Shown: one piece after another, positions 1 to 64,000 of the stretch | How positions within the stretch are numbered: position 1 is the first letter of the stretch | Layout: every line of letters starts with the position of its first letter | NCBI RefSeq assembly: GCF_000428945.1 | Contig: NZ_AUAX01000003.1 | Location: 186,001 to 250,000 of the forward strand | DNA from: Hamadaea tsunoensis DSM 44101 | GTDB taxonomy: Bacteria > Actinomycetota > Actinomycetes > Mycobacteriales > Micromonosporaceae | Length of the DNA stretch: 64,000 bases | Direction: 5' to 3' | The notes under the pieces: model-generated | Seen by the model: the letters and a program-made list of their open reading frames with translations, nothing else | Databases searched by the model: none | Told to the model about the DNA's origin: nothing | Translations under genes and position numbers: made by a program

Positions 1-1032
1 ATCCTCGGCTCCGGCGTGCTGAACCTGCGCCGCTTCGAGAAGCGGACCGGCGAACTGCTGATCCTGGAAGAGCTGCTCGACCGGCGGGTCACCATCGCGT
101 CCTCGGGCATACCGGCCACAGTGGTGGATGTGGGAATGGAGTCCACGCGTACCGGGGAATGGAAGCTCGGCAGGCTCGCGGTCCGCGAGGTGACCGGCCG
201 GCTGACCCGGCGCGGGCACATGCACCAGCTGGAGTGGGACGAGGTCCAGGGCCTCCTGGCGCCGCCGGCGGAGCAGGGCACGGCGTCGATCCTGGCGGTC
301 CTGGAGAAGATGCGGCCGGCGGACCTGGCACACGCGCTGCAGGAGATGCCGGTCCCGCGGCGCAACGAGGTCGCGAAGGCGCTGGACGACGAGCGGCTGG
401 CCGACGTGATCGCCGAGCTGCCCGAGAACGACCAGATCGGGATCATCGCGGCGCTGGACCGCGAGCGGGCCGCGGACGTCCTGGAGGAGATGGACCCCGA
501 CGACGCGGCCGACCTGCTCTCCGAACTGCCGCACGTCGAGCAGCAGGTACTCCTCGATCTCATGGAACCCGAGGAGTCCGCGCCGGTACGCGCCCTGCTC
601 ATCTACGACGAGGGCACGGCCGGCTCGGTCATGACGAGCGAGCCGGTGATCCTCACGCCCGACGCCACGGTGGCCGAGGCGCTGGCCCGCGTACGCGAGC
701 CGCAGGTCTCCCCCGCCGTCGCCGCCCAGGTCTTCGTGGCCCGCGCGCCCATGGCCACGCCGAGCGGCCGGTACCTGGGAATGGTCCACTTCCAACGGCT
801 GCTGCGGGAGCCTCCGTCGGAGATGCTCGGCCGGATCGTGGACAACGACATCGACCCCCTCGACCCGGAGAGCAGCCTGCCCGAGATCACCCGCCGGATG
901 GCCACCTACAACCTCGTCGCCATGCCGGTCGTGGACGCCTCCGACCGGCTGCTCGGCGCGGTGACCGTCGACGACCTGCTCGACCACCTCCTGCCCGACG
1001 ACTGGCGCCAGCAGGGCGGCGGCCGTGGCTGA
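1..1032 (+). CDS. MgtE N-terminal/CBS domain protein, 5' truncated by window
   Basis: The frame is open from base 1, so the start lies outside the window. The visible 343 residues show a PRC-barrel-like segment (about 1-75), a helical MgtE_N superhelix (about 85-190, with LLSELP and LDLMEPEE repeats) and a CBS pair (about 205-330). The membrane channel domain of true MgtE magnesium channels is absent, so this is probably a cytoplasmic sensor or regulatory protein rather than a transporter (inference). It overlaps the following DUF1003 gene by 8 bp, the usual partner of this family in actinobacteria, so the two are probably co-transcribed. Confidence 0.85.
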   Translation: MLGSGVLNLRRFEKRTGELLILEELLDRRVTIASSGIPATVVDVGMESTRTGEWKLGRLAVREVTGRLTRRGHMHQLEWDEVQGLLAPPAEQGTASILAVLEKMRPADLAHALQEMPVPRRNEVAKALDDERLADVIAELPENDQIGIIAALDRERAADVLEEMDPDDAADLLSELPHVEQQVLLDLMEPEESAPVRALLIYDEGTAGSVMTSEPVILTPDATVAEALARVREPQVSPAVAAQVFVARAPMATPSGRYLGMVHFQRLLREPPSEMLGRIVDNDIDPLDPESSLPEITRRMATYNLVAMPVVDASDRLLGAVTVDDLLDHLLPDDWRQQGGGRG

Positions 1033-1606
1033 GAATCGCCGGCTCGACCAGCCGCGCGAGCCGGGCCGCGTACGCCTGCCGCACTTCGACCCCGAGGCAT
1101 TCGGACGCTGGTCGGAGGGGATCGCCCGGTTCATGGGGACCGCCCAGTTCCTGGTCTACATGACGATCGTCATCGCGATCTGGATCATCTGGAACACGCT
1201 GGCCCCGGCCCCTCTGCAGTTTGACCCGTACACGTTCACGTTCCTGACCCTCATCCTGTCCTTGCAGGCCTCGTACGCCGCCCCGCTGATCCTGCTCGCC
1301 CAGAACCGGCAGGCCGACCGGGACCGGGTCTCGCTGGAGGAGGACCGGCGGCGGGCCGCCGCGCAGAAGGCCGACACGGAGTACCTGGCCCGGGAGATCG
1401 CCGCGCTGCGGATCGCGCTCGGCGACGTGGCCACCCGTGACTTCGTCCGTTCCGAGCTGTCCCGGCTGGCCGAGGAGCTGGACGAGGCGGCGCACCGGCG
1501 GCAGAAGCGGGAACGCAAGAAGGAGAAGGCGGCGGCCCGCGGCGAGGCCGGCGGCCACCGGGAGTCCGACGACGACCTCGACGGCGACGGCGCCGACCGC
1601 GGCTAG
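1025..1606 (+). CDS. DUF1003 family membrane protein
   Basis: This 193-residue protein has a soluble N-terminus, two predicted membrane helices (about 42-60 and 70-94) and a charged, probably coiled-coil C-terminal tail ending in an acidic run. The stretch ILSLQASYAAPLILLAQNRQ is the signature of DUF1003. The GTG start lies inside the last codons of the upstream MgtE-like gene, which indicates translational coupling. The family function is unknown. Pairing with an MgtE_N/CBS protein suggests a two-component membrane complex, which is inference. The C-terminal EKAAARGEAGG-type tail is low complexity and probably disordered. Confidence 0.85.
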   Translation: MAENRRLDQPREPGRVRLPHFDPEAFGRWSEGIARFMGTAQFLVYMTIVIAIWIIWNTLAPAPLQFDPYTFTFLTLILSLQASYAAPLILLAQNRQADRDRVSLEEDRRRAAAQKADTEYLAREIAALRIALGDVATRDFVRSELSRLAEELDEAAHRRQKRERKKEKAAARGEAGGHRESDDDLDGDGADRG

Positions 1607-1633
1607 ACCGACCAGACCGCGACCGGATGGCGA

Positions 1634-1720
1634 GCCCAGGCCGGAACGGCGGCCTGGGCAGGGCAGGTGGCCTGGGCAGGGCAGAGAAAAACCGCGTGCC
1701 TCAAGGGGCAGGGCACGCGG
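1634..1720. terminator. Convergent terminator region with two hairpins
   Basis: Two stem-loops separate the converging DUF1003 gene and the small gene at 1769. The first pairs 1634-1643 with 1650-1659 (10 bp). The second pairs CCGCGTGCC (1692-1700) with GGCACGCGG (1712-1720). On the minus strand the second stem is followed by a run of five T residues, giving a classic intrinsic terminator for the paaX/hydratase side. Between the hairpins the 16-bp word GGCCTGGGCAGGGCAG occurs twice with an 18-bp period (1651 and 1669). Confidence 0.65.
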
Positions 1721-1768
1721 CTGTCATCTCCATCGATAGTGACATGGATCCCTAAGGGCGTCCAGCCC

Positions 1769-1975
1769 CTAATCGTCCTCTTCGGGATCGAGATTCGTCG
1801 GTTCGCCCGCCACGTACGGAATCATGTCGAGTTCCTCGCCCATCGGGCTCACGTACGCGGGAAGCTCGCCCGGCCCCAGCTCGGCGACGTAGCGCCAGTA
1901 TTCGCCGACGGCTTCGGCCGGCGACGACGCCTCGATCGGCAGTGCGACGGTGACCAGCCAGGACTTCTTGCTCAC
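1769..1975 (-). CDS. Small conserved hypothetical protein (68 aa)
   Basis: This is a 68-residue acidic protein with no membrane segment or signal peptide. Its GTG start overlaps the stop of the upstream enoyl-CoA hydratase gene (GTGA, 4 bp), so it is very likely translated as part of the same operon. Visible features are a central EYWRYVAELGP segment and an acidic end NLDPEEDD. I do not recognise the family. The coupling suggests a role linked to the hydratase or to PaaX-controlled CoA-thioester metabolism, which is inference only. An intrinsic terminator follows on the same strand. Confidence 0.7.
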   Translation of the reverse strand: MSKKSWLVTVALPIEASSPAEAVGEYWRYVAELGPGELPAYVSPMGEELDMIPYVAGEPTNLDPEEDD

Positions 1976-2763
1976 GATCCACTATAAGCGGGGCGCCGCT
2001 TCTCGACGAAGGCGAAGGTGCCTTCCCGGTGGTCGGCCGTCGCCCCGCTCTCGGCCTGCGCCCGGGCTTCGACCTCCAGGGCGGCCGCGAGGGTGCCGGA
2101 CGCTCCTTCGAGCAGTTCCCGCTTGATCGCCGCGTACGCCTTCGTCGGCCCGGCCGCCAGCCGTGCGGCCAGCTCCTGCGCCTGCGGCAGCACGTCGGCG
2201 TCGTCGTCGGCCAGCCGGGTCAGCAGGCCCAGTCGCTCGGCGGTCGCGGCGTTCACGGGCTCGGCGAGCAGCAGCAGCTCGGTCGCCTTGGCGTGACCGA
2301 CCAGCCGCGGCAGGATCCACGACGCACCCGTGTCGGCGGCCAGTCCCACCCGGGCGAACGCCATCAGGAACGAGGTCGACGGGCCGCCGATCCGGAAGTC
2401 CGCCAGCATCGCCAGCGACGCACCGGCACCGGCGGCGGCTCCGCGTACGGCGGCGACGACCGGCAGGGGCAGGGTCGCCAGGTTCATCGCGATCGGGTTG
2501 TAGTGCTCGGCGACCGTGGTCAGCGGCGCCTCGCTGCCCTCGGTCAGCAGCGCCATGTGCTCCCGCAGATCCTGGCCGACGCAGAAGGCCCGGTCCCCGG
2601 CGCCGGTGAGCACCACCGCCCGGGCGGACGGGTCGGCGGCGAGCCCCGCGAGCGTGTCGCGCAGCGCCTCCTTCAGTACCACGTCCAGGGCGTTCATCGC
2701 GGCCGGGCGGTTCAGGGTCAGGGTCACTACCCCGTCGGTCCGGTCGACCAGCAGCGGATCCAT
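1972..2763 (-). CDS. Enoyl-CoA hydratase/isomerase (crotonase fold), PaaG/PaaB-like
   Basis: This 263-residue crotonase-family enzyme acts on CoA thioesters in the cytoplasm. Family marks include LNRPAAMNALD near the N-terminus and the oxyanion-hole segment AFCVGQDLREH. The region around RGAAAGAGASLAMLADFRIG forms the second CoA/oxyanion loop. The ATG at 2763 is chosen because GGAGGAG stands 6 bp upstream. A longer in-frame extension exists but runs back through repeats and a palindromic element. Next to a PaaX-type regulator, a phenylacetyl-CoA pathway isomerase/hydratase (PaaG- or PaaB-like) is plausible, but generic beta-oxidation cannot be excluded. Confidence 0.85.
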   Translation of the reverse strand: MDPLLVDRTDGVVTLTLNRPAAMNALDVVLKEALRDTLAGLAADPSARAVVLTGAGDRAFCVGQDLREHMALLTEGSEAPLTTVAEHYNPIAMNLATLPLPVVAAVRGAAAGAGASLAMLADFRIGGPSTSFLMAFARVGLAADTGASWILPRLVGHAKATELLLLAEPVNAATAERLGLLTRLADDDADVLPQAQELAARLAAGPTKAYAAIKRELLEGASGTLAAALEVEARAQAESGATADHREGTFAFVEKRRPAYSGS

Positions 2764-2781
2764 CGCGTACTCCTCCTGTGG

Positions 2782-2830
2782 GCGGTTCTCGCGCTCTGTG
2801 CGGTTCTCGCGCTCGGCGGTTCTCGCGCTC
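2782..2830. repeat. Three tandem copies of a 15-bp repeat upstream of the hydratase gene
   Basis: The word GCGGTTCTCGCGCTC occurs at 2782, 2800 and 2816, followed by a partial copy (TCGCGCTC) at 2831. The array sits 19 to 67 bp upstream of the hydratase start, where its promoter or leader would be, and directly abuts the palindromic element at 2839. It could be an iterated operator or slippage-derived sequence. Read through, it encodes a spurious charged peptide, so I do not treat it as coding. Confidence 0.7.
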
Positions 2831-2838
2831 TCGCGCTC

Positions 2839-2920
2839 CAAGATCCGGTTTGGATCACGGTTCTCCCCCGAATCATGGCCCAAGATTCGGGTGATTTCCC
2901 TGATCCAAACGGGATCTTGG
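2839..2920. repeat. Dispersed palindromic element, copy 1 (A-C subtype)
   Basis: An 82-bp imperfect palindrome lies between the 3' end of paaX and the hydratase gene. The outer arms 2839-2858 and 2901-2920 match at 19 of 20 positions (core GTTTGGATCA / TGATCCAAAC). An inner stem follows (CCCGAATC / GATTCGGG), with non-complementary inner stretches between: left CACGGTTCTCC, right GGTGATTTCCC. Related copies are at 21647, 33965 and 52038. This copy lies between tandem genes, the other three between convergent genes. No transposase or target duplication is visible. Confidence 0.85.
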
Positions 2921-2960
2921 CGGTCGGGCTGCCCGCGGGGTCAGGGCCTCGGGGGTCGGG

Positions 2961-3758
2961 TTACTCGCGGGGTTCGGCGAGGCAGGCGGTGACGAAGCGG
3001 TCGGCGGCCGGCCGCAGCCGGGACGCGTGCCGGTCGAAGAATCCGGCCGCGGCCGAGCCCGGCCACCCGTCCGGCAGCAGCGCGGCGGGCAGCTGCGGGT
3101 CGGTGAACAGGAACCGTCGCCACGCGTGCACCAGCTGGAACCGGGCGGCGTACGCGTGCAGGTCCGGCGTACGGCTGGTGACGGCGGTGACGATCGGGCG
3201 CATCTCGGTGACGAACGCCTCGTGGGCGGCGCCGAGCCGATCGAGATTCCAGGCCTTGCGGACGAGGGCCATCGCGCCCGGTACGCCGCCCCCGTGGCTG
3301 GCCGAGAAGCGTTCGTGCTCGACGCCGGAGTCGGTGAGCATGGGCTCCACCTCGGCGGATGGCCTGGGCGCGACCCAGACCTCGTCGCCGAGCCGGCCGT
3401 AGCCGAGGAAGTTGAGGTCGTTGACCAGCCGCTCGCGCTGACGGCGTTCGACCGGGAGCTTGATCGAGATCAGGTCGAACCGGCCGTCCCAGCCCGCCCG
3501 GGTGGTGCGATAGATTCGCGCGGCAGCCGCGTCGAGCCGGCGTTCGGCCCGGCCGGTCAGCTGGTAGCCCGGTCCCCCCGAGGTACGCACGGCGACCAGC
3601 CAGCCCTGCCGGACCATCCGGGACACGGCGGTACGCACGGCCGGCCCGCCGATGCCGACCGGGGCCAGTAGTTTGACCAGGGCGGCGACCGGGGCTCGAC
3701 CACCCCGCGAGCGAAGGTGGTCCCCGTAGAGGTCGAAGAGCGCGGACCGGGCCTGCAT
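2961..3758 (-). CDS. paaX: PaaX-family transcriptional regulator
   Basis: This 265-residue regulator has an N-terminal winged helix (ARSALFDLYGDHL ... AVRTAVSRMVRQGWL, about 1-60), a central Cas2-like/PaaX domain and a C-terminal PaaX_C region ending in the motif-rich WRRFLFTDPQLPAALLPDGWPG. Known members repress phenylacetate catabolic genes and release DNA on binding phenylacetyl-CoA. The ATG at 3758 fits the family length; a GTG at 3806 would add 16 residues but would cover the inverted repeat at 3766-3807. The downstream crotonase gene is a natural target. The exact ligand is not shown by the sequence. Confidence 0.9.
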   Translation of the reverse strand: MQARSALFDLYGDHLRSRGGRAPVAALVKLLAPVGIGGPAVRTAVSRMVRQGWLVAVRTSGGPGYQLTGRAERRLDAAAARIYRTTRAGWDGRFDLISIKLPVERRQRERLVNDLNFLGYGRLGDEVWVAPRPSAEVEPMLTDSGVEHERFSASHGGGVPGAMALVRKAWNLDRLGAAHEAFVTEMRPIVTAVTSRTPDLHAYAARFQLVHAWRRFLFTDPQLPAALLPDGWPGSAAAGFFDRHASRLRPAADRFVTACLAEPRE

Positions 3759-3765
3759 AGCCGTG

Positions 3766-3807
3766 AATTGTGACAGTTTGTGGTTGTTTCCGCTAGCAAT
3801 TGTCACA
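3766..3807. promoter_or_regulatory. Inverted repeat, candidate PaaX operator
   Basis: TGTGACA (3769-3775) and its exact reverse complement TGTCACA (3801-3807) flank a 25-bp, relatively AT-rich spacer. Both are preceded by AAT on the plus strand. The array begins 8 bp upstream of the preferred paaX start and lies in the divergent region shared with the DUF3117 gene. The position fits autoregulation. No experimental motif is known to me for this organism. Confidence 0.5.
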
Positions 3808-3956
3808 TCGTTGGCGGCCCGGTTTGGGCTTCGTGGCAGCCATCAGGGAAAATCATTGGTCGGGACTGCGTCCGGTCCACCCACCCGAGTCGCAGACCTG
3901 CTGACGCGCGGCGGGGAAACCCGCCGTCCCTGGTGGAAGTCTGAGGGGAGACAGAG

Positions 3957-4124
3957 ATGGCGGCGATGAAGCCGCGGACGGGCGACGGTCCGCTTGAGGT
4001 CACCAAAGAGGGCCGGGGCATTGTCATGCGGGTGCCGCTGGAAGGCGGCGGTCGACTGGTGGTCGAGATGACGCCGGACGAGGCCACCCGCCTGGGCGAG
4101 GCGCTGAAGGAGGCCGTGGGCTGA
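3957..4124 (+). CDS. DUF3117 small protein (55 aa)
   Basis: This short gene encodes 55 residues beginning MAAMKPRTGDGPLEVTKEGR and ending LGEALKEAVG, the pattern of DUF3117, a small protein conserved across actinobacteria. A GAGGGGAG ribosome site lies 7 bp before the ATG. The predicted structure is a beta-rich core with a C-terminal helix, without membrane segments or cysteines. Function is unknown. It is divergent from paaX and precedes the aminopeptidase gene by about 200 bp that shows no clear further gene. Confidence 0.85.
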   Translation: MAAMKPRTGDGPLEVTKEGRGIVMRVPLEGGGRLVVEMTPDEATRLGEALKEAVG

Positions 4125-4327
4125 GGTGCCGGCCCGCGGCGGCCCCCGTGCGGCGCCCGGCCCGAGGAGTTCGCGCGAGCGAGCTTCGCAGGGCGCGCCA
4201 CCCAGTGGCCTCGAGTGCTCCGGCGGTCGGAGCGACAACTGAAGACGCGCGAACCTTGACCGCGCTGCCGTGACGGTTGGCCGACCGACGCGGCGGCGCG
4301 TTCACGTTCTCGACTAGGGTGGGAATC

Positions 4328-5734
4328 ATGCTGCAGATCCAGCTCGCCCCCGGTTCGCCCGATGCCCTCGCCGCCGCGGACGCGGTCGCCCGGCCGGTCG
4401 GTGCCGGCGATGGCGACGCCGAGTTCGAGGCGTTCGTCCGGCAGTCCGGGCACACCGGCGAGGCGGGCTCGGTCGAGAGTTACGCGCGGCCCCTCCAGAC
4501 GCCGTCGACCGTGATCGCGGCGGGCGTCGGCGCGGGCGACGAGGAGGGCTGGCGGGCGGCCGGCGCCGGAATTGTCCGGTCCCAGTCCCGAGCGATCTCC
4601 ATCACAGTGGATCTGACCTCGGCGATCGACGCGGCAGCCGCCGTACGCGGCTTCGCCGAGGGCGCCTGGCTCGCTGGATACGCGTACGGGAAGACGGTCG
4701 AGGGTCCGGCGCTGACCCTGCTGGTCGCCGATCCGGCCGCCGTCGGCACCGCCCTCGAACAGGCCCGGATCGTGGCCGAGCGGACCTGCTTCGCGCGTAC
4801 GCTCACCAACACGCCATCCAACATCAAGAACCCCGAGTGGTTCGTGGACCAGGTCACCGCCGCGGCCGGCGACGCCGTCGAGGTCGAGATCTGGGAACCC
4901 GACCGGCTCGCCGCGGAGGGCTTCAACGGCATCCTCGCGGTCGGCGGCGGCTCCGACAGCGGCCCGCGCCTGCTGAGGCTGGACTACCGGCCCGCCGGCG
5001 CCACCCGCCACGTCGTGCTCGTGGGCAAGGGCATCACCTTCGACACCGGCGGCATCGACATCAAGCCCGCCGACGCGATGTCGCTCATGCGCAAGGACAT
5101 GGGAGGCGCGGCCGCCGTCGTCGGCGCCCTGCTCGCCGCCGCGGATCTTCATCTTCCCGTACGCGTGACGGCGTTCACCCCGCTGGCGGAGAACATGCTG
5201 TCCGGGCGGGCCTGGCGGCCGGGTGACGTCGTCCACCATTACGGCGGGCTCACCTCCGAAGTGCGCAGCACCGACGCCGAGGGCCGGGTGGTGCTCGGCG
5301 ACGCGCTCGCGTACGCGGTAGAGCAGTATGAGCCCGACTACCTCATCGACCTCGCGACTCTCACGGGCGCGTCCCGGGTGGCGCTCGGCAAGCGGATCGC
5401 GGCGCTGTTCGCGGAGAACGACGAACTCGTCAAGGCGCTCACCGCGGCCGCGGACGAGGCGGGCGAACAGGTCTGGCGGCTGCCGATGCCGTCCGACTAC
5501 ATGTCGATGATCACGAGCGAGATCGCCGACCTCTACAACGCGGCCGACGGCGGCGCCGGGACGATCACGGCCGCGCTCTTCCTGCGCGAGTTCGCCGGCC
5601 GGCGCCGCGACCGGTGGGCGCACATCGACATGTCGGCCCCGGCCTGGTCGGACGAGGTCGAGGGCCCGCTCGGCAAGGGCGCGACCGGCTGGGGCGTGCG
5701 TACGCTCACCCGGTTCCTGACCAACCTCGCCTAG
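4328..5734 (+). CDS. pepA: Leucyl aminopeptidase (M17 family)
   Basis: This 468-residue cytosolic di-zinc aminopeptidase removes N-terminal residues, typically leucine, from peptides. The catalytic half carries the expected metal and active-site motifs: VGKGITFDTGGIDIKP, MRKDMGGAAAV and STDAEGRVVLGDAL (M17 consensus NTDAEGR; here Ser replaces Asn). The N-terminal macro-like domain is less conserved. The ATG at 4328 is preferred; an upstream in-frame ATG would add 17 residues without homology to the family. The gene ends 6 bp before the convergent methyltransferase. Confidence 0.92.
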   Translation: MLQIQLAPGSPDALAAADAVARPVGAGDGDAEFEAFVRQSGHTGEAGSVESYARPLQTPSTVIAAGVGAGDEEGWRAAGAGIVRSQSRAISITVDLTSAIDAAAAVRGFAEGAWLAGYAYGKTVEGPALTLLVADPAAVGTALEQARIVAERTCFARTLTNTPSNIKNPEWFVDQVTAAAGDAVEVEIWEPDRLAAEGFNGILAVGGGSDSGPRLLRLDYRPAGATRHVVLVGKGITFDTGGIDIKPADAMSLMRKDMGGAAAVVGALLAAADLHLPVRVTAFTPLAENMLSGRAWRPGDVVHHYGGLTSEVRSTDAEGRVVLGDALAYAVEQYEPDYLIDLATLTGASRVALGKRIAALFAENDELVKALTAAADEAGEQVWRLPMPSDYMSMITSEIADLYNAADGGAGTITAALFLREFAGRRRDRWAHIDMSAPAWSDEVEGPLGKGATGWGVRTLTRFLTNLA

Positions 5735-5740
5735 CCCGGA

Positions 5741-6331
5741 TCAGCGGCGCACCGCCGCCAGCAGCGAGTCCGGGGTCGGAATCAGGGCCGGCAGCCAGAC
5801 GTCGGACTCGTCGCGTACGCGTTCGGCCAGCGCGGCCCCGCCGGCGATCACCACGATCGCCCCGCCCGGCCGCAGCAACCGGGCCGCGGCACTGACGGCC
5901 GCCTCGTGATCGGCCGGATTCCCGTCGAGGACCATGAGGTCGTAGACGCCGTCGGCCAGCCGGGGAAGCACGTCGAGGGCCCGTCCGGCGATCACGCGGC
6001 TCCGCGAGGCGGCGAACCCGGCCTCGATGAAGATCCGGCGGGCGTACCGCTGGTGCTCGGCATCCAGGTCGATCGTGGTGAGTACGCCGTCCGCCCGCAT
6101 CCCGCGCAGCAGCCAGACCCCGCTGACCCCGGTACCCGTACCGATCTCGATCACCGCGCGGGCGTTGACCATGGCCGCGAACAGGCGCAGGGTGACCCCT
6201 GTGGACACCGCGACCGGGATGAGCCCGAGCTCGTGCGCGAGATTGCGGGCAGTCTGCAGCACCGCGTCCTCGGCGATGTAGGACTCGATGCCGCCCCGTC
6301 CGCCCATGGTGGACGGTCCCAGCTGCCTCAT
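5741..6331 (-). CDS. SAM-dependent O-methyltransferase
   Basis: This 196-residue class I methyltransferase of the catechol O-methyltransferase-like group (methyltransf_3/24) has the SAM-binding motif VIEIGTGTGVSGVWLL, an acidic loop TTIDLDAEHQ and the metal/substrate-side DLMVLDGNPADHE. The ATG at 6331 is preceded by GGGAGGGCGACG, a good ribosome site. Mycobacteria have a related gene beside sigE and htrA (Rv1220c), and here it is divergent from htrA, so the neighbourhood is conserved. The substrate is unknown. Confidence 0.85.
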   Translation of the reverse strand: MRQLGPSTMGGRGGIESYIAEDAVLQTARNLAHELGLIPVAVSTGVTLRLFAAMVNARAVIEIGTGTGVSGVWLLRGMRADGVLTTIDLDAEHQRYARRIFIEAGFAASRSRVIAGRALDVLPRLADGVYDLMVLDGNPADHEAAVSAAARLLRPGGAIVVIAGGAALAERVRDESDVWLPALIPTPDSLLAAVRR

Positions 6332-6410
6332 CGTCGCCCTCCCAGCGCGGGTGCACCTTGGATAGTAGTGGCGGCGGATCCCCGGAACGCCAGAGGAGCG
6401 CGCGACGCCG

Positions 6411-6441
6411 GAACCGGCCACCGGGGCGGGTATTCCGGTTC
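6411..6441. promoter_or_regulatory. Inverted repeat in the methyltransferase/htrA divergent region
   Basis: GAACCGG (6411-6417) and CCGGTTC (6435-6441) form an exact 7-bp inverted repeat with a 17-bp spacer in the divergent promoter region. Two GGAAC words (6383, 6410) resemble the -35 elements of ECF sigma promoters, which commonly drive htrA genes. This is suggestive only. Confidence 0.3.
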
Positions 6442-6537
6442 TCGCGAAAAATCATCATGAAAGCGGCAATCGTGCAATTCTGAACCTGTCGGGGGCCATG
6501 GCCTCCCGTAACGGGGACGGAATTGGGGTCGAGACTC

Positions 6538-7890
6538 GTGACCGACGGCTGGAACTGGCACCAGCCCGACGGCGACGACGCTGGTACGCGCGCCGAACGA
6601 CGCGTACCGACGCCACCGCCGACGGGCAGCACCGACGAGGCTTCGTGGAGCGATCCGGCGTGGTCCGATCCACACAGCAGCGCGGCCTGGGTACCGCCGA
6701 CGGCGCCACCGTCGCAGCCGGCGTACTGGTGGACGGACGCCCGCAACGATCCCTGGCGCGATCCGCAGTCGCACGTGCGGCTCGGCGTCGCCGGTTCGAC
6801 ACCCCCGCCTTCGAAGGAACTGGCGCCGGGGCTCGGCGTCTCCCGGCGTACGGCGATCCTGGTGGCGGTGGTCGCCGCGGTGGCGCTGATGGCGGGGATC
6901 GTCGGCGGCGCTATGGGGGTCGGGTTCATGACCGCCACCCACCGGCAGTCGACGAGCCTCGACCGCTCCAACCAGACGATCGCGGCGCTCGCGCAGCGGC
7001 CACCGGAGTCCTTCGCGGCGATCGCGGCCCGGGTGCTGCCCAGCGTGGTCACGGTGAAGGTGCCGGTCAGCGGGGGCATGGCGCTGGGCTCGGGCTTCGT
7101 CGTCAGCGACGACGGCTACGTGATCACCAACGACCACGTGGTGTCCGGTGGATCCGGCGTCTCGGTCGTGCTCAACGACGGTACGCCCGCGACGGCGAAG
7201 CTGATCGGCAGCGACCCCGAGTCGGACATCGCCGTCATCAAGGTCAATAGGTCCGGCCTGCCGCCCGTGGAGATGGGCGACTCCAGCACGGTGCAGGTCG
7301 GCGACCCGGTCCTCGCGGTCGGCTCGCCGCTCGCCCTGCCCGGCACGGTGACCTCGGGCATCGTCAGCGCGGTCGACCGGCTGCTGGCCGCGGGCGACTC
7401 GCAGCAGACCCGCTACTACGCCGCGATCCAGACCGACGCCGCCATCAACCACGGCAACTCCGGCGGCCCCCTGCTCGACGGCGGCGGCTCGGTCATCGGC
7501 ATCAACGCGGTGATCAAGTCGATGGCCTCGGACGACGACTCGGCCGGCAACATCGGGCTCGCCTTCGCCATCCCGATCAACCAGGCGAAGCGGATCGCCG
7601 AGGAGATCATCTCGACGGGGCACGCCCGGCGTACCGTGATCGGCGCCCGACTCGACACCAACTACAAGGGCGTACGCCTCGCCGAGGTGGACCCGGCCGG
7701 TCCGGCCGCTGCCGCCGGCCTGCGCAACGGGGACGTGGTCCTCGCCGTCGACCACCACGTGCTGGAGGATCCCACCGAGCTGATCGCGCTGGTCCGCAAG
7801 TACGCTCCCGGTACCGCGGTGACGGTGGACTACCAGCGGGGTTCGAGTCACAAGGAAGTGACGGTGACGCTGGCGGCTGACGCGAAGTAG
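6538..7890 (+). CDS. htrA: HtrA/DegP-like membrane serine protease with PDZ domain
   Basis: This is a trypsin-fold envelope protease of about 450 residues. A long Pro/Trp-rich cytoplasmic N-terminus precedes one membrane helix (about 107-130), then the protease domain with catalytic His200 (NDHV), Asp230 (SDIAVI) and Ser308 (GNSGGPL), and a C-terminal PDZ domain (about 360-450). It should act outside the membrane in protein quality control. The GTG at 6538 is preferred; a TTG 15 bp upstream is possible. tatB follows after 87 bp, as in mycobacteria. The sigE and anti-sigma genes that precede htrA there are absent here. Confidence 0.92.
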   Translation: MTDGWNWHQPDGDDAGTRAERRVPTPPPTGSTDEASWSDPAWSDPHSSAAWVPPTAPPSQPAYWWTDARNDPWRDPQSHVRLGVAGSTPPPSKELAPGLGVSRRTAILVAVVAAVALMAGIVGGAMGVGFMTATHRQSTSLDRSNQTIAALAQRPPESFAAIAARVLPSVVTVKVPVSGGMALGSGFVVSDDGYVITNDHVVSGGSGVSVVLNDGTPATAKLIGSDPESDIAVIKVNRSGLPPVEMGDSSTVQVGDPVLAVGSPLALPGTVTSGIVSAVDRLLAAGDSQQTRYYAAIQTDAAINHGNSGGPLLDGGGSVIGINAVIKSMASDDDSAGNIGLAFAIPINQAKRIAEEIISTGHARRTVIGARLDTNYKGVRLAEVDPAGPAAAAGLRNGDVVLAVDHHVLEDPTELIALVRKYAPGTAVTVDYQRGSSHKEVTVTLAADAK

Positions 7891-7977
7891 TCTCGTCGGT
7901 GAGTCCGCGCCTGACTACCCTGGGATCTGCCGAGGGTGGCGTCCCCCGCGGCTGGGCCGGCGAGAGAGGCGACGAGA

Positions 7978-8409
7978 GTGTTCGAGAATCTGAACGGGTG
8001 GGAGTTCTTCGCGCTCCTACTGCTCGCCCTGCTCATCTTCGGCGACAAGCTGCCCCAGGTCATCTCCGACGGCCTGCGCATGCTCCGCAACCTGCGCAAC
8101 ATGGCCCGCAACGCGACCGGTGACCTCAGCAAGGAACTCGGCACGGACATCAGCCTCGAAGACCTCAACCCGAAGAACTTCGTCCGCAAGCACCTCCTGA
8201 GCGAAGAGGACGAGGCCACGCTGCGTAAGCCGCTGGAAGGCCTGTTCAACGACGTCAAGAAGGACGTGCAGGGCATCGGCGAGGAGCTGAAGGCCACCGC
8301 CAAGAGCATGGACCACCGCGAGCCGATCGCGACGCCGGCCAAGCACACGCCGCTCCCGAGCGACCCCACGGCACCCCCCGCAGCATCCCGCTACATCGAC
8401 GCTACGTAG
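7978..8409 (+). CDS. tatB: Sec-independent translocase subunit TatB
   Basis: This 143-residue protein has an N-terminal membrane helix containing the hallmark FFALLLLALLIFGDKLPQ, where the short hinge GDKLP replaces the usual GPE/KLP. An amphipathic helix (ISDGLRMLRNLRNMARN) follows, then a charged, Pro-rich tail. TatB forms the twin-arginine substrate receptor with TatC. The GTG at 7978 follows GAGAGGCGACGAGA. Position after htrA and before convergent mrp matches the mycobacterial order. Partners tatA and tatC are not in the window. Confidence 0.9.
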   Translation: MFENLNGWEFFALLLLALLIFGDKLPQVISDGLRMLRNLRNMARNATGDLSKELGTDISLEDLNPKNFVRKHLLSEEDEATLRKPLEGLFNDVKKDVQGIGEELKATAKSMDHREPIATPAKHTPLPSDPTAPPAASRYIDAT

Positions 8410-8529
8410 TCGGTGGTCCATTCCACCGGTGGTCAAGTCCCCCGGTGGTTGCTGCCCCTGATGGGCGGGCTTCCCCCGCGGTGGTTGCTGGAAAGGTTAT
8501 TGCCCGTTCGCCCTTCGGGCGAGACGAAG

Positions 8530-8621
8530 GCACTCGGCCCTTATGCAACGTCCGGCAGTTCAAGATCCTCAAACGCTTCGCGCTTGCGGATCTTGAACTG
8601 CCGGACGTCGCGGCCGAGTGC
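8530..8621. terminator. Nested hairpin between tatB and mrp
   Basis: An outer 10-bp stem GCACTCGGCC (8530-8539) / GGCCGAGTGC (8612-8621) encloses a perfect 19-bp stem, GTCCGGCAGTTCAAGATCC (8550-8568) with its complement at 8588-8606. Its loop can pair further (CAAACGC / GCGCTTG around TTC). Upstream lies a smaller hairpin TCGCCC-TTC-GGGCGA near 8508. No T-run follows. The convergent position suggests a bidirectional terminator or a relic of an inverted repeat; the arms differ from the ~80-bp palindrome family. Confidence 0.6.
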
Positions 8622-8641
8622 GGGGTGGAGATGTGGGTGAT

Positions 8642-9793
8642 TTAGCGCTTGGCTGGGCTTAGGCCCAGGGGTTTGCCTACGAGCGACTCTCGGCGGACCG
8701 AGAGGCGGTCGGCTACCTTCTGCAGGGCTTGCGCGGCTGGGGCGTCCGGGTTGGCCAGGACGATCGGCGTGCCTTCGTCGCCGCCTTCGCGTACGCGGGT
8801 GTCCAGGGGGATCTGGCCCAGCAGCGGGACCTGGGCGCCGATCAGCTTGGTCAGGGACTCCGCCACGGTGGCGCCGCCGCCGGAGCCGAAGACCTCCATG
8901 CGGTCGCCGTTCGGCAGTTCGAGGTAGGACATGTTCTCGACGACGCCGATGACCCGCTGGTGCGTCTGCAGGGCGATGGCGCCGGCCCGCTCGGCCACTT
9001 CGGCGGCGGCCGTCTGCGGGGTGGTGACGACGAGGATCTCCGCGTTGGGCAGCAGCTGCGCGAGCGAGATCGCCACGTCGCCGGTGCCCGGCGGCAGGTC
9101 GAGCAGGAGGACGTCCAGGTCGCCCCAGTAGACGTCGGCGAGGAACTGCTGGAGGGCGCGGTGCAGCATCGGGCCGCGCCAGACGACGGCCGCGTTGCCG
9201 GCGGTGAACATGCCGATCGAGATGACCTTCACGCCGTGCGCCTGCGGCGGCATGATCATGTCTTCGACCTGGGTCGGGCGGCCTTCCGCGCCGAGCATGC
9301 GGGGCACCGAGTGGCCGTAGATGTCCGCGTCGATGACACCGACGCTCAGCCCCTTGGCTGCCAGCGCGGCGGCCAGGTTCACGGTCACGCTGGACTTGCC
9401 GACACCGCCCTTGCCGGACGCGACGGCGTACACCCGCGTACGCGAGCCGGGCTGGGCGAACGGGATGACCGGTTCGGCCGCCTGCGGGCCACGCAGCGTG
9501 CTCTGGAGCTTCTGGCGCTGCTCGGCGGACATCACCCCGAAGCCGATCTGCACCTCGTCGACGCCCGCCACCGCGCCGACCGCGGCCGTGATGTCGTCGC
9601 GCAGCTTGTCGCGCAAGGGGCAGCCGGCGACGGTCAGCAGGATCGCGACGCGTACCGTGCCGCCGTCTATCGCGACGGACTCGACCATGCCGAGATCGGT
9701 GATCGGCCGGCGGATCTCGGGATCGTTGACGGTGGCCAGAGCGGTGTTGATCGCATCGGCGAGCGTCGTGGCAGGCGCGGACATGATGCCCAT
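8642..9793 (-). CDS. mrp: Mrp/ApbC/NBP35-family iron-sulfur carrier ATPase
   Basis: This 383-residue protein combines an N-terminal MIP18/DUF59 domain (about 1-95) with a deviant Walker P-loop ATPase (GKGGVGKSS, about 129-137). It has the family stretch IDADIYGHSVPRMLG and the switch motif LLLDLPPGTGD. Family members transfer Fe-S clusters in the cytosol. The CxxC cluster-binding pair found in many homologues is not seen near the C-terminus, as in a subset of Mrp proteins. The start at 9793 has GGGGACGG upstream; an ATG at 9784 is an alternative. Confidence 0.92.
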   Translation of the reverse strand: MGIMSAPATTLADAINTALATVNDPEIRRPITDLGMVESVAIDGGTVRVAILLTVAGCPLRDKLRDDITAAVGAVAGVDEVQIGFGVMSAEQRQKLQSTLRGPQAAEPVIPFAQPGSRTRVYAVASGKGGVGKSSVTVNLAAALAAKGLSVGVIDADIYGHSVPRMLGAEGRPTQVEDMIMPPQAHGVKVISIGMFTAGNAAVVWRGPMLHRALQQFLADVYWGDLDVLLLDLPPGTGDVAISLAQLLPNAEILVVTTPQTAAAEVAERAGAIALQTHQRVIGVVENMSYLELPNGDRMEVFGSGGGATVAESLTKLIGAQVPLLGQIPLDTRVREGGDEGTPIVLANPDAPAAQALQKVADRLSVRRESLVGKPLGLSPAKR

Positions 9794-9854
9794 GCTACGT
9801 CCGTCCCCGTGCGTACCCGGCCGCGGCGGCGTCCCGTGTGACGGATCACGACCG

Positions 9855-10340
9855 TCAGGGCAGGCTGCCTGCCTCGACGAGCCGGGCGAAGCGGCGCAGC
9901 GTCTGCTTGAAGGCCGTCTTCGAGCCGGGCCACAGCACCGGCCAGATCACCTTCCCGGCCGCGCCCGCCGGAAGTTGGAACCATTCGTGCCAGACCACCT
10001 GCGTACGCCCGCCCGCCATGGGAGTGCAGCGCAGCACGCCGGGGCCGCGAAGGATCTTGCCGCAGTGCATGACCCGCAGCTCATAGGGTGCGTCGATCCG
10101 CTCCACCCGCATCTCGTCGCGCAACTGCGCCGGTCCCGCGGCGGTGATCGCCTCGATCAGGCTGCCCTCGCCGCCGTCGCCCTCGACGATGCGTACCTTG
10201 GTCAGCGGGATCCATTCGCCTTGGCGTTCCCAGGCGAGGAACGCGGCGAAGACGCGCTCCGCCGGGGCGTTGACGATGACGGTCGCCGTCACCTCACCCG
10301 TCCCGGACCCCTGCGGGGGGACGGGCTCGGACGGGGTCAC
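9855..10340 (-). CDS. SRPBCC (START-like) family protein
   Basis: This 161-residue protein has the polyketide cyclase/START-like fold: an initial strand TATVIVNAPAERVFAAFLAWERQGEW, a curved sheet and the long C-terminal helix (KTAFKQTLRRFARLVEAG) that closes the ligand cavity. Such proteins bind hydrophobic ligands or are enzymes of varied function; the ligand cannot be told. The GTG start overlaps the stop of the upstream DivIVA-domain gene by 4 bp (GTGA), so the two are co-translated. Confidence 0.85.
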   Translation of the reverse strand: MTPSEPVPPQGSGTGEVTATVIVNAPAERVFAAFLAWERQGEWIPLTKVRIVEGDGGEGSLIEAITAAGPAQLRDEMRVERIDAPYELRVMHCGKILRGPGVLRCTPMAGGRTQVVWHEWFQLPAGAAGKVIWPVLWPGSKTAFKQTLRRFARLVEAGSLP

Positions 10341-10987
10341 CCGCGGCTCACCACCCGGTCGGTGTCGCTCTCGTCCTCGGCCGAGGGCTTCGCGTCCGCC
10401 TGCTCCTGCGCGTCCGTCGGGTGGTCGGCCTCGTCGTCCGCCTTGGCGGCCTTGGCCGGCGGCCACGGCGCGAACGGGCCGTCCGGCATCTCGTCGTCGG
10501 TCGGCTCGACGGCCTCGGCCGGCGCGGACTCGGTGGACCGCTCCAGGTCGCCGAGGTCGATCAGGCCGCCGCTGCGGATCGGCGAGTTCTCCGGCTTGTC
10601 GTCGGCTTCGCCGGGCACGGCACCCTCGCCGAGCGCGGCGAGGCGGGCGGCGCGCAGTGCGTCCGCGTCCTCGACCCGGCCGTCGCGCAGCGCCTCGACC
10701 TCGGCGGTCAGCACGCTCACCAGCTCGTCCTTGTAGCCGATGTCGTAGGCCACCCGCTTCAGGGCCTTGTCCACCTGCTCCATCCGGTAGCCGCGCAGCG
10801 CGAGGTCGAATGTCGCCTTCGTGACATCTTGCTCGATCAGGGGACGGCTGGCGGGCAGCGGAACGCCGCGGCCGTCCGGCTCCACCTCACGTAGCCCGGG
10901 GTCACCCCCACTGACCAGCACCATCACGCCGAAGACGACAGCGCCGACGGTGAGCGCGACGACAAGCAGGAGCAGCACTTGAGCCAT
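10337..10987 (-). CDS. DivIVA-domain membrane protein
   Basis: This 216-residue protein starts with a single membrane helix (about 2-24). A short DivIVA-like coiled region follows (VTKATFDLALRGYRMEQVDKAL, about 54-75), then an Asp/Glu/Pro-rich disordered C-terminus. The motif FDLALRGYRMEQVD matches the membrane-binding DivIVA/Wag31 signature in short actinobacterial homologues. A role in cell-pole or envelope organisation is inferred from the family. It is the first gene of a two-gene unit with the SRPBCC protein. Confidence 0.85.
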   Translation of the reverse strand: MAQVLLLLVVALTVGAVVFGVMVLVSGGDPGLREVEPDGRGVPLPASRPLIEQDVTKATFDLALRGYRMEQVDKALKRVAYDIGYKDELVSVLTAEVEALRDGRVEDADALRAARLAALGEGAVPGEADDKPENSPIRSGGLIDLGDLERSTESAPAEAVEPTDDEMPDGPFAPWPPAKAAKADDEADHPTDAQEQADAKPSAEDESDTDRVVSRG

Positions 10988-11078
10988 GCCTGCGATGGTG
11001 GCACGAACGGGGGGCAGAAAGCGACCCTGCCACCCGAAAAATCGGGCCTCCTCGAAGGGTTGTCAGGTCCCGCCCGAC

Positions 11079-11453
11079 TCACTGCCAGACGAGGACGCGC
11101 TTACGCCAGGCGTAGAGCAGGCCGAGGGCGAGAATGCCAACAAAAATGGCCATTTCCATCACGGCCGGCACCCCCTGGCGGAGGTAGACGACCGCCCACG
11201 GGAACAGGAACACCGCTTCCACGGCGAAAAGCAGGTAAAGGTACGCATACAGGTAATACCGGATGTGCACCTGGGCCCAGCCGCCCCCGACGGGGTCGAG
11301 TCCGCATTCATAGGTCTCGAACTTTCCGGCCGGCTCGGCGGGCCGGGCGGGACTCAGCAACCGGTTGGCCCCGAACGCGACGCCGAAGAAGGCCGCCGCC
11401 ACGAGCAGCAGTACGCCGAGAAGGGCGTACGAACCCAGGTAGCCGTCCACCAC
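11079..11453 (-). CDS. nuoA: NADH-quinone oxidoreductase subunit A, stand-alone
   Basis: This 124-residue protein has three membrane helices and the NuoA signature KFETYECGLDPVGG ... YYLYAYLYLLFAVEAVFLFPWAV. NuoA is a membrane subunit of respiratory complex I. No nuoB or other complex I gene is adjacent; instead a DivIVA-domain gene lies downstream and korAB is divergent upstream. It may be a second nuoA copy serving a ferredoxin-linked complex I variant, or a remnant. Its residues look intact, so decay is not evident. Confidence 0.9.
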   Translation of the reverse strand: MVDGYLGSYALLGVLLLVAAAFFGVAFGANRLLSPARPAEPAGKFETYECGLDPVGGGWAQVHIRYYLYAYLYLLFAVEAVFLFPWAVVYLRQGVPAVMEMAIFVGILALGLLYAWRKRVLVWQ

Positions 11454-11591
11454 CGCAGCCTAACGGACGTCCGCACCGTGGTTCACTCTGGCGGACCGGC
11501 CCGTCGGCGTGACAGCGTGGTAACCGACGTACTCTTTTCCGCGTAACAGGATTTCCCGGTGGCTTGGTAGGGAATGCAGGAGGCACACAAG

Positions 11592-13436
11592 GTGGCCAAG
11601 GAGACTCAGCAGCTCGATCGCGTGGTGATCCGGTTCGCCGGTGACTCGGGCGACGGCATGCAGCTGACGGGCGACAGGTTCACGTCCGAGACGGCCCAGC
11701 TCGGCAACGACATCTCGACGTTGCCCAACTTCCCCGCCGAGATCCGGGCACCAGCCGGTACGCTGCCCGGCGTCTCCAGCTTCCAGGTGCACTTCGCCGA
11801 TTTCGACATCCTGACCCCGGGCGACGCCCCGAACGTGCTGGTGGCGATGAACCCGGCAGCGCTCAAGGCGAACCTGACCGACCTGCCGCGCGGCGCGACG
11901 ATCATCGTGAACACCGACGAGTTCACCAAGCGCAACCTGGTGAAGGTCGGCTACGAGAAGTCCCCGCTGGACGACGGATCGCTGGCCTCGTACCACGTGC
12001 ACCCGGTGGCGCTGACCAGCATGACCGTGGGCGCCCTCGCCGATCACCCGATCAGCAAGAAGGACGCCGAGCGGGCCAAGAACATGTTCGCGCTGGGCAT
12101 GCTGAGCTGGCTGTACTCCCGGCCGCACGCCTCGACGCTGGAGTTCCTGCGCAAGAAGTTCGCCGCCCGGCCGGAACTGGTGGCGGCCAACATCGCCGCG
12201 TTCGAGGCGGGCTGGTCGTTCGGCGAGACGACGGAGGCCTTCGCCGTCCGCTACGAGGTCAAGCCGGCCCGCATGCACACCGGCCGCTACCGCAACATCA
12301 CCGGCAACACCGGTCTCGCCCTCGGCCTCGTCGCCGCCGGCGTACGCGCGAAGCTGCCGGTCGTGCTGGGCGCGTACCCGATCACGCCGGCCTCGGACAT
12401 CCTGCACGAGCTGAGCAAGCACAAGAAGTTCGGCGTGACGACGGTGCAGGCCGAGGACGAGATCGCGGCGGCCGGCATCGCGCTCGGCGCCTCGTACGGC
12501 GGCTCGCTCGGCATCACCACGACGAGCGGCCCCGGCGTCGCGCTGAAGAGCGAGACGATCTCGCTGGCCCTCATGCTGGAGCTGCCGCTGGTCGTCATCG
12601 ACGTGCAGCGGGCGGGTCCGTCGACCGGCATGCCGACCAAGACCGAGCAGGCCGACCTGAACATGGCGCTGTACGGCCGGCACGGCGAGGCGCCGGTGGC
12701 CGTGATCGCGCCGCGGTCGCCCGCCGACTGCTTCGACGCGGCGATCGAGGCCTGCCGGATCGCGCTGACCTACCGCACGCCGGTGCTGCTGCTGTCGGAC
12801 GGCTACATCGCCAACGGCTCCGAGCCGTGGCTGCTGCCGGTCGTCGAGGATCTGCCCGACCTGCGGGTCGAGTTCGCCTCCGAGCCCAACGGCGAGGACG
12901 GCAAGTTCCTGCCCTACCTGCGCGATCCCGAGACGCTGGCCCGCCCGTGGGCCGTCCCCGGTACGCCCGGCCTCGAGCACCGCATCGGCGGTCTGGAGAA
13001 GAAGGACATCACCGGCGACATCTCCTACGACCCGGCCAACCACGACTTCATGGTGCGTACGCGGGCCGCCCGCATCGAGCGCATCCGGGTCGAGGACGTG
13101 GCGGTGGAGGATCCGTCGGGTCAGGCCAAGGTGCTCGTGCTCGGCTGGGGCTCGACGTTCGGCCCGATCGGTGCGGCCTGCCGTGATCTGCGCCAGCGCG
13201 GGCTGAACATCGCCCAGGCCCACCTGCGTCACCTGAACCCGTTGCCGGCCAACCTTTCCCAGGTGCTCGGCGCGTACGACAAGGTGGTCATCCCGGAGAT
13301 GAACCTGGGCCAGCTGGCCCAGCTGATCCGCGGCCGGTTCGGGACCGACGTGATCGCCTACAACCAGGTACGCGGCTTGCCGTTCACCTCTTCGGAGCTG
13401 GCGGCGATGCTGGAGGAGGTCGTGAAGAATGTCTAG
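11592..13436 (+). CDS. korA: 2-oxoacid:ferredoxin oxidoreductase, alpha subunit
   Basis: This 614-residue subunit fuses the gamma-type domain (about 10-190, RFAGDSGDGMQLTGDRF) to the alpha pyrimidine-binding domain (from about 220, AYPITPASDILHELS) and a C-terminal transketolase-like domain (VLVLGWGSTFGP). With KorB it oxidises 2-oxoglutarate or a related 2-oxoacid to the acyl-CoA, reducing ferredoxin. The GTG at 11592 is chosen because AGGAGG stands 9 bp upstream; a spurious ATG overlaps that site. The stop overlaps korB by 8 bp. Confidence 0.92.
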   Translation: MAKETQQLDRVVIRFAGDSGDGMQLTGDRFTSETAQLGNDISTLPNFPAEIRAPAGTLPGVSSFQVHFADFDILTPGDAPNVLVAMNPAALKANLTDLPRGATIIVNTDEFTKRNLVKVGYEKSPLDDGSLASYHVHPVALTSMTVGALADHPISKKDAERAKNMFALGMLSWLYSRPHASTLEFLRKKFAARPELVAANIAAFEAGWSFGETTEAFAVRYEVKPARMHTGRYRNITGNTGLALGLVAAGVRAKLPVVLGAYPITPASDILHELSKHKKFGVTTVQAEDEIAAAGIALGASYGGSLGITTTSGPGVALKSETISLALMLELPLVVIDVQRAGPSTGMPTKTEQADLNMALYGRHGEAPVAVIAPRSPADCFDAAIEACRIALTYRTPVLLLSDGYIANGSEPWLLPVVEDLPDLRVEFASEPNGEDGKFLPYLRDPETLARPWAVPGTPGLEHRIGGLEKKDITGDISYDPANHDFMVRTRAARIERIRVEDVAVEDPSGQAKVLVLGWGSTFGPIGAACRDLRQRGLNIAQAHLRHLNPLPANLSQVLGAYDKVVIPEMNLGQLAQLIRGRFGTDVIAYNQVRGLPFTSSELAAMLEEVVKNV

Positions 13437-14460
13437 TGTCCCGGTGCAGCTGTCCGCGAAGGACTTCAAGTCCGACCAGGAGGTGCGCTGGTGCCCCGGG
13501 TGCGGTGACTACGCGATCCTGGCCGCGATGCAGGGCTTCCTGCCCGAGCTGGGCATCAACCGCGAGAAGATCGTCTTCGTCTCCGGCATCGGCTGCTCGT
13601 CGCGGTTCCCGTACTACCTGAACACCTACGGCATGCACTCGATCCACGGCCGGGCGCCGGCGATCGCGACCGGCCTGTCGGTGTCGCGGCCGGACCTCAG
13701 CGTCTGGGTCGTGACCGGGGACGGCGACGCGCTCTCGATCGGCGGCAACCATCTGATCCACGCGTTGCGGCGCAACGTCAACCTGAAGATCCTGCTGTTC
13801 AACAACAAGATCTACGGCTTGACGAAGGGCCAGTACTCGCCGACCTCGGAGCTGGGGAAGATCACGAAGTCGACGCCGTACGGCTCGGCGGACTCCCCGT
13901 TCAACCCGATCTCGCTCGCGCTCGGCGCCGAGGCCTCGTTCGTGGCGCGCACGATCGACTCGGACCGCAAGCACCTGCAGTCGGTGCTGCGGGCGGCCGC
14001 GGAGCACGAAGGCTCGGCGTTCGTGGAGATCTACCAGAACTGCAACATCTTCAACGACGGCGCCTTCGACGTGCTCAAGGACCCGGAGACGCGGGACGCG
14101 TACCTGATCGGCCTGCAGCACGGGGAGCCGATCACGTTCGGCAAGGACCGCGAGTGGTGTGTCGTGCACCCGCCCGGCGCCTTCGGCCTGGAGGTCCGCC
14201 GTACGTCCGAAGTGGACGAGCGGGAGATCGTCGTGCACGACGCGACCGTGGCCGAGCCCGCGTACGCGTTCGCGCTGTCCCGGCTGCCCGGCGGCGACCT
14301 GCGGCACACCCCGATCGGCGTCTTCCGGTCGGTCGGCCGGCCGACGTACGACGCGATCGTGCAGGAGCAGGTCGCGACGGCCCAGGCGAAGCTCGGCGGC
14401 ACGGCCGAGGAGGAGCTGGCGAACCTGCTCAACGCCGGCGACACCTGGTCCATCGACTGA
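13429..14460 (+). CDS. korB: 2-oxoacid:ferredoxin oxidoreductase, beta subunit
   Basis: This 343-residue thiamine-diphosphate subunit shows the cysteine motif RWCPGCGDYAIL near residue 22, a further conserved Cys (GIGCSSRFPYY) and the ThDP/Mg motif GDGDALSIGGNHLIHALRRN. The segment NNKIYGLTKGQYSPTS is typical of the family. It pairs with KorA in a two-subunit ferredoxin-reducing enzyme. No ferredoxin gene is visible nearby. A strong bidirectional terminator follows 12 bp after the stop. Confidence 0.93.
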   Translation: MSSVPVQLSAKDFKSDQEVRWCPGCGDYAILAAMQGFLPELGINREKIVFVSGIGCSSRFPYYLNTYGMHSIHGRAPAIATGLSVSRPDLSVWVVTGDGDALSIGGNHLIHALRRNVNLKILLFNNKIYGLTKGQYSPTSELGKITKSTPYGSADSPFNPISLALGAEASFVARTIDSDRKHLQSVLRAAAEHEGSAFVEIYQNCNIFNDGAFDVLKDPETRDAYLIGLQHGEPITFGKDREWCVVHPPGAFGLEVRRTSEVDEREIVVHDATVAEPAYAFALSRLPGGDLRHTPIGVFRSVGRPTYDAIVQEQVATAQAKLGGTAEEELANLLNAGDTWSID

Positions 14461-14472
14461 CGGCGAGTGCAG

Positions 14473-14506
14473 AAAAGGGGGACCCTTCGCGGGGTCCCCC
14501 TTCTTC
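14473..14506. terminator. Bidirectional intrinsic terminator after korB
   Basis: GGGGGACCC (14477-14485) pairs with GGGTCCCCC (14492-14500) around a TTCGCG loop. AAAA precedes the stem and TTCTT follows it, so a T-tract exists on both strands. It sits between the converging korB and acetyltransferase genes. Confidence 0.85.
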
Positions 14507-14510
14507 GTGC

Positions 14511-15422
14511 CTAGGAGAGCACCAGCCGTACGCCGAAGTTGTCGTAGCCGAGCCGGTCGAACGAGCGCACCATCGGCACGTTGTCCAGGTCGGTGTCGGC
14601 CGCGATCCGGGCCGCCCCGGACTCCGCCAGGTCGGCCGTGATCTCGGCGAGCAGGTCGTCGGCGTACCGGTGGCCGCGGTGGGCCGGCAGGACGCCGAGG
14701 AAGCCGACCACGGGACCGCCGTTGTTCGCCGACGGCATCGCGAATCCGACGAGGTCCCCGGTCTCCACCGAGTACGCGAGCTTCCACCACTCGCGCGGCC
14801 CCGGCATCGTCTTGTACATGTCCAGCGTCTCGGCCGCGAACTCGTCGAGCCCGTCGCGGGCCACCCGCGTACGCGTGTCGTCGTCGAGGCTGCCCTCGGC
14901 CGTCCGGCGGAACACGTCGAGGAACGCCTCGTCGGACGGCTCGGTCTCGAAACGCAGACGGGTCGAGCGGGGCGGTACGGGCGTACCGGTCTTCCACTCG
15001 TAGCGCAGGCGTTCGAGGACGTTCGTGAGCCCGGCGGCCTTCGCGGCGGCCGTCCGCGGTTCGAGTGCCGCCGACACGTCCGGGTCGGTACGCCAGCCGC
15101 CCGGCAGGAAGATGTGGTACTCGGCATGCGGTACGCCGGCCGCCCGGATCAGCTCCGTCCACACGGGAACGACGTCGGCCAGGGCGGGTACGGCGTACAG
15201 GCCGTCGAGGGCCAGCGGCTCGGTGCCGGACGGGAAACCCCACCAGACGGCCGCGGCGACGATGACGTCACCGTCGACGGCGAGCCAGGTCCACTCCGGA
15301 CGGTAGTGGCGGCTCTCCAGTTGCGCCTGATAGCGCGCGGGATCGGCGGTGTTGATCGACTTGTCGGCCAGCAGGGTCAGGATGACGTCGAGGTCGGCCT
15401 CGACGGCGGTGCGGATCTGCAC
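14511..15422 (-). CDS. GNAT-family N-acetyltransferase (two-lobed)
   Basis: This 303-residue acetyltransferase shows the acetyl-CoA binding signature in the C-terminal half (VGFLGVLPAHRGHRYADDLLAEITADLAESGAARI, about 235-270) and a weaker N-terminal GNAT-like lobe (VQIRTAVEADLDVILTLLADK). The final segment DNVPMVRSFDRLGYDNFGVR is typical of the fold. The GTG start at 15422 is preceded by GGAGGAAAC. The substrate is unknown. It is divergent from the phospholipase gene. Confidence 0.85.
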   Translation of the reverse strand: MQIRTAVEADLDVILTLLADKSINTADPARYQAQLESRHYRPEWTWLAVDGDVIVAAAVWWGFPSGTEPLALDGLYAVPALADVVPVWTELIRAAGVPHAEYHIFLPGGWRTDPDVSAALEPRTAAAKAAGLTNVLERLRYEWKTGTPVPPRSTRLRFETEPSDEAFLDVFRRTAEGSLDDDTRTRVARDGLDEFAAETLDMYKTMPGPREWWKLAYSVETGDLVGFAMPSANNGGPVVGFLGVLPAHRGHRYADDLLAEITADLAESGAARIAADTDLDNVPMVRSFDRLGYDNFGVRLVLS

Positions 15423-15612
15423 GTTTCCTCCAGAAGGAGGCGCGACCGCTCCGCTCAGGACTGGCGGAAGAGGGACGGACGCGCGCGATTCACTGAAAAG
15501 CCCATGGCGTCCTCCCTTCACTCAGGCGTTCCCACCGTAAACGATCTTCCCGTGAGCGTCAAACTCGGTGTTACATTGCTCGTCACCAATATCCCCCGCG
15601 GGAGGTGCGCGC

Positions 15613-16173
15613 ATGACCCGTACCCGTTCCCTCCTCGTGACCGTGCTGACGGTTCCGCTCCTCGTCCTCGCGACCGCGTCCCCGGCGCTCGCGGCGACCC
15701 TGGAACAGAAGGTGGCGGTCCTCACCAGCTGGACGCAGACCAGTGCGGCCAGCCAGAACGCCTTCCTGTCGGCCCGTTCGAACCAGGGCGCCTGGTCCGA
15801 CTACGGGTTCGACTGGTCGACCGACTACTGCTCCGACTCCCCCGACAATCCGCTGGGCTTCGACTTCAAGAACTCCTGCGCCCGGCATGATTTCGGCTAC
15901 CGCAACCACAAGGCCCTCGGGCTGTTCACCTCGGCCGTGAAGTCCCGTGTGGACAGCGCCTTCTACGAGGACCTGAAGCGCAAGTGCTCGACCTACAGCG
16001 TCTGGGTCCGCCCGGCCTGCTCCAGTCTCGCCTGGACGTACTACCAGGCGGTCAAGGCCTTCGGCTCGCTCGCCGCGGTCAAGCAGTCCGACCTCGACAA
16101 GGCGGCCGCGCTCAAGGCGCAGGGACTCCAGGCGCGGGAATCGGCCCGCGCTGCGGACGCGCGTATTCCGTAG
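15613..16173 (+). CDS. Secreted prokaryotic phospholipase A2
   Basis: This 186-residue precursor has a Sec signal peptide (RTRSLLVTVLTVPLLVLATA, cleavage after ALA near residue 31). The mature domain carries the catalytic pair His92-Asp93 in CARHDFGYRN, preceded by the Ca-binding region GFDWSTDYCSDSPDNPLGFDF, and four cysteines likely forming two disulfides. This is the bacterial/fungal phospholipase A2 fold, which hydrolyses sn-2 acyl chains. GGAGGTG lies 5 bp before the ATG. Its 3' end overlaps the convergent cyclase/ATPase gene by 62 bp. Confidence 0.9.
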   Translation: MTRTRSLLVTVLTVPLLVLATASPALAATLEQKVAVLTSWTQTSAASQNAFLSARSNQGAWSDYGFDWSTDYCSDSPDNPLGFDFKNSCARHDFGYRNHKALGLFTSAVKSRVDSAFYEDLKRKCSTYSVWVRPACSSLAWTYYQAVKAFGSLAAVKQSDLDKAAALKAQGLQARESARAADARIP

Positions 16174-18847
16174 TGCCGGTGTCGAACCGGGAGGCCAGGT
16201 CGGGCGCTTCGAGCTGCAGCGCGTAGGCCGCGGCCTCCTCCAGCGTCATCGCCGAGCCGCGCGCCCAGGCCGCGTCGAACGGCGCGTCGTCGAGGGCCGC
16301 GCGGCTCACGGCCTGCCGTGTGGCCCAGAAGGGATCGAAGATCCCGGGCCCGCGGCAGAGCCGGGCCTTGGCGGTGGCGGCGGCGCCGAACAGCACGGCG
16401 GCGGCCTCGTGGTCGCCGCCGAGCACGCACCGCGCGGCCATCGCGCTGACCGCGACGCACGCGCGGGAGTGGAAGCCGTAGGACATCCGCGAGCGCAGCG
16501 CGACCGACAGGTGGTCGTGCGCGGCCACGAGATCGTTGCGGCCCAGGGCCACCATGCCCAGCAGCAGGTCGACCGTACGCCGGCCGCGCTCGGCGGGCCG
16601 CAGCGCCTCGATCGGGCGGGCGGTGGCCAGCAGTTCGGCGGCCTGGTCGAAGGCGCCCCGCAGCCAGAGCAGTTCGGCCAGGTTGTAGACGGCGAACAGG
16701 GCGTCGGCGAGCACCTCGCGCGGGCCCGCCCAGGCGAGCAGGTCACGGCAGAGCTGCTCGGCCTCGGCCGCCTTGCCGAGCGCGACGAGCGGACCGGGCT
16801 GGCCGGCCAGGACGCGGGCCACGACGCCGGCGTCGGCGCTGCGGCGGGCGGCCCCCTCGGCCCGCTGGGCGAAACGGATCTCCTCAGCGGTCTCGCCGTC
16901 GGCGCAGGCGTGCATCGAATGGCCGTAGTACGCCAGGGCCAGCTCGGCGTCCGGCACCGCCTCGGGGCTCTCGGCGAGTCGTGAGTAGAGCCGGAAATGC
17001 CACAGCCGGCCTTCGCGGGCAAGACCCCGCTCGCGCCACCACTGGTCCAGCCCGGCCGCGATGCGCAGGCCCTCCCGCGCGCTGCCGCCGGTGACGCACC
17101 AGCGCAGGGCGGCCCGCAGTTCGGCGGCGAGCGGGTCGAGGGCGTACATGCTGAGGGTCACCGGGCGGTCGTCGCCGCCGCGCTCCACCCGGCGCAGGCT
17201 GTGCAGAGCCCATTGCAGGTGACGGTCGCGGGCGGCCCGCTCCTCGCCCTCGGCGGTCAGCCGCCGCGCGGCGAAGGCCCGGATCGGATCCAGCATCCGG
17301 TACTCCGAGCCCCCCGGCTCCCGGCTCACCTGCAGCAGCGACTTGTCCACCAGCGTCGCCAGCGCGTCGAGCGGGTCACCGTCCACCCACCACTCGACGG
17401 TCGGCAGGCTCACCGGCCCGGCGAACACCGACAGCCCGCGCAGCAGGCTCGAGGCCGCGGGCGACAGCGTCCGGTAGGACCACTCCACCGTCGCCTGCAG
17501 GGTCGCGTGCCGGCCGCTGGACTCGCCCAGCGCGGCCGCGGTCGCGTCCAGGGCGCCGAGCGGGTCGGGAGCCTTGCCGTCCAGCTCACTCTCCAGCCGG
17601 TCCGCCAGCTCCCCCGCCGACAGTACGCGCAGCCGCGCGGCCGCCAGCTCCAACGCCAGCGGGAGCCCGTCCAGCCGGGTCGCGACCCGGTTGAGGAAAC
17701 GGATCTCCTGCACGGCCGGGGCCCGGCCGCCCCGGGCCGCCGTGGTCCGCTCGATGAGCAGCTCCACGGCGTCGGCGTGGGCCGCGCCGGCGACCGGCTC
17801 CAGGCTCAGCGGCGGGATGCGCCAGACCACCTCGCCGGACAGCCCCAGCGGCTCCCGGCTGGTGGCGAGCACCGTGATGCCCTTGCCGGCCGTCAGCAGC
17901 TGGCTCAGCACCGCGCGTACGCCGACGAGCTGGGCCTCGCACGTGTCCAGGATGAGCAGCAGCCGGCGGGGCGCCACGTACTCGGCGAGCGTGTCGAGCA
18001 CCGGCTTGCCGGGCTCCGGCCGCTGGCCGAGGGTGCTCATGACAGTGAAGGCGACCAGGCCGGGATCGGTGATGGTGGCCAGGTCGACGAGCCACACACC
18101 GTCCGGATAGGACGAGGCGAGGTCGCCGGCCACCTCGACGGCCAGCCGGGTCTTGCCCGCACCGCCGGATCCCACCACGGTCACCAGCCGCTGCTGGTCG
18201 ACGAGGCGGATGAGCTCGGCCCGCTCCTGCGACCGGCCGACGAACGCCGTGATCGAGGCGGGCAGGTTGTGCGCCGGCGCCTCCGACGTACGCGGCCGCG
18301 GGAACACCCGGTTCAGGCCGGGCGCGACGAGCTGGAACAGCCGCTCGTGACCGTCGAAACCACGCAGCTTGTGCAGGCCCAGATCGAGCAGGTAGGACTC
18401 GTCCGGCAGGCTCTGCGCCCGGGCGGCGGTGGCGGCCGACAGCAGGATCTGCCCGCCGTGGGCGGCCTGCGCGACGCGGGCGGCCCGGTGCACCTCGGCG
18501 CTCGCGTACTCGCCGGCGTGCGGCTGGGCGTATCCGGTGTGGAGTCCCATGCGTACGCGGGGCGCGGCCTGTTCGCTCGGCCACTCGTGGGCGGCCAGGG
18601 CGCGCTGGCCCTCGGCGCACGCCGCGACGGCGGCCTCGGCGTCGGAGAACGCGAAGAAGTAGGAGTCGCCCTCGGTGAACAGCTCGGCACCGTCGGCGTC
18701 GACGAGCACGGACCGCAGCAATCGCCGGTGCTCCTCGAGCACCGGTCGGTAGCCGTTCCCGAGCATCTGCGCCAGCCGGGTGGACCCTTCGATGTCGGTG
18801 AAGAGAAAAGTCACCAGTCCGCTGGGCAGACGCCGTTCCGCAGTCAC
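16112..18847 (-). CDS. Class III nucleotide cyclase domain - ATPase regulator with TPR-like tail
   Basis: This 911-residue signalling protein has a class III cyclase domain (about 8-180; TFLFTDIEGSTRLA with the first metal Asp, then GDSYFFAFSDAEAA). An NB-ARC/AAA ATPase follows (Walker A VVGSGGAGKTRLA; LLLILDTCEA for Walker B), then a helical TPR-like region. No DNA-binding HTH is visible. In the transition-state motif the usual NRAAR reads HRAARV, so cyclase activity is uncertain. The GTG at 18847 follows GGAGG. Related mycobacterial cyclase-ATPase proteins exist; output is unknown. Confidence 0.85.
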   Translation of the reverse strand: MTAERRLPSGLVTFLFTDIEGSTRLAQMLGNGYRPVLEEHRRLLRSVLVDADGAELFTEGDSYFFAFSDAEAAVAACAEGQRALAAHEWPSEQAAPRVRMGLHTGYAQPHAGEYASAEVHRAARVAQAAHGGQILLSAATAARAQSLPDESYLLDLGLHKLRGFDGHERLFQLVAPGLNRVFPRPRTSEAPAHNLPASITAFVGRSQERAELIRLVDQQRLVTVVGSGGAGKTRLAVEVAGDLASSYPDGVWLVDLATITDPGLVAFTVMSTLGQRPEPGKPVLDTLAEYVAPRRLLLILDTCEAQLVGVRAVLSQLLTAGKGITVLATSREPLGLSGEVVWRIPPLSLEPVAGAAHADAVELLIERTTAARGGRAPAVQEIRFLNRVATRLDGLPLALELAAARLRVLSAGELADRLESELDGKAPDPLGALDATAAALGESSGRHATLQATVEWSYRTLSPAASSLLRGLSVFAGPVSLPTVEWWVDGDPLDALATLVDKSLLQVSREPGGSEYRMLDPIRAFAARRLTAEGEERAARDRHLQWALHSLRRVERGGDDRPVTLSMYALDPLAAELRAALRWCVTGGSAREGLRIAAGLDQWWRERGLAREGRLWHFRLYSRLAESPEAVPDAELALAYYGHSMHACADGETAEEIRFAQRAEGAARRSADAGVVARVLAGQPGPLVALGKAAEAEQLCRDLLAWAGPREVLADALFAVYNLAELLWLRGAFDQAAELLATARPIEALRPAERGRRTVDLLLGMVALGRNDLVAAHDHLSVALRSRMSYGFHSRACVAVSAMAARCVLGGDHEAAAVLFGAAATAKARLCRGPGIFDPFWATRQAVSRAALDDAPFDAAWARGSAMTLEEAAAYALQLEAPDLASRFDTGTTEYARPQRGPIPAPGVPAP

Positions 18848-19070
18848 GCTCAAAACCTCCGCCCCCCTGGAAGTCGGTTCATGCTTTCGCATCCGCCCCT
18901 GCTCGCGCATCGTCGAAACGGTCTGCAAATGATCCAACCAAGGTCCTAGCCAGGGTGAGTCCATCTCAGGAACAGAAACCACAGGTTTTACCGAAGTGAC
19001 AAAACGATGACCCCGACCCCCGGATGTGGCCCGAACGGCCAGACTCGGCCGGATAGGCAATACTCGACCG

Positions 19071-20501
19071 GTGAGCACCCCGAAGCCGCCCTCGGACGAA
19101 CCGGTGACCCCGTCGGAGACCACGCCCCCGCCCACCTCCGCGACCGTACCGGAACCCGCCGCCCCGAGGCGTACACGCCGCGGCACGTTCACCAACGGGG
19201 CCTGGGACGAGAACCCCGAGGGCCCGACGCTGGCGGCGATGACGGAGGACCGGCGCGGCCCAGGCAGACCCCCGCGTACGCCGGCCGCCGAGACGACCGC
19301 GCCGGTGCCGCCGGAGGCTCAGGTCGGCCCCGCTGAGCAGGCGCTCGGCGATCCGGCCGCCGCGAAGTCGGCGACGCCGGCGCAGCCCGCCGGGCAACCG
19401 GACGCCGTGGAAGTCGCACCGGTGGAAGTTGCCGCCGTGCAACCGTCGGCCGCCGAGCCGACGAGTGACCTACCCGGTTCGGCGGAAAAACCTGCCGCCG
19501 ATTCTGCCGCCGGTACGGATGCCCCCGAAGCCGCCCGGACTGCCCCGAAACACGCCGCCGAGACTCCGTCGGGCACCCCGAGACACGCCGCCGAGACCGC
19601 GTCGACGACACCGCGACTGCGCCCCGCCGCGGTCGGCCGGATAGTGAGCACGGCGGGCGGCACAGCCGTCCGGGCCGCCGCCTCCGGCAGCCGGACCGCC
19701 GTCCGGGCGGCCCGCCGCCCACCGGGCCGGCTGCTGCTGGGCGGTCTGCTGATCGCGGTGGTGGTCGGGCTGACCGTCGGCTTGGGCGGCTTCCTGGTGT
19801 CCAACAGCGACGCGAAATCGCGTACGCATGCGCAGGCGACCGAGTCGGCGGCCGCGCAGCCGTCCTCGACCGAGGGGGCGGGCCTGCCCAGCTTCAGCCC
19901 TCCGCCGACGGTGGCGGCCTCGCCGGTCGCGGCCAACGCCGGGCTGACCGGATGGGCCGAGCAGCTGGCGGTCAAAGTCGAGATCCCACCGGTCGCCCTG
20001 CGCGCCTACGCGTACGCCGAATGGGTGTTGGGCCAGCGCACGCCCACCTGCAAGCTCTCGTGGACCACGATCGCGGCCATCGGCAAGATCGAATCGAACC
20101 ACGGCCGGGTGGGGGCCGCGACGCTGGGCTCGGACGGCCGGGTGCTGCCGCCGCTCGTGGGGCCGGCGCTGGACGGCAAGGGCGGCCGGGCCAAGGTCAC
20201 CGACACCGACGCGGGCGCGCTCGACGACGACCGGGCCTGGGACCACACCGTCGGCCCGATGCAGTTCCTGCCGGCGACCTGGCGTTCCTACGCCGTGGAT
20301 GCGGACGGTGACGGTATCGTGGACCCGAACGACATCGACGACGCCGCGCTCGCGGCGGCCAACAAGCTCTGCGAGTCGGGCAAGGATCTGACCCAGCCTG
20401 CGAATTGGAGCGCGGCCATCAAGACATTTCCCGATCTGACGGCCAAGGTGCAGCAGGTGTTCGACGCCGCCAACACCTACGGCCAGAAGAGCCGTGCGTG
20501 A
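19071..20501 (+). CDS. Membrane-anchored lytic murein transglycosylase
   Basis: This protein of about 476 residues has a long Pro/Ala/Thr-rich cytoplasmic N-terminus, one membrane helix (about 225-247, LLLGGLLIAVVVGLTVGLGG) and an extracellular lysozyme-like domain (about 310-470). The catalytic Glu is in IGKIESNHGRVG, followed by the fold markers DHTVGPMQFLPATWRSYAVDADGDG and DDAALAAANKLCESG. It should cleave peptidoglycan glycan chains. The GTG at 19071 is the likely start; an ATG 45 bp upstream is possible. It is divergent from the cyclase gene. Confidence 0.88.
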   Translation: MSTPKPPSDEPVTPSETTPPPTSATVPEPAAPRRTRRGTFTNGAWDENPEGPTLAAMTEDRRGPGRPPRTPAAETTAPVPPEAQVGPAEQALGDPAAAKSATPAQPAGQPDAVEVAPVEVAAVQPSAAEPTSDLPGSAEKPAADSAAGTDAPEAARTAPKHAAETPSGTPRHAAETASTTPRLRPAAVGRIVSTAGGTAVRAAASGSRTAVRAARRPPGRLLLGGLLIAVVVGLTVGLGGFLVSNSDAKSRTHAQATESAAAQPSSTEGAGLPSFSPPPTVAASPVAANAGLTGWAEQLAVKVEIPPVALRAYAYAEWVLGQRTPTCKLSWTTIAAIGKIESNHGRVGAATLGSDGRVLPPLVGPALDGKGGRAKVTDTDAGALDDDRAWDHTVGPMQFLPATWRSYAVDADGDGIVDPNDIDDAALAAANKLCESGKDLTQPANWSAAIKTFPDLTAKVQQVFDAANTYGQKSRA

Positions 20502-20578
20502 CCGTCCGTGATTGAGACTGCACTGTGGAGAAAGAGGGCCTTCCCTTCGCACCTTGCAGCGTGCAAGCTGAACGGGTG

Positions 20579-21598
20579 ATGGTTCGCGAGTGGGATCCCC
20601 GAATCGCGACGGCAGCGGAAATAAGCACCTTGGTCGCGACGCTCAACGCAGTGACGGGCGCCGATCTACCAGATGATCCGCCGTGGCGCGACGTCTTGAT
20701 GCGCGAATACATGTCGGTCACCATGCCCGGCGAACGAAAGATCACGTGGATCGCCGAGAAGAACGAGGGCGACCTCGAACGCGGCGAGCCCGTGCTCGGC
20801 CATGCCAGCATCCTGCTCCTCGGCGACATCGGCGTGGTCGAGGTGTTCGTGCACCCCGAACTGCGCCGGCAGGGCGTCGCCACGCAGCTCATGCGGGCCG
20901 TTGTCGGCCGTGCCCACGCGGAGGGCTTCGCCGCCCTCGGCGCCGAGGTGCCCGGCGACACCGATGCCATGCGCTTCTACACCCGGCTCGGCTTCACCAA
21001 GGCGTTCACGGAGATCCGCAGCGTCCTCGACCTCAGCACGGTCAACTGGTACTCGCTCGGCCAGCTCGCCGACGGCGTCGGGGCCGGCTACTCGCTGCAC
21101 TTCTTCCCTGATTCGCCGCCGGAGGAGCTGATCGAGGCGTACGCGGCGGCCAAGGCGGAGGTCCAGGACGTCGACCTGGGCGACCTCGACCTGCGGCCCA
21201 GCTCCTTCGAACCGGACCGGCTGCGGGCCAGCCTCGAATGCCTGCACGCGCGCGGCCTGCGGCCCTACATCGTGGTGGCCGTGCACGACGCCAGCGGAAC
21301 GGTCGCCGGCCTGACCGAGGTCGTGGTGCCCGCCCAACGGCCGACCCGTGCGGACCAGTACGACACGATCGTGGTGCCCCGCCACCGCGGTTACGGCGTC
21401 GGCCGGGCGATCAAGGCTCGCATGCTGTTCGAACTGCGCTCGGCCGTACCCGGGCTGACCCAGGTGCAGACCTGGAACGCCGCCGTCAACGAGCCGCTGC
21501 TCAAGGTCAACGCGGAACTGGGTTTCGTGCCCGACCGCGAATGGCTGGAGTACGAGGCCGACGTCCCCGACCTCGCCCGAACCCTCGGCATCGCCTGA
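20579..21598 (+). CDS. Tandem-domain GNAT acetyltransferase
   Basis: This protein of about 339 residues has two acetyltransferase domains. The first has the acetyl-CoA loop VHPELRRQGVATQLMRAVVG, the second VPRHRGYGVGRAIKARMLFEL. Such duplicated GNATs occur widely in actinobacteria, some in mycothiol or antibiotic modification, but the substrate is unknown here. The start is uncertain: ATG 20579, GTG 20576 or GTG 20525, none with a strong ribosome site. Bases 20520-20600 are less GC-rich than the surroundings. The dispersed palindrome follows 48 bp after the stop. Confidence 0.85.
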   Translation: MVREWDPRIATAAEISTLVATLNAVTGADLPDDPPWRDVLMREYMSVTMPGERKITWIAEKNEGDLERGEPVLGHASILLLGDIGVVEVFVHPELRRQGVATQLMRAVVGRAHAEGFAALGAEVPGDTDAMRFYTRLGFTKAFTEIRSVLDLSTVNWYSLGQLADGVGAGYSLHFFPDSPPEELIEAYAAAKAEVQDVDLGDLDLRPSSFEPDRLRASLECLHARGLRPYIVVAVHDASGTVAGLTEVVVPAQRPTRADQYDTIVVPRHRGYGVGRAIKARMLFELRSAVPGLTQVQTWNAAVNEPLLKVNAELGFVPDREWLEYEADVPDLARTLGIA

Positions 21599-21646
21599 CC
21601 CACCCGCTCCGCCCACTCTGCACCCGCTCCGCGCCCGCCCCCGCTT

Positions 21647-21728
21647 CCAAGATCGGGTTTGGATCAGGGAAATCACCCGAATCATGGTCCATGATTACGT
21701 GCGAAACCCTGATCCAAACGGGATCTTG
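21647..21728. repeat. Dispersed palindromic element, copy 2 (A-B subtype)
   Basis: This is an 82-bp imperfect palindrome between the converging acetyltransferase and hemB genes. The left arm CCAAGATCGGGTTTGGATCA pairs with TGATCCAAACGGGATCTTG. The centre ATCATGGTCCATGAT is also palindromic. Between them the two inner segments do not pair: left GGGAAATCACCCG (type A), right (reverse complement) GGGTTTCGCACGT (type B). It may also serve as a terminator for both genes. Confidence 0.85.
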
Positions 21729-21760
21729 AGGGTGCGGGAGTGCGGCGCCCGCGGGGCGGG

Positions 21761-22735
21761 TCAGCGCAGGAGGCGGGCGGCTTCCGTGGCCCAGTACGTG
21801 AGAATGATCGAGGCTCCGGCCCGGCGGATCGAGTGGAGTGTCTCCATCATGATCCGCTCCCGGTCCAGCCAGCCGTTGGCCGCCGCCGCCTCGGCCATCG
21901 CGTACTCGCCGCTGACCTGGTAGGCCGCCACGGGCACGTCGAGCCGGTCGCGCACGGCCGCGATCACGTCGAGGTAGGCCAGCGCGGGCTTCACCATGAC
22001 GATGTCCGCGCCCTCGGCCACGTCCAGCTCGACCTCACGCAGCGACTCCCGCAGGTTCGCCGGGTCCTGCTGGTAGGTCCGGCGGTCGCCGTCGAGCGAC
22101 GACTCCACCGCGTCCCGGAACGGGCCGTAGAACGCCGAGGCGTACTTCGCCGCGTACGCCAGGATCGACACGTCGGCGTACCCGGCGCCGTCGAGGGCCT
22201 GCCGCACCACTCCCACCTGGCCGTCCATCATCCCCGACGGACCCACCATGTGTACGCCGGCCGCCGCCTGCGCGATCGCCATCTCCGCGTACGCGGCGAG
22301 GGTGGCGTCGTTGTCGACGGTGCCGTCCGGTGTCAGCACGCCGCAGTGCCCGTGCGAGGTGAACTCGTCGAGGCACAGGTCGCTCATGACCACGGTGGCG
22401 TCGCCGACCTCGGACACGACGTCCCGGATGGCGACGTTGAGGATGCCGCCCGGGTCGATGCCGCCCGAGCCGGTGGCGTCCTTGGCCGTCGGGATGCCGT
22501 AGAGCATGATCCCGCCGACGCCCGCCTGTACGGCCTCGGCGGCCGCCTTACGCAGGGATTCCCGCGAGTGCTGCACGATGCCCGGGAGGGAGGCGATCGG
22601 CCGCGGCTCGGTCAGCCCCTCCTTGACGAACATGGGCAGGATCAGCTCGGCCGGGTGCAGCCTGGTCTCGCTGACCAGCCGCCGCACGGCCGCGCTGGTA
22701 CGCAGCCGGCGCGGCCGGGTCTGAGGAAATCCCAT
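21761..22735 (-). CDS. hemB: Porphobilinogen synthase
   Basis: This 324-residue enzyme condenses two 5-aminolevulinate molecules to porphobilinogen in heme synthesis. The Schiff-base lysines lie in [14 protein letters not shown] and in [10 protein letters not shown]. The segment [16 protein letters not shown] supplies metal-site residues, with a Cys-poor, magnesium-type pattern. The ATG is preceded by GGAGGAAC. It is last in the rex-hemA-hemC-hemD-hemB unit, 23 bp after hemD. Confidence 0.95.
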
Positions 22736-22758
22736 CGTCTGTTCCTCCCAGGGGAGTG

Positions 22759-24339
22759 TCAGCGGAAGCGCAGCGCCGTCGGACCCTGCACCTTCGAGCC
22801 GCGGCGGCTCTTGGGCGGCATGGCGGCGAGCTTCTCGCGGAGCTCGATAGCGTACGTTGCCAGGGCTTCGACCAGGTCCGGCACGGAGGCGTGCTCCGGC
22901 TGCACGTCGACGCGCAGCCCGAACTCGATGGCCGTGTCGTGGGTCTTCGGCCCGATGACCGCCACAACTGTACGCTGATGCGGCTTTCCGGCGATCCCGA
23001 CCAGATTGCGTACGGTCGACGACGAGGTGAAGAGCACCGCGTCGAAGCCGCCCTGCTTGATCGAGTTGCGGATGTCCTCGGGCGGCGGGGCGGCCCGGAC
23101 GGTCCGGTACGCGGTCACGTCGTCGACCTCCCAGCCCATCTCGGTCAGCCCGGCGACCAGGGTCTCGGTGGCGATGTCGGCCCGCGGCAGCAGGATGCGC
23201 CCGACCGGGTCCAGCATCTCGTCGTGCGGGGCGAACTCGGCGAGCAGCCCCTCCGAGGTCTGGTCCGAGCCCGGGATCAGCTCCGGCTGGATGCCGAAGG
23301 CGCGGACGGCCTCCGCCGTGGCCTCGCCGATGCAGGCGATCTTCACGCCGCCGAAGTGCCGCGCGTCGAGACCGTGCTCGGCGAACTTCTCCCAGACCGC
23401 CCGGACGGCGTTGACGCTGGTGAAGATCGTCCAGGCGTACCGGCCGTCGACCAGGCCCTTGATCGCGCGCTCCATCTGGGCCGGCGTACGCGGCGGCTCG
23501 ACGGCGATGGTCGGCACCTCGCACGGGATCGCCCCGTACGCGCGCAGCCGCTCGCTCATCGCGCCGGCCTGCTCCTTGGTCCGGGGCACGAGGACACGCC
23601 AGCCGTACAGCGGCCGGTTCTCCCACCAGCCGAGCCGGTCGCGGTGCTGGACGCCGCTGCCGATGGACAGCACCGCCCGGCCGCTGAAGCCGAGCGCGGC
23701 GGCGACGAAGCTGTCCACGGTCGAAACCGTGGTGTACTGCGTCTCACCGGTGCCGTCGCCCGTGATCGCCACCGGCGTCGTGCCGTCGACCCCGGAGGCG
23801 AGCAGGCCGTCGCGTACCCCGGCGAGGTCGCCGGCGTCCACGCTCAGCGCGATGGAACCGCGGCGCAGGCCGGCCGCGAGCGCCGGGAAGTCGACCTCGG
23901 CGATGTCCTCGATGTCGGCGACCGTACGCACACCGGCGAGCGGGACGCCCGCGTAGGTGGCGACGCCGGCGGACTGGCTGACGCCGGGCACGACGGCGAA
24001 CCGGACGGCCGTACGCGCGACCGCCTGGACCTCGCGGACGACGGATTCGTGGCCGAACGGGTCACCGGCCACGAGGTGTACGGCGTTGCGGCCGGACTTC
24101 GCCTCGTTGAGCAGGACCTTGGCGACGTCGCCGGAGGCGCCCTCGGCGGGCGACCACTCGGTCTCCTCGTGGGCGGCCTCGCGCAGCGACTGCAGCAGCG
24201 TCTCGGGGACGCCACGGTCGTAGACGACGTGGTCGGCGTCGGCGATGGCGTCGTACGCCCGCCGGGTCACCAGGCCAGGGTCACCGGGCCCGGCTCCGAC
24301 GAAGGCGATGTGGCCGGCCGGCTTACGGGTGCGGGTCAT
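22759..24339 (-). CDS. hemD: Bifunctional uroporphyrinogen-III methyltransferase-like/synthase
   Basis: This 526-residue fusion has an N-terminal tetrapyrrole methylase fold (about 10-240, [17 protein letters not shown]) joined to uroporphyrinogen-III synthase (about 255-510, [16 protein letters not shown] and [16 protein letters not shown]). The synthase half cyclises hydroxymethylbilane. The methylase half has [12 protein letters not shown] where active enzymes have GDPFVFGRGGEE, so methyltransfer activity is doubtful. The start overlaps the hemC stop by 4 bp. Fusions of this kind are usual in actinobacteria. Confidence 0.92.
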
Positions 24340-25289
24340 TGTGCACTCCCAGGTACAGCATCATTCTGGTCCGCCTCGCCCGCCCCTGCCGGGACGAAGA
24401 GGCGATCTGCGCCGGCGGCCAGCAGATCGAGGGCGAGCAGCCGCCCGATCTCGCCTGCCTCGGCCGGAGAACCTGTGCGCGACAGCCGGATGGCGTGACG
24501 GCCGTCTTCGCTGAAGACCGCGCCGCGCAGGAAGAGTTCGTCGTCTGCGCCCAGCTCGGCGAGGGCGGCGACCGGTGCGGAGCAGCCGGCCTCCAGCGTC
24601 GCGAGCAGGGCGCGCTCGGCGGTGACCGCCGCGCGGGTGGCCGGATGGTCGAGCGCGCTCAGCGCCGCCACCAGGTCGGTGTCGTCGGCCCGGCACTCCA
24701 CGGCCAGCGCGCCCTGGGCGGGCGCGGGCAGCATCAGTGCCGGGTCGAGGGTCTCGGTGGCCTCGGCCGCGCGGCCCAGCCGGGCGAGCCCGGCCCGCGC
24801 GAGCACGACGGCGTCCAGCTCGCCGGTGGCGACACGGCGCAGCCGGGAGTCGACGTTGCCGCGGATCGGCGTCGTACGCAGACCCAGGCCGAGCGCCTTG
24901 AGCTGGGCGATCCGGCGCAGGGCGCCGGTGCCGACGGTGGCGCTGGGCGGCAGCTCCGACAGGCTGAGCCCATCGCGCGCCACGAGCACGTCACGCGGGT
25001 CCTCCCGCCGCGGAACGGCGGCGATGGCCAGCTCCGGCACCTCGGCGGTGGGCAGGTCCTTGAAGGAGTGGACGGCGAAGTCGATCTCCTTGGCCAGCAG
25101 CGCGTCGCGCAGCGCGGAGACGAACACGCCGACGCCGAGCCGCTGCACCGGCGCGGACGACCGGTCACCCGGCGTCACGATCTCGATCAGCTCGACCGGC
25201 CGGCCGGTCGCGGCGGTGACCGCGTCGGCGGTCAGCTGCGACTGCGCGAGGGCGAGTGCCGAGCCGCGGGTACCCAGGCGAAGTGTCAT
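24336..25289 (-). CDS. hemC: Hydroxymethylbilane synthase
   Basis: This 317-residue porphobilinogen deaminase polymerises four porphobilinogens. Visible marks are LRLGTRGSALALAQSQ at the N-terminus, FAVHSFKDLPT and the dipyrromethane-cofactor cysteine in LEAGCSAPVAALAEL. Length is normal for the family. It overlaps hemA upstream and hemD downstream by 4 bp each (ATGA), so the whole operon is translationally coupled. Confidence 0.95.
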   Translation of the reverse strand: MTLRLGTRGSALALAQSQLTADAVTAATGRPVELIEIVTPGDRSSAPVQRLGVGVFVSALRDALLAKEIDFAVHSFKDLPTAEVPELAIAAVPRREDPRDVLVARDGLSLSELPPSATVGTGALRRIAQLKALGLGLRTTPIRGNVDSRLRRVATGELDAVVLARAGLARLGRAAEATETLDPALMLPAPAQGALAVECRADDTDLVAALSALDHPATRAAVTAERALLATLEAGCSAPVAALAELGADDELFLRGAVFSEDGRHAIRLSRTGSPAEAGEIGRLLALDLLAAGADRLFVPAGAGEADQNDAVPGSAQ

Positions 25290-26584
25290 GCGGCACGCTC
25301 CGGTGTGGCGATGTCGGCGACCTGGTCGACCCGGCTCTGGCCGGGCACCTCCAGGTCGAAGAGCTCCCTGAGCAGCTGCGGATACGCCTCCCCGCCCGGC
25401 CCCGCCGCCAGCTGGCGTACGCGGACGGTCGGCTCGTGCAGCAGCCGCTGGACGATGCGGCGCATCGAGTGGGCGACCTCGCCGCGCTGCTCGTCGGTCA
25501 GGTCGGAGCGCCGGGCCAGCCGGGCGAGCTCCGCCGTGACCAGGTCCTCGGCGCGGGCCCGCAGGGCGGCGACGGTCGGCGCGACCTGGGAGCCGCGCTG
25601 CCAGGCGAGGAAGTTCGCGACCTCGGCGTCGACGATGGCCTGGGCCTCGGCCACGACCGGCGCGGCGTGACCGTGCTCGGCCGCTGATCCGGCGAGGTGC
25701 TCGACGTCGATCACGGTCAGGCCGAGCGCCTTCACGTCCGGGTGGACGTCGCGCGGCACGGCCAGGTCGACCAGGATCGGCCGGGCGGTCCCGAGCAGTT
25801 CGGGCGTCACCACGTACGCCATCGACGTCGTCGCGCTGATCACGATGTCGGCCTCGGCCACGAGCGCGGGCAGCGCCTGCATCGGGGCGGACGTCACGGC
25901 GTACGCGGAGGCGAGCCGGTCGGCCCGGTCGTCGCTGCGGTTCACGACGGTCAGCGTGCCGATGCCCGCGCGGGTCAGCCCGGACACGGCCAGCGAGCCC
26001 ATCGCGCCGGCGCCGACGACGACCGCCCGCCGGCCGGCCAGCGATCCGCTCGCGTCGAGCGCGGCGGCCTGCGCCAGCGCAGCGGTCACCATGCTGCGCG
26101 GGGCCTGGTCGATGCCGGTCTCGGCGTGGGCCCGCTTGCCGACCCGCAGCGCCTGCTGGAACAGCTCGTGCAGCAGGGCGCCGGCCGTCTCGGTCTCGGC
26201 GGCCAGCGCGTACGCGTCCCGCAGCTGGCCGAGGATCTGCTGCTCGCCGACGACCATCGAGTCCAGCCCGGCCGCGACCGCGAAGGTGTGCGCGACGGCC
26301 GCCTCGCCGTGGTGGACGTAGAGGCTGTCGGCGAGGTCCGCGGTCTCGACCCCGGCGACCTCGGCGAGCGCGCCGGCGATCTGGTGCAGGCCGGCGTGGA
26401 AGGCCGGAACGGCGGCGTAGAACTCGACCCGGTTGCAGGTGGACAGCGCGACGACCTCGGCGACGTGCGGCCCGGCCACGAGTTCCCGGAGCACGTCGGC
26501 CCGGTACGCGGGCGCGATGCTGAGGCGTTCGAGCAGCTCGACGCCGGCGGTGCGGTACGACGTGCCGACAACGATCAGGTTCAC
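25286..26584 (-). CDS. hemA: Glutamyl-tRNA reductase
   Basis: This 432-residue enzyme reduces glutamyl-tRNA to glutamate-1-semialdehyde, the committed step of the C5 heme pathway. The catalytic Cys50 is in ALSTCNRVEFY. The NADPH site reads VVVGAGAMGSLAVSGL and the tRNA-binding C-terminal helices end the protein. The GTG start overlaps the rex stop (GTGA). Placement directly behind the redox sensor Rex implies control of heme output by the NADH/NAD ratio, as known in Streptomyces. Confidence 0.95.
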   Translation of the reverse strand: MNLIVVGTSYRTAGVELLERLSIAPAYRADVLRELVAGPHVAEVVALSTCNRVEFYAAVPAFHAGLHQIAGALAEVAGVETADLADSLYVHHGEAAVAHTFAVAAGLDSMVVGEQQILGQLRDAYALAAETETAGALLHELFQQALRVGKRAHAETGIDQAPRSMVTAALAQAAALDASGSLAGRRAVVVGAGAMGSLAVSGLTRAGIGTLTVVNRSDDRADRLASAYAVTSAPMQALPALVAEADIVISATTSMAYVVTPELLGTARPILVDLAVPRDVHPDVKALGLTVIDVEHLAGSAAEHGHAAPVVAEAQAIVDAEVANFLAWQRGSQVAPTVAALRARAEDLVTAELARLARRSDLTDEQRGEVAHSMRRIVQRLLHEPTVRVRQLAAGPGGEAYPQLLRELFDLEVPGQSRVDQVADIATPERAA

Positions 26585-27456
26585 CGCTTCACCTCGGTCC
26601 GCACCGCGGCGAGCGCCTGTACGCGCGGCCGGCTGCCGTTCTTCGATCCGGTGTCCTTGACCCCGTTGTCCTTGGCCACGTTGTCCTTGGCCCCGTTCTT
26701 GGCGGGGGTCGCGTCCTTCGCCACGGTCGCGTCCTCGGCGGCCACCGGATCGCCGCCGTTGAACTTCGGCGCGCTCTTACGGTGCTCGTGGAAGGAAAGG
26801 ATCTGCAGCTCGACGGCCAGGTCGACCTTGCGGACGTCGACACCCTCCGGCACGGCCAGGAAGCAGGGCGCGAAGTTCAGGATGCTGGTGACGCCGGCGG
26901 CAACGAGGGCGTCGGCCACGCCTTGGGCGGCGCGGGCGGGCGTGGCGATCACACCGATCGCGATCCGGTCGTGGGTCACCGTGTCGGCCAGCTCGTCGAT
27001 GTGGCGTACCGCCAGGCCGTTGATGTTCTCGCCGATCCGGGCCGGGTCGGCGTCGAAGAGGGCGACGATCTGGAAGCCGCGGCTGGCGAAGCCCGCGTAA
27101 CCGGCGAGCGCGTGGCCGAGGTTGCCGAGCCCGACGAGGGCGACGCCCCGGCACAGGGTCAGGCCGAGCACCTGCTCGATCTGCTCGATGAGGTGCGCGA
27201 TGTCGTAGCCGACCCCACGGGTGCCGTAGGAGCCGAGGTGGGAGAGGTCCTTGCGCAGCTTGGCGGAGTTCACGCCCGCCGCGGCGGCGAGGCCCTCACT
27301 CGAGACGGTGTCGTGCCCGGCGTCGAGGAGCTGATGCAAGGAACGCAGGTACTCCGGGAGACGAGCGACGGTTGCGTCGGGCAGATCCGGAAAATCCGGA
27401 CCCGCACCATTACGGGGATCCAGTCCGGCTTCACCACCGGATCTCTGCTGACTCAT
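26581..27456 (-). CDS. rex: Redox-sensing transcriptional repressor Rex
   Basis: This 291-residue repressor has a winged-helix DNA-binding domain (about 25-90, VSSEGLAAAAGVNSAKLRKDLSHLG) and a Rossmann domain sensing NADH (GLGNLGHALAGY). The C-terminal swapped helix region includes LNFAPCFL. Beyond about residue 245 there is an unusual low-complexity tail rich in Lys, Asp, Ala and Asn (repeats like AKDN/AKNG) not typical of compact Rex proteins. The ATG at 27456 gives the normal N-terminus. A Rex-type operator lies about 100 bp upstream. Confidence 0.93.
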   Translation of the reverse strand: MSQQRSGGEAGLDPRNGAGPDFPDLPDATVARLPEYLRSLHQLLDAGHDTVSSEGLAAAAGVNSAKLRKDLSHLGSYGTRGVGYDIAHLIEQIEQVLGLTLCRGVALVGLGNLGHALAGYAGFASRGFQIVALFDADPARIGENINGLAVRHIDELADTVTHDRIAIGVIATPARAAQGVADALVAAGVTSILNFAPCFLAVPEGVDVRKVDLAVELQILSFHEHRKSAPKFNGGDPVAAEDATVAKDATPAKNGAKDNVAKDNGVKDTGSKNGSRPRVQALAAVRTEVKR

Positions 27457-27554
27457 GTGACTCCGTGCCGACTCGGCCTGCGGTATGCGGACCCCGAGCG
27501 GCACACGCCGGCCGGCTGTGCTATCGGAGCCCGTCGCGTTCACAGAGTAGGCGC

Positions 27555-27572
27555 TTGTGAAGACGTGCACAA
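27555..27572. promoter_or_regulatory. Predicted Rex operator (ROP)
   Basis: TTGTGAAGACGTGCACAA matches the known Rex site TTGTGAAC-like inverted repeat (TGTGAA ... TTCACA) except at one arm position. It lies about 100 bp upstream of the rex start in the rex/phosphatase intergenic region. A further TTCACA lies just upstream (around 27540). The site implies autoregulation of rex-hemACDB. Confidence 0.75.
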
Positions 27573-27899
27573 ATCGCGATCTTGAAAGCGTCGAGGCGTC
27601 TGTGATGGTGAGCGCCCACCCCGGCGCCGTCCGGCGGCGAGAGATGCCCCCGCGGCACACCTGCCCTCCATTCTCGCCGCGCGACCGGCGGAGGGTGGGC
27701 GCTGCACCGTGATTATTTCGCAAAAGGCAACAAACACCCCGCCGTGGCGCGCCGACCGAGCCGCCGGCCCGTCCCCCGAACAAGTGGTCCCGAGCCCGAA
27801 ACGCGGGCTTCCAACAAGATCGACAACCGTCTCCCGCCGCCGGCGAGGGTGACGCAGATCGCTGCCGGACGCGCGTACGCGCACCCTAGGGTGAACCGC

Positions 27900-28532
27900 G
27901 TGAGACATCTCGTCTGGGACTGGAACGGAACCCTCCTCAACGACATGCCGCTGGTCGTGTCGTCCACCAACGCGGCCCTCGTGGCGGCGGGCGGACTGCC
28001 CACGACCGAAGACGAGCACCGGCGCGACTTCCGCCGGCCGATCATCGACTACTACGGCGAGACGCTGGGGCGCGTCCTCACGCAGGCCGAGTTCGCCCGG
28101 CTCGACGAGGTGTTCCACCAGGCGTACAAGACCGGGCTGGAGACCTGCGACCTGGCCGGCGACGCGCGGACCGCCCTCGGCACCTGGACCGGTACGCAGT
28201 CCCTGCTCAGCATGTGGTTCCACGACGAACTGGTGCCGACGGTGGACGGGTTCGGCCTGACGGCGAACTTCCGGCGGGTCGACGGGCTCAAGACCGGCAT
28301 CACCGGCGGCTTCAAGGCCGAGCACCTGATCGTGCACCTGAAGGAGCTCGGGATCGACGGATCCGAGGTCGTCATGATCGGCGACTCCGTGGACGACGCG
28401 GACGCGGCCGCCGCGGTCGGTGCCGCCTGCGTGCTCTACACCGGCGGATTCACCGATCCGCGCCGGTTGCGGGCGGTCGGCGTACCGGTGGCGGACTCGC
28501 TCCTGGAAGCCGTGGCGATCGCGTCCCGTTAG
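27900..28532 (+). CDS. HAD-family hydrolase (phosphatase)
   Basis: This hydrolase of about 210 residues has the nucleophile motif DWNGTLLND near the N-terminus (DxNGT variant of DxDGT), the conserved Lys region and the acidic motif VMIGDSVDDADAAAAVG. A helical cap fits the phosphoglycolate phosphatase-like subgroup. GTG 27900 or GTG 27891 is the start; CTAGGGTGA precedes. The substrate is unknown. It is divergent from rex and converges with the glutaredoxin gene with a 4-bp overlap. Confidence 0.85.
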   Translation: MRHLVWDWNGTLLNDMPLVVSSTNAALVAAGGLPTTEDEHRRDFRRPIIDYYGETLGRVLTQAEFARLDEVFHQAYKTGLETCDLAGDARTALGTWTGTQSLLSMWFHDELVPTVDGFGLTANFRRVDGLKTGITGGFKAEHLIVHLKELGIDGSEVVMIGDSVDDADAAAAVGAACVLYTGGFTDPRRLRAVGVPVADSLLEAVAIASR

Positions 28533-28768
28533 GGTCTGCCCGAGGCGGCCAGGTCGCGCTGGAGGCGGGCGCCTTCGACCCGCCAGTAGCCGTGCTCCTT
28601 GCCGTCGAGCATGATCACCGGGATCCGGTCGCCGTACTCGGCCTCCAGGTCGAGGTCGCCGGAGATGTCGACCTCGGTGAAGCCGATCTCCAGCCGGCGC
28701 AGCTCGGCCACCGCGTCCTCGCACAGGTGGCAGCCGGTCCGGGTGTAGAGGGTCACTCGCTCAGGCAT
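28529..28768 (-). CDS. Glutaredoxin-family protein
   Basis: This 79-residue thioredoxin-fold protein has the redox motif CHLC near residue 13 (YTRTGCHLCEDAVAEL) and the cis-Pro loop RIPVIMLDG. Short members of this group lie near heme genes and serB-like genes in other actinobacteria. Its start lies within the 3' end of the upstream acyl-CoA synthetase gene (8-bp overlap), so the pair is coupled. Electron donor and partner are unknown. Confidence 0.88.
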   Translation of the reverse strand: MPERVTLYTRTGCHLCEDAVAELRRLEIGFTEVDISGDLDLEAEYGDRIPVIMLDGKEHGYWRVEGARLQRDLAASGRP

Positions 28769-30371
28769 CCCGCAACATTACTTTGCGGACCTTGCCGATC
28801 GCGGAGTGCGGCAGCTCGGGGACGAACGAGATCACCGCGGGGCACTTGAACCGGGCGAGATTGCGCTCGCAGTGCGTACGCAGTTCGGCCTCGGTCACCT
28901 GGCCGTCGGCGGCCCGCACGACGAAGGCGCGGACGGACTGGCCCCGGACCGGGTCGGGCTGCCCGACGACGGCCGCCTCCGCCACCCCCGGGTACGCGGT
29001 CAGCACGATCTCGACCTCGTAGGGGTAGACGTTGAAGCCGTTGACCAGGATCAGTTCGCCGATCCGGTCGACGAGGAAGAGGTCCCCGTCGTCGTCCGCG
29101 TACGCGACGTCGCCCGTGGCCCACCAGCCGTCCGCGTCCGGGCCGCCCCGGCCGTCGGGCCAGTAGCCGGAGAACAGGTTGTCGCCGCGGACGACGATCT
29201 CGCCCGGGTCGCTGCCGGGGCTGTCCGGCGCCTCCAGCTCGAGCCCGCCGGAGTCCTCTTCGGACAGTGGTTCGCCGGCCCGCCACACGTCGTCGCCGGT
29301 GGACGAGACCAGGCGCAGTTCCACACCGGGCAGCGGCCGGCCGATCGAGCCGGTCTTCGGCTGCGGACCGGCCAGCGTCGAGGTGAGCACCGGCGCGGTC
29401 TCGGTGAGCCCGTAGCCGACGTTCACCGGCACCCCGGTGATCGCCGTGAACCGCCGGGCCGTCGCCGTCTCGAGCGGGGCGGCCCCGCAGACCGCCACGC
29501 GTACGCTGGCGAAAGGCGAGCCGGAGGCGAGATTGCCGGTCCAGAGGGTGAACATCGAGGGCACCCCGACCACGACGGTGACGTGCTCCTCCGCGATCTG
29601 CCGGAGGGAGTCCTCGGCGTCGAACCGCTCGGACAGCACGCCGCACGCGCCGTGATAGGCGATCGCGCCGAGTCCGCTGTTCAACCCGTACGCGTGGAAC
29701 ATCGGCAGCGCCAGCAGGACGGTGTCGAGGGCCGTGACGATCGGCGGGTCCACCGCGTCGAGTTGCACATGGTTGGCGATCAGCGCGCGGTGCGTGAGCA
29801 TCGCGCCCTTCGGTGCGCCCTCCGTGCCCGAGGTGTAGAGCAGGACGGCCAGGTCGCTGTCCGCGGGCGGCCGCGGGTTCGGCGCGACGTCGCGCGCCAG
29901 GGCCCGCCCCAGCACCGTCGCGGCGTCGGCCGAGGCGTCGCACGTGTACGCCCAGCGCAGCGCCGGCAGTTCGGAGGAGATCCCGGCGACGGCCATGGCC
30001 ACGCCCTCGGTCGCCAGCAGGATGCTCGCGCCCGAGTCGACGAGAACGTGGCGCAGTTCGCGGGCGGTGTACCCGGGGTTGACCGGCACCGCGACCAGAC
30101 CTGCGCGCAGGGTGGCGAAGAAGGCGACGACGAAGGCGGGCACGTTGGGCAGCGCGATCGCGACCCGGGCCGGGCTGCCGTCCGCGCCGGGTGCGTTGAG
30201 GCCGCGCAGACCGGCGGCGACCGAGTCCACCTGGGAATCCAGCTGCGACCAGGTGACGGTGGCGCCGCCGTGGCGCAGCGCGGGCCGGTCGCCCTGCTCG
30301 CGCGCGGCGCGTTTCACATATCCCGCGAGCGTTCCGTACGCCGAGAGCTGAGCCGCGATCGCATCCCGCAT
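28761..30371 (-). CDS. AMP-dependent acyl-CoA synthetase/ligase
   Basis: This 536-residue adenylating enzyme shows the AMP-binding motif LLYTSGTEGAPKGAMLTH, the A5 region VGYGLTETAPV, A7 WWATGDVAYAD and the A10 lysine near the C-terminus (HSAIGKVRKV). It activates a carboxylate, probably a fatty acid, as acyl-AMP and then a CoA thioester. ATG 30371 is preferred as the family N-terminus. The ribosome site is poor and a GTG or ATG upstream cannot be excluded. It overlaps the glutaredoxin gene. Confidence 0.88.
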   Translation of the reverse strand: MRDAIAAQLSAYGTLAGYVKRAAREQGDRPALRHGGATVTWSQLDSQVDSVAAGLRGLNAPGADGSPARVAIALPNVPAFVVAFFATLRAGLVAVPVNPGYTARELRHVLVDSGASILLATEGVAMAVAGISSELPALRWAYTCDASADAATVLGRALARDVAPNPRPPADSDLAVLLYTSGTEGAPKGAMLTHRALIANHVQLDAVDPPIVTALDTVLLALPMFHAYGLNSGLGAIAYHGACGVLSERFDAEDSLRQIAEEHVTVVVGVPSMFTLWTGNLASGSPFASVRVAVCGAAPLETATARRFTAITGVPVNVGYGLTETAPVLTSTLAGPQPKTGSIGRPLPGVELRLVSSTGDDVWRAGEPLSEEDSGGLELEAPDSPGSDPGEIVVRGDNLFSGYWPDGRGGPDADGWWATGDVAYADDDGDLFLVDRIGELILVNGFNVYPYEVEIVLTAYPGVAEAAVVGQPDPVRGQSVRAFVVRAADGQVTEAELRTHCERNLARFKCPAVISFVPELPHSAIGKVRKVMLRDA

Positions 30372-30925
30372 GGGGGATGAGTATATGGGGACCCGTCGTT
30401 CCCCGGACTCCGCTCGCGTCCCGGGGACCGCCGCAGGGGGAGCCATGCAGGAGCCGCTCGCGAAAAGTTCTCCGACACGGCCGGCGCGTACGCCCGTTGA
30501 GGTTGCTGTAAGTCACCCTTCGGCGTGAATCCTTTTGCCGGTCATGCCCGAGTTTTTCCGCGCTATATAGGGGGTTTCGTCTCTCGGCGTGTTGGTCTCG
30601 ACACGCCGTGCGATCTGCGCAGCGAAACCGCACAACGTGTGCGACAGCCCTCCGTATACGCGGGAAATACTTCGGCTCGATGGCCGGAGAAGTTTTCCCC
30701 CGAATTTCCTGAACACACACACCAGGGTGGCTTTGGCCCTATCATTCCGAGGGTCGGGTCACCCGTTTTGGCATGATCCGACACCCCTCAGCCCGAGGAG
30801 GCCGCTGTGCCCGTTCTTGCACCGCACCCGTGCTTAATGGGTGTTTGTCGGCTTATGGTGAGAGACGCACCGTTTGCACCCGCACACCCCTGCGGAGCGG
30901 CAAGCGGGCGCTCGGAGGTGACGGC
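30372..30925. other. 554-bp intergenic region upstream of the BldN-type sigma gene
   Basis: No credible gene is seen here. The region is less GC-rich than the coding neighbourhood. It holds an exact inverted repeat CGGCGTGT (30585-30592) / ACACGCCG (30601-30608) with an 8-bp spacer and an AT-rich CTATATAGG near 30573. It ends in GGAGGTGA 5 bp before the sigma-factor start. The length fits the long, multiply regulated upstream regions known for bldN in Streptomyces. In-frame ATGs upstream of the sigma start lack family sequence. Confidence 0.55.
30585..30608. promoter_or_regulatory. Inverted repeat, candidate operator upstream of bldN
   Basis: CGGCGTGT and ACACGCCG form an 8-bp inverted repeat around TGGTCTCG. 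It is 318 bp from the sigma-factor start and could be a BldD- or other regulator site or a transcript hairpin. No specific regulator can be named from the sequence. Confidence 0.35.
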
Positions 30926-31861
30926 ATGACAAGCAGTGCGTACTACGGCATGAGTCCAGAGGTGTTCGCCGCACGGTTGGCGCTCACCGACGGCCTGACC
31001 GCCCTTCGCACTTCTCTTAACGAACTACTGCGCAATCCGCTACTCAGCGTCACATCGCCTGGCGACGGGGGCACCCGTGTCCGGACGCGTACCAAGACGA
31101 ACGACGGGCACCACGCACCGGTGAAGCCGGTCGGCGGGCGGGCCAACGGCCGTCCGGTCGCACCCGCACAGGGCGGCGCGGCGGCACCGGTACTGCCGGA
31201 CAACGCCGACACGACGCGGCTGCCGGACGAGACGGAGACCACCCGCATTCCCGGGCAGGACCCGCCGCCGTTCCCGAGCCGGCCGGATCCGTCGGACGCC
31301 GCGGCCGAGGTGTGGGCACTCGTGGAACGGGCCCAGGGTGGGGACGCGGGAGCGTTCGGGCTGATCTACGACCGGTACGTCGACACGGTGTTCCGGTTCA
31401 TCTACTTCCGCGTGGGCAACCGGCCGCTGGCCGAGGACCTCACGTCGGACACGTTCCTGCGCGCGCTCAAGCGGATCGGCAGCTTCACCTGGCAGGGCCG
31501 CGACCTCGGCGCCTGGCTGGTCACCATCGCCCGCAACCTGGTCGCCGACCACTTCAAGTCGGGCCGGTACCGCCTGGAGGTGACCACCGGTGACGTCCTG
31601 GACGCCGACCGGGAGGACCGCGGACCCGAAGGCAGCCCCGAGGCCGCCGTCGTGGACCACATCACCAACGTGGCGTTGCTCACCGCCGTCAAGCAGCTGA
31701 ACCCGGAGCAGCAGGAGTGCATCGTCCTGCGGTTCCTGCAGGGCTTCTCGGTCGCCGAGACCGCTCAGGCCATGGGCAAGAACGAGGGGGCGATCAAGGC
31801 CCTGCAGTACCGGGCCGTCCGCGCCCTCGCCCGATTGCTGCCGGAGGGACTCAACTCGTGA
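30926..31861 (+). CDS. bldN: ECF sigma factor, BldN-like, with long N-terminal pro-region
   Basis: This 311-residue sigma factor has sigma region 2 (about 130-215, YDRYVDTVFRFIYFRVGNRP ... DTFLRALKRI) and region 4 (about 250-305, LNPEQQECIVLRFLQGFSVAETA). A preceding 120-residue N-terminus begins TSSAYYGMSPEVFAARLALTDGL and is rich in Pro/Thr. In Streptomyces BldN is made as a pro-protein with such an extension and drives chaplin and mycelial genes. GGAGGTGA lies 5 bp upstream. Codons around residues 17-35 use unusually many T/A-ending codons (CTT, ACT, TCT, CTA). Proximity to rex-hem supports orthology. Confidence 0.85.
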   Translation: MTSSAYYGMSPEVFAARLALTDGLTALRTSLNELLRNPLLSVTSPGDGGTRVRTRTKTNDGHHAPVKPVGGRANGRPVAPAQGGAAAPVLPDNADTTRLPDETETTRIPGQDPPPFPSRPDPSDAAAEVWALVERAQGGDAGAFGLIYDRYVDTVFRFIYFRVGNRPLAEDLTSDTFLRALKRIGSFTWQGRDLGAWLVTIARNLVADHFKSGRYRLEVTTGDVLDADREDRGPEGSPEAAVVDHITNVALLTAVKQLNPEQQECIVLRFLQGFSVAETAQAMGKNEGAIKALQYRAVRALARLLPEGLNS

Positions 31862-31985
31862 GACGCGTCACCCCACACCCGCGCGTAACCGAGACAGCCG
31901 CGACGGCGTTTGACCGAATGCGACCGGGATGCCCACAGGGGCCCCCGGCGTACTCAGCCGCGACCAGCGAAGGGGGGTGCCAGCG

Positions 31986-33059
31986 GTGAACGCTCTCTTC
32001 GACCGTCGGCAGACCGAACGCTTCGCCCAGCTCTTGGACGAGGCGAGCGGCGGTCGGCGCCATCACTCGCGTACCCGGTTGGACGATCGCCTCGCCGACC
32101 ACGTCCACCTCGCCGATCAGCTGCGCAACACGTATGTTCCCGGCCCGTCCGCCGACTTCCGTTCGGGCCTGCGGGCCCAGCTGATGGCCAAGGCGGAACG
32201 GGACGGCATCGGCGCGACCGCGACCGAGCCTGAGGAGCCCGTCTTCGTCAGGCCGGCCCGGTCGCGTACGCGGATCGCCATCGTCGCCGGCATCGCGACC
32301 GGTGCCGTGGCGGTGTCGGGCATCTCGATGGCCAGCGGCGACGCGAACCCCGGGGACGCTCTCTACCAGGTGAAACGCTCGACCGAGAAGGCCCAGTTGG
32401 CACTCGCCAGCTCGGACCTGTCGCGTGGGCAGCTCTACCTGGAGTTCGCCCGCACCCGGCTCGCCGAGGCCAACGCGGTACGCAAGAACCCGGCCGGCTT
32501 CAACGCGGCCCTCGCCGACATGGACTCGAACACCGTGGACGGCGTACGCCTGCTGACGGCCACCGCGACGACGCACAAGGATCCGGCCGCCCTGGACCGG
32601 CTCGACAGCTTCGTCACCGAGCAGAAGCGGCTCATCGGCCAGCTGACCGGCCTGGTCGACCTGCCGTCGCGGCAGCGGATCGACGCTTCCGTGACGTTAC
32701 TCGACGCCATCGGGGCCCGGTCGCGCGCGCTGCGTACGGCGCTCGCCTGTGGTGCCGGAACGGCCGGCAAGGGCACCGACGACCTCGGACCGATCGCGGC
32801 GCTGTGCGCGCCGGCGGCGGCCGGCGGTTCCGGGGCAACGACCATGCCGGGTACGACGGAACAGCAGAGCGGTACCGGTTCGGTGAAGGGCGGCGGCACC
32901 CCGGCCGGCGCTTCGAAGCCCGCAACCGCGCCGTCGACGAACACCTCCCCCGCCGCGACCGCACCGTCGGCGAGCCCGACGCCGGCCCCCACGGCCAGCG
33001 AAGACGGCGGCATCCTGGGCCAGCTCGGCCGGATCCTCGGCGGGTTGCTCGGCGACTGA
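31986..33059 (+). CDS. DUF5667 transmembrane anti-sigma factor, RsbN-like
   Basis: This 357-residue protein has a cytoplasmic N-terminus (ALFDRRQTERFAQLLDEASG, about 1-80), a single membrane helix (about 95-115) and an extracytoplasmic DUF5667 helical domain (GDALYQVKRSTEKAQLALA, about 120-240). A Thr/Pro/Ser-rich tail ends in an amphipathic GGILGQLGRILGGLLGD. In Streptomyces the gene behind bldN encodes the membrane anti-sigma RsbN; position and topology suggest the same role. The GTG start follows GGGGGGTG after a 124-bp gap. Confidence 0.8.
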   Translation: MNALFDRRQTERFAQLLDEASGGRRHHSRTRLDDRLADHVHLADQLRNTYVPGPSADFRSGLRAQLMAKAERDGIGATATEPEEPVFVRPARSRTRIAIVAGIATGAVAVSGISMASGDANPGDALYQVKRSTEKAQLALASSDLSRGQLYLEFARTRLAEANAVRKNPAGFNAALADMDSNTVDGVRLLTATATTHKDPAALDRLDSFVTEQKRLIGQLTGLVDLPSRQRIDASVTLLDAIGARSRALRTALACGAGTAGKGTDDLGPIAALCAPAAAGGSGATTMPGTTEQQSGTGSVKGGGTPAGASKPATAPSTNTSPAATAPSASPTPAPTASEDGGILGQLGRILGGLLGD

Positions 33060-33073
33060 TCGCAACCTGTGCT

Positions 33074-33109
33074 ACGTGTGGGCGTCACCTGATGGTGGCG
33101 CCCACACGT
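33074..33109 (+). terminator. Hairpin terminator after the anti-sigma gene
   Basis: ACGTGTGGGCG (33074-33084) pairs with CGCCCACACGT (33099-33109). The stem continues through a T-G wobble and CACC/GGTG to a TGAT loop, giving about 16 base pairs. It stands 15 bp after the anti-sigma stop and before the next gene. No long T-run follows. Confidence 0.65.
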
Positions 33110-33164
33110 GTGCGTAACCGCTACGCTCGGACAGGTGCCGGACAAGATCGGAGGAGACATCGCC

Positions 33165-33962
33165 GTGACGTCGTCGCCCGTGGTGCGTACAACGGCCGCG
33201 GCCGCGTTCTTCGACCTGGATAACACGGTCATGCAGGGCGCGTCCCTCTACTACTTCGCGCGCGGGCTCGCCGCGCGTAAGTACTTCACCACGGGGGACC
33301 TGCTCAAATTCGGCTGGAGCCAGCTCAAGTTCCGGCTGTTCGCCCACGAGGACGCCGGGGACATCAGCGAAGCCCGGGAGGCGGCGCTCGCCTTCATCGC
33401 GGGCTGGAAGGTCGAGGACGTCCGGCGGCTGAGCGAAGAGATCTTCGACGAGCTGATCGCCGAACGGATCTGGGCCGGTACGCGCGCCCTCGCGGAACAG
33501 CACATCGCCCACGGCGACCGGGTCTGGCTGGTCACCGCGGCCCCGGTCGAACTGGGCGAGGTGATCGCCCGGCGGCTCGGGCTGACCGGCGCGCTCGGCA
33601 CCGTGGCGGAGATCCGCGACGGCGTCTACACCGGCCGGCTGGTCGGCGACATGCTGCACGGCCCGGCCAAGGAGACGGCCGTCCGGGCCCTCGCCGCCGC
33701 TGAAGGCATCGACCTGGCCGACTGCTACGCGTACTCGGATTCCGTGAACGACCTGCCGATGCTCGGCGCGGTGGGGCACCCGACGGCGGTGAACCCGGAC
33801 AGCTCGCTGCGCCGGCACGCGCGGGCCCGCGGCTGGCAGATCCGTGACTTCCGGACCACGCGCAAGGCCGCGAAGGTGGCGGTTCCGGCGACGCTCGCGG
33901 CAGGGGTGCTCGCGGGCGCGGTCACGGCGGGCCTGGCGATCCGCAACCGCAACAAGGACTGA
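33165..33962 (+). CDS. HAD-IB phosphatase (SerB1-like) with C-terminal membrane segment
   Basis: This 265-residue phosphatase has the nucleophile motif AFFDLDNTVMQG and the domain LVTAAPVELGEVIARRLG. The acidic motif YSDSVNDLPMLGAVGHPTAVNPD matches SerB1/CicA-type enzymes. A final hydrophobic stretch (VPATLAAGVLAGAVTAGLAI) could anchor it to the membrane. Related genes stand beside the acyltransferase/galE2 cluster in mycobacteria, so a lipid-phosphate role is possible. The GTG at 33165 is preceded by GGAGGAG. Dispersed palindrome copy 3 begins 2 bp after the stop codon. Confidence 0.85.
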   Translation: MTSSPVVRTTAAAAFFDLDNTVMQGASLYYFARGLAARKYFTTGDLLKFGWSQLKFRLFAHEDAGDISEAREAALAFIAGWKVEDVRRLSEEIFDELIAERIWAGTRALAEQHIAHGDRVWLVTAAPVELGEVIARRLGLTGALGTVAEIRDGVYTGRLVGDMLHGPAKETAVRALAAAEGIDLADCYAYSDSVNDLPMLGAVGHPTAVNPDSSLRRHARARGWQIRDFRTTRKAAKVAVPATLAAGVLAGAVTAGLAIRNRNKD

Positions 33963-33964
33963 AT

Positions 33965-34045
33965 CCAAGATCCTGTTTGGATCAGGTTTACGCACGTAAT
34001 CTTGGGCCAAGATTCGGGTGATTTCCCTGATCCAAACGGGATCTT
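33965..34045. repeat. Dispersed palindromic element, copy 3 (B-A orientation)
   Basis: This is an 81-bp palindrome starting 2 bp after the phosphatase stop, between converging genes. The outer arms are CCAAGATCCTGTTTGGATCA and TGATCCAAACGGGATCTT. The centre AATCTTGGGCCAAGATT is a perfect palindrome. The left inner segment is type B (GGTTTACGCACGT), the right inner segment type A (reverse of GGGAAATCACCCG). It is the same subtype as copy 2 but inverted. Confidence 0.85.
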
Positions 34046-34064
34046 CGAATCGGGTCGCCGGGGC

Positions 34065-35156
34065 TCAGGTCAGGGATCGCAGGTCGAGGGCCTGCCACGC
34101 GTCGGCCGCCGACCACCAGATCCAGCCGTCGCGGCCGAGGATCTGCCCGGCGCCGTCGGTGACCGTGATCAACCGTCGCTCCCGGATGTCGTAGAGCAGG
34201 ACCTGCTGGTCGGCCAGGGTGGTCGCCGCGAGGCCGGCGCGGGAGTAGACCTCCCACCGGCCGAGCCGGGCGACATCCGCGAGGGCCGCGCTGACGCCGC
34301 CGCTCGCGACCCGGCGCCGACCCGTCCCGTCCGGACGCATCACATCGATGCGAGCCACTCCCCCATCGCCGCCGAGCACCAGCACCCGGCACCAGTCCGG
34401 CCCGCAGCTCACCAGCTCGGTCGGCTGGCCGGGCACCTCGCGCCGGCCGCCGGTGCGCAGGTCGAGCAGGCTGGTCGCGGAGCCTTCCGCGGTCAGCGAG
34501 GTGGCGAGCACGCCACCGCCGACCGACTGCCACGCGCCGTCGACGGTCCGCGTCGTGGTGACACCGCCGGCCAGCGGGACCGTGCGTACCTCGGTGCGGA
34601 CGGCGGTCCCCGGGGCGACCGCGACCCACACCAACCGGCCGCCGACCACGGTCAGGTCGTCGTCGGAGCCGAAGAACGCGAAATCACCCGGCTGATCGGA
34701 GAGGACCGTCGGCGTACCGGCGTCTTCCCAGGGGGCCGACCAGATCTTCGCGACGGCCGGCCGGCCCCGCTCGGCCGTCTGCTCCAGCCACACCAGGTTC
34801 CGTCCGGCCACCGTCACCCCGCTGAACTGCGGTGCCAGCGCGCGGTCGAGGTCGCGCAGGACGCGTACCACCGCGCCGTCGATCAGGACGACCAGGCGCT
34901 CGCGCCGCCCGCTCACCGCGGTCCCCGCCGAGGTCCGCGCGTCCATGAAGACCATCGGCGTGTACGCCCAGCCGCCGTCCACCATCCCCGGCACGCCGAC
35001 CGGCCGCACCCCCGGGTACGCCTCGGCCAGCGTCCAGTCGGTGCCGGGCGGATGCGGCCAGGGCAGGCCGAGCAGGATTCCCGCGGCGGCGAGCGCGACG
35101 GCGAGGCCCACCCGCAACCGCCTGGTACGCCGATGCCGGCCGCCGGAGAACCGCAC
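34065..35156 (-). CDS. Membrane-anchored beta-propeller-like hypothetical protein
   Basis: This 363-residue protein has an Arg-rich N-terminus and a membrane helix (about 15-31), then a secreted domain built of repeated beta-rich units (GGRLVWVAVAP, GRNLVWLEQ, ARIDVMRPDGTGRRR). These resemble TolB/WD40-type propeller blades. Two cysteines (SCGPDWC) may pair. I do not recognise a specific family. It stands alone, convergent with the phosphatase gene. The start is the ATG giving an N-terminal anchor. A binding or scaffold role outside the membrane is inference. Confidence 0.75.
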   Translation of the reverse strand: MRFSGGRHRRTRRLRVGLAVALAAAGILLGLPWPHPPGTDWTLAEAYPGVRPVGVPGMVDGGWAYTPMVFMDARTSAGTAVSGRRERLVVLIDGAVVRVLRDLDRALAPQFSGVTVAGRNLVWLEQTAERGRPAVAKIWSAPWEDAGTPTVLSDQPGDFAFFGSDDDLTVVGGRLVWVAVAPGTAVRTEVRTVPLAGGVTTTRTVDGAWQSVGGGVLATSLTAEGSATSLLDLRTGGRREVPGQPTELVSCGPDWCRVLVLGGDGGVARIDVMRPDGTGRRRVASGGVSAALADVARLGRWEVYSRAGLAATTLADQQVLLYDIRERRLITVTDGAGQILGRDGWIWWSAADAWQALDLRSLT

Positions 35157-35212
35157 CCCGACAGCGTAATCGGAGGAAACGGACTAAATCCGGCAACGCA
35201 CGGGGAACGGGG

Positions 35213-36064
35213 TCACTGCGAGAACGGGTCGGGCCGGCGTTCGAGCAGCCCGTGCACCATCTGCTGAATCGTCTCGCGGACCTGATCGGCGAGGTTGAAC
35301 ACGACCATGGGATCGTCGGCCGCATCGGCGAGATCGTCGGTCGGGATCGGCTCGCCGAACTCGATCAGCCACTTGCTCGGTAACGGGACCAGGCCCAACG
35401 GACCGAGCCAGGGGAACGTCGGCGTGACCGGGAAGTACGGCGTACCCAGGACGCGGGCGAGCGGCTTGATGTCCCCGATGAGCGGATAGATCTCCTCCGC
35501 GCCGACGATGGCCGCGGGCACGATCGGTACGCCCGTGCGCAACGCCGCCGACACGAACCCGCCCCGGCCGAAGCGCTGGAGCTTGTAGCGGTCCTTGAAC
35601 GGCTTGCCGACGCCCTTGAAGCCCTCGGGGAACACGCCGACCAGTTCACCGGTACGCAGCAGGCGCTCGGCGTCCGGCGTACAGGCGAGGGTGGCGCCGG
35701 ACTTGCGGGCCAGTTCGCTGACGCCCGGCATCTTGAAGACGAAGTCCGCGCCGAGCAGCCGCAGGTGCCGGTGCCCCTCGGACTCGTCGTGGCAGGCGAT
35801 GGCGAGCATCAGCGCGTCGAGCGCCACCGTGCCGGAGTGGTTGCCGACGATCAGCGCGCCGCCGTCGACCGGTACGTGCTTGCCGCCGGTGATCTCGGTA
35901 CGGAACCAGTCCCGCTGCAGCACCCGCAGCATCGGGTGGAAGACGCCCTCGGTCAGCTCCTTGTCGAAGCCGAACTCGTCGACGTCGTACTGGCCCGACA
36001 GCCGTCGGCGCAGGAAGGCCAGGCCGGAGGCCACCCGGCGGTCCCAGACGTCGTCCTCGCTCAC
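35213..36064 (-). CDS. Lysophospholipid acyltransferase family (PlsC-like)
   Basis: This 283-residue acyltransferase has the catalytic motif VGNHSGTVALDALM (NHx4D variant) and a second block GVFPEGFKGVGKPF. These features are typical of 1-acylglycerol-3-phosphate acyltransferases. It probably acts at the membrane on glycerophospholipids. The GTG start overlaps the upstream NAD-dependent epimerase gene by 4 bp, a pair conserved in mycobacteria (Rv0501-Rv0502), so both may serve the same lipid or envelope pathway. Confidence 0.9.
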   Translation of the reverse strand: MSEDDVWDRRVASGLAFLRRRLSGQYDVDEFGFDKELTEGVFHPMLRVLQRDWFRTEITGGKHVPVDGGALIVGNHSGTVALDALMLAIACHDESEGHRHLRLLGADFVFKMPGVSELARKSGATLACTPDAERLLRTGELVGVFPEGFKGVGKPFKDRYKLQRFGRGGFVSAALRTGVPIVPAAIVGAEEIYPLIGDIKPLARVLGTPYFPVTPTFPWLGPLGLVPLPSKWLIEFGEPIPTDDLADAADDPMVVFNLADQVRETIQQMVHGLLERRPDPFSQ

Positions 36065-37119
36065 GCCGTCACCCCCCGCGCACCGCGTACGCGCTCGATC
36101 ATCTGCAGGAAGGCGTTCTCGGCCGCGGCCAGGCGCTCGGGCGTGACGACGGCCCCGTCGGTGTGCGACCGGACGAACTCGTCGAACGCCGTCGGCGTGG
36201 AGCGCGGAACGAAGCCGAACTCCTGGATCAGGCGGCTCACGTCGACCACGCGACCGTGCACGAACAGGTCGACCTGGTCATGGCTGATGACGCGGCGGCC
36301 GGTCGCGGCGGCGAGGCTGAGTCCCTGCTCGGGCAGGGGTACGGCGAGGCGCCCGGCCCGGCGTACGGCCTGCGACAGTGTCAGGACGCCCGGACCGGCG
36401 ACGTTGAACGTGCCCGGATGGTCTTCGAGAACCGAGCGGACCAGGATCTCCATCGCGTCGTCGACGTGGACGAACTGGAGGCGGGGGTCACGCCCGATCA
36501 CGGTCGGCACGGTCGGCCGGGCCAGGTAGTGCAGCAGTGACGTCTCGGCCGTGGTGCCGATGAACGGCGCGAACCGGAGCACCGTCGCGGCCACATCGGG
36601 ACGCCGCCGGCGGAATCCGCGTACGTAGGCCTCGATGTCGAGGATGTCGCGGGCGTACCCGCCGCGCGGCACCTCCCGGGGTTCGGTGTCCTCGGTGAAC
36701 ACCGCGGGATCGCGGAACGAGGCACCGTACGCGGCCGTGGACGAGCGCACCACCAGCCGGCGCAGCGCCGGTGCCTGCTGACAGGCGGCGAGCAGCTGCA
36801 TCGTGCCGATGACGTTCTGTTCCTTCATCGCCGTCCGGCCGCCCCGGGCCTGGTCCGGCGAGGAGATGACCGCGAGGTGCGCCACCGCGCCCACCCGCAG
36901 GTCGCCGAGGATCTGATCGGCGGCCCGCAGGTCGGCCTGGATGACGTCGACCCCGCCCAGCAGCGCGGCGATCTCGGCACTCGGCGCGTACGCGTCGAGC
37001 CCGAAGACGCGGCCGACCTCGGGGCGCGCGGCGAGACGGGCGGCCACCTGGGCACCCAGGAACCGGCTCACGCCGGTGACGAGAACCACCTCGGGACTGT
37101 TCGTCCGCTCGGTCGCCAT
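36061..37119 (-). CDS. NAD-dependent epimerase/dehydratase (GalE2-like, extended SDR)
   Basis: This 352-residue Rossmann enzyme has the cofactor motif VTGVSRFLGAQVAARLA and an Asp-containing loop (GLDAY). The catalytic Tyr is not in an obvious YxxxK: the region after VVRSSTAAYGAS reads GGYARDILDIEAY, so the active site may be altered or use YARDI. The C-terminal substrate domain follows. The family is close to mycobacterial galE2. It is coupled to the acyltransferase downstream by a 4-bp overlap and lies behind the bS22 gene. Confidence 0.88.
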   Translation of the reverse strand: MATERTNSPEVVLVTGVSRFLGAQVAARLAARPEVGRVFGLDAYAPSAEIAALLGGVDVIQADLRAADQILGDLRVGAVAHLAVISSPDQARGGRTAMKEQNVIGTMQLLAACQQAPALRRLVVRSSTAAYGASFRDPAVFTEDTEPREVPRGGYARDILDIEAYVRGFRRRRPDVAATVLRFAPFIGTTAETSLLHYLARPTVPTVIGRDPRLQFVHVDDAMEILVRSVLEDHPGTFNVAGPGVLTLSQAVRRAGRLAVPLPEQGLSLAAATGRRVISHDQVDLFVHGRVVDVSRLIQEFGFVPRSTPTAFDEFVRSHTDGAVVTPERLAAAENAFLQMIERVRGARGVTA

Positions 37120-37248
37120 GCGCTCCTCGGTCGGGCTGAAGATCACCGGTCGGCGACGGATCGCCCGGACCGGCGGAGGTTCACCAATCGTCGGCGGCAA
37201 GTGCGCACGCGGGCCCGCGACGCTCGGTCGGGCGCGGGCCGGCGTGGG

Positions 37249-37350
37249 TCACTTGCCGAGACGGCGACGCTGGACACGGGTCTTGCGCAGCAGCTTGCGG
37301 TGCTTCTTCTTCGCCATGCGCTTGCGGCGCTTCTTGACCACGGAGCCCAT
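37249..37350 (-). CDS. Small ribosomal subunit protein bS22 (AURKAIP1/COX24-type)
   Basis: This 33-residue, extremely basic peptide runs [19 protein letters not shown] to VQRRRLGK. It matches the small actinobacterial ribosomal protein bS22 found on mycobacterial 30S subunits. The gene is easily missed because of its length. GAGAGGGC provides a ribosome site. Its place between the HTH gene and the galE2-like gene equals the mycobacterial order. A GGCCCGCG/CGCGGGCC hairpin (37212-37240) follows as a possible terminator. Confidence 0.92.
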
Positions 37351-37543
37351 ACGGCAGCCCTCTCAGACGATGCATTCGTACGCACCGCGCGGTATCGCGC
37401 AGGTGCGGCGCTCGGACAGTTCGGCGCTCCGGCCGGTCGGCTTGCCGCGCGAGCGGCGGGCAGGCGTCGGCGTGACGCGAGCCGGAGTCGTTGTCCAGGG
37501 TAACCGCACGCATGCGCGATCGTGAAACCGGGCCGGACAGGCG

Positions 37544-37759
37544 TCACGCCGCCTGGGAGAAGGCGCCCCGGAGGTACTCGTGGACGGCGTGCTCGGGGAC
37601 CCGGAAGGACCGGCCGACCCGGACCGCGGTCAGCTCGCCGGAGTGCACCAGCCGGTAGACGGTCATCTTCGAGACGCGCATCAGGGCCGCGACCTCCGCG
37701 ACCGTGAGGAAGCGGACCTCGGCCAGCTCGTTGTCGTGGGGTGAACCGCGGGATTTCAT
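37544..37759 (-). CDS. Small excisionase-type HTH DNA-binding protein
   Basis: This 71-residue protein is almost entirely a MerR/excisionase-like helix-turn-helix: EVRFLTVAEVAALMRVSKMTVYRLVHSGELTAVRVGRSFRVPEHAVHEYL. The ATG at 37759 is preceded by GGGGGAAAGG. Mycobacteria carry the related Rv0500A at the same place near bS22, so this is a conserved chromosomal regulator rather than a phage excisionase. Targets are unknown. The 193 bp downstream, before bS22, show no gene. Confidence 0.9.
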   Translation of the reverse strand: MKSRGSPHDNELAEVRFLTVAEVAALMRVSKMTVYRLVHSGELTAVRVGRSFRVPEHAVHEYLRGAFSQAA

Positions 37760-37933
37760 GCCTTTCCCCCAACCTCTCCGCCCGGACATGCCGCCCGGTC
37801 CTACCGGACACGCCACCCGGGAACATGCGGGTAACTAGAACGGTAGCGGGGCGCATGAGGCGAACGCGACAGCTTTGGGTAATCGCTCCACTACTCACCA
37901 TCTTGACCAGTGGCAACTACCCACAGCAACTCT

Positions 37934-39118
37934 TCACTCGGTACGCAACGCCACCACAGGGTCCAGCTTTCCGGCGCGTTGGGCGGGTACGACGCCGAAG
38001 ATGATCCCGACGCCGGCGGACACCCCGAAGGCGAGCGCGAGCGACCACCAGGTGACCGTCGCCGGCACCGGGCTCAACGCGGCCGTCACCAGCGAAGCCG
38101 TCACACCGAGGACCGCGCCGAGGATGCCGCCGATCGTCGTCAGCAACACCGCTTCCAGCAGGAACTGGATGCCGATGTCGCGGGGTTTGGCGCCGACCGC
38201 CTTGCGCAGCCCGATCTCCTTCGTGCGCTCGCGTACCGAGACGAGCATGATGTTGGAGACGCCGACCCCGCCGACGAGCAGGGAGATCCCGGCGATGGCG
38301 GCGAGCACGGTCGTCAGCACCCCCAGGATGTCCCCGAGTACGCCGAGTATCTGGTCCTGCGTGACCGCCGAGAATTCGGTGTCCGGGTGGCGTTTGTGCA
38401 GTTCCGCGACGACCCGGTCGCCGAGCGTGCCGATGGTGTCGTTGTCGGGTGCCTTGATCGCGAAGGCGTCGATCCGGTTGGTGGCGAACAGCCGCTGGGC
38501 GGTGCTGATCGGGATGTGCACCTCGCTGTCGCGGTCGACGCCGAGGCTCTGGCCGAGCGGCGCGAACACCCCGACGACCCGGAAGCGTACGCCCGCGATG
38601 CTGATCTGCTGCCCGACCGCCGACCGCTCACCGAACAGCTTCCTCGCCACGCCGTCGCCGAGGACCGCGACCCGGCGCCCGGTGTCGACGTCCGCCCGGG
38701 TCAGGTAGCTCCCGGCGGCCACGGTGCGGACGAACACCTTCGGCGTGGTCTCCATGACGCCGAGGACCGTGGTGAACGCCGAGTTGCGCCCCGCGCGTAC
38801 GGTCTCGCCGGACGTGAGGGTGACCGCCACCCGATCGCGGTCGCCGACGACCCGCACGACGTCGTTGAGGTCGGTGTTGTCCAGCGGCGACGCGGTCGGC
38901 GCGGAGTTGAAGTCGACCTTGCCGGGAACGACGAACATGAGGTTCGCGCCGAGGCCCTCGACCTGCGACTCCACCTCGTTCTTGGTGCCGGTGCCGAGGG
39001 CGACCAGGACGACCACCGCGGCGACGCCGATGATCATTCCGAGCATGGTGAGCCCGCTGCGCAGGCGGTTCGCCCGCAGGGCCGCGCTCGCGACCCGCCA
39101 CGCCTCGGCGAGCCTCAT
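37934..39118 (-). CDS. MacB-like ABC transporter permease (FtsX family)
   Basis: This 394-residue permease has one N-terminal membrane helix, a large extracytoplasmic MacB_PCD domain (about 45-250) and three C-terminal helices with the FtsX domain ([33 protein letters not shown]). It is the membrane core of an export or mechanotransmission complex. The ATP-binding subunit gene overlaps its start by 4 bp and an HlyD-like adaptor precedes, forming a MacAB-like operon without an outer-membrane partner, as expected in a monoderm organism. Confidence 0.9.
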
Positions 39119-39837
39119 GGCCGCTCCCAGATCTCGTCGCCGGTTTCCGGCGCGTCGCTCTCGTCCTGCTCGATCACGCCGTCGCGCATGTGGATGCGGC
39201 GGCGCGCGCGGGCCGCGACCTCGCGGTCGTGGGTGACCATCACCAGCGCCACCCCCGCCTCGCGGTTGAGCTGTTCGAGCAGTTCCAGCACCGCCTGGCC
39301 GTTGGCGGTGTCGAGGTTGCCGGTCGGCTCGTCGGCCAGCAGCACAGCCGGATCGGTGACCAGCGCCCGGGCGATCGCCACCCGCTGCTGCTCACCGCCG
39401 GAGAGCTGGTTGGGCCGGTGGTCCAGCCGGTGGCCGAGACCGACGCGTTCCAGCACCGCCCGCGCCTTCTCCCGGCGTGCCTTCGCCCCCAGGCCGCGGT
39501 AGACCAGCGGCAGCGCCACATTGTCCACCGCGGACGTGCGCGCCAGCAGGTGGAAGGACTGGAAGACGAAGCCGATCGTCTCGTTGCGCAGCGTCGCCAG
39601 CTCGGCCGGGCCCAGCCCGGCCACGTCCCGGCCGTCGATCAGCAGCCGCCCGCCGGTCGGCCGGTCCAGGCCGCCGATCAGGTGCATCAGCGTCGACTTG
39701 CCCGAGCCCGAAGGCCCCACCACGGCCACGTGCGCCCCCGGCTCGATCGTGAAGCTCACGCCCCGCAGGGCCTGGACCTCCAGACCCTCCAGCTGGTACG
39801 CGCGGCGTACGTCGATCGCCTCGATGGCCGGGGTCAC
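39115..39837 (-). CDS. MacB/LolD-type ABC transporter ATPase
   Basis: This 240-residue ATPase has Walker [13 protein letters not shown], the Q-loop, signature [15 protein letters not shown], Walker [13 protein letters not shown] and switch His VTHD. It powers the FtsX-type permease encoded next to it. The GTG start overlaps the stop of the HlyD-like gene (GTGA), and its own stop overlaps the permease start, giving a tightly coupled three-gene export unit. Confidence 0.93.
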
Positions 39838-41159
39838 GGCAGCTGATCTCCACTGTGGACCTTGTCGACCCCGGTCACGACGACCTGGTCGCCGGCCAGC
39901 AGACCGTCGGTGATCTGCACCAGGTCGGCACCGGAGACGCCGACGGTCACGGGGCGGCGCTCGGCCTTGCCGTCGGCGGCGCGTACCCACACCATGTCGT
40001 GGCCCTCGGCCGAGAAGACCGCCGCGGCGGGCACGGCGACCGTGTCGGCGGCCTCGCGTACGCGCAGGTGCGCCACCGCGTTCATGCCGGGCCGGGGAGT
40101 CTGCGCACCGGACGGCGGCGACTGCAACGACAACCGCACCCGGTACGCCACGGCGCCCCGCGCGTTCGGCGTCGGCAGGATGTCGATGGCCGTGACGATC
40201 GCGGGGTAGGTCACCCCGGGCGCCGCGTCCAGCTCCACATCCGCCGGTACGCCGGTCTTCACGAGGAAGATGTCGGTCTCGTCGACGTCCGCCACGAGAC
40301 CGAGCTCGCTGACGTCGACGATGGTGAGGATCGGCGTACCGGCGCTGACGAGGCCGCCGGCGACGACCGTGGTCGAGACGCCGGCCGGGGTCGCGTTGGC
40401 GGCCGCCGGGGCGGAGGAACCCCCGCTCACCCCCGCGAGCAGGCTGCTCAGGTCCGTGCCGCCGGCCGCCGCGCCCCCGGTCGCACCGCCCAGCTGAACG
40501 ACGCCCGCGATCGGGGCCCGCAGCGTCAGGGCGTCCACCGTGGCCTTCGCCAGGTCGTACGCCTGCTGGGCCTGGAGGCGTTGCGCCGCACCGAGGGCGC
40601 TCATGGCGCTGCCGAGCGAGCGGATGCCCCGCTGGACTCCGCGTACCGCCGAGTCGACGGACTTCGCGGCGCCCGCGAACTGCTTCTGCGCCGCGCCGAT
40701 CTGGGCCAGCAGCGCCGCCTTCACCTGCGGATCGGTCACGTGGTCGGCCGCCTGCCGGGCCTGATCGAAGGCGGCCGCGGCCGAGGCGTTCAGCTGCTTC
40801 GAGGCCGAACCGAGGTCGATGTTCACTCCCCCGCCGCCCGAGTTCCGGGCGGCGTCGAGCGCCGACTTGGCGTCGCGGAGCCGTTTCTGTGCCGTGGGCG
40901 AATCGACCACGGCCACGATCTGTCCCTTGTGGACCTGGTCACCGGGGTTCACGGCCAGGCGGGCGAGCGTACCGTCGGCGGGCGCGGTCAGCGTCGCCGC
41001 CGCCCGCGCGACGACCGAGGCCGGCGCGTCCACCACCTCCGTGACATCGGACCGGCTCACGCCGGCGACCGAGATGCCCTTGTCGTCGTGGCCGCACGAG
41101 GCCGCGGTGAGCGCTACGAGCACCACCGCGGCGGCCGCCAGCAGAATCGGACGTCGCAC
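39834..41159 (-). CDS. HlyD/MacA-like periplasmic adaptor lipoprotein
   Basis: This 441-residue protein has a lipoprotein signal (LAAAAVVLVALTAASC, lipobox LTAAS-C). A biotinyl-lipoyl-like segment (LTAPADGTLARLAVNPGDQVHKGQIVAVVDSP) and a coiled-coil hairpin (KSALDAARNS ... AAQRLQAQQAYDLAKATVDA) follow, then beta-barrel and membrane-proximal domains. It should sit on the outer face of the membrane and contact the ABC permease. GTG 41159 is the preferred start. A metallopeptidase-like gene lies 32 bp upstream on the same strand. Confidence 0.88.
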   Translation of the reverse strand: MRRPILLAAAAVVLVALTAASCGHDDKGISVAGVSRSDVTEVVDAPASVVARAAATLTAPADGTLARLAVNPGDQVHKGQIVAVVDSPTAQKRLRDAKSALDAARNSGGGGVNIDLGSASKQLNASAAAAFDQARQAADHVTDPQVKAALLAQIGAAQKQFAGAAKSVDSAVRGVQRGIRSLGSAMSALGAAQRLQAQQAYDLAKATVDALTLRAPIAGVVQLGGATGGAAAGGTDLSSLLAGVSGGSSAPAAANATPAGVSTTVVAGGLVSAGTPILTIVDVSELGLVADVDETDIFLVKTGVPADVELDAAPGVTYPAIVTAIDILPTPNARGAVAYRVRLSLQSPPSGAQTPRPGMNAVAHLRVREAADTVAVPAAAVFSAEGHDMVWVRAADGKAERRPVTVGVSGADLVQITDGLLAGDQVVVTGVDKVHSGDQLP

Positions 41160-41191
41160 TCCGGCGATGCTAGCCCCTCGGCGCGCGCGGG

Positions 41192-43138
41192 TCAGACGGC
41201 GGAGCGGATGTAGGAGGTGAGGTCGGCGGAGACCGCGGACCACGACCGGCCGAACGCCTGCTGCGACGCCGCCGTCTCGCTGATCCCGTCCTGCACGACC
41301 GCCATGAAGAAGGCGAGCATCTTGTCCTCGCCGTACTTCTCCGCGAGATGGCGTACGGCGAGGAAGGCCACACCGTAGTCGGCCGCCACCGCCGCGTCGC
41401 CGTCGCTGTCCTTGGGCGCGCTCACGTCCACGTCGCCGTCCCACGAGCCCTTGACGAACTTGCGGGTCGCGTCGAGATCCGGGTAGCGCGACACGGCGCT
41501 GCCGTCCATCTCGGCGTACTCGGCGATGCCCTCGATCAGCCACCACGCCTCCGACCGCGACCCGGCCGGGATCGTCGACGCGTGCGTCATCTCGTGCCGC
41601 AGCAGGTTGTCCATGAACCAGCCCTGCACGACCTTGCCGTTCAGCACGATGTTCGACGTCTGTCCGACCTCGATCGACGCCCCGGCCGACCAGGACGGCG
41701 GGTTCCAGTCGTACCAGCCGTTCCACTCGGCGGAGCCGCCCGCGTAGAAGATCACGTACCGGGACGGCGGCTTGCCCTGGTACGCGAACCGGTCGGCCAC
41801 CTTGGCGGCGGCCTCGGCCTGCTCGGCGATCTTCGGCAGCATCGAGGCGTACGGCTTGGACGTGGCGACCACGGTCCGGGCACCCACCCGGGCGACGAGA
41901 TCCGACGACTGCCACGGACGCGGCGTGCGGGCGTCGACGTCCGGCGCGTACGCCGTCAGGACCGCCTTGTCCGGAGTGGTCAGCTTCCAGTGCGTGGCCA
42001 CGATGAACTCGTCCTCGCCACAGGTCGGCGCGCCGAAACACGGGTGCCAGGAGACGCGTACCGACCAATCGGTCTGGTACGCCTTCCCGCTCGCGCCGGT
42101 GATCGACAGGATCTCGCCGGCGAAGCTGCCCGTCTTGAGCGTACGCAGATTCGCGTACTCCTTCTTGAGGTCGTTGACGATCTTCGACTGGCCGGTGGCG
42201 ACCGCGGCGGTGAAGCCGGCCGCGTTGCCGTCGAGGACCGCCTTCTCCTGCGCGTCGAGGGCGTCCTGGATCCGGTCGGCGGCCCAGTTCTCGTACGCGG
42301 TCTGGCTGTCGCCGGCCTTCGGCTGCGGGGCCGGCGAGCGGGACGCGCGCGGCTGGGGCGAGCGGGTGGCGCCGGTGGAGGCCTGCGCGATCGGGGTCGT
42401 CGGTTTGTCCTGCTGGGAGCCGAGGTAGACGGCGATGCCGGCGACGGGCAGGCCGCAGCCGACGACGAGGACGCCGGCGACGAGGCCGGCGATCCAGCCC
42501 CAGCCGCGCTTGCGCGGCGGCGCGACCGGCGGATACGGGTAGGGCGCCGGGGCCGGCGGGGCGGAGTACGGGTTGTACGAAGGCTGCTGCGGTACGCCGT
42601 ACGGCCCGGCCGGGTAGGGACCCTGCGGCGGATACGGCGGGTAGGGCGGGTACGGGCCGGGCTGCGCCGGCGGTCCGCTGTACGGCGCGTAGGGCGGCGG
42701 GCTACCCGGACCACCGGCATAGGGCGGCGGGCTCGCGGGATCACCGTAGACCGGCGGATTCCCCGCGGTGCCGGCGTACGGGTTCCCAGGTGCGCCGACG
42801 TAAGGACTTCCAGGTACGCCGGTGTACGGGCCGGCAGCGGTGCCGGGCGGGTAGGGAGACGCGCTCATCGGGTCCGCGCCCGGGTAGGCGGGGCCGGCCG
42901 ACGGGTAGGAGCCCGCGGACGGCATGCTCCCGGCGGGGGCTCCATAGAGGTCGCCCGGCTGGCGCGGCTGCGGTACGGTCGGCCAGCCCGGCTGCGCCGG
43001 TGGGGATGCCGGACCCCCGGGCGGCGGGCCTTCGTGTCCCGGCAGGCCGTGGCTCAACGGCGACGACCCCCAGGGGTCGGACGGCGGTTCGGCATTGGTC
43101 TGCGGCTGGTCAGGCTGCGAGGGGTCCCCGAGGTGCAC
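41192..43138 (-). CDS. Pro-rich membrane-anchored metallopeptidase-like protein
   Basis: This 648-residue protein begins with about 210 residues of Pro/Gly/Tyr repeats (PPPYAGG, NPYAG types). A membrane helix (about 225-245) and an extracellular domain follow with a zinc-type motif HEMTHAS and a downstream Glu in WWLIEGIAEYAEM, the gluzincin (MA-clan) arrangement. The domain from about 265 to 400 resembles a lipocalin/NTF2-like region. Substrate is unknown. It likely heads the MacAB-like operon. The GTG start at 43138 has only a weak ribosome site. Confidence 0.82.
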   Translation of the reverse strand: MHLGDPSQPDQPQTNAEPPSDPWGSSPLSHGLPGHEGPPPGGPASPPAQPGWPTVPQPRQPGDLYGAPAGSMPSAGSYPSAGPAYPGADPMSASPYPPGTAAGPYTGVPGSPYVGAPGNPYAGTAGNPPVYGDPASPPPYAGGPGSPPPYAPYSGPPAQPGPYPPYPPYPPQGPYPAGPYGVPQQPSYNPYSAPPAPAPYPYPPVAPPRKRGWGWIAGLVAGVLVVGCGLPVAGIAVYLGSQQDKPTTPIAQASTGATRSPQPRASRSPAPQPKAGDSQTAYENWAADRIQDALDAQEKAVLDGNAAGFTAAVATGQSKIVNDLKKEYANLRTLKTGSFAGEILSITGASGKAYQTDWSVRVSWHPCFGAPTCGEDEFIVATHWKLTTPDKAVLTAYAPDVDARTPRPWQSSDLVARVGARTVVATSKPYASMLPKIAEQAEAAAKVADRFAYQGKPPSRYVIFYAGGSAEWNGWYDWNPPSWSAGASIEVGQTSNIVLNGKVVQGWFMDNLLRHEMTHASTIPAGSRSEAWWLIEGIAEYAEMDGSAVSRYPDLDATRKFVKGSWDGDVDVSAPKDSDGDAAVAADYGVAFLAVRHLAEKYGEDKMLAFFMAVVQDGISETAASQQAFGRSWSAVSADLTSYIRSAV

Positions 43139-43259
43139 GCGTCCGAACGCTACTGGATGCTCTCCAGAGGTAGATCATCCGTTCGGTCCCATTTGCCCGG
43201 GGATCATCCGCGGCCACGGCCGCGCCGACCGGCTCGGAGCCTGCGACGACCGCGTCCGA

Positions 43260-43820
43260 TCAGACGCCTGCGACGGCCAGGGCCGACTCGTCGACGGCCG
43301 CCTTCTTGCGGGCACGGTGCGCGGCCACGTGCGAGCGGGTCGCGCAGCGCTCCGAGCAGAACCGGCGGCAGTTGTTCGACGAGGTGTCGAGGTAGACGTT
43401 GCCGCAGCGCTCGTCCGCGCAGACGCCGAAGCGCGCGCTGCCGAACTCGCACAGCCAGACCGCGAGGCCCCACGCCGCGCCCGCCAGGTACTCGGCGGAG
43501 ACCGAGGAACCCCGGCTGGTCACGTGCATGTGCCAGTCGGGCCCGTCGTCCTTGTGGCCGGAGATGCGCGGCTGGATCGGGTAGGCCTCCAGCAGGCCGT
43601 TCAGCTCGGCGACGGCGTCGGCGTCGCGGCCGGCCGCGCCCGCCTCGAAGACGTCGCGGAGCTTGCGCTGGGCCCGCCGGAAAACGGGCAGATCCTTCTC
43701 CACGACCTCGTCGGCCATCCATGATCGCTCGCCGGAGCAAGCTGCTCGGAGGTCGTCGAGGTGGTCAAGCCGGGCGTTGACCAGGTCAACGGCGGTCTTG
43801 GCGTACGCGTCGAAGTCCAC
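43260..43820 (-). CDS. CGNR zinc-finger transcriptional regulator (ABATE-type)
   Basis: This 186-residue protein has an N-terminal ABATE-like helical domain and a C-terminal CGNR zinc finger: CADERCGNVYLDTSSNNCRRFCSERCATR with four cysteines. The family is proposed to bind DNA and respond to stress or small molecules. The GTG start at 43820 gives the usual length; longer in-frame starts lack family sequence. It is divergent from the proline dehydrogenase gene, which may be its target (inference). Confidence 0.88.
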   Translation of the reverse strand: MDFDAYAKTAVDLVNARLDHLDDLRAACSGERSWMADEVVEKDLPVFRRAQRKLRDVFEAGAAGRDADAVAELNGLLEAYPIQPRISGHKDDGPDWHMHVTSRGSSVSAEYLAGAAWGLAVWLCEFGSARFGVCADERCGNVYLDTSSNNCRRFCSERCATRSHVAAHRARKKAAVDESALAVAGV

Positions 43821-43991
43821 CCGACAAAGGTAGTGCAAAGTCGCCGGAAGTGGTGTGCCGAGGTTGTGCCGGATGGGCCACACGTGTGTGCGCCCAACGT
43901 GATTGCGGACGCCTGCGTTCCGCAAGGGCGGCAGCGAACGATTCCACCGACGGGATGTGAGTCACACCTGAGGTGGCGTTAGGGTTTATCC

Positions 43992-44912
43992 ATGCTCCGT
44001 TCGGTCATCCTCGCAGCGTCGCGAAGTGCCCAGGTCGAGAAGTTCGTGGGCTCGGCACCCGTCAGCCGGGACGTCGTACGCCGGTTCGTCGCCGGCCGCA
44101 CCACCGAGGACGCCCTGCGCGTCACCCGCGAGCTGGCCGACCAGGGCCTCGGCATCACGCTGGACCATCTGGGCGAGGACACGCTCAACGCCGACCAGGC
44201 CAATGCCACCCGGGAGGAGTACCTCTCGCTGCTGGCGGCCCTGAAGGCGGAGGGGCTCACCCCGGCCGCCGAGGTCAGCCTCAAGCTCTCCGCCCTCGGG
44301 CAGGCGTTCGACGAGGACCTGGCCGAGGCCAACGCGCGGACGATCTGCGCCGCCGCGGCCGACGCCGGCACGACGGTCACCCTGGACATGGAAGACCACA
44401 CGACGACCGACTCGACGCTGGCGATCCTGGCCCGGCTGCGCAAGGACTACCCGAGCACGGGCGCGGTGCTGCAGGCGTACCTGCGCCGGACCGAGCAGGA
44501 CTGCCGGGAACTGGCCACCGCCGGCTCGCGCGTACGCCTGTGCAAGGGCGCGTACAAGGAGCCGGAGCACGTCGCGTACCAGGCGCCGCTGGAGGTCGAC
44601 AAGTCGTACGTGCGCTGCATGAACGTGCTGATGGCCGGCCAGGGCCACCCGATGCTCGCCACCCACGACCCGCGGCTGGTCGCCATCGGGCAGGACCGGG
44701 CGCACTGGTTCGACCGCTCGCCGGCCGAGTTCGAGTTCCAGATGCTCTACGGCATCCGCCCGGAGGAGCAGCGGCGGCTCGTGGCCGAAGGCTTCGGAGT
44801 CCGGGTCTACGTGCCCTACGGCGAGCAGTGGTACGGCTACCTGATGCGGCGGCTGGCGGAGCGCCCGGCGAACCTGATGTTCTTCGCGCGGGCGCTCTCG
44901 TCCAAGAAGTGA
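43992..44912 (+). CDS. Proline dehydrogenase (monofunctional)
   Basis: This 306-residue FAD enzyme oxidises proline to pyrroline-5-carboxylate. It shows the beta-alpha barrel motifs TLDMEDHTTTDS, LQAYLRRTEQDC, RLCKGAYKE, ATHDPRLVAIGQ and the C-terminal YGEQWYGYLMRRLAERPAN substrate loop. Length fits monofunctional bacterial PRODH. No pyrroline-5-carboxylate dehydrogenase gene is adjacent. It converges with phoU and their stop codons are one base apart. Confidence 0.93.
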   Translation: MLRSVILAASRSAQVEKFVGSAPVSRDVVRRFVAGRTTEDALRVTRELADQGLGITLDHLGEDTLNADQANATREEYLSLLAALKAEGLTPAAEVSLKLSALGQAFDEDLAEANARTICAAAADAGTTVTLDMEDHTTTDSTLAILARLRKDYPSTGAVLQAYLRRTEQDCRELATAGSRVRLCKGAYKEPEHVAYQAPLEVDKSYVRCMNVLMAGQGHPMLATHDPRLVAIGQDRAHWFDRSPAEFEFQMLYGIRPEEQRRLVAEGFGVRVYVPYGEQWYGYLMRRLAERPANLMFFARALSSKK

Positions 44913-44913
44913 C

Positions 44914-45666
44914 TCAGACCTCGGTGCTGCCCTGCGGCCCCTTCTCGGGGTCCTCGCCGGTCTCGAGCACGGCGGCGTCCGGCGAGTCCGGCACCGCCGC
45001 CTCCAGTACGCCGGACGCGTCGTTCGGGGCGACGCTGCCGGTCACGAGGTAGATGATGTGCCGGCCGGCGTTGACCGCGTGGTCGGCGAAGCGCTCGTAG
45101 AAGCGGCCGAGCAGGGCCGCGTCGATGGCCGCCTCGACGCCGTGCGACCAGTTCGGGCTGAGGATGATCTCGAACAGGTCGCGCTCGAGGTTGTCCATCG
45201 CGTCGTCGTCGCGCTCCAGTTCGGCCGCGCGCCGGGTGTCGTACGCGGCCAGCACGAGCGTGATCTTGCCGCTGATCCGGTCGGCCACCTCGGCCATCTC
45301 CGCGATCACGGTGGCCAGCTCGGCCGGCACGGCGGCGTTCGGCAGCCGGCGCAGGGCGGTCTTGGCGACGTGCTCGGCGAGGTCGCCCATCCGCTCCAGA
45401 TCGGTCGCGACGTGCTGGGCGGTGATCACCGTACGCAGATCCCGGGCGACCGGCTGCTGCTGGGCGAGCAGCCGCAGGACGCGCTCCTCGACCTGCCGGT
45501 AGAGGGCGTTGATCTCCTGATCGCGGGCGACCACCTCCTCGGCGGTCTCGCTGTCCGCGGTGAGCAGGGCGAAAGTGGCCTGACGCATCTGCTTGCGGGC
45601 GGTCTCGGCCATGTTGACGAGAAGGCCGCCCACCTCTTGGAGGGCTGCGCCGAAGGACTCACGCAT
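44914..45666 (-). CDS. phoU: Phosphate-signalling protein PhoU
   Basis: This 250-residue protein has two PhoU three-helix repeats (about 8-95 and 110-205) with the metal-binding patterns ERMGDLAEHVAK and GRFYERFADHAVNAGRHI. It ends in an acidic tail (from about 215) that is not part of the fold. PhoU links the Pst transporter to the phosphate two-component system and represses it when phosphate is ample. It is divergent from the SenX3/RegX3-type pair, with a PHO-box-like array between. Confidence 0.93.
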   Translation of the reverse strand: MRESFGAALQEVGGLLVNMAETARKQMRQATFALLTADSETAEEVVARDQEINALYRQVEERVLRLLAQQQPVARDLRTVITAQHVATDLERMGDLAEHVAKTALRRLPNAAVPAELATVIAEMAEVADRISGKITLVLAAYDTRRAAELERDDDAMDNLERDLFEIILSPNWSHGVEAAIDAALLGRFYERFADHAVNAGRHIIYLVTGSVAPNDASGVLEAAVPDSPDAAVLETGEDPEKGPQGSTEV

Positions 45667-45742
45667 ATCTGGTTACCGCCATCGGGTCGGAGGTCCGGGC
45701 TTGTGTTGTCAGGGAAAAAGTAGGCGGCCAGGGCGACCGTCC

Positions 45743-45781
45743 GGTGAACGACGGTGAACGCCGAGCCGCTCGTAGGTGAAC
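45743..45781. promoter_or_regulatory. PHO-box-like direct repeats between phoU and the sensor kinase gene
   Basis: GGTGAAC occurs three times at 45743, 45753 and 45775 (GTTCACC on the minus strand), with spacings of 10 and 22 bp. The known Streptomyces PhoP box is direct repeats of GTTCACC-type 11-mers. TTGACG follows immediately at 45783 and could be a -35 element for the kinase gene. The position fits autoregulation by the adjacent response regulator. Confidence 0.65.
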
Positions 45782-45855
45782 ATTGACGCGATGGGTGTCC
45801 GTTTTGTGTGCATGCGGGTTATCGGTCTGTTAGTGCAACGGCTATCGTTCGCAGC

Positions 45856-46983
45856 GTGTTCCTCCGCCGCTCGTCGACGTCATCCGAGGTAGACACGCTT
45901 CCGGGGCTCGGCCGCAAAAGCCTCGACTCGTTGCGTGTGGGGGTCGTCGTGCTCGACAGCACCGACCAGCCGGTCCTCGTCAATCCGTCCGCGCGGGCCA
46001 TGGGCCTGCTCCGGGCCGGCGCCGTGCCGGGTACGCCGCGCGCCCACCCCATCGTGCGTACGCTCGCCGGTCAGGTACGCCGCACGGGGATGCGCCGCGA
46101 GGTCGAGCTGGACCTGCCCCGGGGCGCGGAGGGCAGCGGCGCCGAGCCGCTCGGCGTGAACCTGCGAGCGGTGGCCCTCGGCGGCGGCCTCGTCGCGGTC
46201 GAGGCGTTCGACGTCACCGACTCGCACCGCGTCGCCCGCGTACGCCGGGACTTCGTGGCCAACGTCAGCCATGAGCTGAAGACCCCCATCGGGGCGTTGC
46301 AGCTGCTGGCCGAGGCGATCCTGGACGCGACCGACATCGGCACCGACGGAACGGTGGACGTCGAGGCGGCCCGCCGGTTCGCCGAGCGGATGCAGCGCGA
46401 ATCCGTACGCCTCGGCACGCTGGTCACCGAACTGCTGGAACTGACCCGGCTGCAGGGCGCCGAGCCGCTGCCCGATCCCGAGCCCGTCTCGGTCGACTGG
46501 GTGGTGGCCGAGGCGGTCGACCGGTCGCGTACCGCGGCGGTGGCCAAGGAGATCGACATCGAGGTACGCGGCCAGCACGGCCTGCGCGTCTTCGGCAGCG
46601 ACAGCCAGCTCGCGACGGCCGTCGGGAATCTCATCGAGAACGCGGTCGCCTATTCCGAGAACGGCAAGACCGTCGTCGTGACCGTACGCGGCGACGAGGA
46701 CCGCATCGAGGTCGCCGTCGCGGACGAGGGCATCGGCATCGCCGCCGACGAGGTCGACCGGGTCTTCGAGCGGTTCTACCGGTCCGACCGGGCGCGCTCG
46801 CGGGCGACCGGCGGCACCGGCCTGGGCCTGGCGATCGTCAAGCACATCGCGACCAACCACGGGGGCCGGGTCGACGTCAGCAGCGCCCTCGGCGGCGGTT
46901 CGACGTTCACCCTGCGGCTGCCGGCCCGCCCGCCCGAGGACGAGCTGGCCCTGCCCCAGTCCGCCCAGTTCCCCTCCCTCTAG
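45856..46983 (+). CDS. senX3: SenX3/PhoR-type sensor histidine kinase, no membrane helix seen
   Basis: This kinase of about 375 residues has a PAS-like domain (about 20-125), the phosphoacceptor H-box FVANVSHELKTPIGAL and the ATPase boxes LIENAVAYSENG (N), DEGIGI (G1) and GTGLGLAI (G2). It should phosphorylate the RegX3-type regulator encoded 58 bp downstream. The usual N-terminal membrane helices of SenX3 are absent from every in-frame start between 45808 and 45856, which is odd. The start is uncertain and no ribosome site is obvious. Confidence 0.85.
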   Translation: MFLRRSSTSSEVDTLPGLGRKSLDSLRVGVVVLDSTDQPVLVNPSARAMGLLRAGAVPGTPRAHPIVRTLAGQVRRTGMRREVELDLPRGAEGSGAEPLGVNLRAVALGGGLVAVEAFDVTDSHRVARVRRDFVANVSHELKTPIGALQLLAEAILDATDIGTDGTVDVEAARRFAERMQRESVRLGTLVTELLELTRLQGAEPLPDPEPVSVDWVVAEAVDRSRTAAVAKEIDIEVRGQHGLRVFGSDSQLATAVGNLIENAVAYSENGKTVVVTVRGDEDRIEVAVADEGIGIAADEVDRVFERFYRSDRARSRATGGTGLGLAIVKHIATNHGGRVDVSSALGGGSTFTLRLPARPPEDELALPQSAQFPSL

Positions 46984-47041
46984 AGACTTCATTCACGAAC
47001 CCCGCAAGATTCACGAACCCCACAAGACAGGAGACAAAGAC

Positions 47042-47728
47042 GTGGCACGGGTTCTGGTGGTCGAGGACGAAGAAGCGTTCTCCGACGCCCTGTCCTACAT
47101 GCTGCGCCGCGAAGGCTTCGAGGTCTCGGTGGCCGCCAACGGCACCGCGGCGCTCACCGAGTTCGACCGCACCGGCGCCGACATCGTCCTGCTCGACCTC
47201 ATGCTGCCGGAGATGTCCGGTACCGAGGTCTGCCGGGCGCTGCGCGCGAAGTCGGGCGTACCGATCATCATGGTCACCGCCCGGGACAGCGAGATCGACA
47301 AGGTCGTCGGTCTGGAGCTGGGCGCCGACGACTACGTCACCAAGCCGTACTCCCCGCGGGAGCTCGTCGCCCGGATCCGGGCGGTGCTGCGCAGGCAGAC
47401 GAGCGAGCCGACCGACGTCGCCGGGGGCGCGACCCTGGCCGCCGGCCCCGTACGCATGGATGTCGAGCGCCACGTCGTCACGGTCTCCGGCGAGGCGGTG
47501 CCGTTGCCGCTCAAGGAGTTCGAGCTGCTGGAGCTGCTGCTGCGCAACGCCGGCCGGGTGCTCACCCGGGGGCAGCTGATCGACCGCGTCTGGGGCGCCG
47601 ACTATGTCGGCGACACGAAGACCCTGGACGTGCACGTCAAGCGGCTGCGCTCGAAGATCGAGCCGGAGCCGTCGACCCCCCGCTACCTCGTGACCGTGCG
47701 CGGTCTCGGGTACAAGTTCGAGCCGTGA
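47042..47728 (+). CDS. regX3: OmpR-family response regulator RegX3/PhoP
   Basis: This 228-residue regulator has a receiver domain (VLVVEDEEAFSDAL, phosphoacceptor Asp in IVLLDLMLPEMSG, Lys in YVTKPYSPRELV) and a winged-helix effector domain (PLPLKEFELLELLLRNAGRVLTRGQLIDRVWG). AGGAGACAAAGAC precedes the GTG start. Known homologues activate phosphate-starvation genes by binding PHO boxes, consistent with the array upstream of the kinase gene. A membrane glycosyltransferase-like gene follows after 18 bp. Confidence 0.94.
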   Translation: MARVLVVEDEEAFSDALSYMLRREGFEVSVAANGTAALTEFDRTGADIVLLDLMLPEMSGTEVCRALRAKSGVPIIMVTARDSEIDKVVGLELGADDYVTKPYSPRELVARIRAVLRRQTSEPTDVAGGATLAAGPVRMDVERHVVTVSGEAVPLPLKEFELLELLLRNAGRVLTRGQLIDRVWGADYVGDTKTLDVHVKRLRSKIEPEPSTPRYLVTVRGLGYKFEP

Positions 47729-47746
47729 GTCGGTAAGCTCCCCGGA

Positions 47747-49240
47747 ATGCCCCCACCCTGGCGACGTCCTGCCGCCGCGGCCGCGGCGCTCGGGGTGATC
47801 GGGCTGGCCCTGCGGGTCTGGCTGACGATCGCGCACGCCCCGCCGACCAACAGCGACGAGGCGACCATGGGCCTGGCCGCGCTGCACATCTGGCGCGGCG
47901 AGGACTTCCCGGCCTACTTCTACGGCCAGGACTACATGGGCACCATCGAGGCGTACCTGGCCGCGCCGCTGGTCGGGCTGCTCGGTCCCACGCCGCTCGC
48001 CCTGCGCCTGCCCACGCTCGCGCTCTACGCGGCCTTCCTCCCCCTGATGTACGCGCTGGCCAAGCGGGCCTACAGCCCCTGGCTGGGCGTCGCGACCGTC
48101 GGCTTCCTCGCGTTCGGGGCCGACCGGATCGTCAAGAACCAGCTCATCGCCGGGGGCGGCTATCCGGAGACCGCCCCGATGGTGGCGGCTCTGCTGCTCG
48201 GCGTACTGGTCCTGGCGAAGTCGCCGACGCCGCGACCGTGGCTCACCGGCGGGATGGGGCTGCTCACCGGCCTCATCCTGTGGAACCACTGGCTGCCGCT
48301 GCCCTACCTCGCCGCCGCCGGGGTGATCCTGCTGGTGCACCGGCGGCGGGCGCTGTGGCCGGCCCTCGCCGGTCTCCTGGTCGGCATCTCGCCGCTGATC
48401 TGGCACGACCTGCACGCCAAGCTGTCGAACCGGTCCTTCGCGATCTTCTGGCACCTCCAGACCACCGGCGGCCATCCGCCCCTCGGCGACCGGCTGTACG
48501 GCGGCGGGATCCTCGGCGTACCGCTGGGGATGGGGATGTGCGCGCCGAGTTCCTGTCCAAGGTGGACGCTCTGGTGGGCACCTGTGTACGCGGCCCTGCT
48601 CGTGGTCGCCGTGGTGCTCGCGTACCGGGACGCGCGCTCGGTCGAGCGGACGGTGCGGCTGGTCCTGCCGCTGGCCGCGCTCCTGACGATCGCCTCGTAC
48701 GCGCACAGCCCGGCGGCCGCCGAGACACCGATCGAGAGCGCCCGCTACCTGTCGTGCCTGCTCATCTCGACACCCGCGTGGCTGGATCCGTTGCGCCGGG
48801 CCGCCGGTACGCGCTGGGCCCTGCCGGCCGGCGTACCGGTGGCGGCCGGGGCGGCGCTGGGCGTCTTCGCGACCGTCACGTTGTTCCTGCACGCCCCGGT
48901 GTACTCCGAGATGCGGGCGCAGCAGAAGGCGGTCCTCGGCCGGCTCGCCGAGCTGGACTCCACCCGCGTGTACGCCGACTACTGGACCTGTGACTGGATC
49001 GCGTACGAGACGGGTGAGAAGCGGATCTGCGCGGTACTGGACGATCACGCGATGGCCCGCGGCTTCAACCGGTACGCGCCCTACTGGGACGAGGTCGTCG
49101 GCGTCCCGAACGTGGTCTACCTGGCCCCGATCGGCTCGCCGCTGGACGGGACGCTGTCGGCCGCGCTGACCGGCGTACCCGTGCGGACCGTGGCGAACTA
49201 CCACGTGTTCGGGCCGGCGGCCAACGCGCTCAGGTCGTGA
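47747..49240 (+). CDS. GT-C type membrane glycosyltransferase-like protein
   Basis: This 497-residue protein has about ten membrane helices. The first extracytoplasmic loop carries [40 protein letters not shown], a DE-containing pattern like the catalytic loop of ArnT/Pmt (GT39/GT83) transferases that use polyprenyl-phosphate sugars. A second large loop holds cysteines (CAPSSC, DYWTCDW, RICAVL). The acceptor is unknown. Its 3' end overlaps the convergent ppx gene by 11 bp. Confidence 0.8.
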
Positions 49241-50150
49241 GGTCCAGCTCCCGCAGGATCAGGCCCTCGCGCAGCGCCCACGGGCAGATGTCGACGCTGT
49301 CGAGGTCCAGCCGCTCCATGGCCGCCAGCGCCACCACCGCCCCGGCCAGCACCTGATGCGACCGCTCCTGGCTGACCCCGTCCAGCTCGGCGATGGCCGA
49401 CGAGGGCATCCGCTGGATGAATCCGAGCACCTGCCGCAGCCCCGTACGCGTCAGCGACCGCGGCGCCCACAGCCCCCGGCCGCTCGGCGCCGCCCCGGCC
49501 AGCCGGGCCAGTGAACGGAAGGTCTTCGAGGTCGCGGCGGCCTTGTCCCAGCCTTCGAGCCGGCTGATGTCGAGCTTGGCCAGCTGGGCGGTGGCGTACT
49601 CGCGCAGCGCGCCGACCACGGCCGGCGAGGGCGGGTCGCCCCGGAGCCGGTCCCGGGTGAGCCGGCCGGCCCCGAGCGGGAGGGACACTGCCAGCGAAGG
49701 TTCCTCGTCGATGCCGCCCGCGATCTCCAGCGAGCCGCCGCCGATGTCGAGCACCACCAGCCGGCCGGCCGACCAGCCGAACCAGCGCCGCACGGCGAGG
49801 AACGTCAGCCGGGCCTCGTCGGAGCCGGACAGCACCCGCAGGTCGACCCCGGTCACCTCGCGTACGCGGGCCAGCACCTTCGCGGAGTTGGTCGCGTCGC
49901 GTACGGCGGAAGTGGCGAAGGCCAGCAGGTCGTCGACGCCGAGCCGCTCGGCGGCGCCCTTGGCCCCCTTGACCGCGGAGATCAGGGCCTGCTCGCCGGC
50001 GGAGGTGAGCGCGCCGTCCTTGCCGAGCTGCTCGGCGAGGCGCAGCACCACCTTCTCGGAGTGGGCGGGCCACGGATGCGCGCCGTGGTACGCGTCCACG
50101 ACAAGGAGATGGACCGTGTTGGAACCGACATCGAGCACGCCCAGCCGCAC
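49230..50150 (-). CDS. Ppx/GppA exopolyphosphatase family protein
   Basis: This 306-residue phosphatase of the ASKHA fold shows the first phosphate motif [16 protein letters not shown], the middle block [16 protein letters not shown] and the second phosphate loop [15 protein letters not shown]. It lacks the long C-terminal HD domain of GppA-type enzymes, like the short actinobacterial Ppx1. Polyphosphate or pppGpp turnover fits its place near the phosphate regulators. It is divergent from the next gene across only 43 bp. Confidence 0.92.
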
Positions 50151-50193
50151 ACGAATACCGTACCGGGACGGCGCACCGCCGTACTCTGGCGGA

Positions 50194-51108
50194 GTGCGTA
50201 TCACCGACTCCGCCCGGACCGAGGCCGCGCCCGGGGCGCAGAAGACCGCCGCCCAGAAGTCCGCCGCCCGCAAGCCCGCCGCCCAGAAGTCCGCCGCGGA
50301 CGGCACGTCGCCGGCCCCGGCCGGGCGCAAGCTGCTGCCCGTGACGGTGCGGCCGCGTGACCTGGAGGTCGGCCTGGACTTCGCGCGCGAGTGGGTCGAG
50401 TTCACCGACCCCGCCGACGCCGACCAGGTCGTCCGCGCCGACCTCACCTGGCTGCTGTCCCGGTGGAGCTGCGTGTTCGGCAACGGCTGCCACGGGATCA
50501 TCGCCGGCCGCGAGAAGGAGGGCTGCTGCTCGCACGGCGCCTTCTTCACCGACGCCGACGACGAGAAGCGGGTCAAGGCGGCCGTCAAGAAGCTCACCCC
50601 GGAGAACTGGCAGCACTTCCGCAAGGGCTTCAAGAACTGGACCGAGCTCGACGAGCTGCACGACTCCGAGCCCGCACGGCGTACGGCCACGCAGGGTCCG
50701 GGCCGGCCGTGCGTCTTCCAGAACGACGAGGACTTCCCCGGCGGCGGCGGATGCGCCCTGCACGGGCAGGCCCTGCGCGACGGCGTACACCCGCTGGACT
50801 ACAAGCCGGACGTGTGCTGGCAGCTGCCGATCCGCCGGGACCAGAAGTGGATCAAGCGGCCGGACGACACCAAGGTGCTGCAGACCACGCTGACCGAGTT
50901 CGACCGGCGCGGCTGGGGCGCCGGCGGTCACGATCTCGACTGGTGGTGCACCTCTTCACCCGAGGCGCGGGTCGACCAGACGCCGGTCTACGTGTCCCTC
51001 GCGGCCGAACTGACCGCGCTGATCGGTCAGGCCGCGTACGACGAGCTGGCCCGGCTCTGCGCCGCCCGGGCGAGCCAGGGCCTGATCGCGGCGCACCCGG
51101 CCGGGTGA
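50194..51108 (+). CDS. Conserved cysteine-rich protein (Rv0495c-like)
   Basis: This 304-residue cytosolic protein is conserved in actinobacteria beside ppx and senX3/regX3. After an Ala/Lys repeat-rich N-terminus ([10 protein letters not shown] units) it has a conserved core with clustered cysteines: [37 protein letters not shown] and DVCWQLPI. The spacing suggests metal or Fe-S binding, which is inference. Function is unknown. The GTG at 50194 is the only start that avoids overlap with the ppx promoter. Confidence 0.82.
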
Positions 51109-51210
51109 CGGGCGGCACCGTGGCCGACGTTACGACCAGCCGATGCCGCACGTCGGCGGCCGGTCGGCGGCGGGCGTACCCGGCGGGCGCGGCCCGAGGC
51201 GACTAGCCTG

Positions 51211-52011
51211 ATGCATATGTCCTTCCCGATCCTCCTGTCCAGCTCCTCCGTCTTCCCGGAGCCGACCGCCGCCGCCTTCGAGCTGGCGGCGAAGCTCGGC
51301 TACGACGGTGTCGAGGTCATGGTCTGGACGGACGCCGTCAGCCAGGACGCGGGCGCCCTGCGCGGGCTGACCCGGCACTACGGCGTACCGGTGGGCTCGG
51401 TGCACGCCCCGTGCCTGCTGGTCACCCAGCGGGTCTGGTCCAGCGACCCGTGGGTGCGCCTCCGCCGCGCCGCCGCGCTGGCCGAGCAGCTGGACGCGCC
51501 CACCGTCGTCGTGCACCCGCCGTTCTCCTGGCAGCGGGAGTACGCGCGGACGTTCCCGACCGGCATCGCGACGCTGCAGACCCGCTATCCCCAGATCACC
51601 TTCGCGATCGAGAACATGTTCCCGGTACGCATGGCCCGGCGGGAGTTCAACGCGTACTCGCCGGGGTGGGACCCGACGACGACGGGCTTCGACGCGTACA
51701 CCCTGGATCTGTCGCACTGCGCGGCGAGCCGGACCGACTCGCTGAAGATGGCCGACAAGATGGGCCGCCAACTGAGGCACATCCACCTCGGCGACGGCAC
51801 CGGCGAGGGGCGGGACGAGCACCTCGTGCCCGGCCGGGGTACGCAGCCCTGCGCGCAGCTGCTGGAGTCGCTGGGCGAGCGGGGCTTCTCGGGCTCGATC
51901 GCGGTGGAGGTGTCGACCCGGCGGGCGGTGAGCCGCGCCGAGCGGGAGGCGGACCTGGCGGCGGCGCTGGAGTTCGCCCGCGCCCACGTGTCCGCCCCGG
52001 TACCCGGCTAA
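51211..52011 (+). CDS. Sugar phosphate isomerase/epimerase (AP endonuclease 2 fold)
   Basis: This TIM-barrel protein of about 266 residues belongs to the xylose isomerase-like group ([60 protein letters not shown]). The His/Glu/Asp metal ligands are in these motifs. Mycobacteria carry the related Rv0498 near ppx. The start is ATG 51211 or 51217. The substrate is unknown. Dispersed palindrome copy 4 begins 26 bp after the stop. Confidence 0.88.
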
Positions 52012-52037
52012 GCCCAACCGCGCCGCACTCCGCGCCC

Positions 52038-52118
52038 CCAAGATCGGGTTTGGATCAGGGAAATCACCCGAATCATGGCCCAAGATTCGGGTGGCAACCG
52101 TGATCCAAACGCGATCAT
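52038..52118. repeat. Dispersed palindromic element, copy 4 (A-C subtype)
   Basis: This palindrome of about 80 bp lies between the converging isomerase and MFS genes. The left arm CCAAGATCGGGTTTGGATCA pairs with TGATCCAAACGCGATCATG. The inner left segment is type A (GGGAAATCACCCG), the inner right (reverse complement) CACGGTTGCCACCCG is type C, the same pair as copy 1 but inverted. The outermost right bases have drifted (GATCATGA). Confidence 0.85.
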
Positions 52119-52128
52119 GAAGCGCGGC

Positions 52129-53418
52129 TCAGCCGCGGATCTCGCTGGGGAGCTGGGCCAGGTCGCCCGCGGCCGCGTCGGCGGCCGCGATCTCCTCCGC
52201 GGCCGAGGCCGGCGAGCCGTGCAGCGACCGGACCCGGCGGTCCCGGGACTTGCCCGCGACCAGGTGGCCGGCGGCCGCCGCGAGCCCGAGTCCGCCGACG
52301 ATCGCCCAGTGCCAGCTGCCGAGGTGGTCGAGCGACCAGCCGCCGGCCGCCGGGGCCAGGAACCCGGCCGCCGGGAAGACCAGGTAGAACACCGCCTGGT
52401 AGCGCGCCCGCAGCTCGGCCGGGGCCAGTTCGGCGATGACCTCCGCGTTGGGCGGGGCGGCCAGCATGCTGCCGACCGTCCAGATCGCCGCTGCCACCAG
52501 GTACGCGGGGAGCACGTTCGCGAACGCGACCGACGTGTAACCGAGCCCGGTGAACAGCAGGGCGGTGGCGAGCACCCGGCCCTTCACCCGGCCCTGGAGG
52601 AGCCGGGGCACGAACAGCTGCCCGAGCACGATGAGCAGGCCCGGCAGGGCAGCCACGATCCCGTACGCCTCCGGCGGCAGCCCGTCGGCGTTCATGGCGA
52701 GCTGGAGCATCGAGGTCTGCGCGCCGAGGAAGGCCAGGACGAAGGTCAGGCCAACGAAGATCATGAAGAACGGGTCGGTGAGCGCCGTGCCCAGACCGCC
52801 CCGGGTCCGGCCGGCTCCGCCGCGTGGCGAGGACCTGCCGAGCGTCTCCGGTACCGCGAAGAAGATGATCGTGCCGGTGACCGCGGTCATCGCCGCGTCG
52901 ACCAGGAACAGCAGCAGGAAGCCGCTGGACGCGACCACCCCGGCCAGCGCGGCGGCCACCGCCGTGCCGAGGTTGAACGCCCAGAACTGCAGATTGAACG
53001 CGCGCGACCGGTTGTGCTCGGGGGTCACGTCGATGATCGCGGCGACCAGCGCCGGGCCGGGCATCGAGTGGAAGACGCCGACCGCCAGGGTCAGCAGCGC
53101 GATCAGCCACAGCGGCTGGGCGAAGCCGAGCGCCAGCATCAGCGACGCGGCCGTGTAGTTGGCGAGCAGCAGCGTACGCCGCCGGCCGATGGTGTCGGCC
53201 AGGACGCCGCCGAGCAGGCTGCCGCACGCGCCGCCGATCCCGTAGCCGGCCGTGATCAGGCCCGCCATGGTCAGCGAGACGCCGCGACCGGACTTGAGGT
53301 ACAGGGGCAGGAACAGCATCGCGAACGCGCCGACGCGGTTGACCAGCATCGAGGACCACAGTGTCCAGAAAACGCGGGGCAGGCCGCCGGCGGTCTGCGA
53401 CCAGAAACGAGCGAACAC
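52129..53418 (-). CDS. MFS transporter
   Basis: This 429-residue major-facilitator protein has twelve predicted helices and the loop 2-3 signature GGVLADTIGRRRTLL. A short cytoplasmic loop separates the halves. It is a drug/proton antiporter-like (DHA) member; the substrate is unknown. It is 39 bp downstream of a similar MFS gene on the same strand and shares its domain layout, so the pair probably arose by duplication. Confidence 0.9.
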   Translation of the reverse strand: MFARFWSQTAGGLPRVFWTLWSSMLVNRVGAFAMLFLPLYLKSGRGVSLTMAGLITAGYGIGGACGSLLGGVLADTIGRRRTLLLANYTAASLMLALGFAQPLWLIALLTLAVGVFHSMPGPALVAAIIDVTPEHNRSRAFNLQFWAFNLGTAVAAALAGVVASSGFLLLFLVDAAMTAVTGTIIFFAVPETLGRSSPRGGAGRTRGGLGTALTDPFFMIFVGLTFVLAFLGAQTSMLQLAMNADGLPPEAYGIVAALPGLLIVLGQLFVPRLLQGRVKGRVLATALLFTGLGYTSVAFANVLPAYLVAAAIWTVGSMLAAPPNAEVIAELAPAELRARYQAVFYLVFPAAGFLAPAAGGWSLDHLGSWHWAIVGGLGLAAAAGHLVAGKSRDRRVRSLHGSPASAAEEIAAADAAAGDLAQLPSEIRG

Positions 53419-53457
53419 GACCGCTCCGAGGTGCGTCAGGAAGAATTGTAAAGAAGC

Positions 53458-54720
53458 TTAACCGACCAGCTCGGCGGTACGCGCGGCCGGAGGTGCCGCC
53501 GTGAGCAGGGCGGCCCGGCGCTCGCGGGCCGGACCGGTGATCCACTGACCGACCGCGACCAGTACGCCGAGCGCGCACAGCCCCAGCCACAGCGTCGCGG
53601 GCGGCGTCCGGTCGAGGACGAAGCCGCCGATGACGGGGGCGAAGAAGTTGGCGAGGGTGAAGCTCATGGACGCGACGCCCTGGTAGCGCCCGCGCATCGC
53701 CGGCCGGGACAGGTCGGCGATGTACGCGCCGTTGACCGGGGCGTTCAGCATCTCGCCCAGGGTCCAGACGGCCACGGTGAGCGCGAGCGCGCCGACCGAA
53801 CCGGCCACGGCGACGGCCCCCATGCCGACGGCGACCAGCAGGGCGGCCGCGATGAGCACATGCGTACGCCGGCGCCCGGAAACGAGCCGCGGCACGAACA
53901 GCTGCCCGGTCACGATCATGATGCCGTTGACCGCAATGATCTTGCCGTAGTTGGCCGGGTCGATGCCCTCGTTGACCATCGCGATCGGCAGCAGCTTGCA
54001 GGACTCGATCAGGATCCAGAGCCCGAGGTTCAGCGCCACGAACATCATGAAGGTGCGGTCGCGCAGGACCAGGCCGATGCCGCCGGTCTCGTCCTTGACC
54101 GCGTGCGCGGACGGGCCGGGCGTCGTGTCCGGGACCTTCACCGCGACGATCACGGTGGTGATCGCGAGGACGGTCGCGTTGAGCGCGAAGACGACGATGC
54201 GCGGGGTGTGCGCGAGCAGCCCGGCGAACATGGCCGCACCCGAGAAGCCGAGGTTGATGGCCCAGTAGTTGAGGTTCATGCCCCGCATGCGCTTCGCCGG
54301 CCCGAGGATGTCGACCAGGATCGCGCTGTACGCCGGGCGCCCCAGCCCGTTCCACAGGCCGTAGACGAGGGCCATCGCGGCCATGACCGGCGCGCGCTCG
54401 GTGAAGCCGAGGGCGAGCGCGGTGACGACGCCGAGGACGTTGGCCGTCAGCAGCGTCTTGCGGCGACCCCAGCGATCGGCCAGTACGCCGCCCGCCAGCG
54501 AGCCGAGGGCCATGCCGCCGCCGTAGAGGCCGAGCACGAGACCGGCGAAGGTGGCCGAGAAGCCGTACCCGTCGACCATGTGGATCTCAAGGAAGAGGAT
54601 CGCGACCGCGCCGAGGCGGTTGATGAGGGTTCCGAGCCAGAGGTACCAGAAGGTGGCCGGCAAACCACCCAACGTGTCACCGGCCCAGCGCGTAACGTAA
54701 TGAGTCTTAGGCCGGGGCAC
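53458..54720 (-). CDS. MFS transporter (paralogue of the next gene)
   Basis: This 420-residue protein has twelve predicted helices with the signature [15 protein letters not shown] and a second copy-like [15 protein letters not shown] at the half-boundary. It begins [37 protein letters not shown], closely parallel to the N-terminus of the downstream MFS protein. Substrate is unknown. It is divergent from gpmA across about 90 bp. Confidence 0.9.
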
Positions 54721-54811
54721 GCCTTACAACCTAGCGCCGGTGGATCACGGCGGTCACCTGAATTCCGACGTGGCGGTGGTCACTGTCCGGGCATGGGGCA
54801 GGATGGTTGGC

Positions 54812-55558
54812 ATGGCAGGAACTCTCGTGCTGCTGCGGCACGGATACAGCGAATGGAACGCCCGGAACCTCTTCACCGGCTGGGTCGACGTGGACCTGAA
54901 CGCACAGGGTGAGGGCGAGGCGCGGCGCGGCGGCGAGCTACTCAAGGAGCACGGCCTGCTCCCGGATGTCGTGCACACCAGCGTCCTGCGCCGGGCGATC
55001 CGGACGTCCGAGATCGCGCTGCACGCGGCCGACCGGCACTGGATCCCGGTACGCCGCAGCTGGCGGCTGAACGAGCGGCACTACGGCGCGCTGCAGGGCA
55101 AGGACAAGAAGCAGACCCTCGAGGCGTTCGGCGAGGAGCAGTTCATGCTCTGGCGCCGCTCGTACGACGTCCCGCCGCCGCCGATCGCCGAGGACGACGA
55201 GTTCTCGCAGTTCGACGACCCGCGGTACGCGACGCTGCCGAGCGAGCTGCGGCCGCGTACCGAGTGCCTGAAGGACGTTCTCGCGCGGGCGCTGCCGTAC
55301 TGGTACGACGCGATCGTCCCGGACCTGGCCGCCGGCCGGACCGTCCTGGTCACCGCGCACGGCAACTCGCTGCGGGCGATCGTGAAGCACCTCGACGGCA
55401 TCTCGGACGAGGCCATCGCGGCGCTCAACATCCCGACCGGCATCCCGCTGCGCTACGACCTGGACGACGACTTCCACCCGGTGAAGACCGGCGGCGAGTA
55501 CCTCGACCCCGAGGCCGCCAAGGAAGCGGCCGCGGCGGTCGCCAACCAGGGCCGGTAA
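54812..55558 (+). CDS. gpmA: 2,3-bisphosphoglycerate-dependent phosphoglycerate mutase
   Basis: This 248-residue glycolytic enzyme interconverts 3- and 2-phosphoglycerate. The phosphohistidine motif [20 protein letters not shown], the second block [16 protein letters not shown] and the catalytic [15 protein letters not shown] are intact. AGGA stands 8 bp upstream of the ATG at 54812; longer in-frame starts are not supported. Mycobacterial gpm1 also lies next to senX3-regX3; here other genes intervene. Confidence 0.94.
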
Positions 55559-55590
55559 AGGAAAGGGTCCGGAAACGACAAACCCGGCGG

Positions 55591-55750
55591 TGGCTGGCGA
55601 CGCTCACCCCCGTTAGCGTCGCCAGCCAGCACGCCGGTTCAGGTGGCTACCGTCCCCCAACGGTGTTGCGCCACCCATCCCCCAGCTCCTCGCTCGGCGC
55701 CAAAGTCGAAGCAGATCGACTAGGCGAACCCCCGGTTAGCACGAGCGAGG
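55591..55750 (+). ncRNA. Candidate structured small RNA with C-rich loops
   Basis: Four stem-loops follow one another between gpmA and the convergent regulator gene. Stem 1 is a perfect 14 bp (55591-55604 with 55615-55628), loop CACCCCCGTT. Stem 2 pairs GGTGGC (55642) with GCCACC (55670) around ACCGT-CCCCCA-ACGGT. Stem 3 closes 55688-55696 with 55742-55750 and contains AGTCGA/TCGACT and AACC-CCC-GGTT. Three of four C5 runs lie in loops, as in actinobacterial C-rich small RNAs (for example 6C). Strand and expression are inferred. It may also serve as terminator. Confidence 0.4.
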
Positions 55751-55833
55751 TGCGTTACGGATCACGGTACGCCGCGGCGTTTTGGCCCGTCCACCGATTT
55801 CCGTGTCTCCGCTGTCACATTCCGTAACGGCGA

Positions 55834-58398
55834 TCACACTGGTTCGCGACTGTCCCGCAGGTAGGCGACCAGCTCGACTCGATTGCGTACGCCGAGCTTC
55901 CGATAGATGTTCGCCAGGTGGGTTTCGACCGTTCGCTCACCGATGACGAGTTGTTCGGCGATCTCCTTGGCCGATGCCCCACCGGCCGCCAGCGCCAGCA
56001 CTTCCTGCTCCCGCCGGGTCAGCCCCTGACCGTCCGGCTGCGCGTCGCGGTCGGCCAGCGCGATCAGCCCGGTCAGGCCCCGCTCGGCCGCCAGCGACCG
56101 GGCCGCCTTCAGCTCCTGCGCCGCCGCCGGGCCGTCGCCACCCGCCGCGAGCAGCTGGGCGCGGGTCATCCTGACCCAGGCGGACCAGGGCGTACCCCCG
56201 GCGATCCGGCCCGCGTCGGTCAGCGCCCGCGCCGCGCCCGCCCGGTCACCGGCCGCCAGCAGCAGCCGCGCGCGGGTCAGCTCCGTCGGCCCGCCGTTCG
56301 CCGCCGCCGCGCCGGCCACGATCCACTTCCCCGCGTACGCCGAGAGCACCGCTGCCATCCGCGCAGCCAGGTCGGCCGGCGGTTGGGCCGCGGCGGCCAG
56401 CGCGAGCGTCCAGGGATCGGGTTCGGCGGGCAACTCGGCCAGGAGCGCGCCGGCGAGGTCGTCGAGGCCCGACGACCGGGCTGCCCACGCGGTCGCGGCC
56501 GTCGTCCAGTCCCGAGGCGGCAGATCGCGCAGGCGGTCGCCGAGGTCGCCGGGTTCGCCGACGACGAGCCGCAGACCGGTGAGGGCGGCGATCTCGTCCC
56601 AGCTCTCGCCGAGATCTTCGCCGGTCCCGGCGCGGCCCGCGAGGAGCGCGCGATGCGTACGGAGGACGGGATCGTCGCCGGCCTCGGCCAGGTGATGGTC
56701 GGCGGTCGCCAGTTCCCCGTCGGCGAGCAGCCTCGCGGCCAGTACGCGGTGCGCCCGTCCGGCCAGCCCGTCGTCGTCCAGCGCGGTGGCTTCGCGGACG
56801 GCCTGGCGCAGCCGGGGGATGTCGGCGTCCGGGTCGGCGAGCGCGGCTTCGGCGACCGCCCGGGGATCGCCGCACGCGACGGCCGCCTCCCGGGCCTGCG
56901 CCGCCAGGCTGGTCGCGGCCGGCGGGACCGATTCCAGCGCCAGCCGGGCCCGCAGTCGAGCCACTGTGGACAGATTTGCGGCCGGCCGTCCGTTGAGGAG
57001 GGCCAGCGCCTCGGTCAGCGCGGTCGCCCGCTCGGGATCGGTCGGCTCGGCGGTCGCCCCCAGCCCCGACCGCGGCCCGTACGCGAGCGCCGCCTCGGCG
57101 AGCAGCGCGTCGTCATTGACCTGGCGGGCCAGGCGCACGGCGGCGGCGAGCGCCTCGCGGGCGGCTTCCGGGCGGCCCACGGCGAACTGCGCGGCACCGA
57201 AGGCGACCAGCAGCCGGCCGAGCTGCCCCGGCGACCACTGCGCACGGGAGGCCAGCTCGACGGCGGTGGCGAACGCCTCGACCGCCTCGACCGGGCGCTC
57301 GGCGGCCCGCCCGGCGGCGACGACGGCCGCCACGGCGCGGTCCAGCCGCTCGGTGCCGCCCAGCGCGGACGCGGCCACCAGATGATGGGCCAGCTCGCCG
57401 ACCGTGGGAGCGCGGTCGCCCACCCGGGCGCCGACACGGATCAGGGCATCGGCCACCGCCTCATGGGCCGCCGCGGCCTCGGCCAGGCTCATGCCGTCGT
57501 AGAGGAGTTCGCGTACCAGGGCGGAGTCGAAGGACAGGACGCGATCGGCGACGGCGTGCAGCAGCCCGGCCGAGCGCGCCTCGTCGACCGCGCCCAGCGC
57601 CGGCTCGCCGCCGACCTCCTCCACCAGGGACAGATCGAACTCCCGGCCGATCACCGAGGCGAAGCGCAGGATGTCACGCGTACCCGGGGAGAGGGCGGCC
57701 AGCCGGGGCGCGACCGAAGCCGTCACGGTCTCCGGCCACCGCAGCGGTACGCGCCGCCGCCCGTCCTCGCCTTCGCGCAGCTGGCCGGCGACAGCCGAGA
57801 GCAACGTCGGGCTGCCGTCGGTACGCCGGGTCAACTGGGCGGCGACCCCGGCCGGCACCTCGTACGCGACCAGGCCGGACAGGAAGGCGGCCGCCTCGTC
57901 GCGGTCGAAACCGTTGAGCCACAAGCGATGTGCACCCGGTCCGGACGGCAGTTCGAGGGCGTCGGGCCGGAACACGGCCACCACGAGCACCGGCACGGCC
58001 GGCGGATGGTCGGCGAACTCGGCCAGCAGGGTCAGCGTCGCCGGATCGGCCCGGTGCAGGTCGTCGAGCGCGACGATCAGCGGCCCCGCCTCGGTGAACG
58101 CCGCCGTCAACGTCTCCTCGGCGGTCCACACGTCGTCGAATGTGGACCCGTCGCCGGGCGTGATCCCGGCGAGCACGCGCTTCCACGGCAACAGGGCCGG
58201 TGCCCCCGGCGTACGCGGTGCGCTGGCCCGCGCGTACGCCATGGTGGTGGTGCGGCGGCCGAACTCCTCGAGCAGGCTGCTGACCCCGAAGCCGGCGGCG
58301 GCGGTGACCAGGACGACCCGCAGCCGGCGGTCGGCGAGCACGGCACGGGCATGCGCGGCGAGCGTTCCCAGCTCGACCGCCCTCCCCACGAACCGCAT
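55834..58398 (-). CDS. LuxR-family (LAL-type) regulator with degenerate P-loop
   Basis: This 854-residue regulator has an N-terminal STAND/AAA-like domain (about 1-300), helical TPR-like repeats (about 300-780) and a C-terminal LuxR HTH (about 795-850, LTRREQEVLALAAGGASAKEI ... TVETHLANIYRKLGV). Walker B is intact (LIVALDDLHRAD) but the P-loop reads AAAGFGVSS (33-41), with Val39 in place of the essential Lys, so ATP hydrolysis is doubtful. It is divergent from the kinase/protease cluster and probably controls it, though regulator and targets are inferred. Confidence 0.88.
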   Translation of the reverse strand: MRFVGRAVELGTLAAHARAVLADRRLRVVLVTAAAGFGVSSLLEEFGRRTTTMAYARASAPRTPGAPALLPWKRVLAGITPGDGSTFDDVWTAEETLTAAFTEAGPLIVALDDLHRADPATLTLLAEFADHPPAVPVLVVAVFRPDALELPSGPGAHRLWLNGFDRDEAAAFLSGLVAYEVPAGVAAQLTRRTDGSPTLLSAVAGQLREGEDGRRRVPLRWPETVTASVAPRLAALSPGTRDILRFASVIGREFDLSLVEEVGGEPALGAVDEARSAGLLHAVADRVLSFDSALVRELLYDGMSLAEAAAAHEAVADALIRVGARVGDRAPTVGELAHHLVAASALGGTERLDRAVAAVVAAGRAAERPVEAVEAFATAVELASRAQWSPGQLGRLLVAFGAAQFAVGRPEAAREALAAAVRLARQVNDDALLAEAALAYGPRSGLGATAEPTDPERATALTEALALLNGRPAANLSTVARLRARLALESVPPAATSLAAQAREAAVACGDPRAVAEAALADPDADIPRLRQAVREATALDDDGLAGRAHRVLAARLLADGELATADHHLAEAGDDPVLRTHRALLAGRAGTGEDLGESWDEIAALTGLRLVVGEPGDLGDRLRDLPPRDWTTAATAWAARSSGLDDLAGALLAELPAEPDPWTLALAAAAQPPADLAARMAAVLSAYAGKWIVAGAAAANGGPTELTRARLLLAAGDRAGAARALTDAGRIAGGTPWSAWVRMTRAQLLAAGGDGPAAAQELKAARSLAAERGLTGLIALADRDAQPDGQGLTRREQEVLALAAGGASAKEIAEQLVIGERTVETHLANIYRKLGVRNRVELVAYLRDSREPV

Positions 58399-58456
58399 CT
58401 GTCGTCACCCCCGACCTATCGGCGAAGAGTCCCACGCCTGGAGGCTGAGCTGCCAT

Positions 58457-58529
58457 CCTCCGCGCGGAGGGTACCGGGACCGGTACGGATGGCGGTACGG
58501 AGGTTGCGCACATGTCAAAGTTCCGTACC
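58457..58529. promoter_or_regulatory. Palindrome cluster in the LuxR/leader-protein divergent region
   Basis: The 227-bp divergent region holds CCTCCGCGCGGAGG (58457-58470, perfect palindrome). Directly after it come GTACCGG-GA-CCGGTAC (58471-58486), a direct repeat CGGTACGGA at 58481 and 58493, and an inverted match TCCGTACC at 58522. The density suggests operator sites for the LuxR-type regulator. GTAC-containing words are common in this genome, so some matches may be background. Confidence 0.4.
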
Positions 58530-58625
58530 CGGCCCGATGCTCCACCCGGCCCGCCGCGCCTACCTTTCGTACTCGTAGCTCACCTCCGATCTGCAGTGCA
58601 CAGCCACCGAGAAAGGAACACTGCG

Positions 58626-60587
58626 ATGTCCCAGTTCCGCGATGTGATCGCGCGCATGGCGGTGGACGCGGAGTTCGCTCGGCACGCTCGATCTCACCCC
58701 GACCAGGTGGCCGGCGAGTACGGCCTGACCTTCGACGAGACCGAGAAGCTGCGCGGACTGGCCGACGCCTCCGCCGTCAGCGGGCCCACGGCGCTCGGCG
58801 TGCGCCTCTCCAAGAGCGGTATCACGACCGGCGGCCTCGCCACGGCCCTGACCTCCGGTCACGACCTGCCCCACCTCGACCTGCCCGCGCACGGCGACGG
58901 CGGCGGTACGCCGGACGCCGGGCACGACCCGGCGATCATCGCGGTTCTGCACCCCGGCGACGTCCAGCACGACGGCGGCGGCCACCCGGCCCCGCCCGGC
59001 GGCGGCGACCACAGCGGTACGCCGGACCTGCACGGTGCGAAGAGCCTGCTCGAGATCGGACCGAAGCAGGACGACCCGGTCGGCCCCCCGCCGCCTCCGC
59101 CCGACCTGCCGGTCGGTGACCTGACGCCGATGAACCTGCACCTCGGCGGCGACGGCGGGCACACCGGCCCGATCGCCCCGCACCTGCACCTGCCGACCGG
59201 CGGGCACTCCGACCCGCCCGGCGGCGGTTCCGGTGACGGCCCGGCCGATCCCCAGGAACTGGCCACGCTGCCGCCGGACGGCATCGGGCACCACCTTCCC
59301 GATGGCCCGATCACGCCCGGCCAGCCGATCCATCTCCTGCCCGACCTCGGCATCGAGGGCATCCTCGAACCGGGCGGACACGGTGGTGACGGCGGCGGTG
59401 GCGGCGGGTCCGCTCCGGACCTCGGCGGCCTGCCGCTGGGCGACAACGACCACGACGGCATCCTCAACATGTTCGACCCCACGCCGGACGGCGACCCGAC
59501 CCCGCTGCCGGCCCCGCACATCGACCCGAGCCTGCTGGGCGACCTCGGCGACCTGCACCTGCACCCGCTGCCCACGGGCGACGGCGGCGGCAGCGAGCCC
59601 GTGATCCCGCACTTCCCGGGCGGTCTCGGCGACCTGGGCGATCTCGGCCTGCCCCACCTGCCCGGCGGCGAAGGCGATGCGGGCGGCGGCGCCGGTGGCG
59701 GCTCGGGCGACCCCGGCCTGCCGGACCTGGGCGGGCTGCTCGGCGACAGCGACCACGACGGGATCCCGAACTATCTGGACCCGACGCCGAACGGCGACAC
59801 CCCGCCGCCCGGTGACGGCGGAGCCGGCCTGCCCGACTTCGGCGGCCTGTTCGGCGACAACGACCACGACGGGATCCCGAACTTCCTGGACCCGACGCCG
59901 AACGGCGACCCGCACCCGCACCCGATCTTCCCCGGCGACCTGCACCTCCCGCCGGACCTGGTCCTCGACCCCGGCACGGGCGTCGGACACCCGCACTTCC
60001 CGATCGACCCCGGATCGATCCACTTCCCGCCCGGCGTCCTCGACCCGGGTACCGGGCCGACCGACGGCGGCGGTGTCATCGTCGACCCGGTGCACCCGGG
60101 CGGCGACGGGCCGATCCTCGGCGACCCGCCGGTACTCGGCGACCCCGGCCACGACGGCGGGCACGCCGACCCGACGCCCACCGACACGGCGCCGCCTTCG
60201 GACGGCCCCTCGCCGGCACCCGGCTCGGATTCCGGCGGCGGCTCGTCGCACGGCTCGGACTCGCACGGCTCGGCCCACTCCGACACCAGCTCGACCGGTG
60301 GTGGCGGCGACCAGCCCGTCGCGACCGATGACGGCCAGGGCGACGGGGACGCGGCCGCGGCCGACGCCGCCGCCGCGACGCACGCTCCGGTCGCGGACGC
60401 GGTGGACCCGGCCAACGCGCCGGCGCCCGGTAACATCCCGGCGGCTCCCGACGGCGGTATCTCCGGCGAGGAACTGGCGATCGGCGCGGCCGGTCTCGGC
60501 GTCGGCGTGATCGCCGGCGGCGTGGCGGGCGGGGTCGCCGGCGCGGCGGCCGGCAAGAAGAACCAGTCCGGCCAGCCCAACGCGTAA
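58626..60587 (+). CDS. Leader-like domain protein with TSP3-type calcium repeats and C-terminal helix
   Basis: This is a 653-residue protein without a signal peptide. Residues 1-65 (MSQFRDVIARMAVDAEFARH ... EYGLTFDETEKLRGLADAS) resemble LigA-like/NHLP-type RiPP leader helices. The body is Gly/Pro/Asp/His-rich and holds three repeats DNDHDGIxNxxDPTPxGD at residues 273, 374 and 411, calcium-binding thrombospondin type-3 style. A small-residue hydrophobic helix (about 615-643) ends with KKNQSGQPNA. It may be a precursor processed by the M50 protease encoded next. AAGGAAC precedes the ATG. Function is unknown. Confidence 0.75.
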   Translation: MSQFRDVIARMAVDAEFARHARSHPDQVAGEYGLTFDETEKLRGLADASAVSGPTALGVRLSKSGITTGGLATALTSGHDLPHLDLPAHGDGGGTPDAGHDPAIIAVLHPGDVQHDGGGHPAPPGGGDHSGTPDLHGAKSLLEIGPKQDDPVGPPPPPPDLPVGDLTPMNLHLGGDGGHTGPIAPHLHLPTGGHSDPPGGGSGDGPADPQELATLPPDGIGHHLPDGPITPGQPIHLLPDLGIEGILEPGGHGGDGGGGGGSAPDLGGLPLGDNDHDGILNMFDPTPDGDPTPLPAPHIDPSLLGDLGDLHLHPLPTGDGGGSEPVIPHFPGGLGDLGDLGLPHLPGGEGDAGGGAGGGSGDPGLPDLGGLLGDSDHDGIPNYLDPTPNGDTPPPGDGGAGLPDFGGLFGDNDHDGIPNFLDPTPNGDPHPHPIFPGDLHLPPDLVLDPGTGVGHPHFPIDPGSIHFPPGVLDPGTGPTDGGGVIVDPVHPGGDGPILGDPPVLGDPGHDGGHADPTPTDTAPPSDGPSPAPGSDSGGGSSHGSDSHGSAHSDTSSTGGGGDQPVATDDGQGDGDAAAADAAAATHAPVADAVDPANAPAPGNIPAAPDGGISGEELAIGAAGLGVGVIAGGVAGGVAGAAAGKKNQSGQPNA

Positions 60588-60640
60588 CCGCACCGACGTT
60601 CGATCCAGCAAGACCCAGGCATCACCGAAGGCCGGGTGCA

Positions 60641-60708
60641 GCGGAGGGGGGACCTCCGCCCGCAGACGCCGGTCGGGGCCGAGTTCCCCCGTGCTCGCCC
60701 CGACCGGC
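60641..60708 (+). promoter_or_regulatory. Two hairpins in the leader before the M50 gene
   Basis: GCGGAGG (60641-60647) pairs with CCTCCGC (60653-60659), and GCCGGTCGGGGC (60668-60679) pairs with GCCCCGACCGGC (60697-60708) around a 17-nt loop. They fill the first part of the 226-bp gap after the leader-protein gene. No T-run follows, so they may be an attenuator or RNA-processing element rather than a simple terminator. Confidence 0.45.
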
Positions 60709-60730
60709 CCGGCCGGACCGCTTCTCAGCG

Positions 60731-60798
60731 CAACAGCCGGCTTTCACAGCAACAGCCGGCCTTCAGAGCAACAGCCAGCCTTCAGAGCAACAGCCAGA
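60731..60798 (+). repeat. 19-bp tandem repeat upstream of the M50 gene
   Basis: Three full units begin at 60731, 60750 and 60769 (CAACAGCCGGCTTTCACAG, CAACAGCCGGCCTTCAGAG, CAACAGCCAGCCTTCAGAG), followed by a partial fourth at 60788. The array runs up to the ribosome site of the M50 gene and is less GC-rich than its surroundings. It has no spacer structure and is not a CRISPR. Confidence 0.85.
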
Positions 60799-60813
60799 AA
60801 GGGCCGCCCCGCC

Positions 60814-62556
60814 ATGCTCTGCCACGCCTGCCACGTGCACCTGCGCCGGGACTACCCCTACTGCCTCCACTGTGGAACTCTCCGCAAGGGCGCGCAGGTC
60901 GCCGAGTTCGCCGCCCCCGAGCTGCGGTACGCCGGCCAGGCGTACCCGCTGGTGAAGCCGGTCACCACGGTGGGGCGTACCAGCGACAACGACCTGATCC
61001 TCGACGACGCGAGCGTGTCCCGGCGGCATGCCCGGATCACGCGTACGCCGGACGGCTTCCTGCTCGAAGACCTCGACTCGTTCAACGGCACCACGGTCGG
61101 CGGACGGCTGCTGCACGGCGACCGGGCCGCCCTGAACGACGAGACCGAACTGGTCTTCGGCGACGTCGCCGTACGCTTCGCCCAGCCGCGCAGCGCCGCC
61201 ATCGGCTCGAAGACGATGGTCAAGGGCGCCGAGCAGACGATGCTCGCGGTCGGGGGCAAGCCGCCGGAGCAGGCAGCCACCGCCACCGAGCCGCTGTCGG
61301 CCGTCCCCCGCCGCCGGTCGGGCTGGGCGCTGAAGCAGGTGCCCGGCGGCCGCGAAGCCGAATGGGTGCTGAGCAATACGCGTACCGGGATGTATCTGCA
61401 GCTCGACGAGCGCGACGTGTTCATCTGGAACAGCCTCGACGGCGTCAACTCCGTCCGCGACCTGCTGTTCCTCTACGCCGACAAGTTCGGCGAGCTGGCC
61501 CTGCCGCGGATCGAGCGCACGCTGCGGACCTTCGCGGCCATCCAGCTCGTCCGGGGCCTTCCCGGCCAGCGCGATCCGCAGAAGCAGAACCTGCTCAAGC
61601 GGGCCGGCCAGGCGGTCTTCCGAGGACTGCTGCGGATGGAGCTGTCGATCCGAGGCGTCGACGGCCTGTTCGGCCGCATGTACGCCGCCTTCGGGTGGCG
61701 CTTCTTCACGCGTACGGGCGTCTTCCTGCTGTGGGCCCTGGTGATCGGCGGCCTGTACGCCTTCTTCGTGGCGAAGGCCCACCAGAAGCTGTTCGCCCTC
61801 GGCGGCGCCGGCTGGGTCGGCGCGGTGATCGTGGCGGCGGTGTGCCTGCTGGCGCTGGCGATCCACGAGTCCGCGCACGCGCTCGCGGTGAAATCCTACG
61901 GCCGCAAGGTGACCCGGGGCGGATTCATGCTCATGATGGGCATGCCGTTCGCCTTCGTCGACACCTCCGACATGTGGTTCGGTACGCGCTGGTCCCGCGT
62001 GGTCGTCACCCTCTCCGGTCCACTCTCGACGGCCGGGGTGGCGGGGGCGGCCGCGCTCGTGGCAGCTTATGTGCCGAATCCCATCGTGGCTGGGATCGGT
62101 TTCCACGTGGCGTTCGCCCTCTACCTGAACACCCTCTACAACTTGAACCCGTTGATGCCGGTCGACGGGTATCAGGCCCTCTCCGACGCGCTGCGGATGC
62201 CGCGGCTGCGCGAGGAGGCCTCCGCGTACTTCACGAAGGGCTTCTGGAAAGATCTGCGCACCGGGAAGCGGCCGGGACTGCGGCAGTGGGGCATGGCGGC
62301 CTACGGCATGCTCGCGGTGCTGGGCATGGTCGGCTTCCTGGCCATGGGGGCGTTCAGCTGGCGCAACCGGCTGAGCGGATTGACCGCACAATATCTCCCA
62401 CACGGGTACGCGATCCCGGTGGTGATCGTCGGTATCGGCATCATCATGTTCCCGATCTGGTACCGGCTGTACAAGAAAGTGTCCGCAGTGGTCCAGCGAA
62501 TGCTGGCGGCGCGTTCCCGTGAACGCGCCGGGCTTGGGGAGGCGACGACCGCATGA
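60814..62556 (+). CDS. Zinc-ribbon/FHA/PqqD-like/M50 membrane metalloprotease fusion
   Basis: This is a 580-residue protein. Residues 1-25 are a zinc ribbon (C3xxC6, C17xxC20). The FHA domain (about 45-130) has Gly54-Arg55, SRRH (69-72) and Asn91-Gly92. A PqqD-like winged helix (about 170-250, YLQLDERDVFIWNSLDG) is the RiPP recognition fold. An M50 membrane protease follows with His351-Glu352 and His355 (HESAH) and the distal NPLMPVDG (Asn445-Asp451) zinc ligand. About six membrane helices are predicted. It overlaps the kinase gene by ATGA, so its FHA domain may bind kinase-phosphorylated partners. No exact known match. Confidence 0.8.
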   Translation: MLCHACHVHLRRDYPYCLHCGTLRKGAQVAEFAAPELRYAGQAYPLVKPVTTVGRTSDNDLILDDASVSRRHARITRTPDGFLLEDLDSFNGTTVGGRLLHGDRAALNDETELVFGDVAVRFAQPRSAAIGSKTMVKGAEQTMLAVGGKPPEQAATATEPLSAVPRRRSGWALKQVPGGREAEWVLSNTRTGMYLQLDERDVFIWNSLDGVNSVRDLLFLYADKFGELALPRIERTLRTFAAIQLVRGLPGQRDPQKQNLLKRAGQAVFRGLLRMELSIRGVDGLFGRMYAAFGWRFFTRTGVFLLWALVIGGLYAFFVAKAHQKLFALGGAGWVGAVIVAAVCLLALAIHESAHALAVKSYGRKVTRGGFMLMMGMPFAFVDTSDMWFGTRWSRVVVTLSGPLSTAGVAGAAALVAAYVPNPIVAGIGFHVAFALYLNTLYNLNPLMPVDGYQALSDALRMPRLREEASAYFTKGFWKDLRTGKRPGLRQWGMAAYGMLAVLGMVGFLAMGAFSWRNRLSGLTAQYLPHGYAIPVVIVGIGIIMFPIWYRLYKKVSAVVQRMLAARSRERAGLGEATTA

Positions 62557-64000
62557 GTGGCTGGTCCGTACCGGGATACAGCGAGGTCACCGAACTCGGC
62601 CGGGGGGCGTCCGGCCGGGTCGTGCTGGCGACGCACGACAGCACCGGCGTACCGGTGGCGGTCAAGTACCTGGCCGACGAGTTGAAGACCGACGAGCAGT
62701 TCCTGCGCGAGTTCCGCGCCGAGGCCCGCATCCTGGCCGAGGTCGACGACCCGAACGTCAGCAAGCTCTACGAGTACATCGAGGAGCCCGGCGGCGCCGC
62801 GATCGTCATGGAGCTGGTCAACGGCGTCGCACTGCGCAAGATGCTGCGCGAGCAGGGCCCGACCGAACCCGAGGCGGCCCTCGTCGTCCTCAAGGGATCG
62901 CTGCTCGGCCTGGCCGCGGCCCACCGCCACGGCGTCGTGCACCGCGACTACAAGCCGGAGAACGTCCTCGTCGACGGCGAAGGCCGCAGCAAGCTCGCCG
63001 ACTTCGGCATCGCGGTGCGCGCGGGGCGTACCGGCCCGCTCGCCGGCACCCCGAGCTACATGGCGCCCGAGCAGTGGGCGGGCGGCCCGGCCACCCTCCA
63101 GACCGACATCTACGCCGCGACGGCCACCTTCTACGAGTGCCTCACCGGCGCCCCGCCCTTCCGCGCCCCCGGCGACCTGGCCCTGCTGCGCCGCCAGCAC
63201 GAGTCCGCACCCATCCCGGTCGACAACGTCCCCGAAGGCGTACGCGGAATCCTGCGCCGCGGTCTCGCCAAGGACCCCGGCCAGCGCCCGTCCGACGCCG
63301 CGACCTTCGTCCGCGAACTCGACGCGGTCGCGGGCGGCGCGTACGGCGCGGACTGGGAGGAGAACGGCAAGAAGAAGCTCGCCCGCCGGGCCCTGCTGCT
63401 CGCGGCGCTCTTCCCGCTCGCGCTGGCGTCCCTGTCGGGCACGGCGGTGGCCAACACGGGCTTCGGCTCGGGGTTCAGCCGCCTGTCGAGCGGCGTGAAG
63501 AAGGCACTGCTCGCCGGGACGACGACGGTCATCCTGGTCGGCGGCTCGGTCGGCGGATGCGTGGCGTTCAAGCCGTCCAACGCGGCGGACAACACCGCCC
63601 TGCCGTCATCATCGCCGTCGGTGGTGGTCGTGGAATCGCCGTCGGACTCGCCGTCCCCGCTGCCCTCGGACTCTCCGTCGGCGGCTCCTTCAGCGTCGAC
63701 TTCCCCATCGGCAGCGCCCTCGGCGTCACCGAAGAAGTCGCCCAAGGCCTCCCCCAAAGCCTCCCCGAAGACGAGCCCGTCGCCTTCGCCCAGCCCCGCC
63801 TGTACGCCGAGCGGCCGGATCACCGACACCGCAGGAACCGGGACGATCTCCGTCTACTGGGGACTCGCGTCCTGTGCGGCCGGAACGGTCCGGGTGCGGG
63901 TCTGTGGAATCCAGGTCGACAAGGCGGGCACGGCGTACGGAACGGCGACCTGCGGGAGCTGGGGTTCCTTCACCGTCCCCGCCGGCGCCTATTCCAGCAA
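62553..64000 (+). CDS. Ser/Thr protein kinase (PknB-like), 3' truncated by window
   Basis: The frame runs to the window end, giving at least 482 residues. The kinase domain (about 8-265) has the Gly-rich loop ELGRGASGRVV, Lys38 (AVKYL), catalytic HRDYKPEN (His130, Asp132; Tyr at the usual Leu) and DFG Asp150, with activation segment GTPSYMAPEQW. Two hydrophobic stretches follow (about 277-295 and 320-343), then a Ser/Pro/Lys-rich linker (SPSP, KASPK repeats) and a beta-rich C-terminal domain with cysteines (CTPSG, CAAGTV, RVCGI). It is translationally coupled to the FHA/M50 gene and is its probable partner. Confidence 0.88.
   Translation, partial: MSGWSVPGYSEVTELGRGASGRVVLATHDSTGVPVAVKYLADELKTDEQFLREFRAEARILAEVDDPNVSKLYEYIEEPGGAAIVMELVNGVALRKMLREQGPTEPEAALVVLKGSLLGLAAAHRHGVVHRDYKPENVLVDGEGRSKLADFGIAVRAGRTGPLAGTPSYMAPEQWAGGPATLQTDIYAATATFYECLTGAPPFRAPGDLALLRRQHESAPIPVDNVPEGVRGILRRGLAKDPGQRPSDAATFVRELDAVAGGAYGADWEENGKKKLARRALLLAALFPLALASLSGTAVANTGFGSGFSRLSSGVKKALLAGTTTVILVGGSVGGCVAFKPSNAADNTALPSSSPSVVVVESPSDSPSPLPSDSPSAAPSASTSPSAAPSASPKKSPKASPKASPKTSPSPSPSPACTPSGRITDTAGTGTISVYWGLASCAAGTVRVRVCGIQVDKAGTAYGTATCGSWGSFTVPAGAYSS

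Follow-up and report, generated by a model that had tools for sequence, protein, structure and literature searches.

A stretch of 64,000 nt from Hamadaea tsunoensis DSM 44101 (NZ_AUAX01000003.1, positions 186,001–250,000, forward strand; hereafter the window) carries a conserved gene set that we think moderately likely to be a phosphorylation-regulated, leader-directed maturation system. The set comprises a leader-bearing substrate protein (LEAD), a membrane protease (FPM) in which a zinc ribbon, an FHA domain, a PqqD-like RiPP-recognition domain (RRE) and an M50 domain of the site-2 protease type are fused, and a Ser/Thr kinase (KIN). In the reading that we favour, the protease would cut within the membrane, be directed by leaders and be gated through its own FHA domain and the kinase.

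Gene organization in the window

LEAD (58626..60587, 653 aa) and FPM (60814..62556, 580 aa) are forward-strand genes with ATG starts at 58626 and 60814, and KIN (62553..64000 in the window, forward strand, 526 aa) starts at an ATG at 62553 that sits within an ATGA overlap with the FPM gene. The first-pass annotation of this DNA had described three neighbouring forward genes of these kinds and a divergent LuxR-type regulator, and all four are present, the regulator as an 854-aa ORF on the minus strand (55834..58398). The ATGA overlap that it reported also stands, with the correction that the kinase gene is truncated by the window and runs on to 64133. A fourth member of the set, a second, kinase-like protein, lies outside the window at about 66146–67477 in window numbering.

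KIN matches the Pkinase profile at 8.4e-46, and K38, E57, H130-R131-D132, N137 and D150-F151-G152 are invariant in 15/15 sequences; judged by these features it is a Hanks-type Ser/Thr kinase with intact catalytic residues.

The leader protein

The N-terminal domain of LEAD (residues 1–66; 58626..58823, forward strand) is NHLP/Os1348-like according to profiles, a PDB profile search and a structure model. Against NCBIfam NF038399 the window copy scores 24.6 bits (2e-5), under the cut-off of 40, and aligns up to profile position 53 of 63. Leaders of relatives exceed this cut-off (41.0 bits in L168 and 56.9 in L111), and Streptomyces and Chloroflexota leaders align through the end of the profile, which is the region of an R-x-S motif. 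PDB entry 6lk7 (Os1348) matched the window leader at E 0.0011, ranking second behind a repeat protein. In the structure model (mean pLDDT 73) helices are predicted at residues 3–13, 15–23, 25–32 and 36–51, followed by the disordered motif itself, R-L-S-K-S (residues 60–64; 58803..58817, forward strand). The leader alignment points to this motif as a candidate recognition or cleavage zone, with R60 and S62 invariant in 22/22 aligned leaders, and cleavage may take place there. Identity to four relatives is 74–83% in the leader and 10–47% in the passenger.

The passenger has three calcium-type loops of the form D-x-D/N-x-D/N-G-x-x-D (at residues 273, 374 and 411, spanning 59442..59882, forward strand), which may bind calcium, and hydrophobicity marks a glycine-rich helix at the C-terminus (residues 617–635; 60474..60530, forward strand). 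The protein is thus much as the first-pass annotation had it, with calcium-type repeats, a C-terminal helix and a leader-like domain, the last recognized by profiles though the window copy scores below cut-off.

The membrane protease

The model of FPM has a mean pLDDT of 85.8. A zinc-ribbon-like CxxC...CxxC element (residues 3–20; 60820..60873, forward strand), whose C3, C6, C17 and C20 are invariant in 21/21 sequences, precedes the FHA domain (residues 51–116; 60964..61161, forward strand; 3.7e-16). Profile, fold and phosphothreonine-ligand residues all fit an FHA domain, the ligand residues being kept in 26/26 rows, and the closest solved structures in PDB profile and fold searches are GarA/OdhI and EmbR. 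Between the FHA domain and the RRE, in a linker of low model confidence (residues 127–157), lies Thr134 (61213..61215, forward strand). It is a threonine in 26/26 FHA-bearing rows, and a Thr occupies the equivalent place in all 11 distant copies listed (9 by pattern, 2 by eye), a conservation that makes it the predicted FHA phosphosite.

The M50 active site, HExxH (H351, E352, H355; 61864..61878, forward strand), falls within model helix 333–361 and is accompanied by a second motif, N443..P446..D451-G452; every one of these named residues is invariant in 35/35 sequences. The Pfam M50 match is 1.2e-3, below the Pfam cut-off. Residues 180–525 match NCBIfam NF041824 (daptide intramembrane metalloprotease) at 2.4e-39 over profile positions 15–351 of 379, with a score of 135.5 bits that does not reach the equivalog cut-off of 300, and NF058609 (YydH/LiaK M50 protease) gives a weak match to the M50 part (3.6e-6, 26.8 of 225 bits).

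The RRE (residues 183–240; 61360..61533, forward strand) falls within the daptide-protease match, that of an RRE-M50 family, and it is mainly this profile that suggests a PqqD-like domain. The PqqD Pfam match itself (2.9e-3, 18.3 bits) is short of the cut-off of 23.4, which is passed by relatives L106 (33.2) and L111 (26.3); the matches listed for L175, a protease of the distant branch, and those for L105 and L168 include no PqqD. In the model the region consists of three strands (171–176, 183–188, 194–197) and three helices (199–207, 214–225, 230–242), elements that fit a winged helix. PDB entry 3b4r (MjS2P) matched FPM at E 8.7e-5 and 3g2b matched the RRE at 0.0087, the latter in a search with stronger chance matches; since chance matches to designed beta-trefoils reach 1.7e-6, both are weak support. 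Whole-model fold searches returned FHA matches throughout and so bear on the FHA fold alone. The domain order first read from the DNA therefore keeps its zinc ribbon and, firmly, its FHA and M50 domains; under profile tests the PqqD-like call holds as well, less strongly and under the Pfam cut-off.

Conservation of the gene set

The association of these genes exceeds chance. Among 44 related loci, which include 16 from Streptomyces and 11 from one genus (Catellatospora by named records) and many that are closely related (L084 and L102 share one species name), the kinase lies directly 3' of the protease in 36 and a pseudokinase-like membrane protein close by in 39; of the 38 assessable loci, 33 have the leader gene immediately 5' of the protease. 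An adjacent leader gene is absent at 5 assessable loci. At three Catenulispora-type loci the protease has neither leader gene nor kinase nor pseudokinase next to it, a 92-aa leader-like gene is 8.6 kb from the protease at L095, and no kinase adjoins the protease at the Chloroflexota locus. The set is split in two genomes, where the leader and kinase genes form a pair some 19 and 30 kb away from the protease.

At the thresholds used, a leader profile searched against a family sample of 300 genomes matched 21/21 genomes with an FPM-type protease, a count that is partly circular because 9 of these 21 supplied sequences for the profile. It also matched 60/115 genomes with only an FHA-less RRE-M50 relative, none of which contributed to the profile (55/115 had no match), and 2/164 with neither protease type; Fisher's test on these counts ignores phylogeny. 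The sole match listed for G087, at a contig edge, is to a short protein located elsewhere. Where the FHA-less relative and the leader match share a contig (56 cases), the leader match is always on the same strand, 2.0–4.5 kb 3' of the matched part of the relative. The suggestion of the first-pass annotation that the three genes belong together is hence upheld in other genomes, well beyond Micromonosporaceae.

In a distant branch (13 loci, 6 from one genus) the FHA-RRE-M50 protease is paired with leader-tagged peptidoglycan hydrolases and located behind contractile-tail genes. The leader proteins of this branch include CHAP, NlpC/P60 and M23 enzymes. None of 4 of its leaders scores above NF038399 and 2 of 4 score above TIGR04509 (cut-off 34; 37.3 for L194 and 36.2 for L175, with L191 and L199 under it); the listed leader parts of L191 and L192 are identical. 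The first-pass annotation did not include the R-x-S motif, the pseudokinase-like membrane protein or the enzymes that distant relatives have as passengers, features that lie partly outside the window.

Relationship to known systems

Among known systems, the daptide leader peptidase comes closest. According to PMC10036551, leader removal by the daptide intramembrane peptidase is RRE-dependent, and MpaP/DapP likewise places an RRE N-terminal to a leader-removing intramembrane site-2-type protease. FPM differs in its additional zinc ribbon and FHA domain and its partner kinase, and its substrates are large proteins, whereas daptides are short and end in a modified Thr; the daptide leader motif ELExMEAP given in that paper is absent, by eye, from the window leader protein. 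Os1348 (NF038399, PDB 6lk7; PMC7726476) has the helical leader-like domain in common but is an 85-aa protein, while here the domain heads proteins of 175–3120 aa and the window copy is below cut-off. The YydH/LiaK epipeptide protease (NF058609) is also an M50 maturation protease, with the likeness confined to the M50 part. GarA/OdhI and EmbR are likewise FHA proteins with a partner Ser/Thr kinase; here the FHA is fused to a membrane RRE-protease. The T6SS PpkA/Fha threonine-phosphorylation pathway, in which kinase and FHA control a secretion machine, is a comparison of working principle only, to which the contractile-tail genes of the distant branch add a further likeness, and the abstract of PMC3953482 mentions no RRE-M50 protease or leader. 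The first-pass annotation knew of no described system with this set. No description was found among the listed matches in open-licence PMC literature, at the level of titles and abstract openings, nor in the portions seen of PMC10036551, PMC7470986, PMC7726476 and PMC3953482.

Proposed mechanism and alternatives

In the mechanism that we propose, the RRE of the protease would bind the N-terminal NHLP/Os1348-type helical leader of the substrate. The stretch immediately past the R-x-S-K/R-S motif would thereby be offered to the intramembrane M50 active site, and this site would remove the leader or process the substrate in another way. The transmembrane kinase would detect an extracellular cue and phosphorylate the protease linker at Thr134, perhaps also at Thr142. 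Binding of this phosphothreonine by the FHA domain, within one molecule or between partners, would then turn leader access on or off, much as in FHA proteins of the GarA/OdhI type, which work as phosphothreonine switches with a kinase partner. In relatives L105, L106 and L111 (strong matches) and L168 (weak), cNMP-binding domains take the place of the FHA domain, which fits a swappable regulatory input. The passenger, a large, low-complexity and often calcium-loop protein, is probably bound for the membrane or the cell surface; no exporter was recognized on reading the neighbour genes.

The first-pass annotation had the FHA domain read a phosphorylated leader. If the FHA directly read phosphothreonine on leader or passenger, only phosphorylated substrate would be recognized, and the adjacent, intact FHA and kinase and the Ser and Thr of the passengers are consistent with this. 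So is the distant branch, in which 12/13 leaders retain a Thr immediately ahead of the motif and leader phosphorylation is possible. However, the 22 aligned leaders share no invariant threonine, whereas Thr134 inside the protease is invariant, which self-gating or kinase docking fits better; we therefore depart from the earlier suggestion and regard it as quite unlikely. An ordinary RiPP pathway, with the leader protein as peptide precursor, the RRE-M50 protein as leader peptidase and modification enzymes elsewhere, would agree with a leader of the NHLP clan of RiPP-type leaders, and these genomes do encode short leader proteins elsewhere, some with Cys-Asp/Asn-Gly-His repeats beside a P450-like gene. 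The length of the leader proteins, with no obvious short core and with whole enzymes among them, and a conserved set without a modification enzyme (flanking genes having been profile-searched in part) argue the other way, making this reading unlikely, though the most credible of the alternatives.

Least probable, in our view, is regulated intramembrane proteolysis, in which the M50 domain would cut the C-terminal helix of a tethered signalling protein and free a fragment, with kinase and LuxR in the same circuit. A C-terminal hydrophobic peak occurs in 13 of the 14 Micromonosporaceae FHA-branch leader proteins measured, the window protein has no hydrophobic N-terminal segment, the protease is of the site-2 type, and most of 20 family loci (Micromonosporaceae) have a LuxR-type match in divergent orientation to the leader gene. 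Yet no comparable C-terminal peak occurs in the leader proteins measured from Streptomyces (3), Actinomycetospora (2) and Chloroflexota (4), while leader and R-x-S are kept, and no LuxR-type match was found beside the 6 Streptomyces loci listed.

RiPP leaders and recognition domains are known chiefly from small peptide natural products. It is possible, though we suggest it only tentatively, that NHLP-type leaders together with RRE-M50 proteases make up a general route, gated by signals, for sorting and maturing large proteins as well as peptide natural products, in which the protease sensor is interchangeable (FHA with kinase, or cyclic-nucleotide-binding domains) and a leader-R-x-S tag marks passengers from calcium-loop surface proteins to contractile-tail-linked peptidoglycan hydrolases. 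If so, a kinase-controlled tag-and-grip logic would apply to the processing of proteins as long as about 3000 residues, cell-wall enzymes included, and would bring RiPP leaders together with intramembrane proteolysis and with Ser/Thr phosphorylation in bacteria.

Gene content and conservation of the locus

The locus comprises three forward genes, as the first-pass annotation had claimed, encoding a leader protein (58626–60587 in the window, G000:C3:186001–250000), a protease (60814–62556) and a Ser/Thr kinase that starts at 62553, giving the claimed ATGA overlap with the protease gene, and ends at 64133, past the window edge that cuts it. The set has a fourth member about 2 kb beyond the kinase gene (12146–13477 of L001, the same locus extended): a kinase-like protein with a membrane segment and an outside tail, in which, by eye, HGA replaces HRD and SEVG replaces DFG, so that the catalytic motifs are lost. 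Short imperfect direct repeats of the CAGAGCAACAGCCAG type (by eye; 60720–60800) occupy the gap between the leader and protease genes, immediately ahead of the protease start codon.

The full-length protease was found in 21 of the 300 genomes of the family sample, and its occurrence in 2/298 genomes of the order sample and 4/396 of the phylum sample, the own genome being counted in all three samples, indicates that it is sparse. Named relatives carrying it are Hamadaea, Catellatospora, Catelliglobosispora, Rhizocola, Longispora, Streptomyces, Actinomycetospora, Catenulispora-type and Jatrophihabitans MAGs, and one Chloroflexota MAG; the nearest in the relatives scan are Hamadaea MAGs, whose protease is 79% identical. 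We compared 44 loci, namely L001, 20 loci of the family and 23 of the 44 that the relatives scan gave, the 21 left out being 14 taken as family loci already counted and seven distant ones (L105–L111). Co-occurrence of the three genes elsewhere, on which the first-pass reading turned, was borne out: the leader gene lies directly 5' of the protease gene in 33 of 38 assessable loci (exceptions L054, L055, L095, L096 and L098), six further loci being cut by contig ends, and the kinase gene lies directly 3' in 36/44 (exceptions L054, L055, L089, L092, L095, L096, L098 and L103). The kinase gene of L092 is placed 5' of the leader gene. For L054 and L055, a pair of leader and kinase genes occurs in the same genome, about 19 and 30 kb from the protease. 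The pseudokinase-like fourth member, or its tail, is present in 39/44 loci. In the Chloroflexota MAG (L103) five leader-type proteins surround the protease, one of which (17532–19760) matches an OCRE domain profile (1e-19).

The protease and its relation to known systems

Profile searches assign to the protease zinc-ribbon cysteines, an FHA domain, a PqqD-like RiPP-recognition domain (RRE) and an M50 domain. The last two calls, already made in the first-pass annotation, hold, the PqqD-like one less strongly than the M50 one: both single-sequence Pfam scores of the window protease are under the cut-off, but residues 180–525 match the NCBIfam daptide RRE-M50 family (2.4e-39), none of the 35 aligned proteases departs from HExxH or the second zinc motif, and the AlphaFold model (mean pLDDT 85.8) predicts RRE-type strands and helices and long membrane helices, with residues 127–157 as its sole disordered linker. 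A 35-sequence protease profile matched solved FHA proteins (EmbR, 4.4e-17); its matches to MjS2P (8.7e-5, profile positions 336–460) and PqqD (0.0087, positions 160–234) were weaker. Since chance matches to designed beta-trefoils reach 1.7e-6 in this search, the MjS2P and PqqD matches lend weak support.

The nearest described function is that of the daptide RRE-M50 leader peptidase (PMC10036551), and the protease would work like it. However, its score is far under the equivalog cut-off of the daptide family, and the leader motif described there as a feature of daptide precursors is absent from the leader protein here, so membership in that family was rejected. In the T6SS, a contractile secretion machine is under FHA-kinase control (PMC3953482), which offers a works-like parallel only. 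No published description of this gene set was among the matches listed in literature searches, which agrees with the first-pass remark that no described system with this set was known. From the domain calls through to the cross-phylum gene partnership, the sequence evidence forms a consistent chain, upon which the biochemical steps of leader-directed, kinase-gated processing are proposed.

Leader proteins and their partnership with RRE-M50 proteins

At its N-terminus the leader protein matches the NHLP-clan profile of Os1348 (2e-5, under cut-off) and the solved Os1348 chain 6lk7 (0.0011). This part is modelled as four helices with a disordered motif, R-L-S-K-S, behind them; R60 and S62 of the motif are among the residues invariant across 22 aligned leaders. 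Compared with four relatives, the window protein is 74–83% identical over residues 1–66, as against 10–47% over the central passenger. Measured leader proteins span 175 to 3120 aa, short in-trans ones excepted, and calcium-type loops occur in 7/14 Micromonosporaceae FHA-branch copies and 3/5 copies measured from the FHA-less branch. A hydrophobic N-terminal signal is absent from every FHA-branch leader protein measured; those of L061, L063 and L067 (FHA-less branch) are more hydrophobic there than FHA-branch copies. The Actinomycetospora leader proteins (L089:592–9954, 3120 aa; L092:3316–9966, 2216 aa) both carry R-L-S-R-S, with no Pfam domain at 0.01 in either.

In the family sample the leader profile, fed by 9 of the 21 protease genomes and none of the 115 holding only an FHA-less RRE-M50 relative, matches 21/21 of the former (in one, G087, the sole listed match is a short protein elsewhere) and 60/115 of the latter. 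At the thresholds used it matches 2/164 genomes with neither, both weakly, a few of these 164 carrying still weaker M50 matches. In all 56 same-contig pairs the leader match lies 3' on the same strand, 2.0–4.5 kb from the matched part of the FHA-less relative. This co-occurrence and constant placement argue that NHLP-type leaders and RRE-M50 proteins are partners in a wider sense.

The FHA-less relatives have domains for cyclic-nucleotide binding: L105 has two (6.7e-25), L106 two at the N-terminus (2e-39) and L111 one (1.2e-19), with a weak match, under cut-off, in L168 (6e-5). In L111, from an Elusimicrobia MAG, three tandem NHLP-type peptides of 65–67 aa lie beside the cNMP-RRE-M50 protease, and the first, the one profile-searched, scores above the Os1348-family cut-off. 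These peptides end near R-I/V-S-K, and a polyprenyl synthetase-like gene (by eye) adjoins, this group lying at 7472–8100 and 8256–9113. In L061, L067, L168 and L169, all of the FHA-less branch, the leader gene is followed by a gene that, by eye, encodes an ABC-type ATP-binding protein, with one extra gene between them in L168.

Enzyme passengers in a distant branch

Searches around two distant genomes found a distant branch in 2/42 and 11/201 genomes. The leader protein gene begins -14 to +3 nt after the protease gene in 13/13 loci, six of them from one genus, and the leaders end in R-E-S/L-K/R-S-S. Contractile-tail genes (tube gp19, VgrG-like, gp25-like, usually baseplate J) lie 5' in 11/12 assessable loci; none lies 5' in L200, whose protease is without the FHA part. 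In most of L175, L176, L180, L191–L197 and L199, a zinc-ribbon/PASTA protein is encoded between these genes and the protease-leader pair; in L194 it has a profile match. Of the 8 loci with genes listed 3' of the leader gene, 5 have a Ser/Thr kinase gene there; none is among the genes listed for L175, L180 and L195.

Profile searches found peptidoglycan-hydrolase domains in 7/8 passengers tested, a set that leaves out L196 and the contig-truncated L176, L191, L197 and L198: M23 in L175 and L180, CHAP and/or NlpC/P60 in L192, L193, L194, L195 and L199, and none in L200. Peptidoglycan hydrolases normally act outside the cytoplasm, and in these proteins the leader occupies the place of a would-be Sec signal.

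Proposed gating by phosphorylation

The first-pass annotation proposed phospho-gated recognition of the leader. The parts needed for such a gate are intact, the FHA ligand residues being invariant in 26/26 FHA-bearing rows of the main alignment and the kinase catalytic residues in 15/15, but there is no invariant threonine across the 22 aligned leaders. Instead, Thr134 is invariant (26/26) in the otherwise largely variable protease linker behind the FHA domain, where position 142 is also T or S in 25/26 rows. With FHA switches of the GarA/OdhI type as a model, these invariant residues suggest that the likeliest gate is in the protease itself: the neighbouring kinase would phosphorylate the linker, and the protease's own FHA domain would read it. 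The 11 distant copies examined (all but L192 and L200) have a threonine with hydrophobic followers at the corresponding position. In L175 and L176 the FHA ligand-site asparagine is lost (by eye), making phosphothreonine binding less sure there.

Leader proteins encoded away from the protease

Short leader proteins with genes far from that of the protease (L121:7384–7929, on contig C25 of the own genome; L163:3401–4312; L164:4435–5211) have R-L-S-K-S followed by C-D/N-G-H repeats. Directly after each gene is a P450-like gene, by profile match in L163 and by eye in L121 and L164, and a cysteine-rich, copper-protein-like gene (by eye) is next in line in L121; their product is possibly metal-binding and RiPP-like. 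Catellatospora-type genomes (L152–L161) encode an extra leader protein of 101–104 aa away from the protease, in which the motif precedes a charged tail ending near PLGRWVGPG, and which may be a trans substrate. The own genome also encodes, on contig C23 (L120:7397–7705), a 102-aa leader-like protein without R-L-S-K-S.
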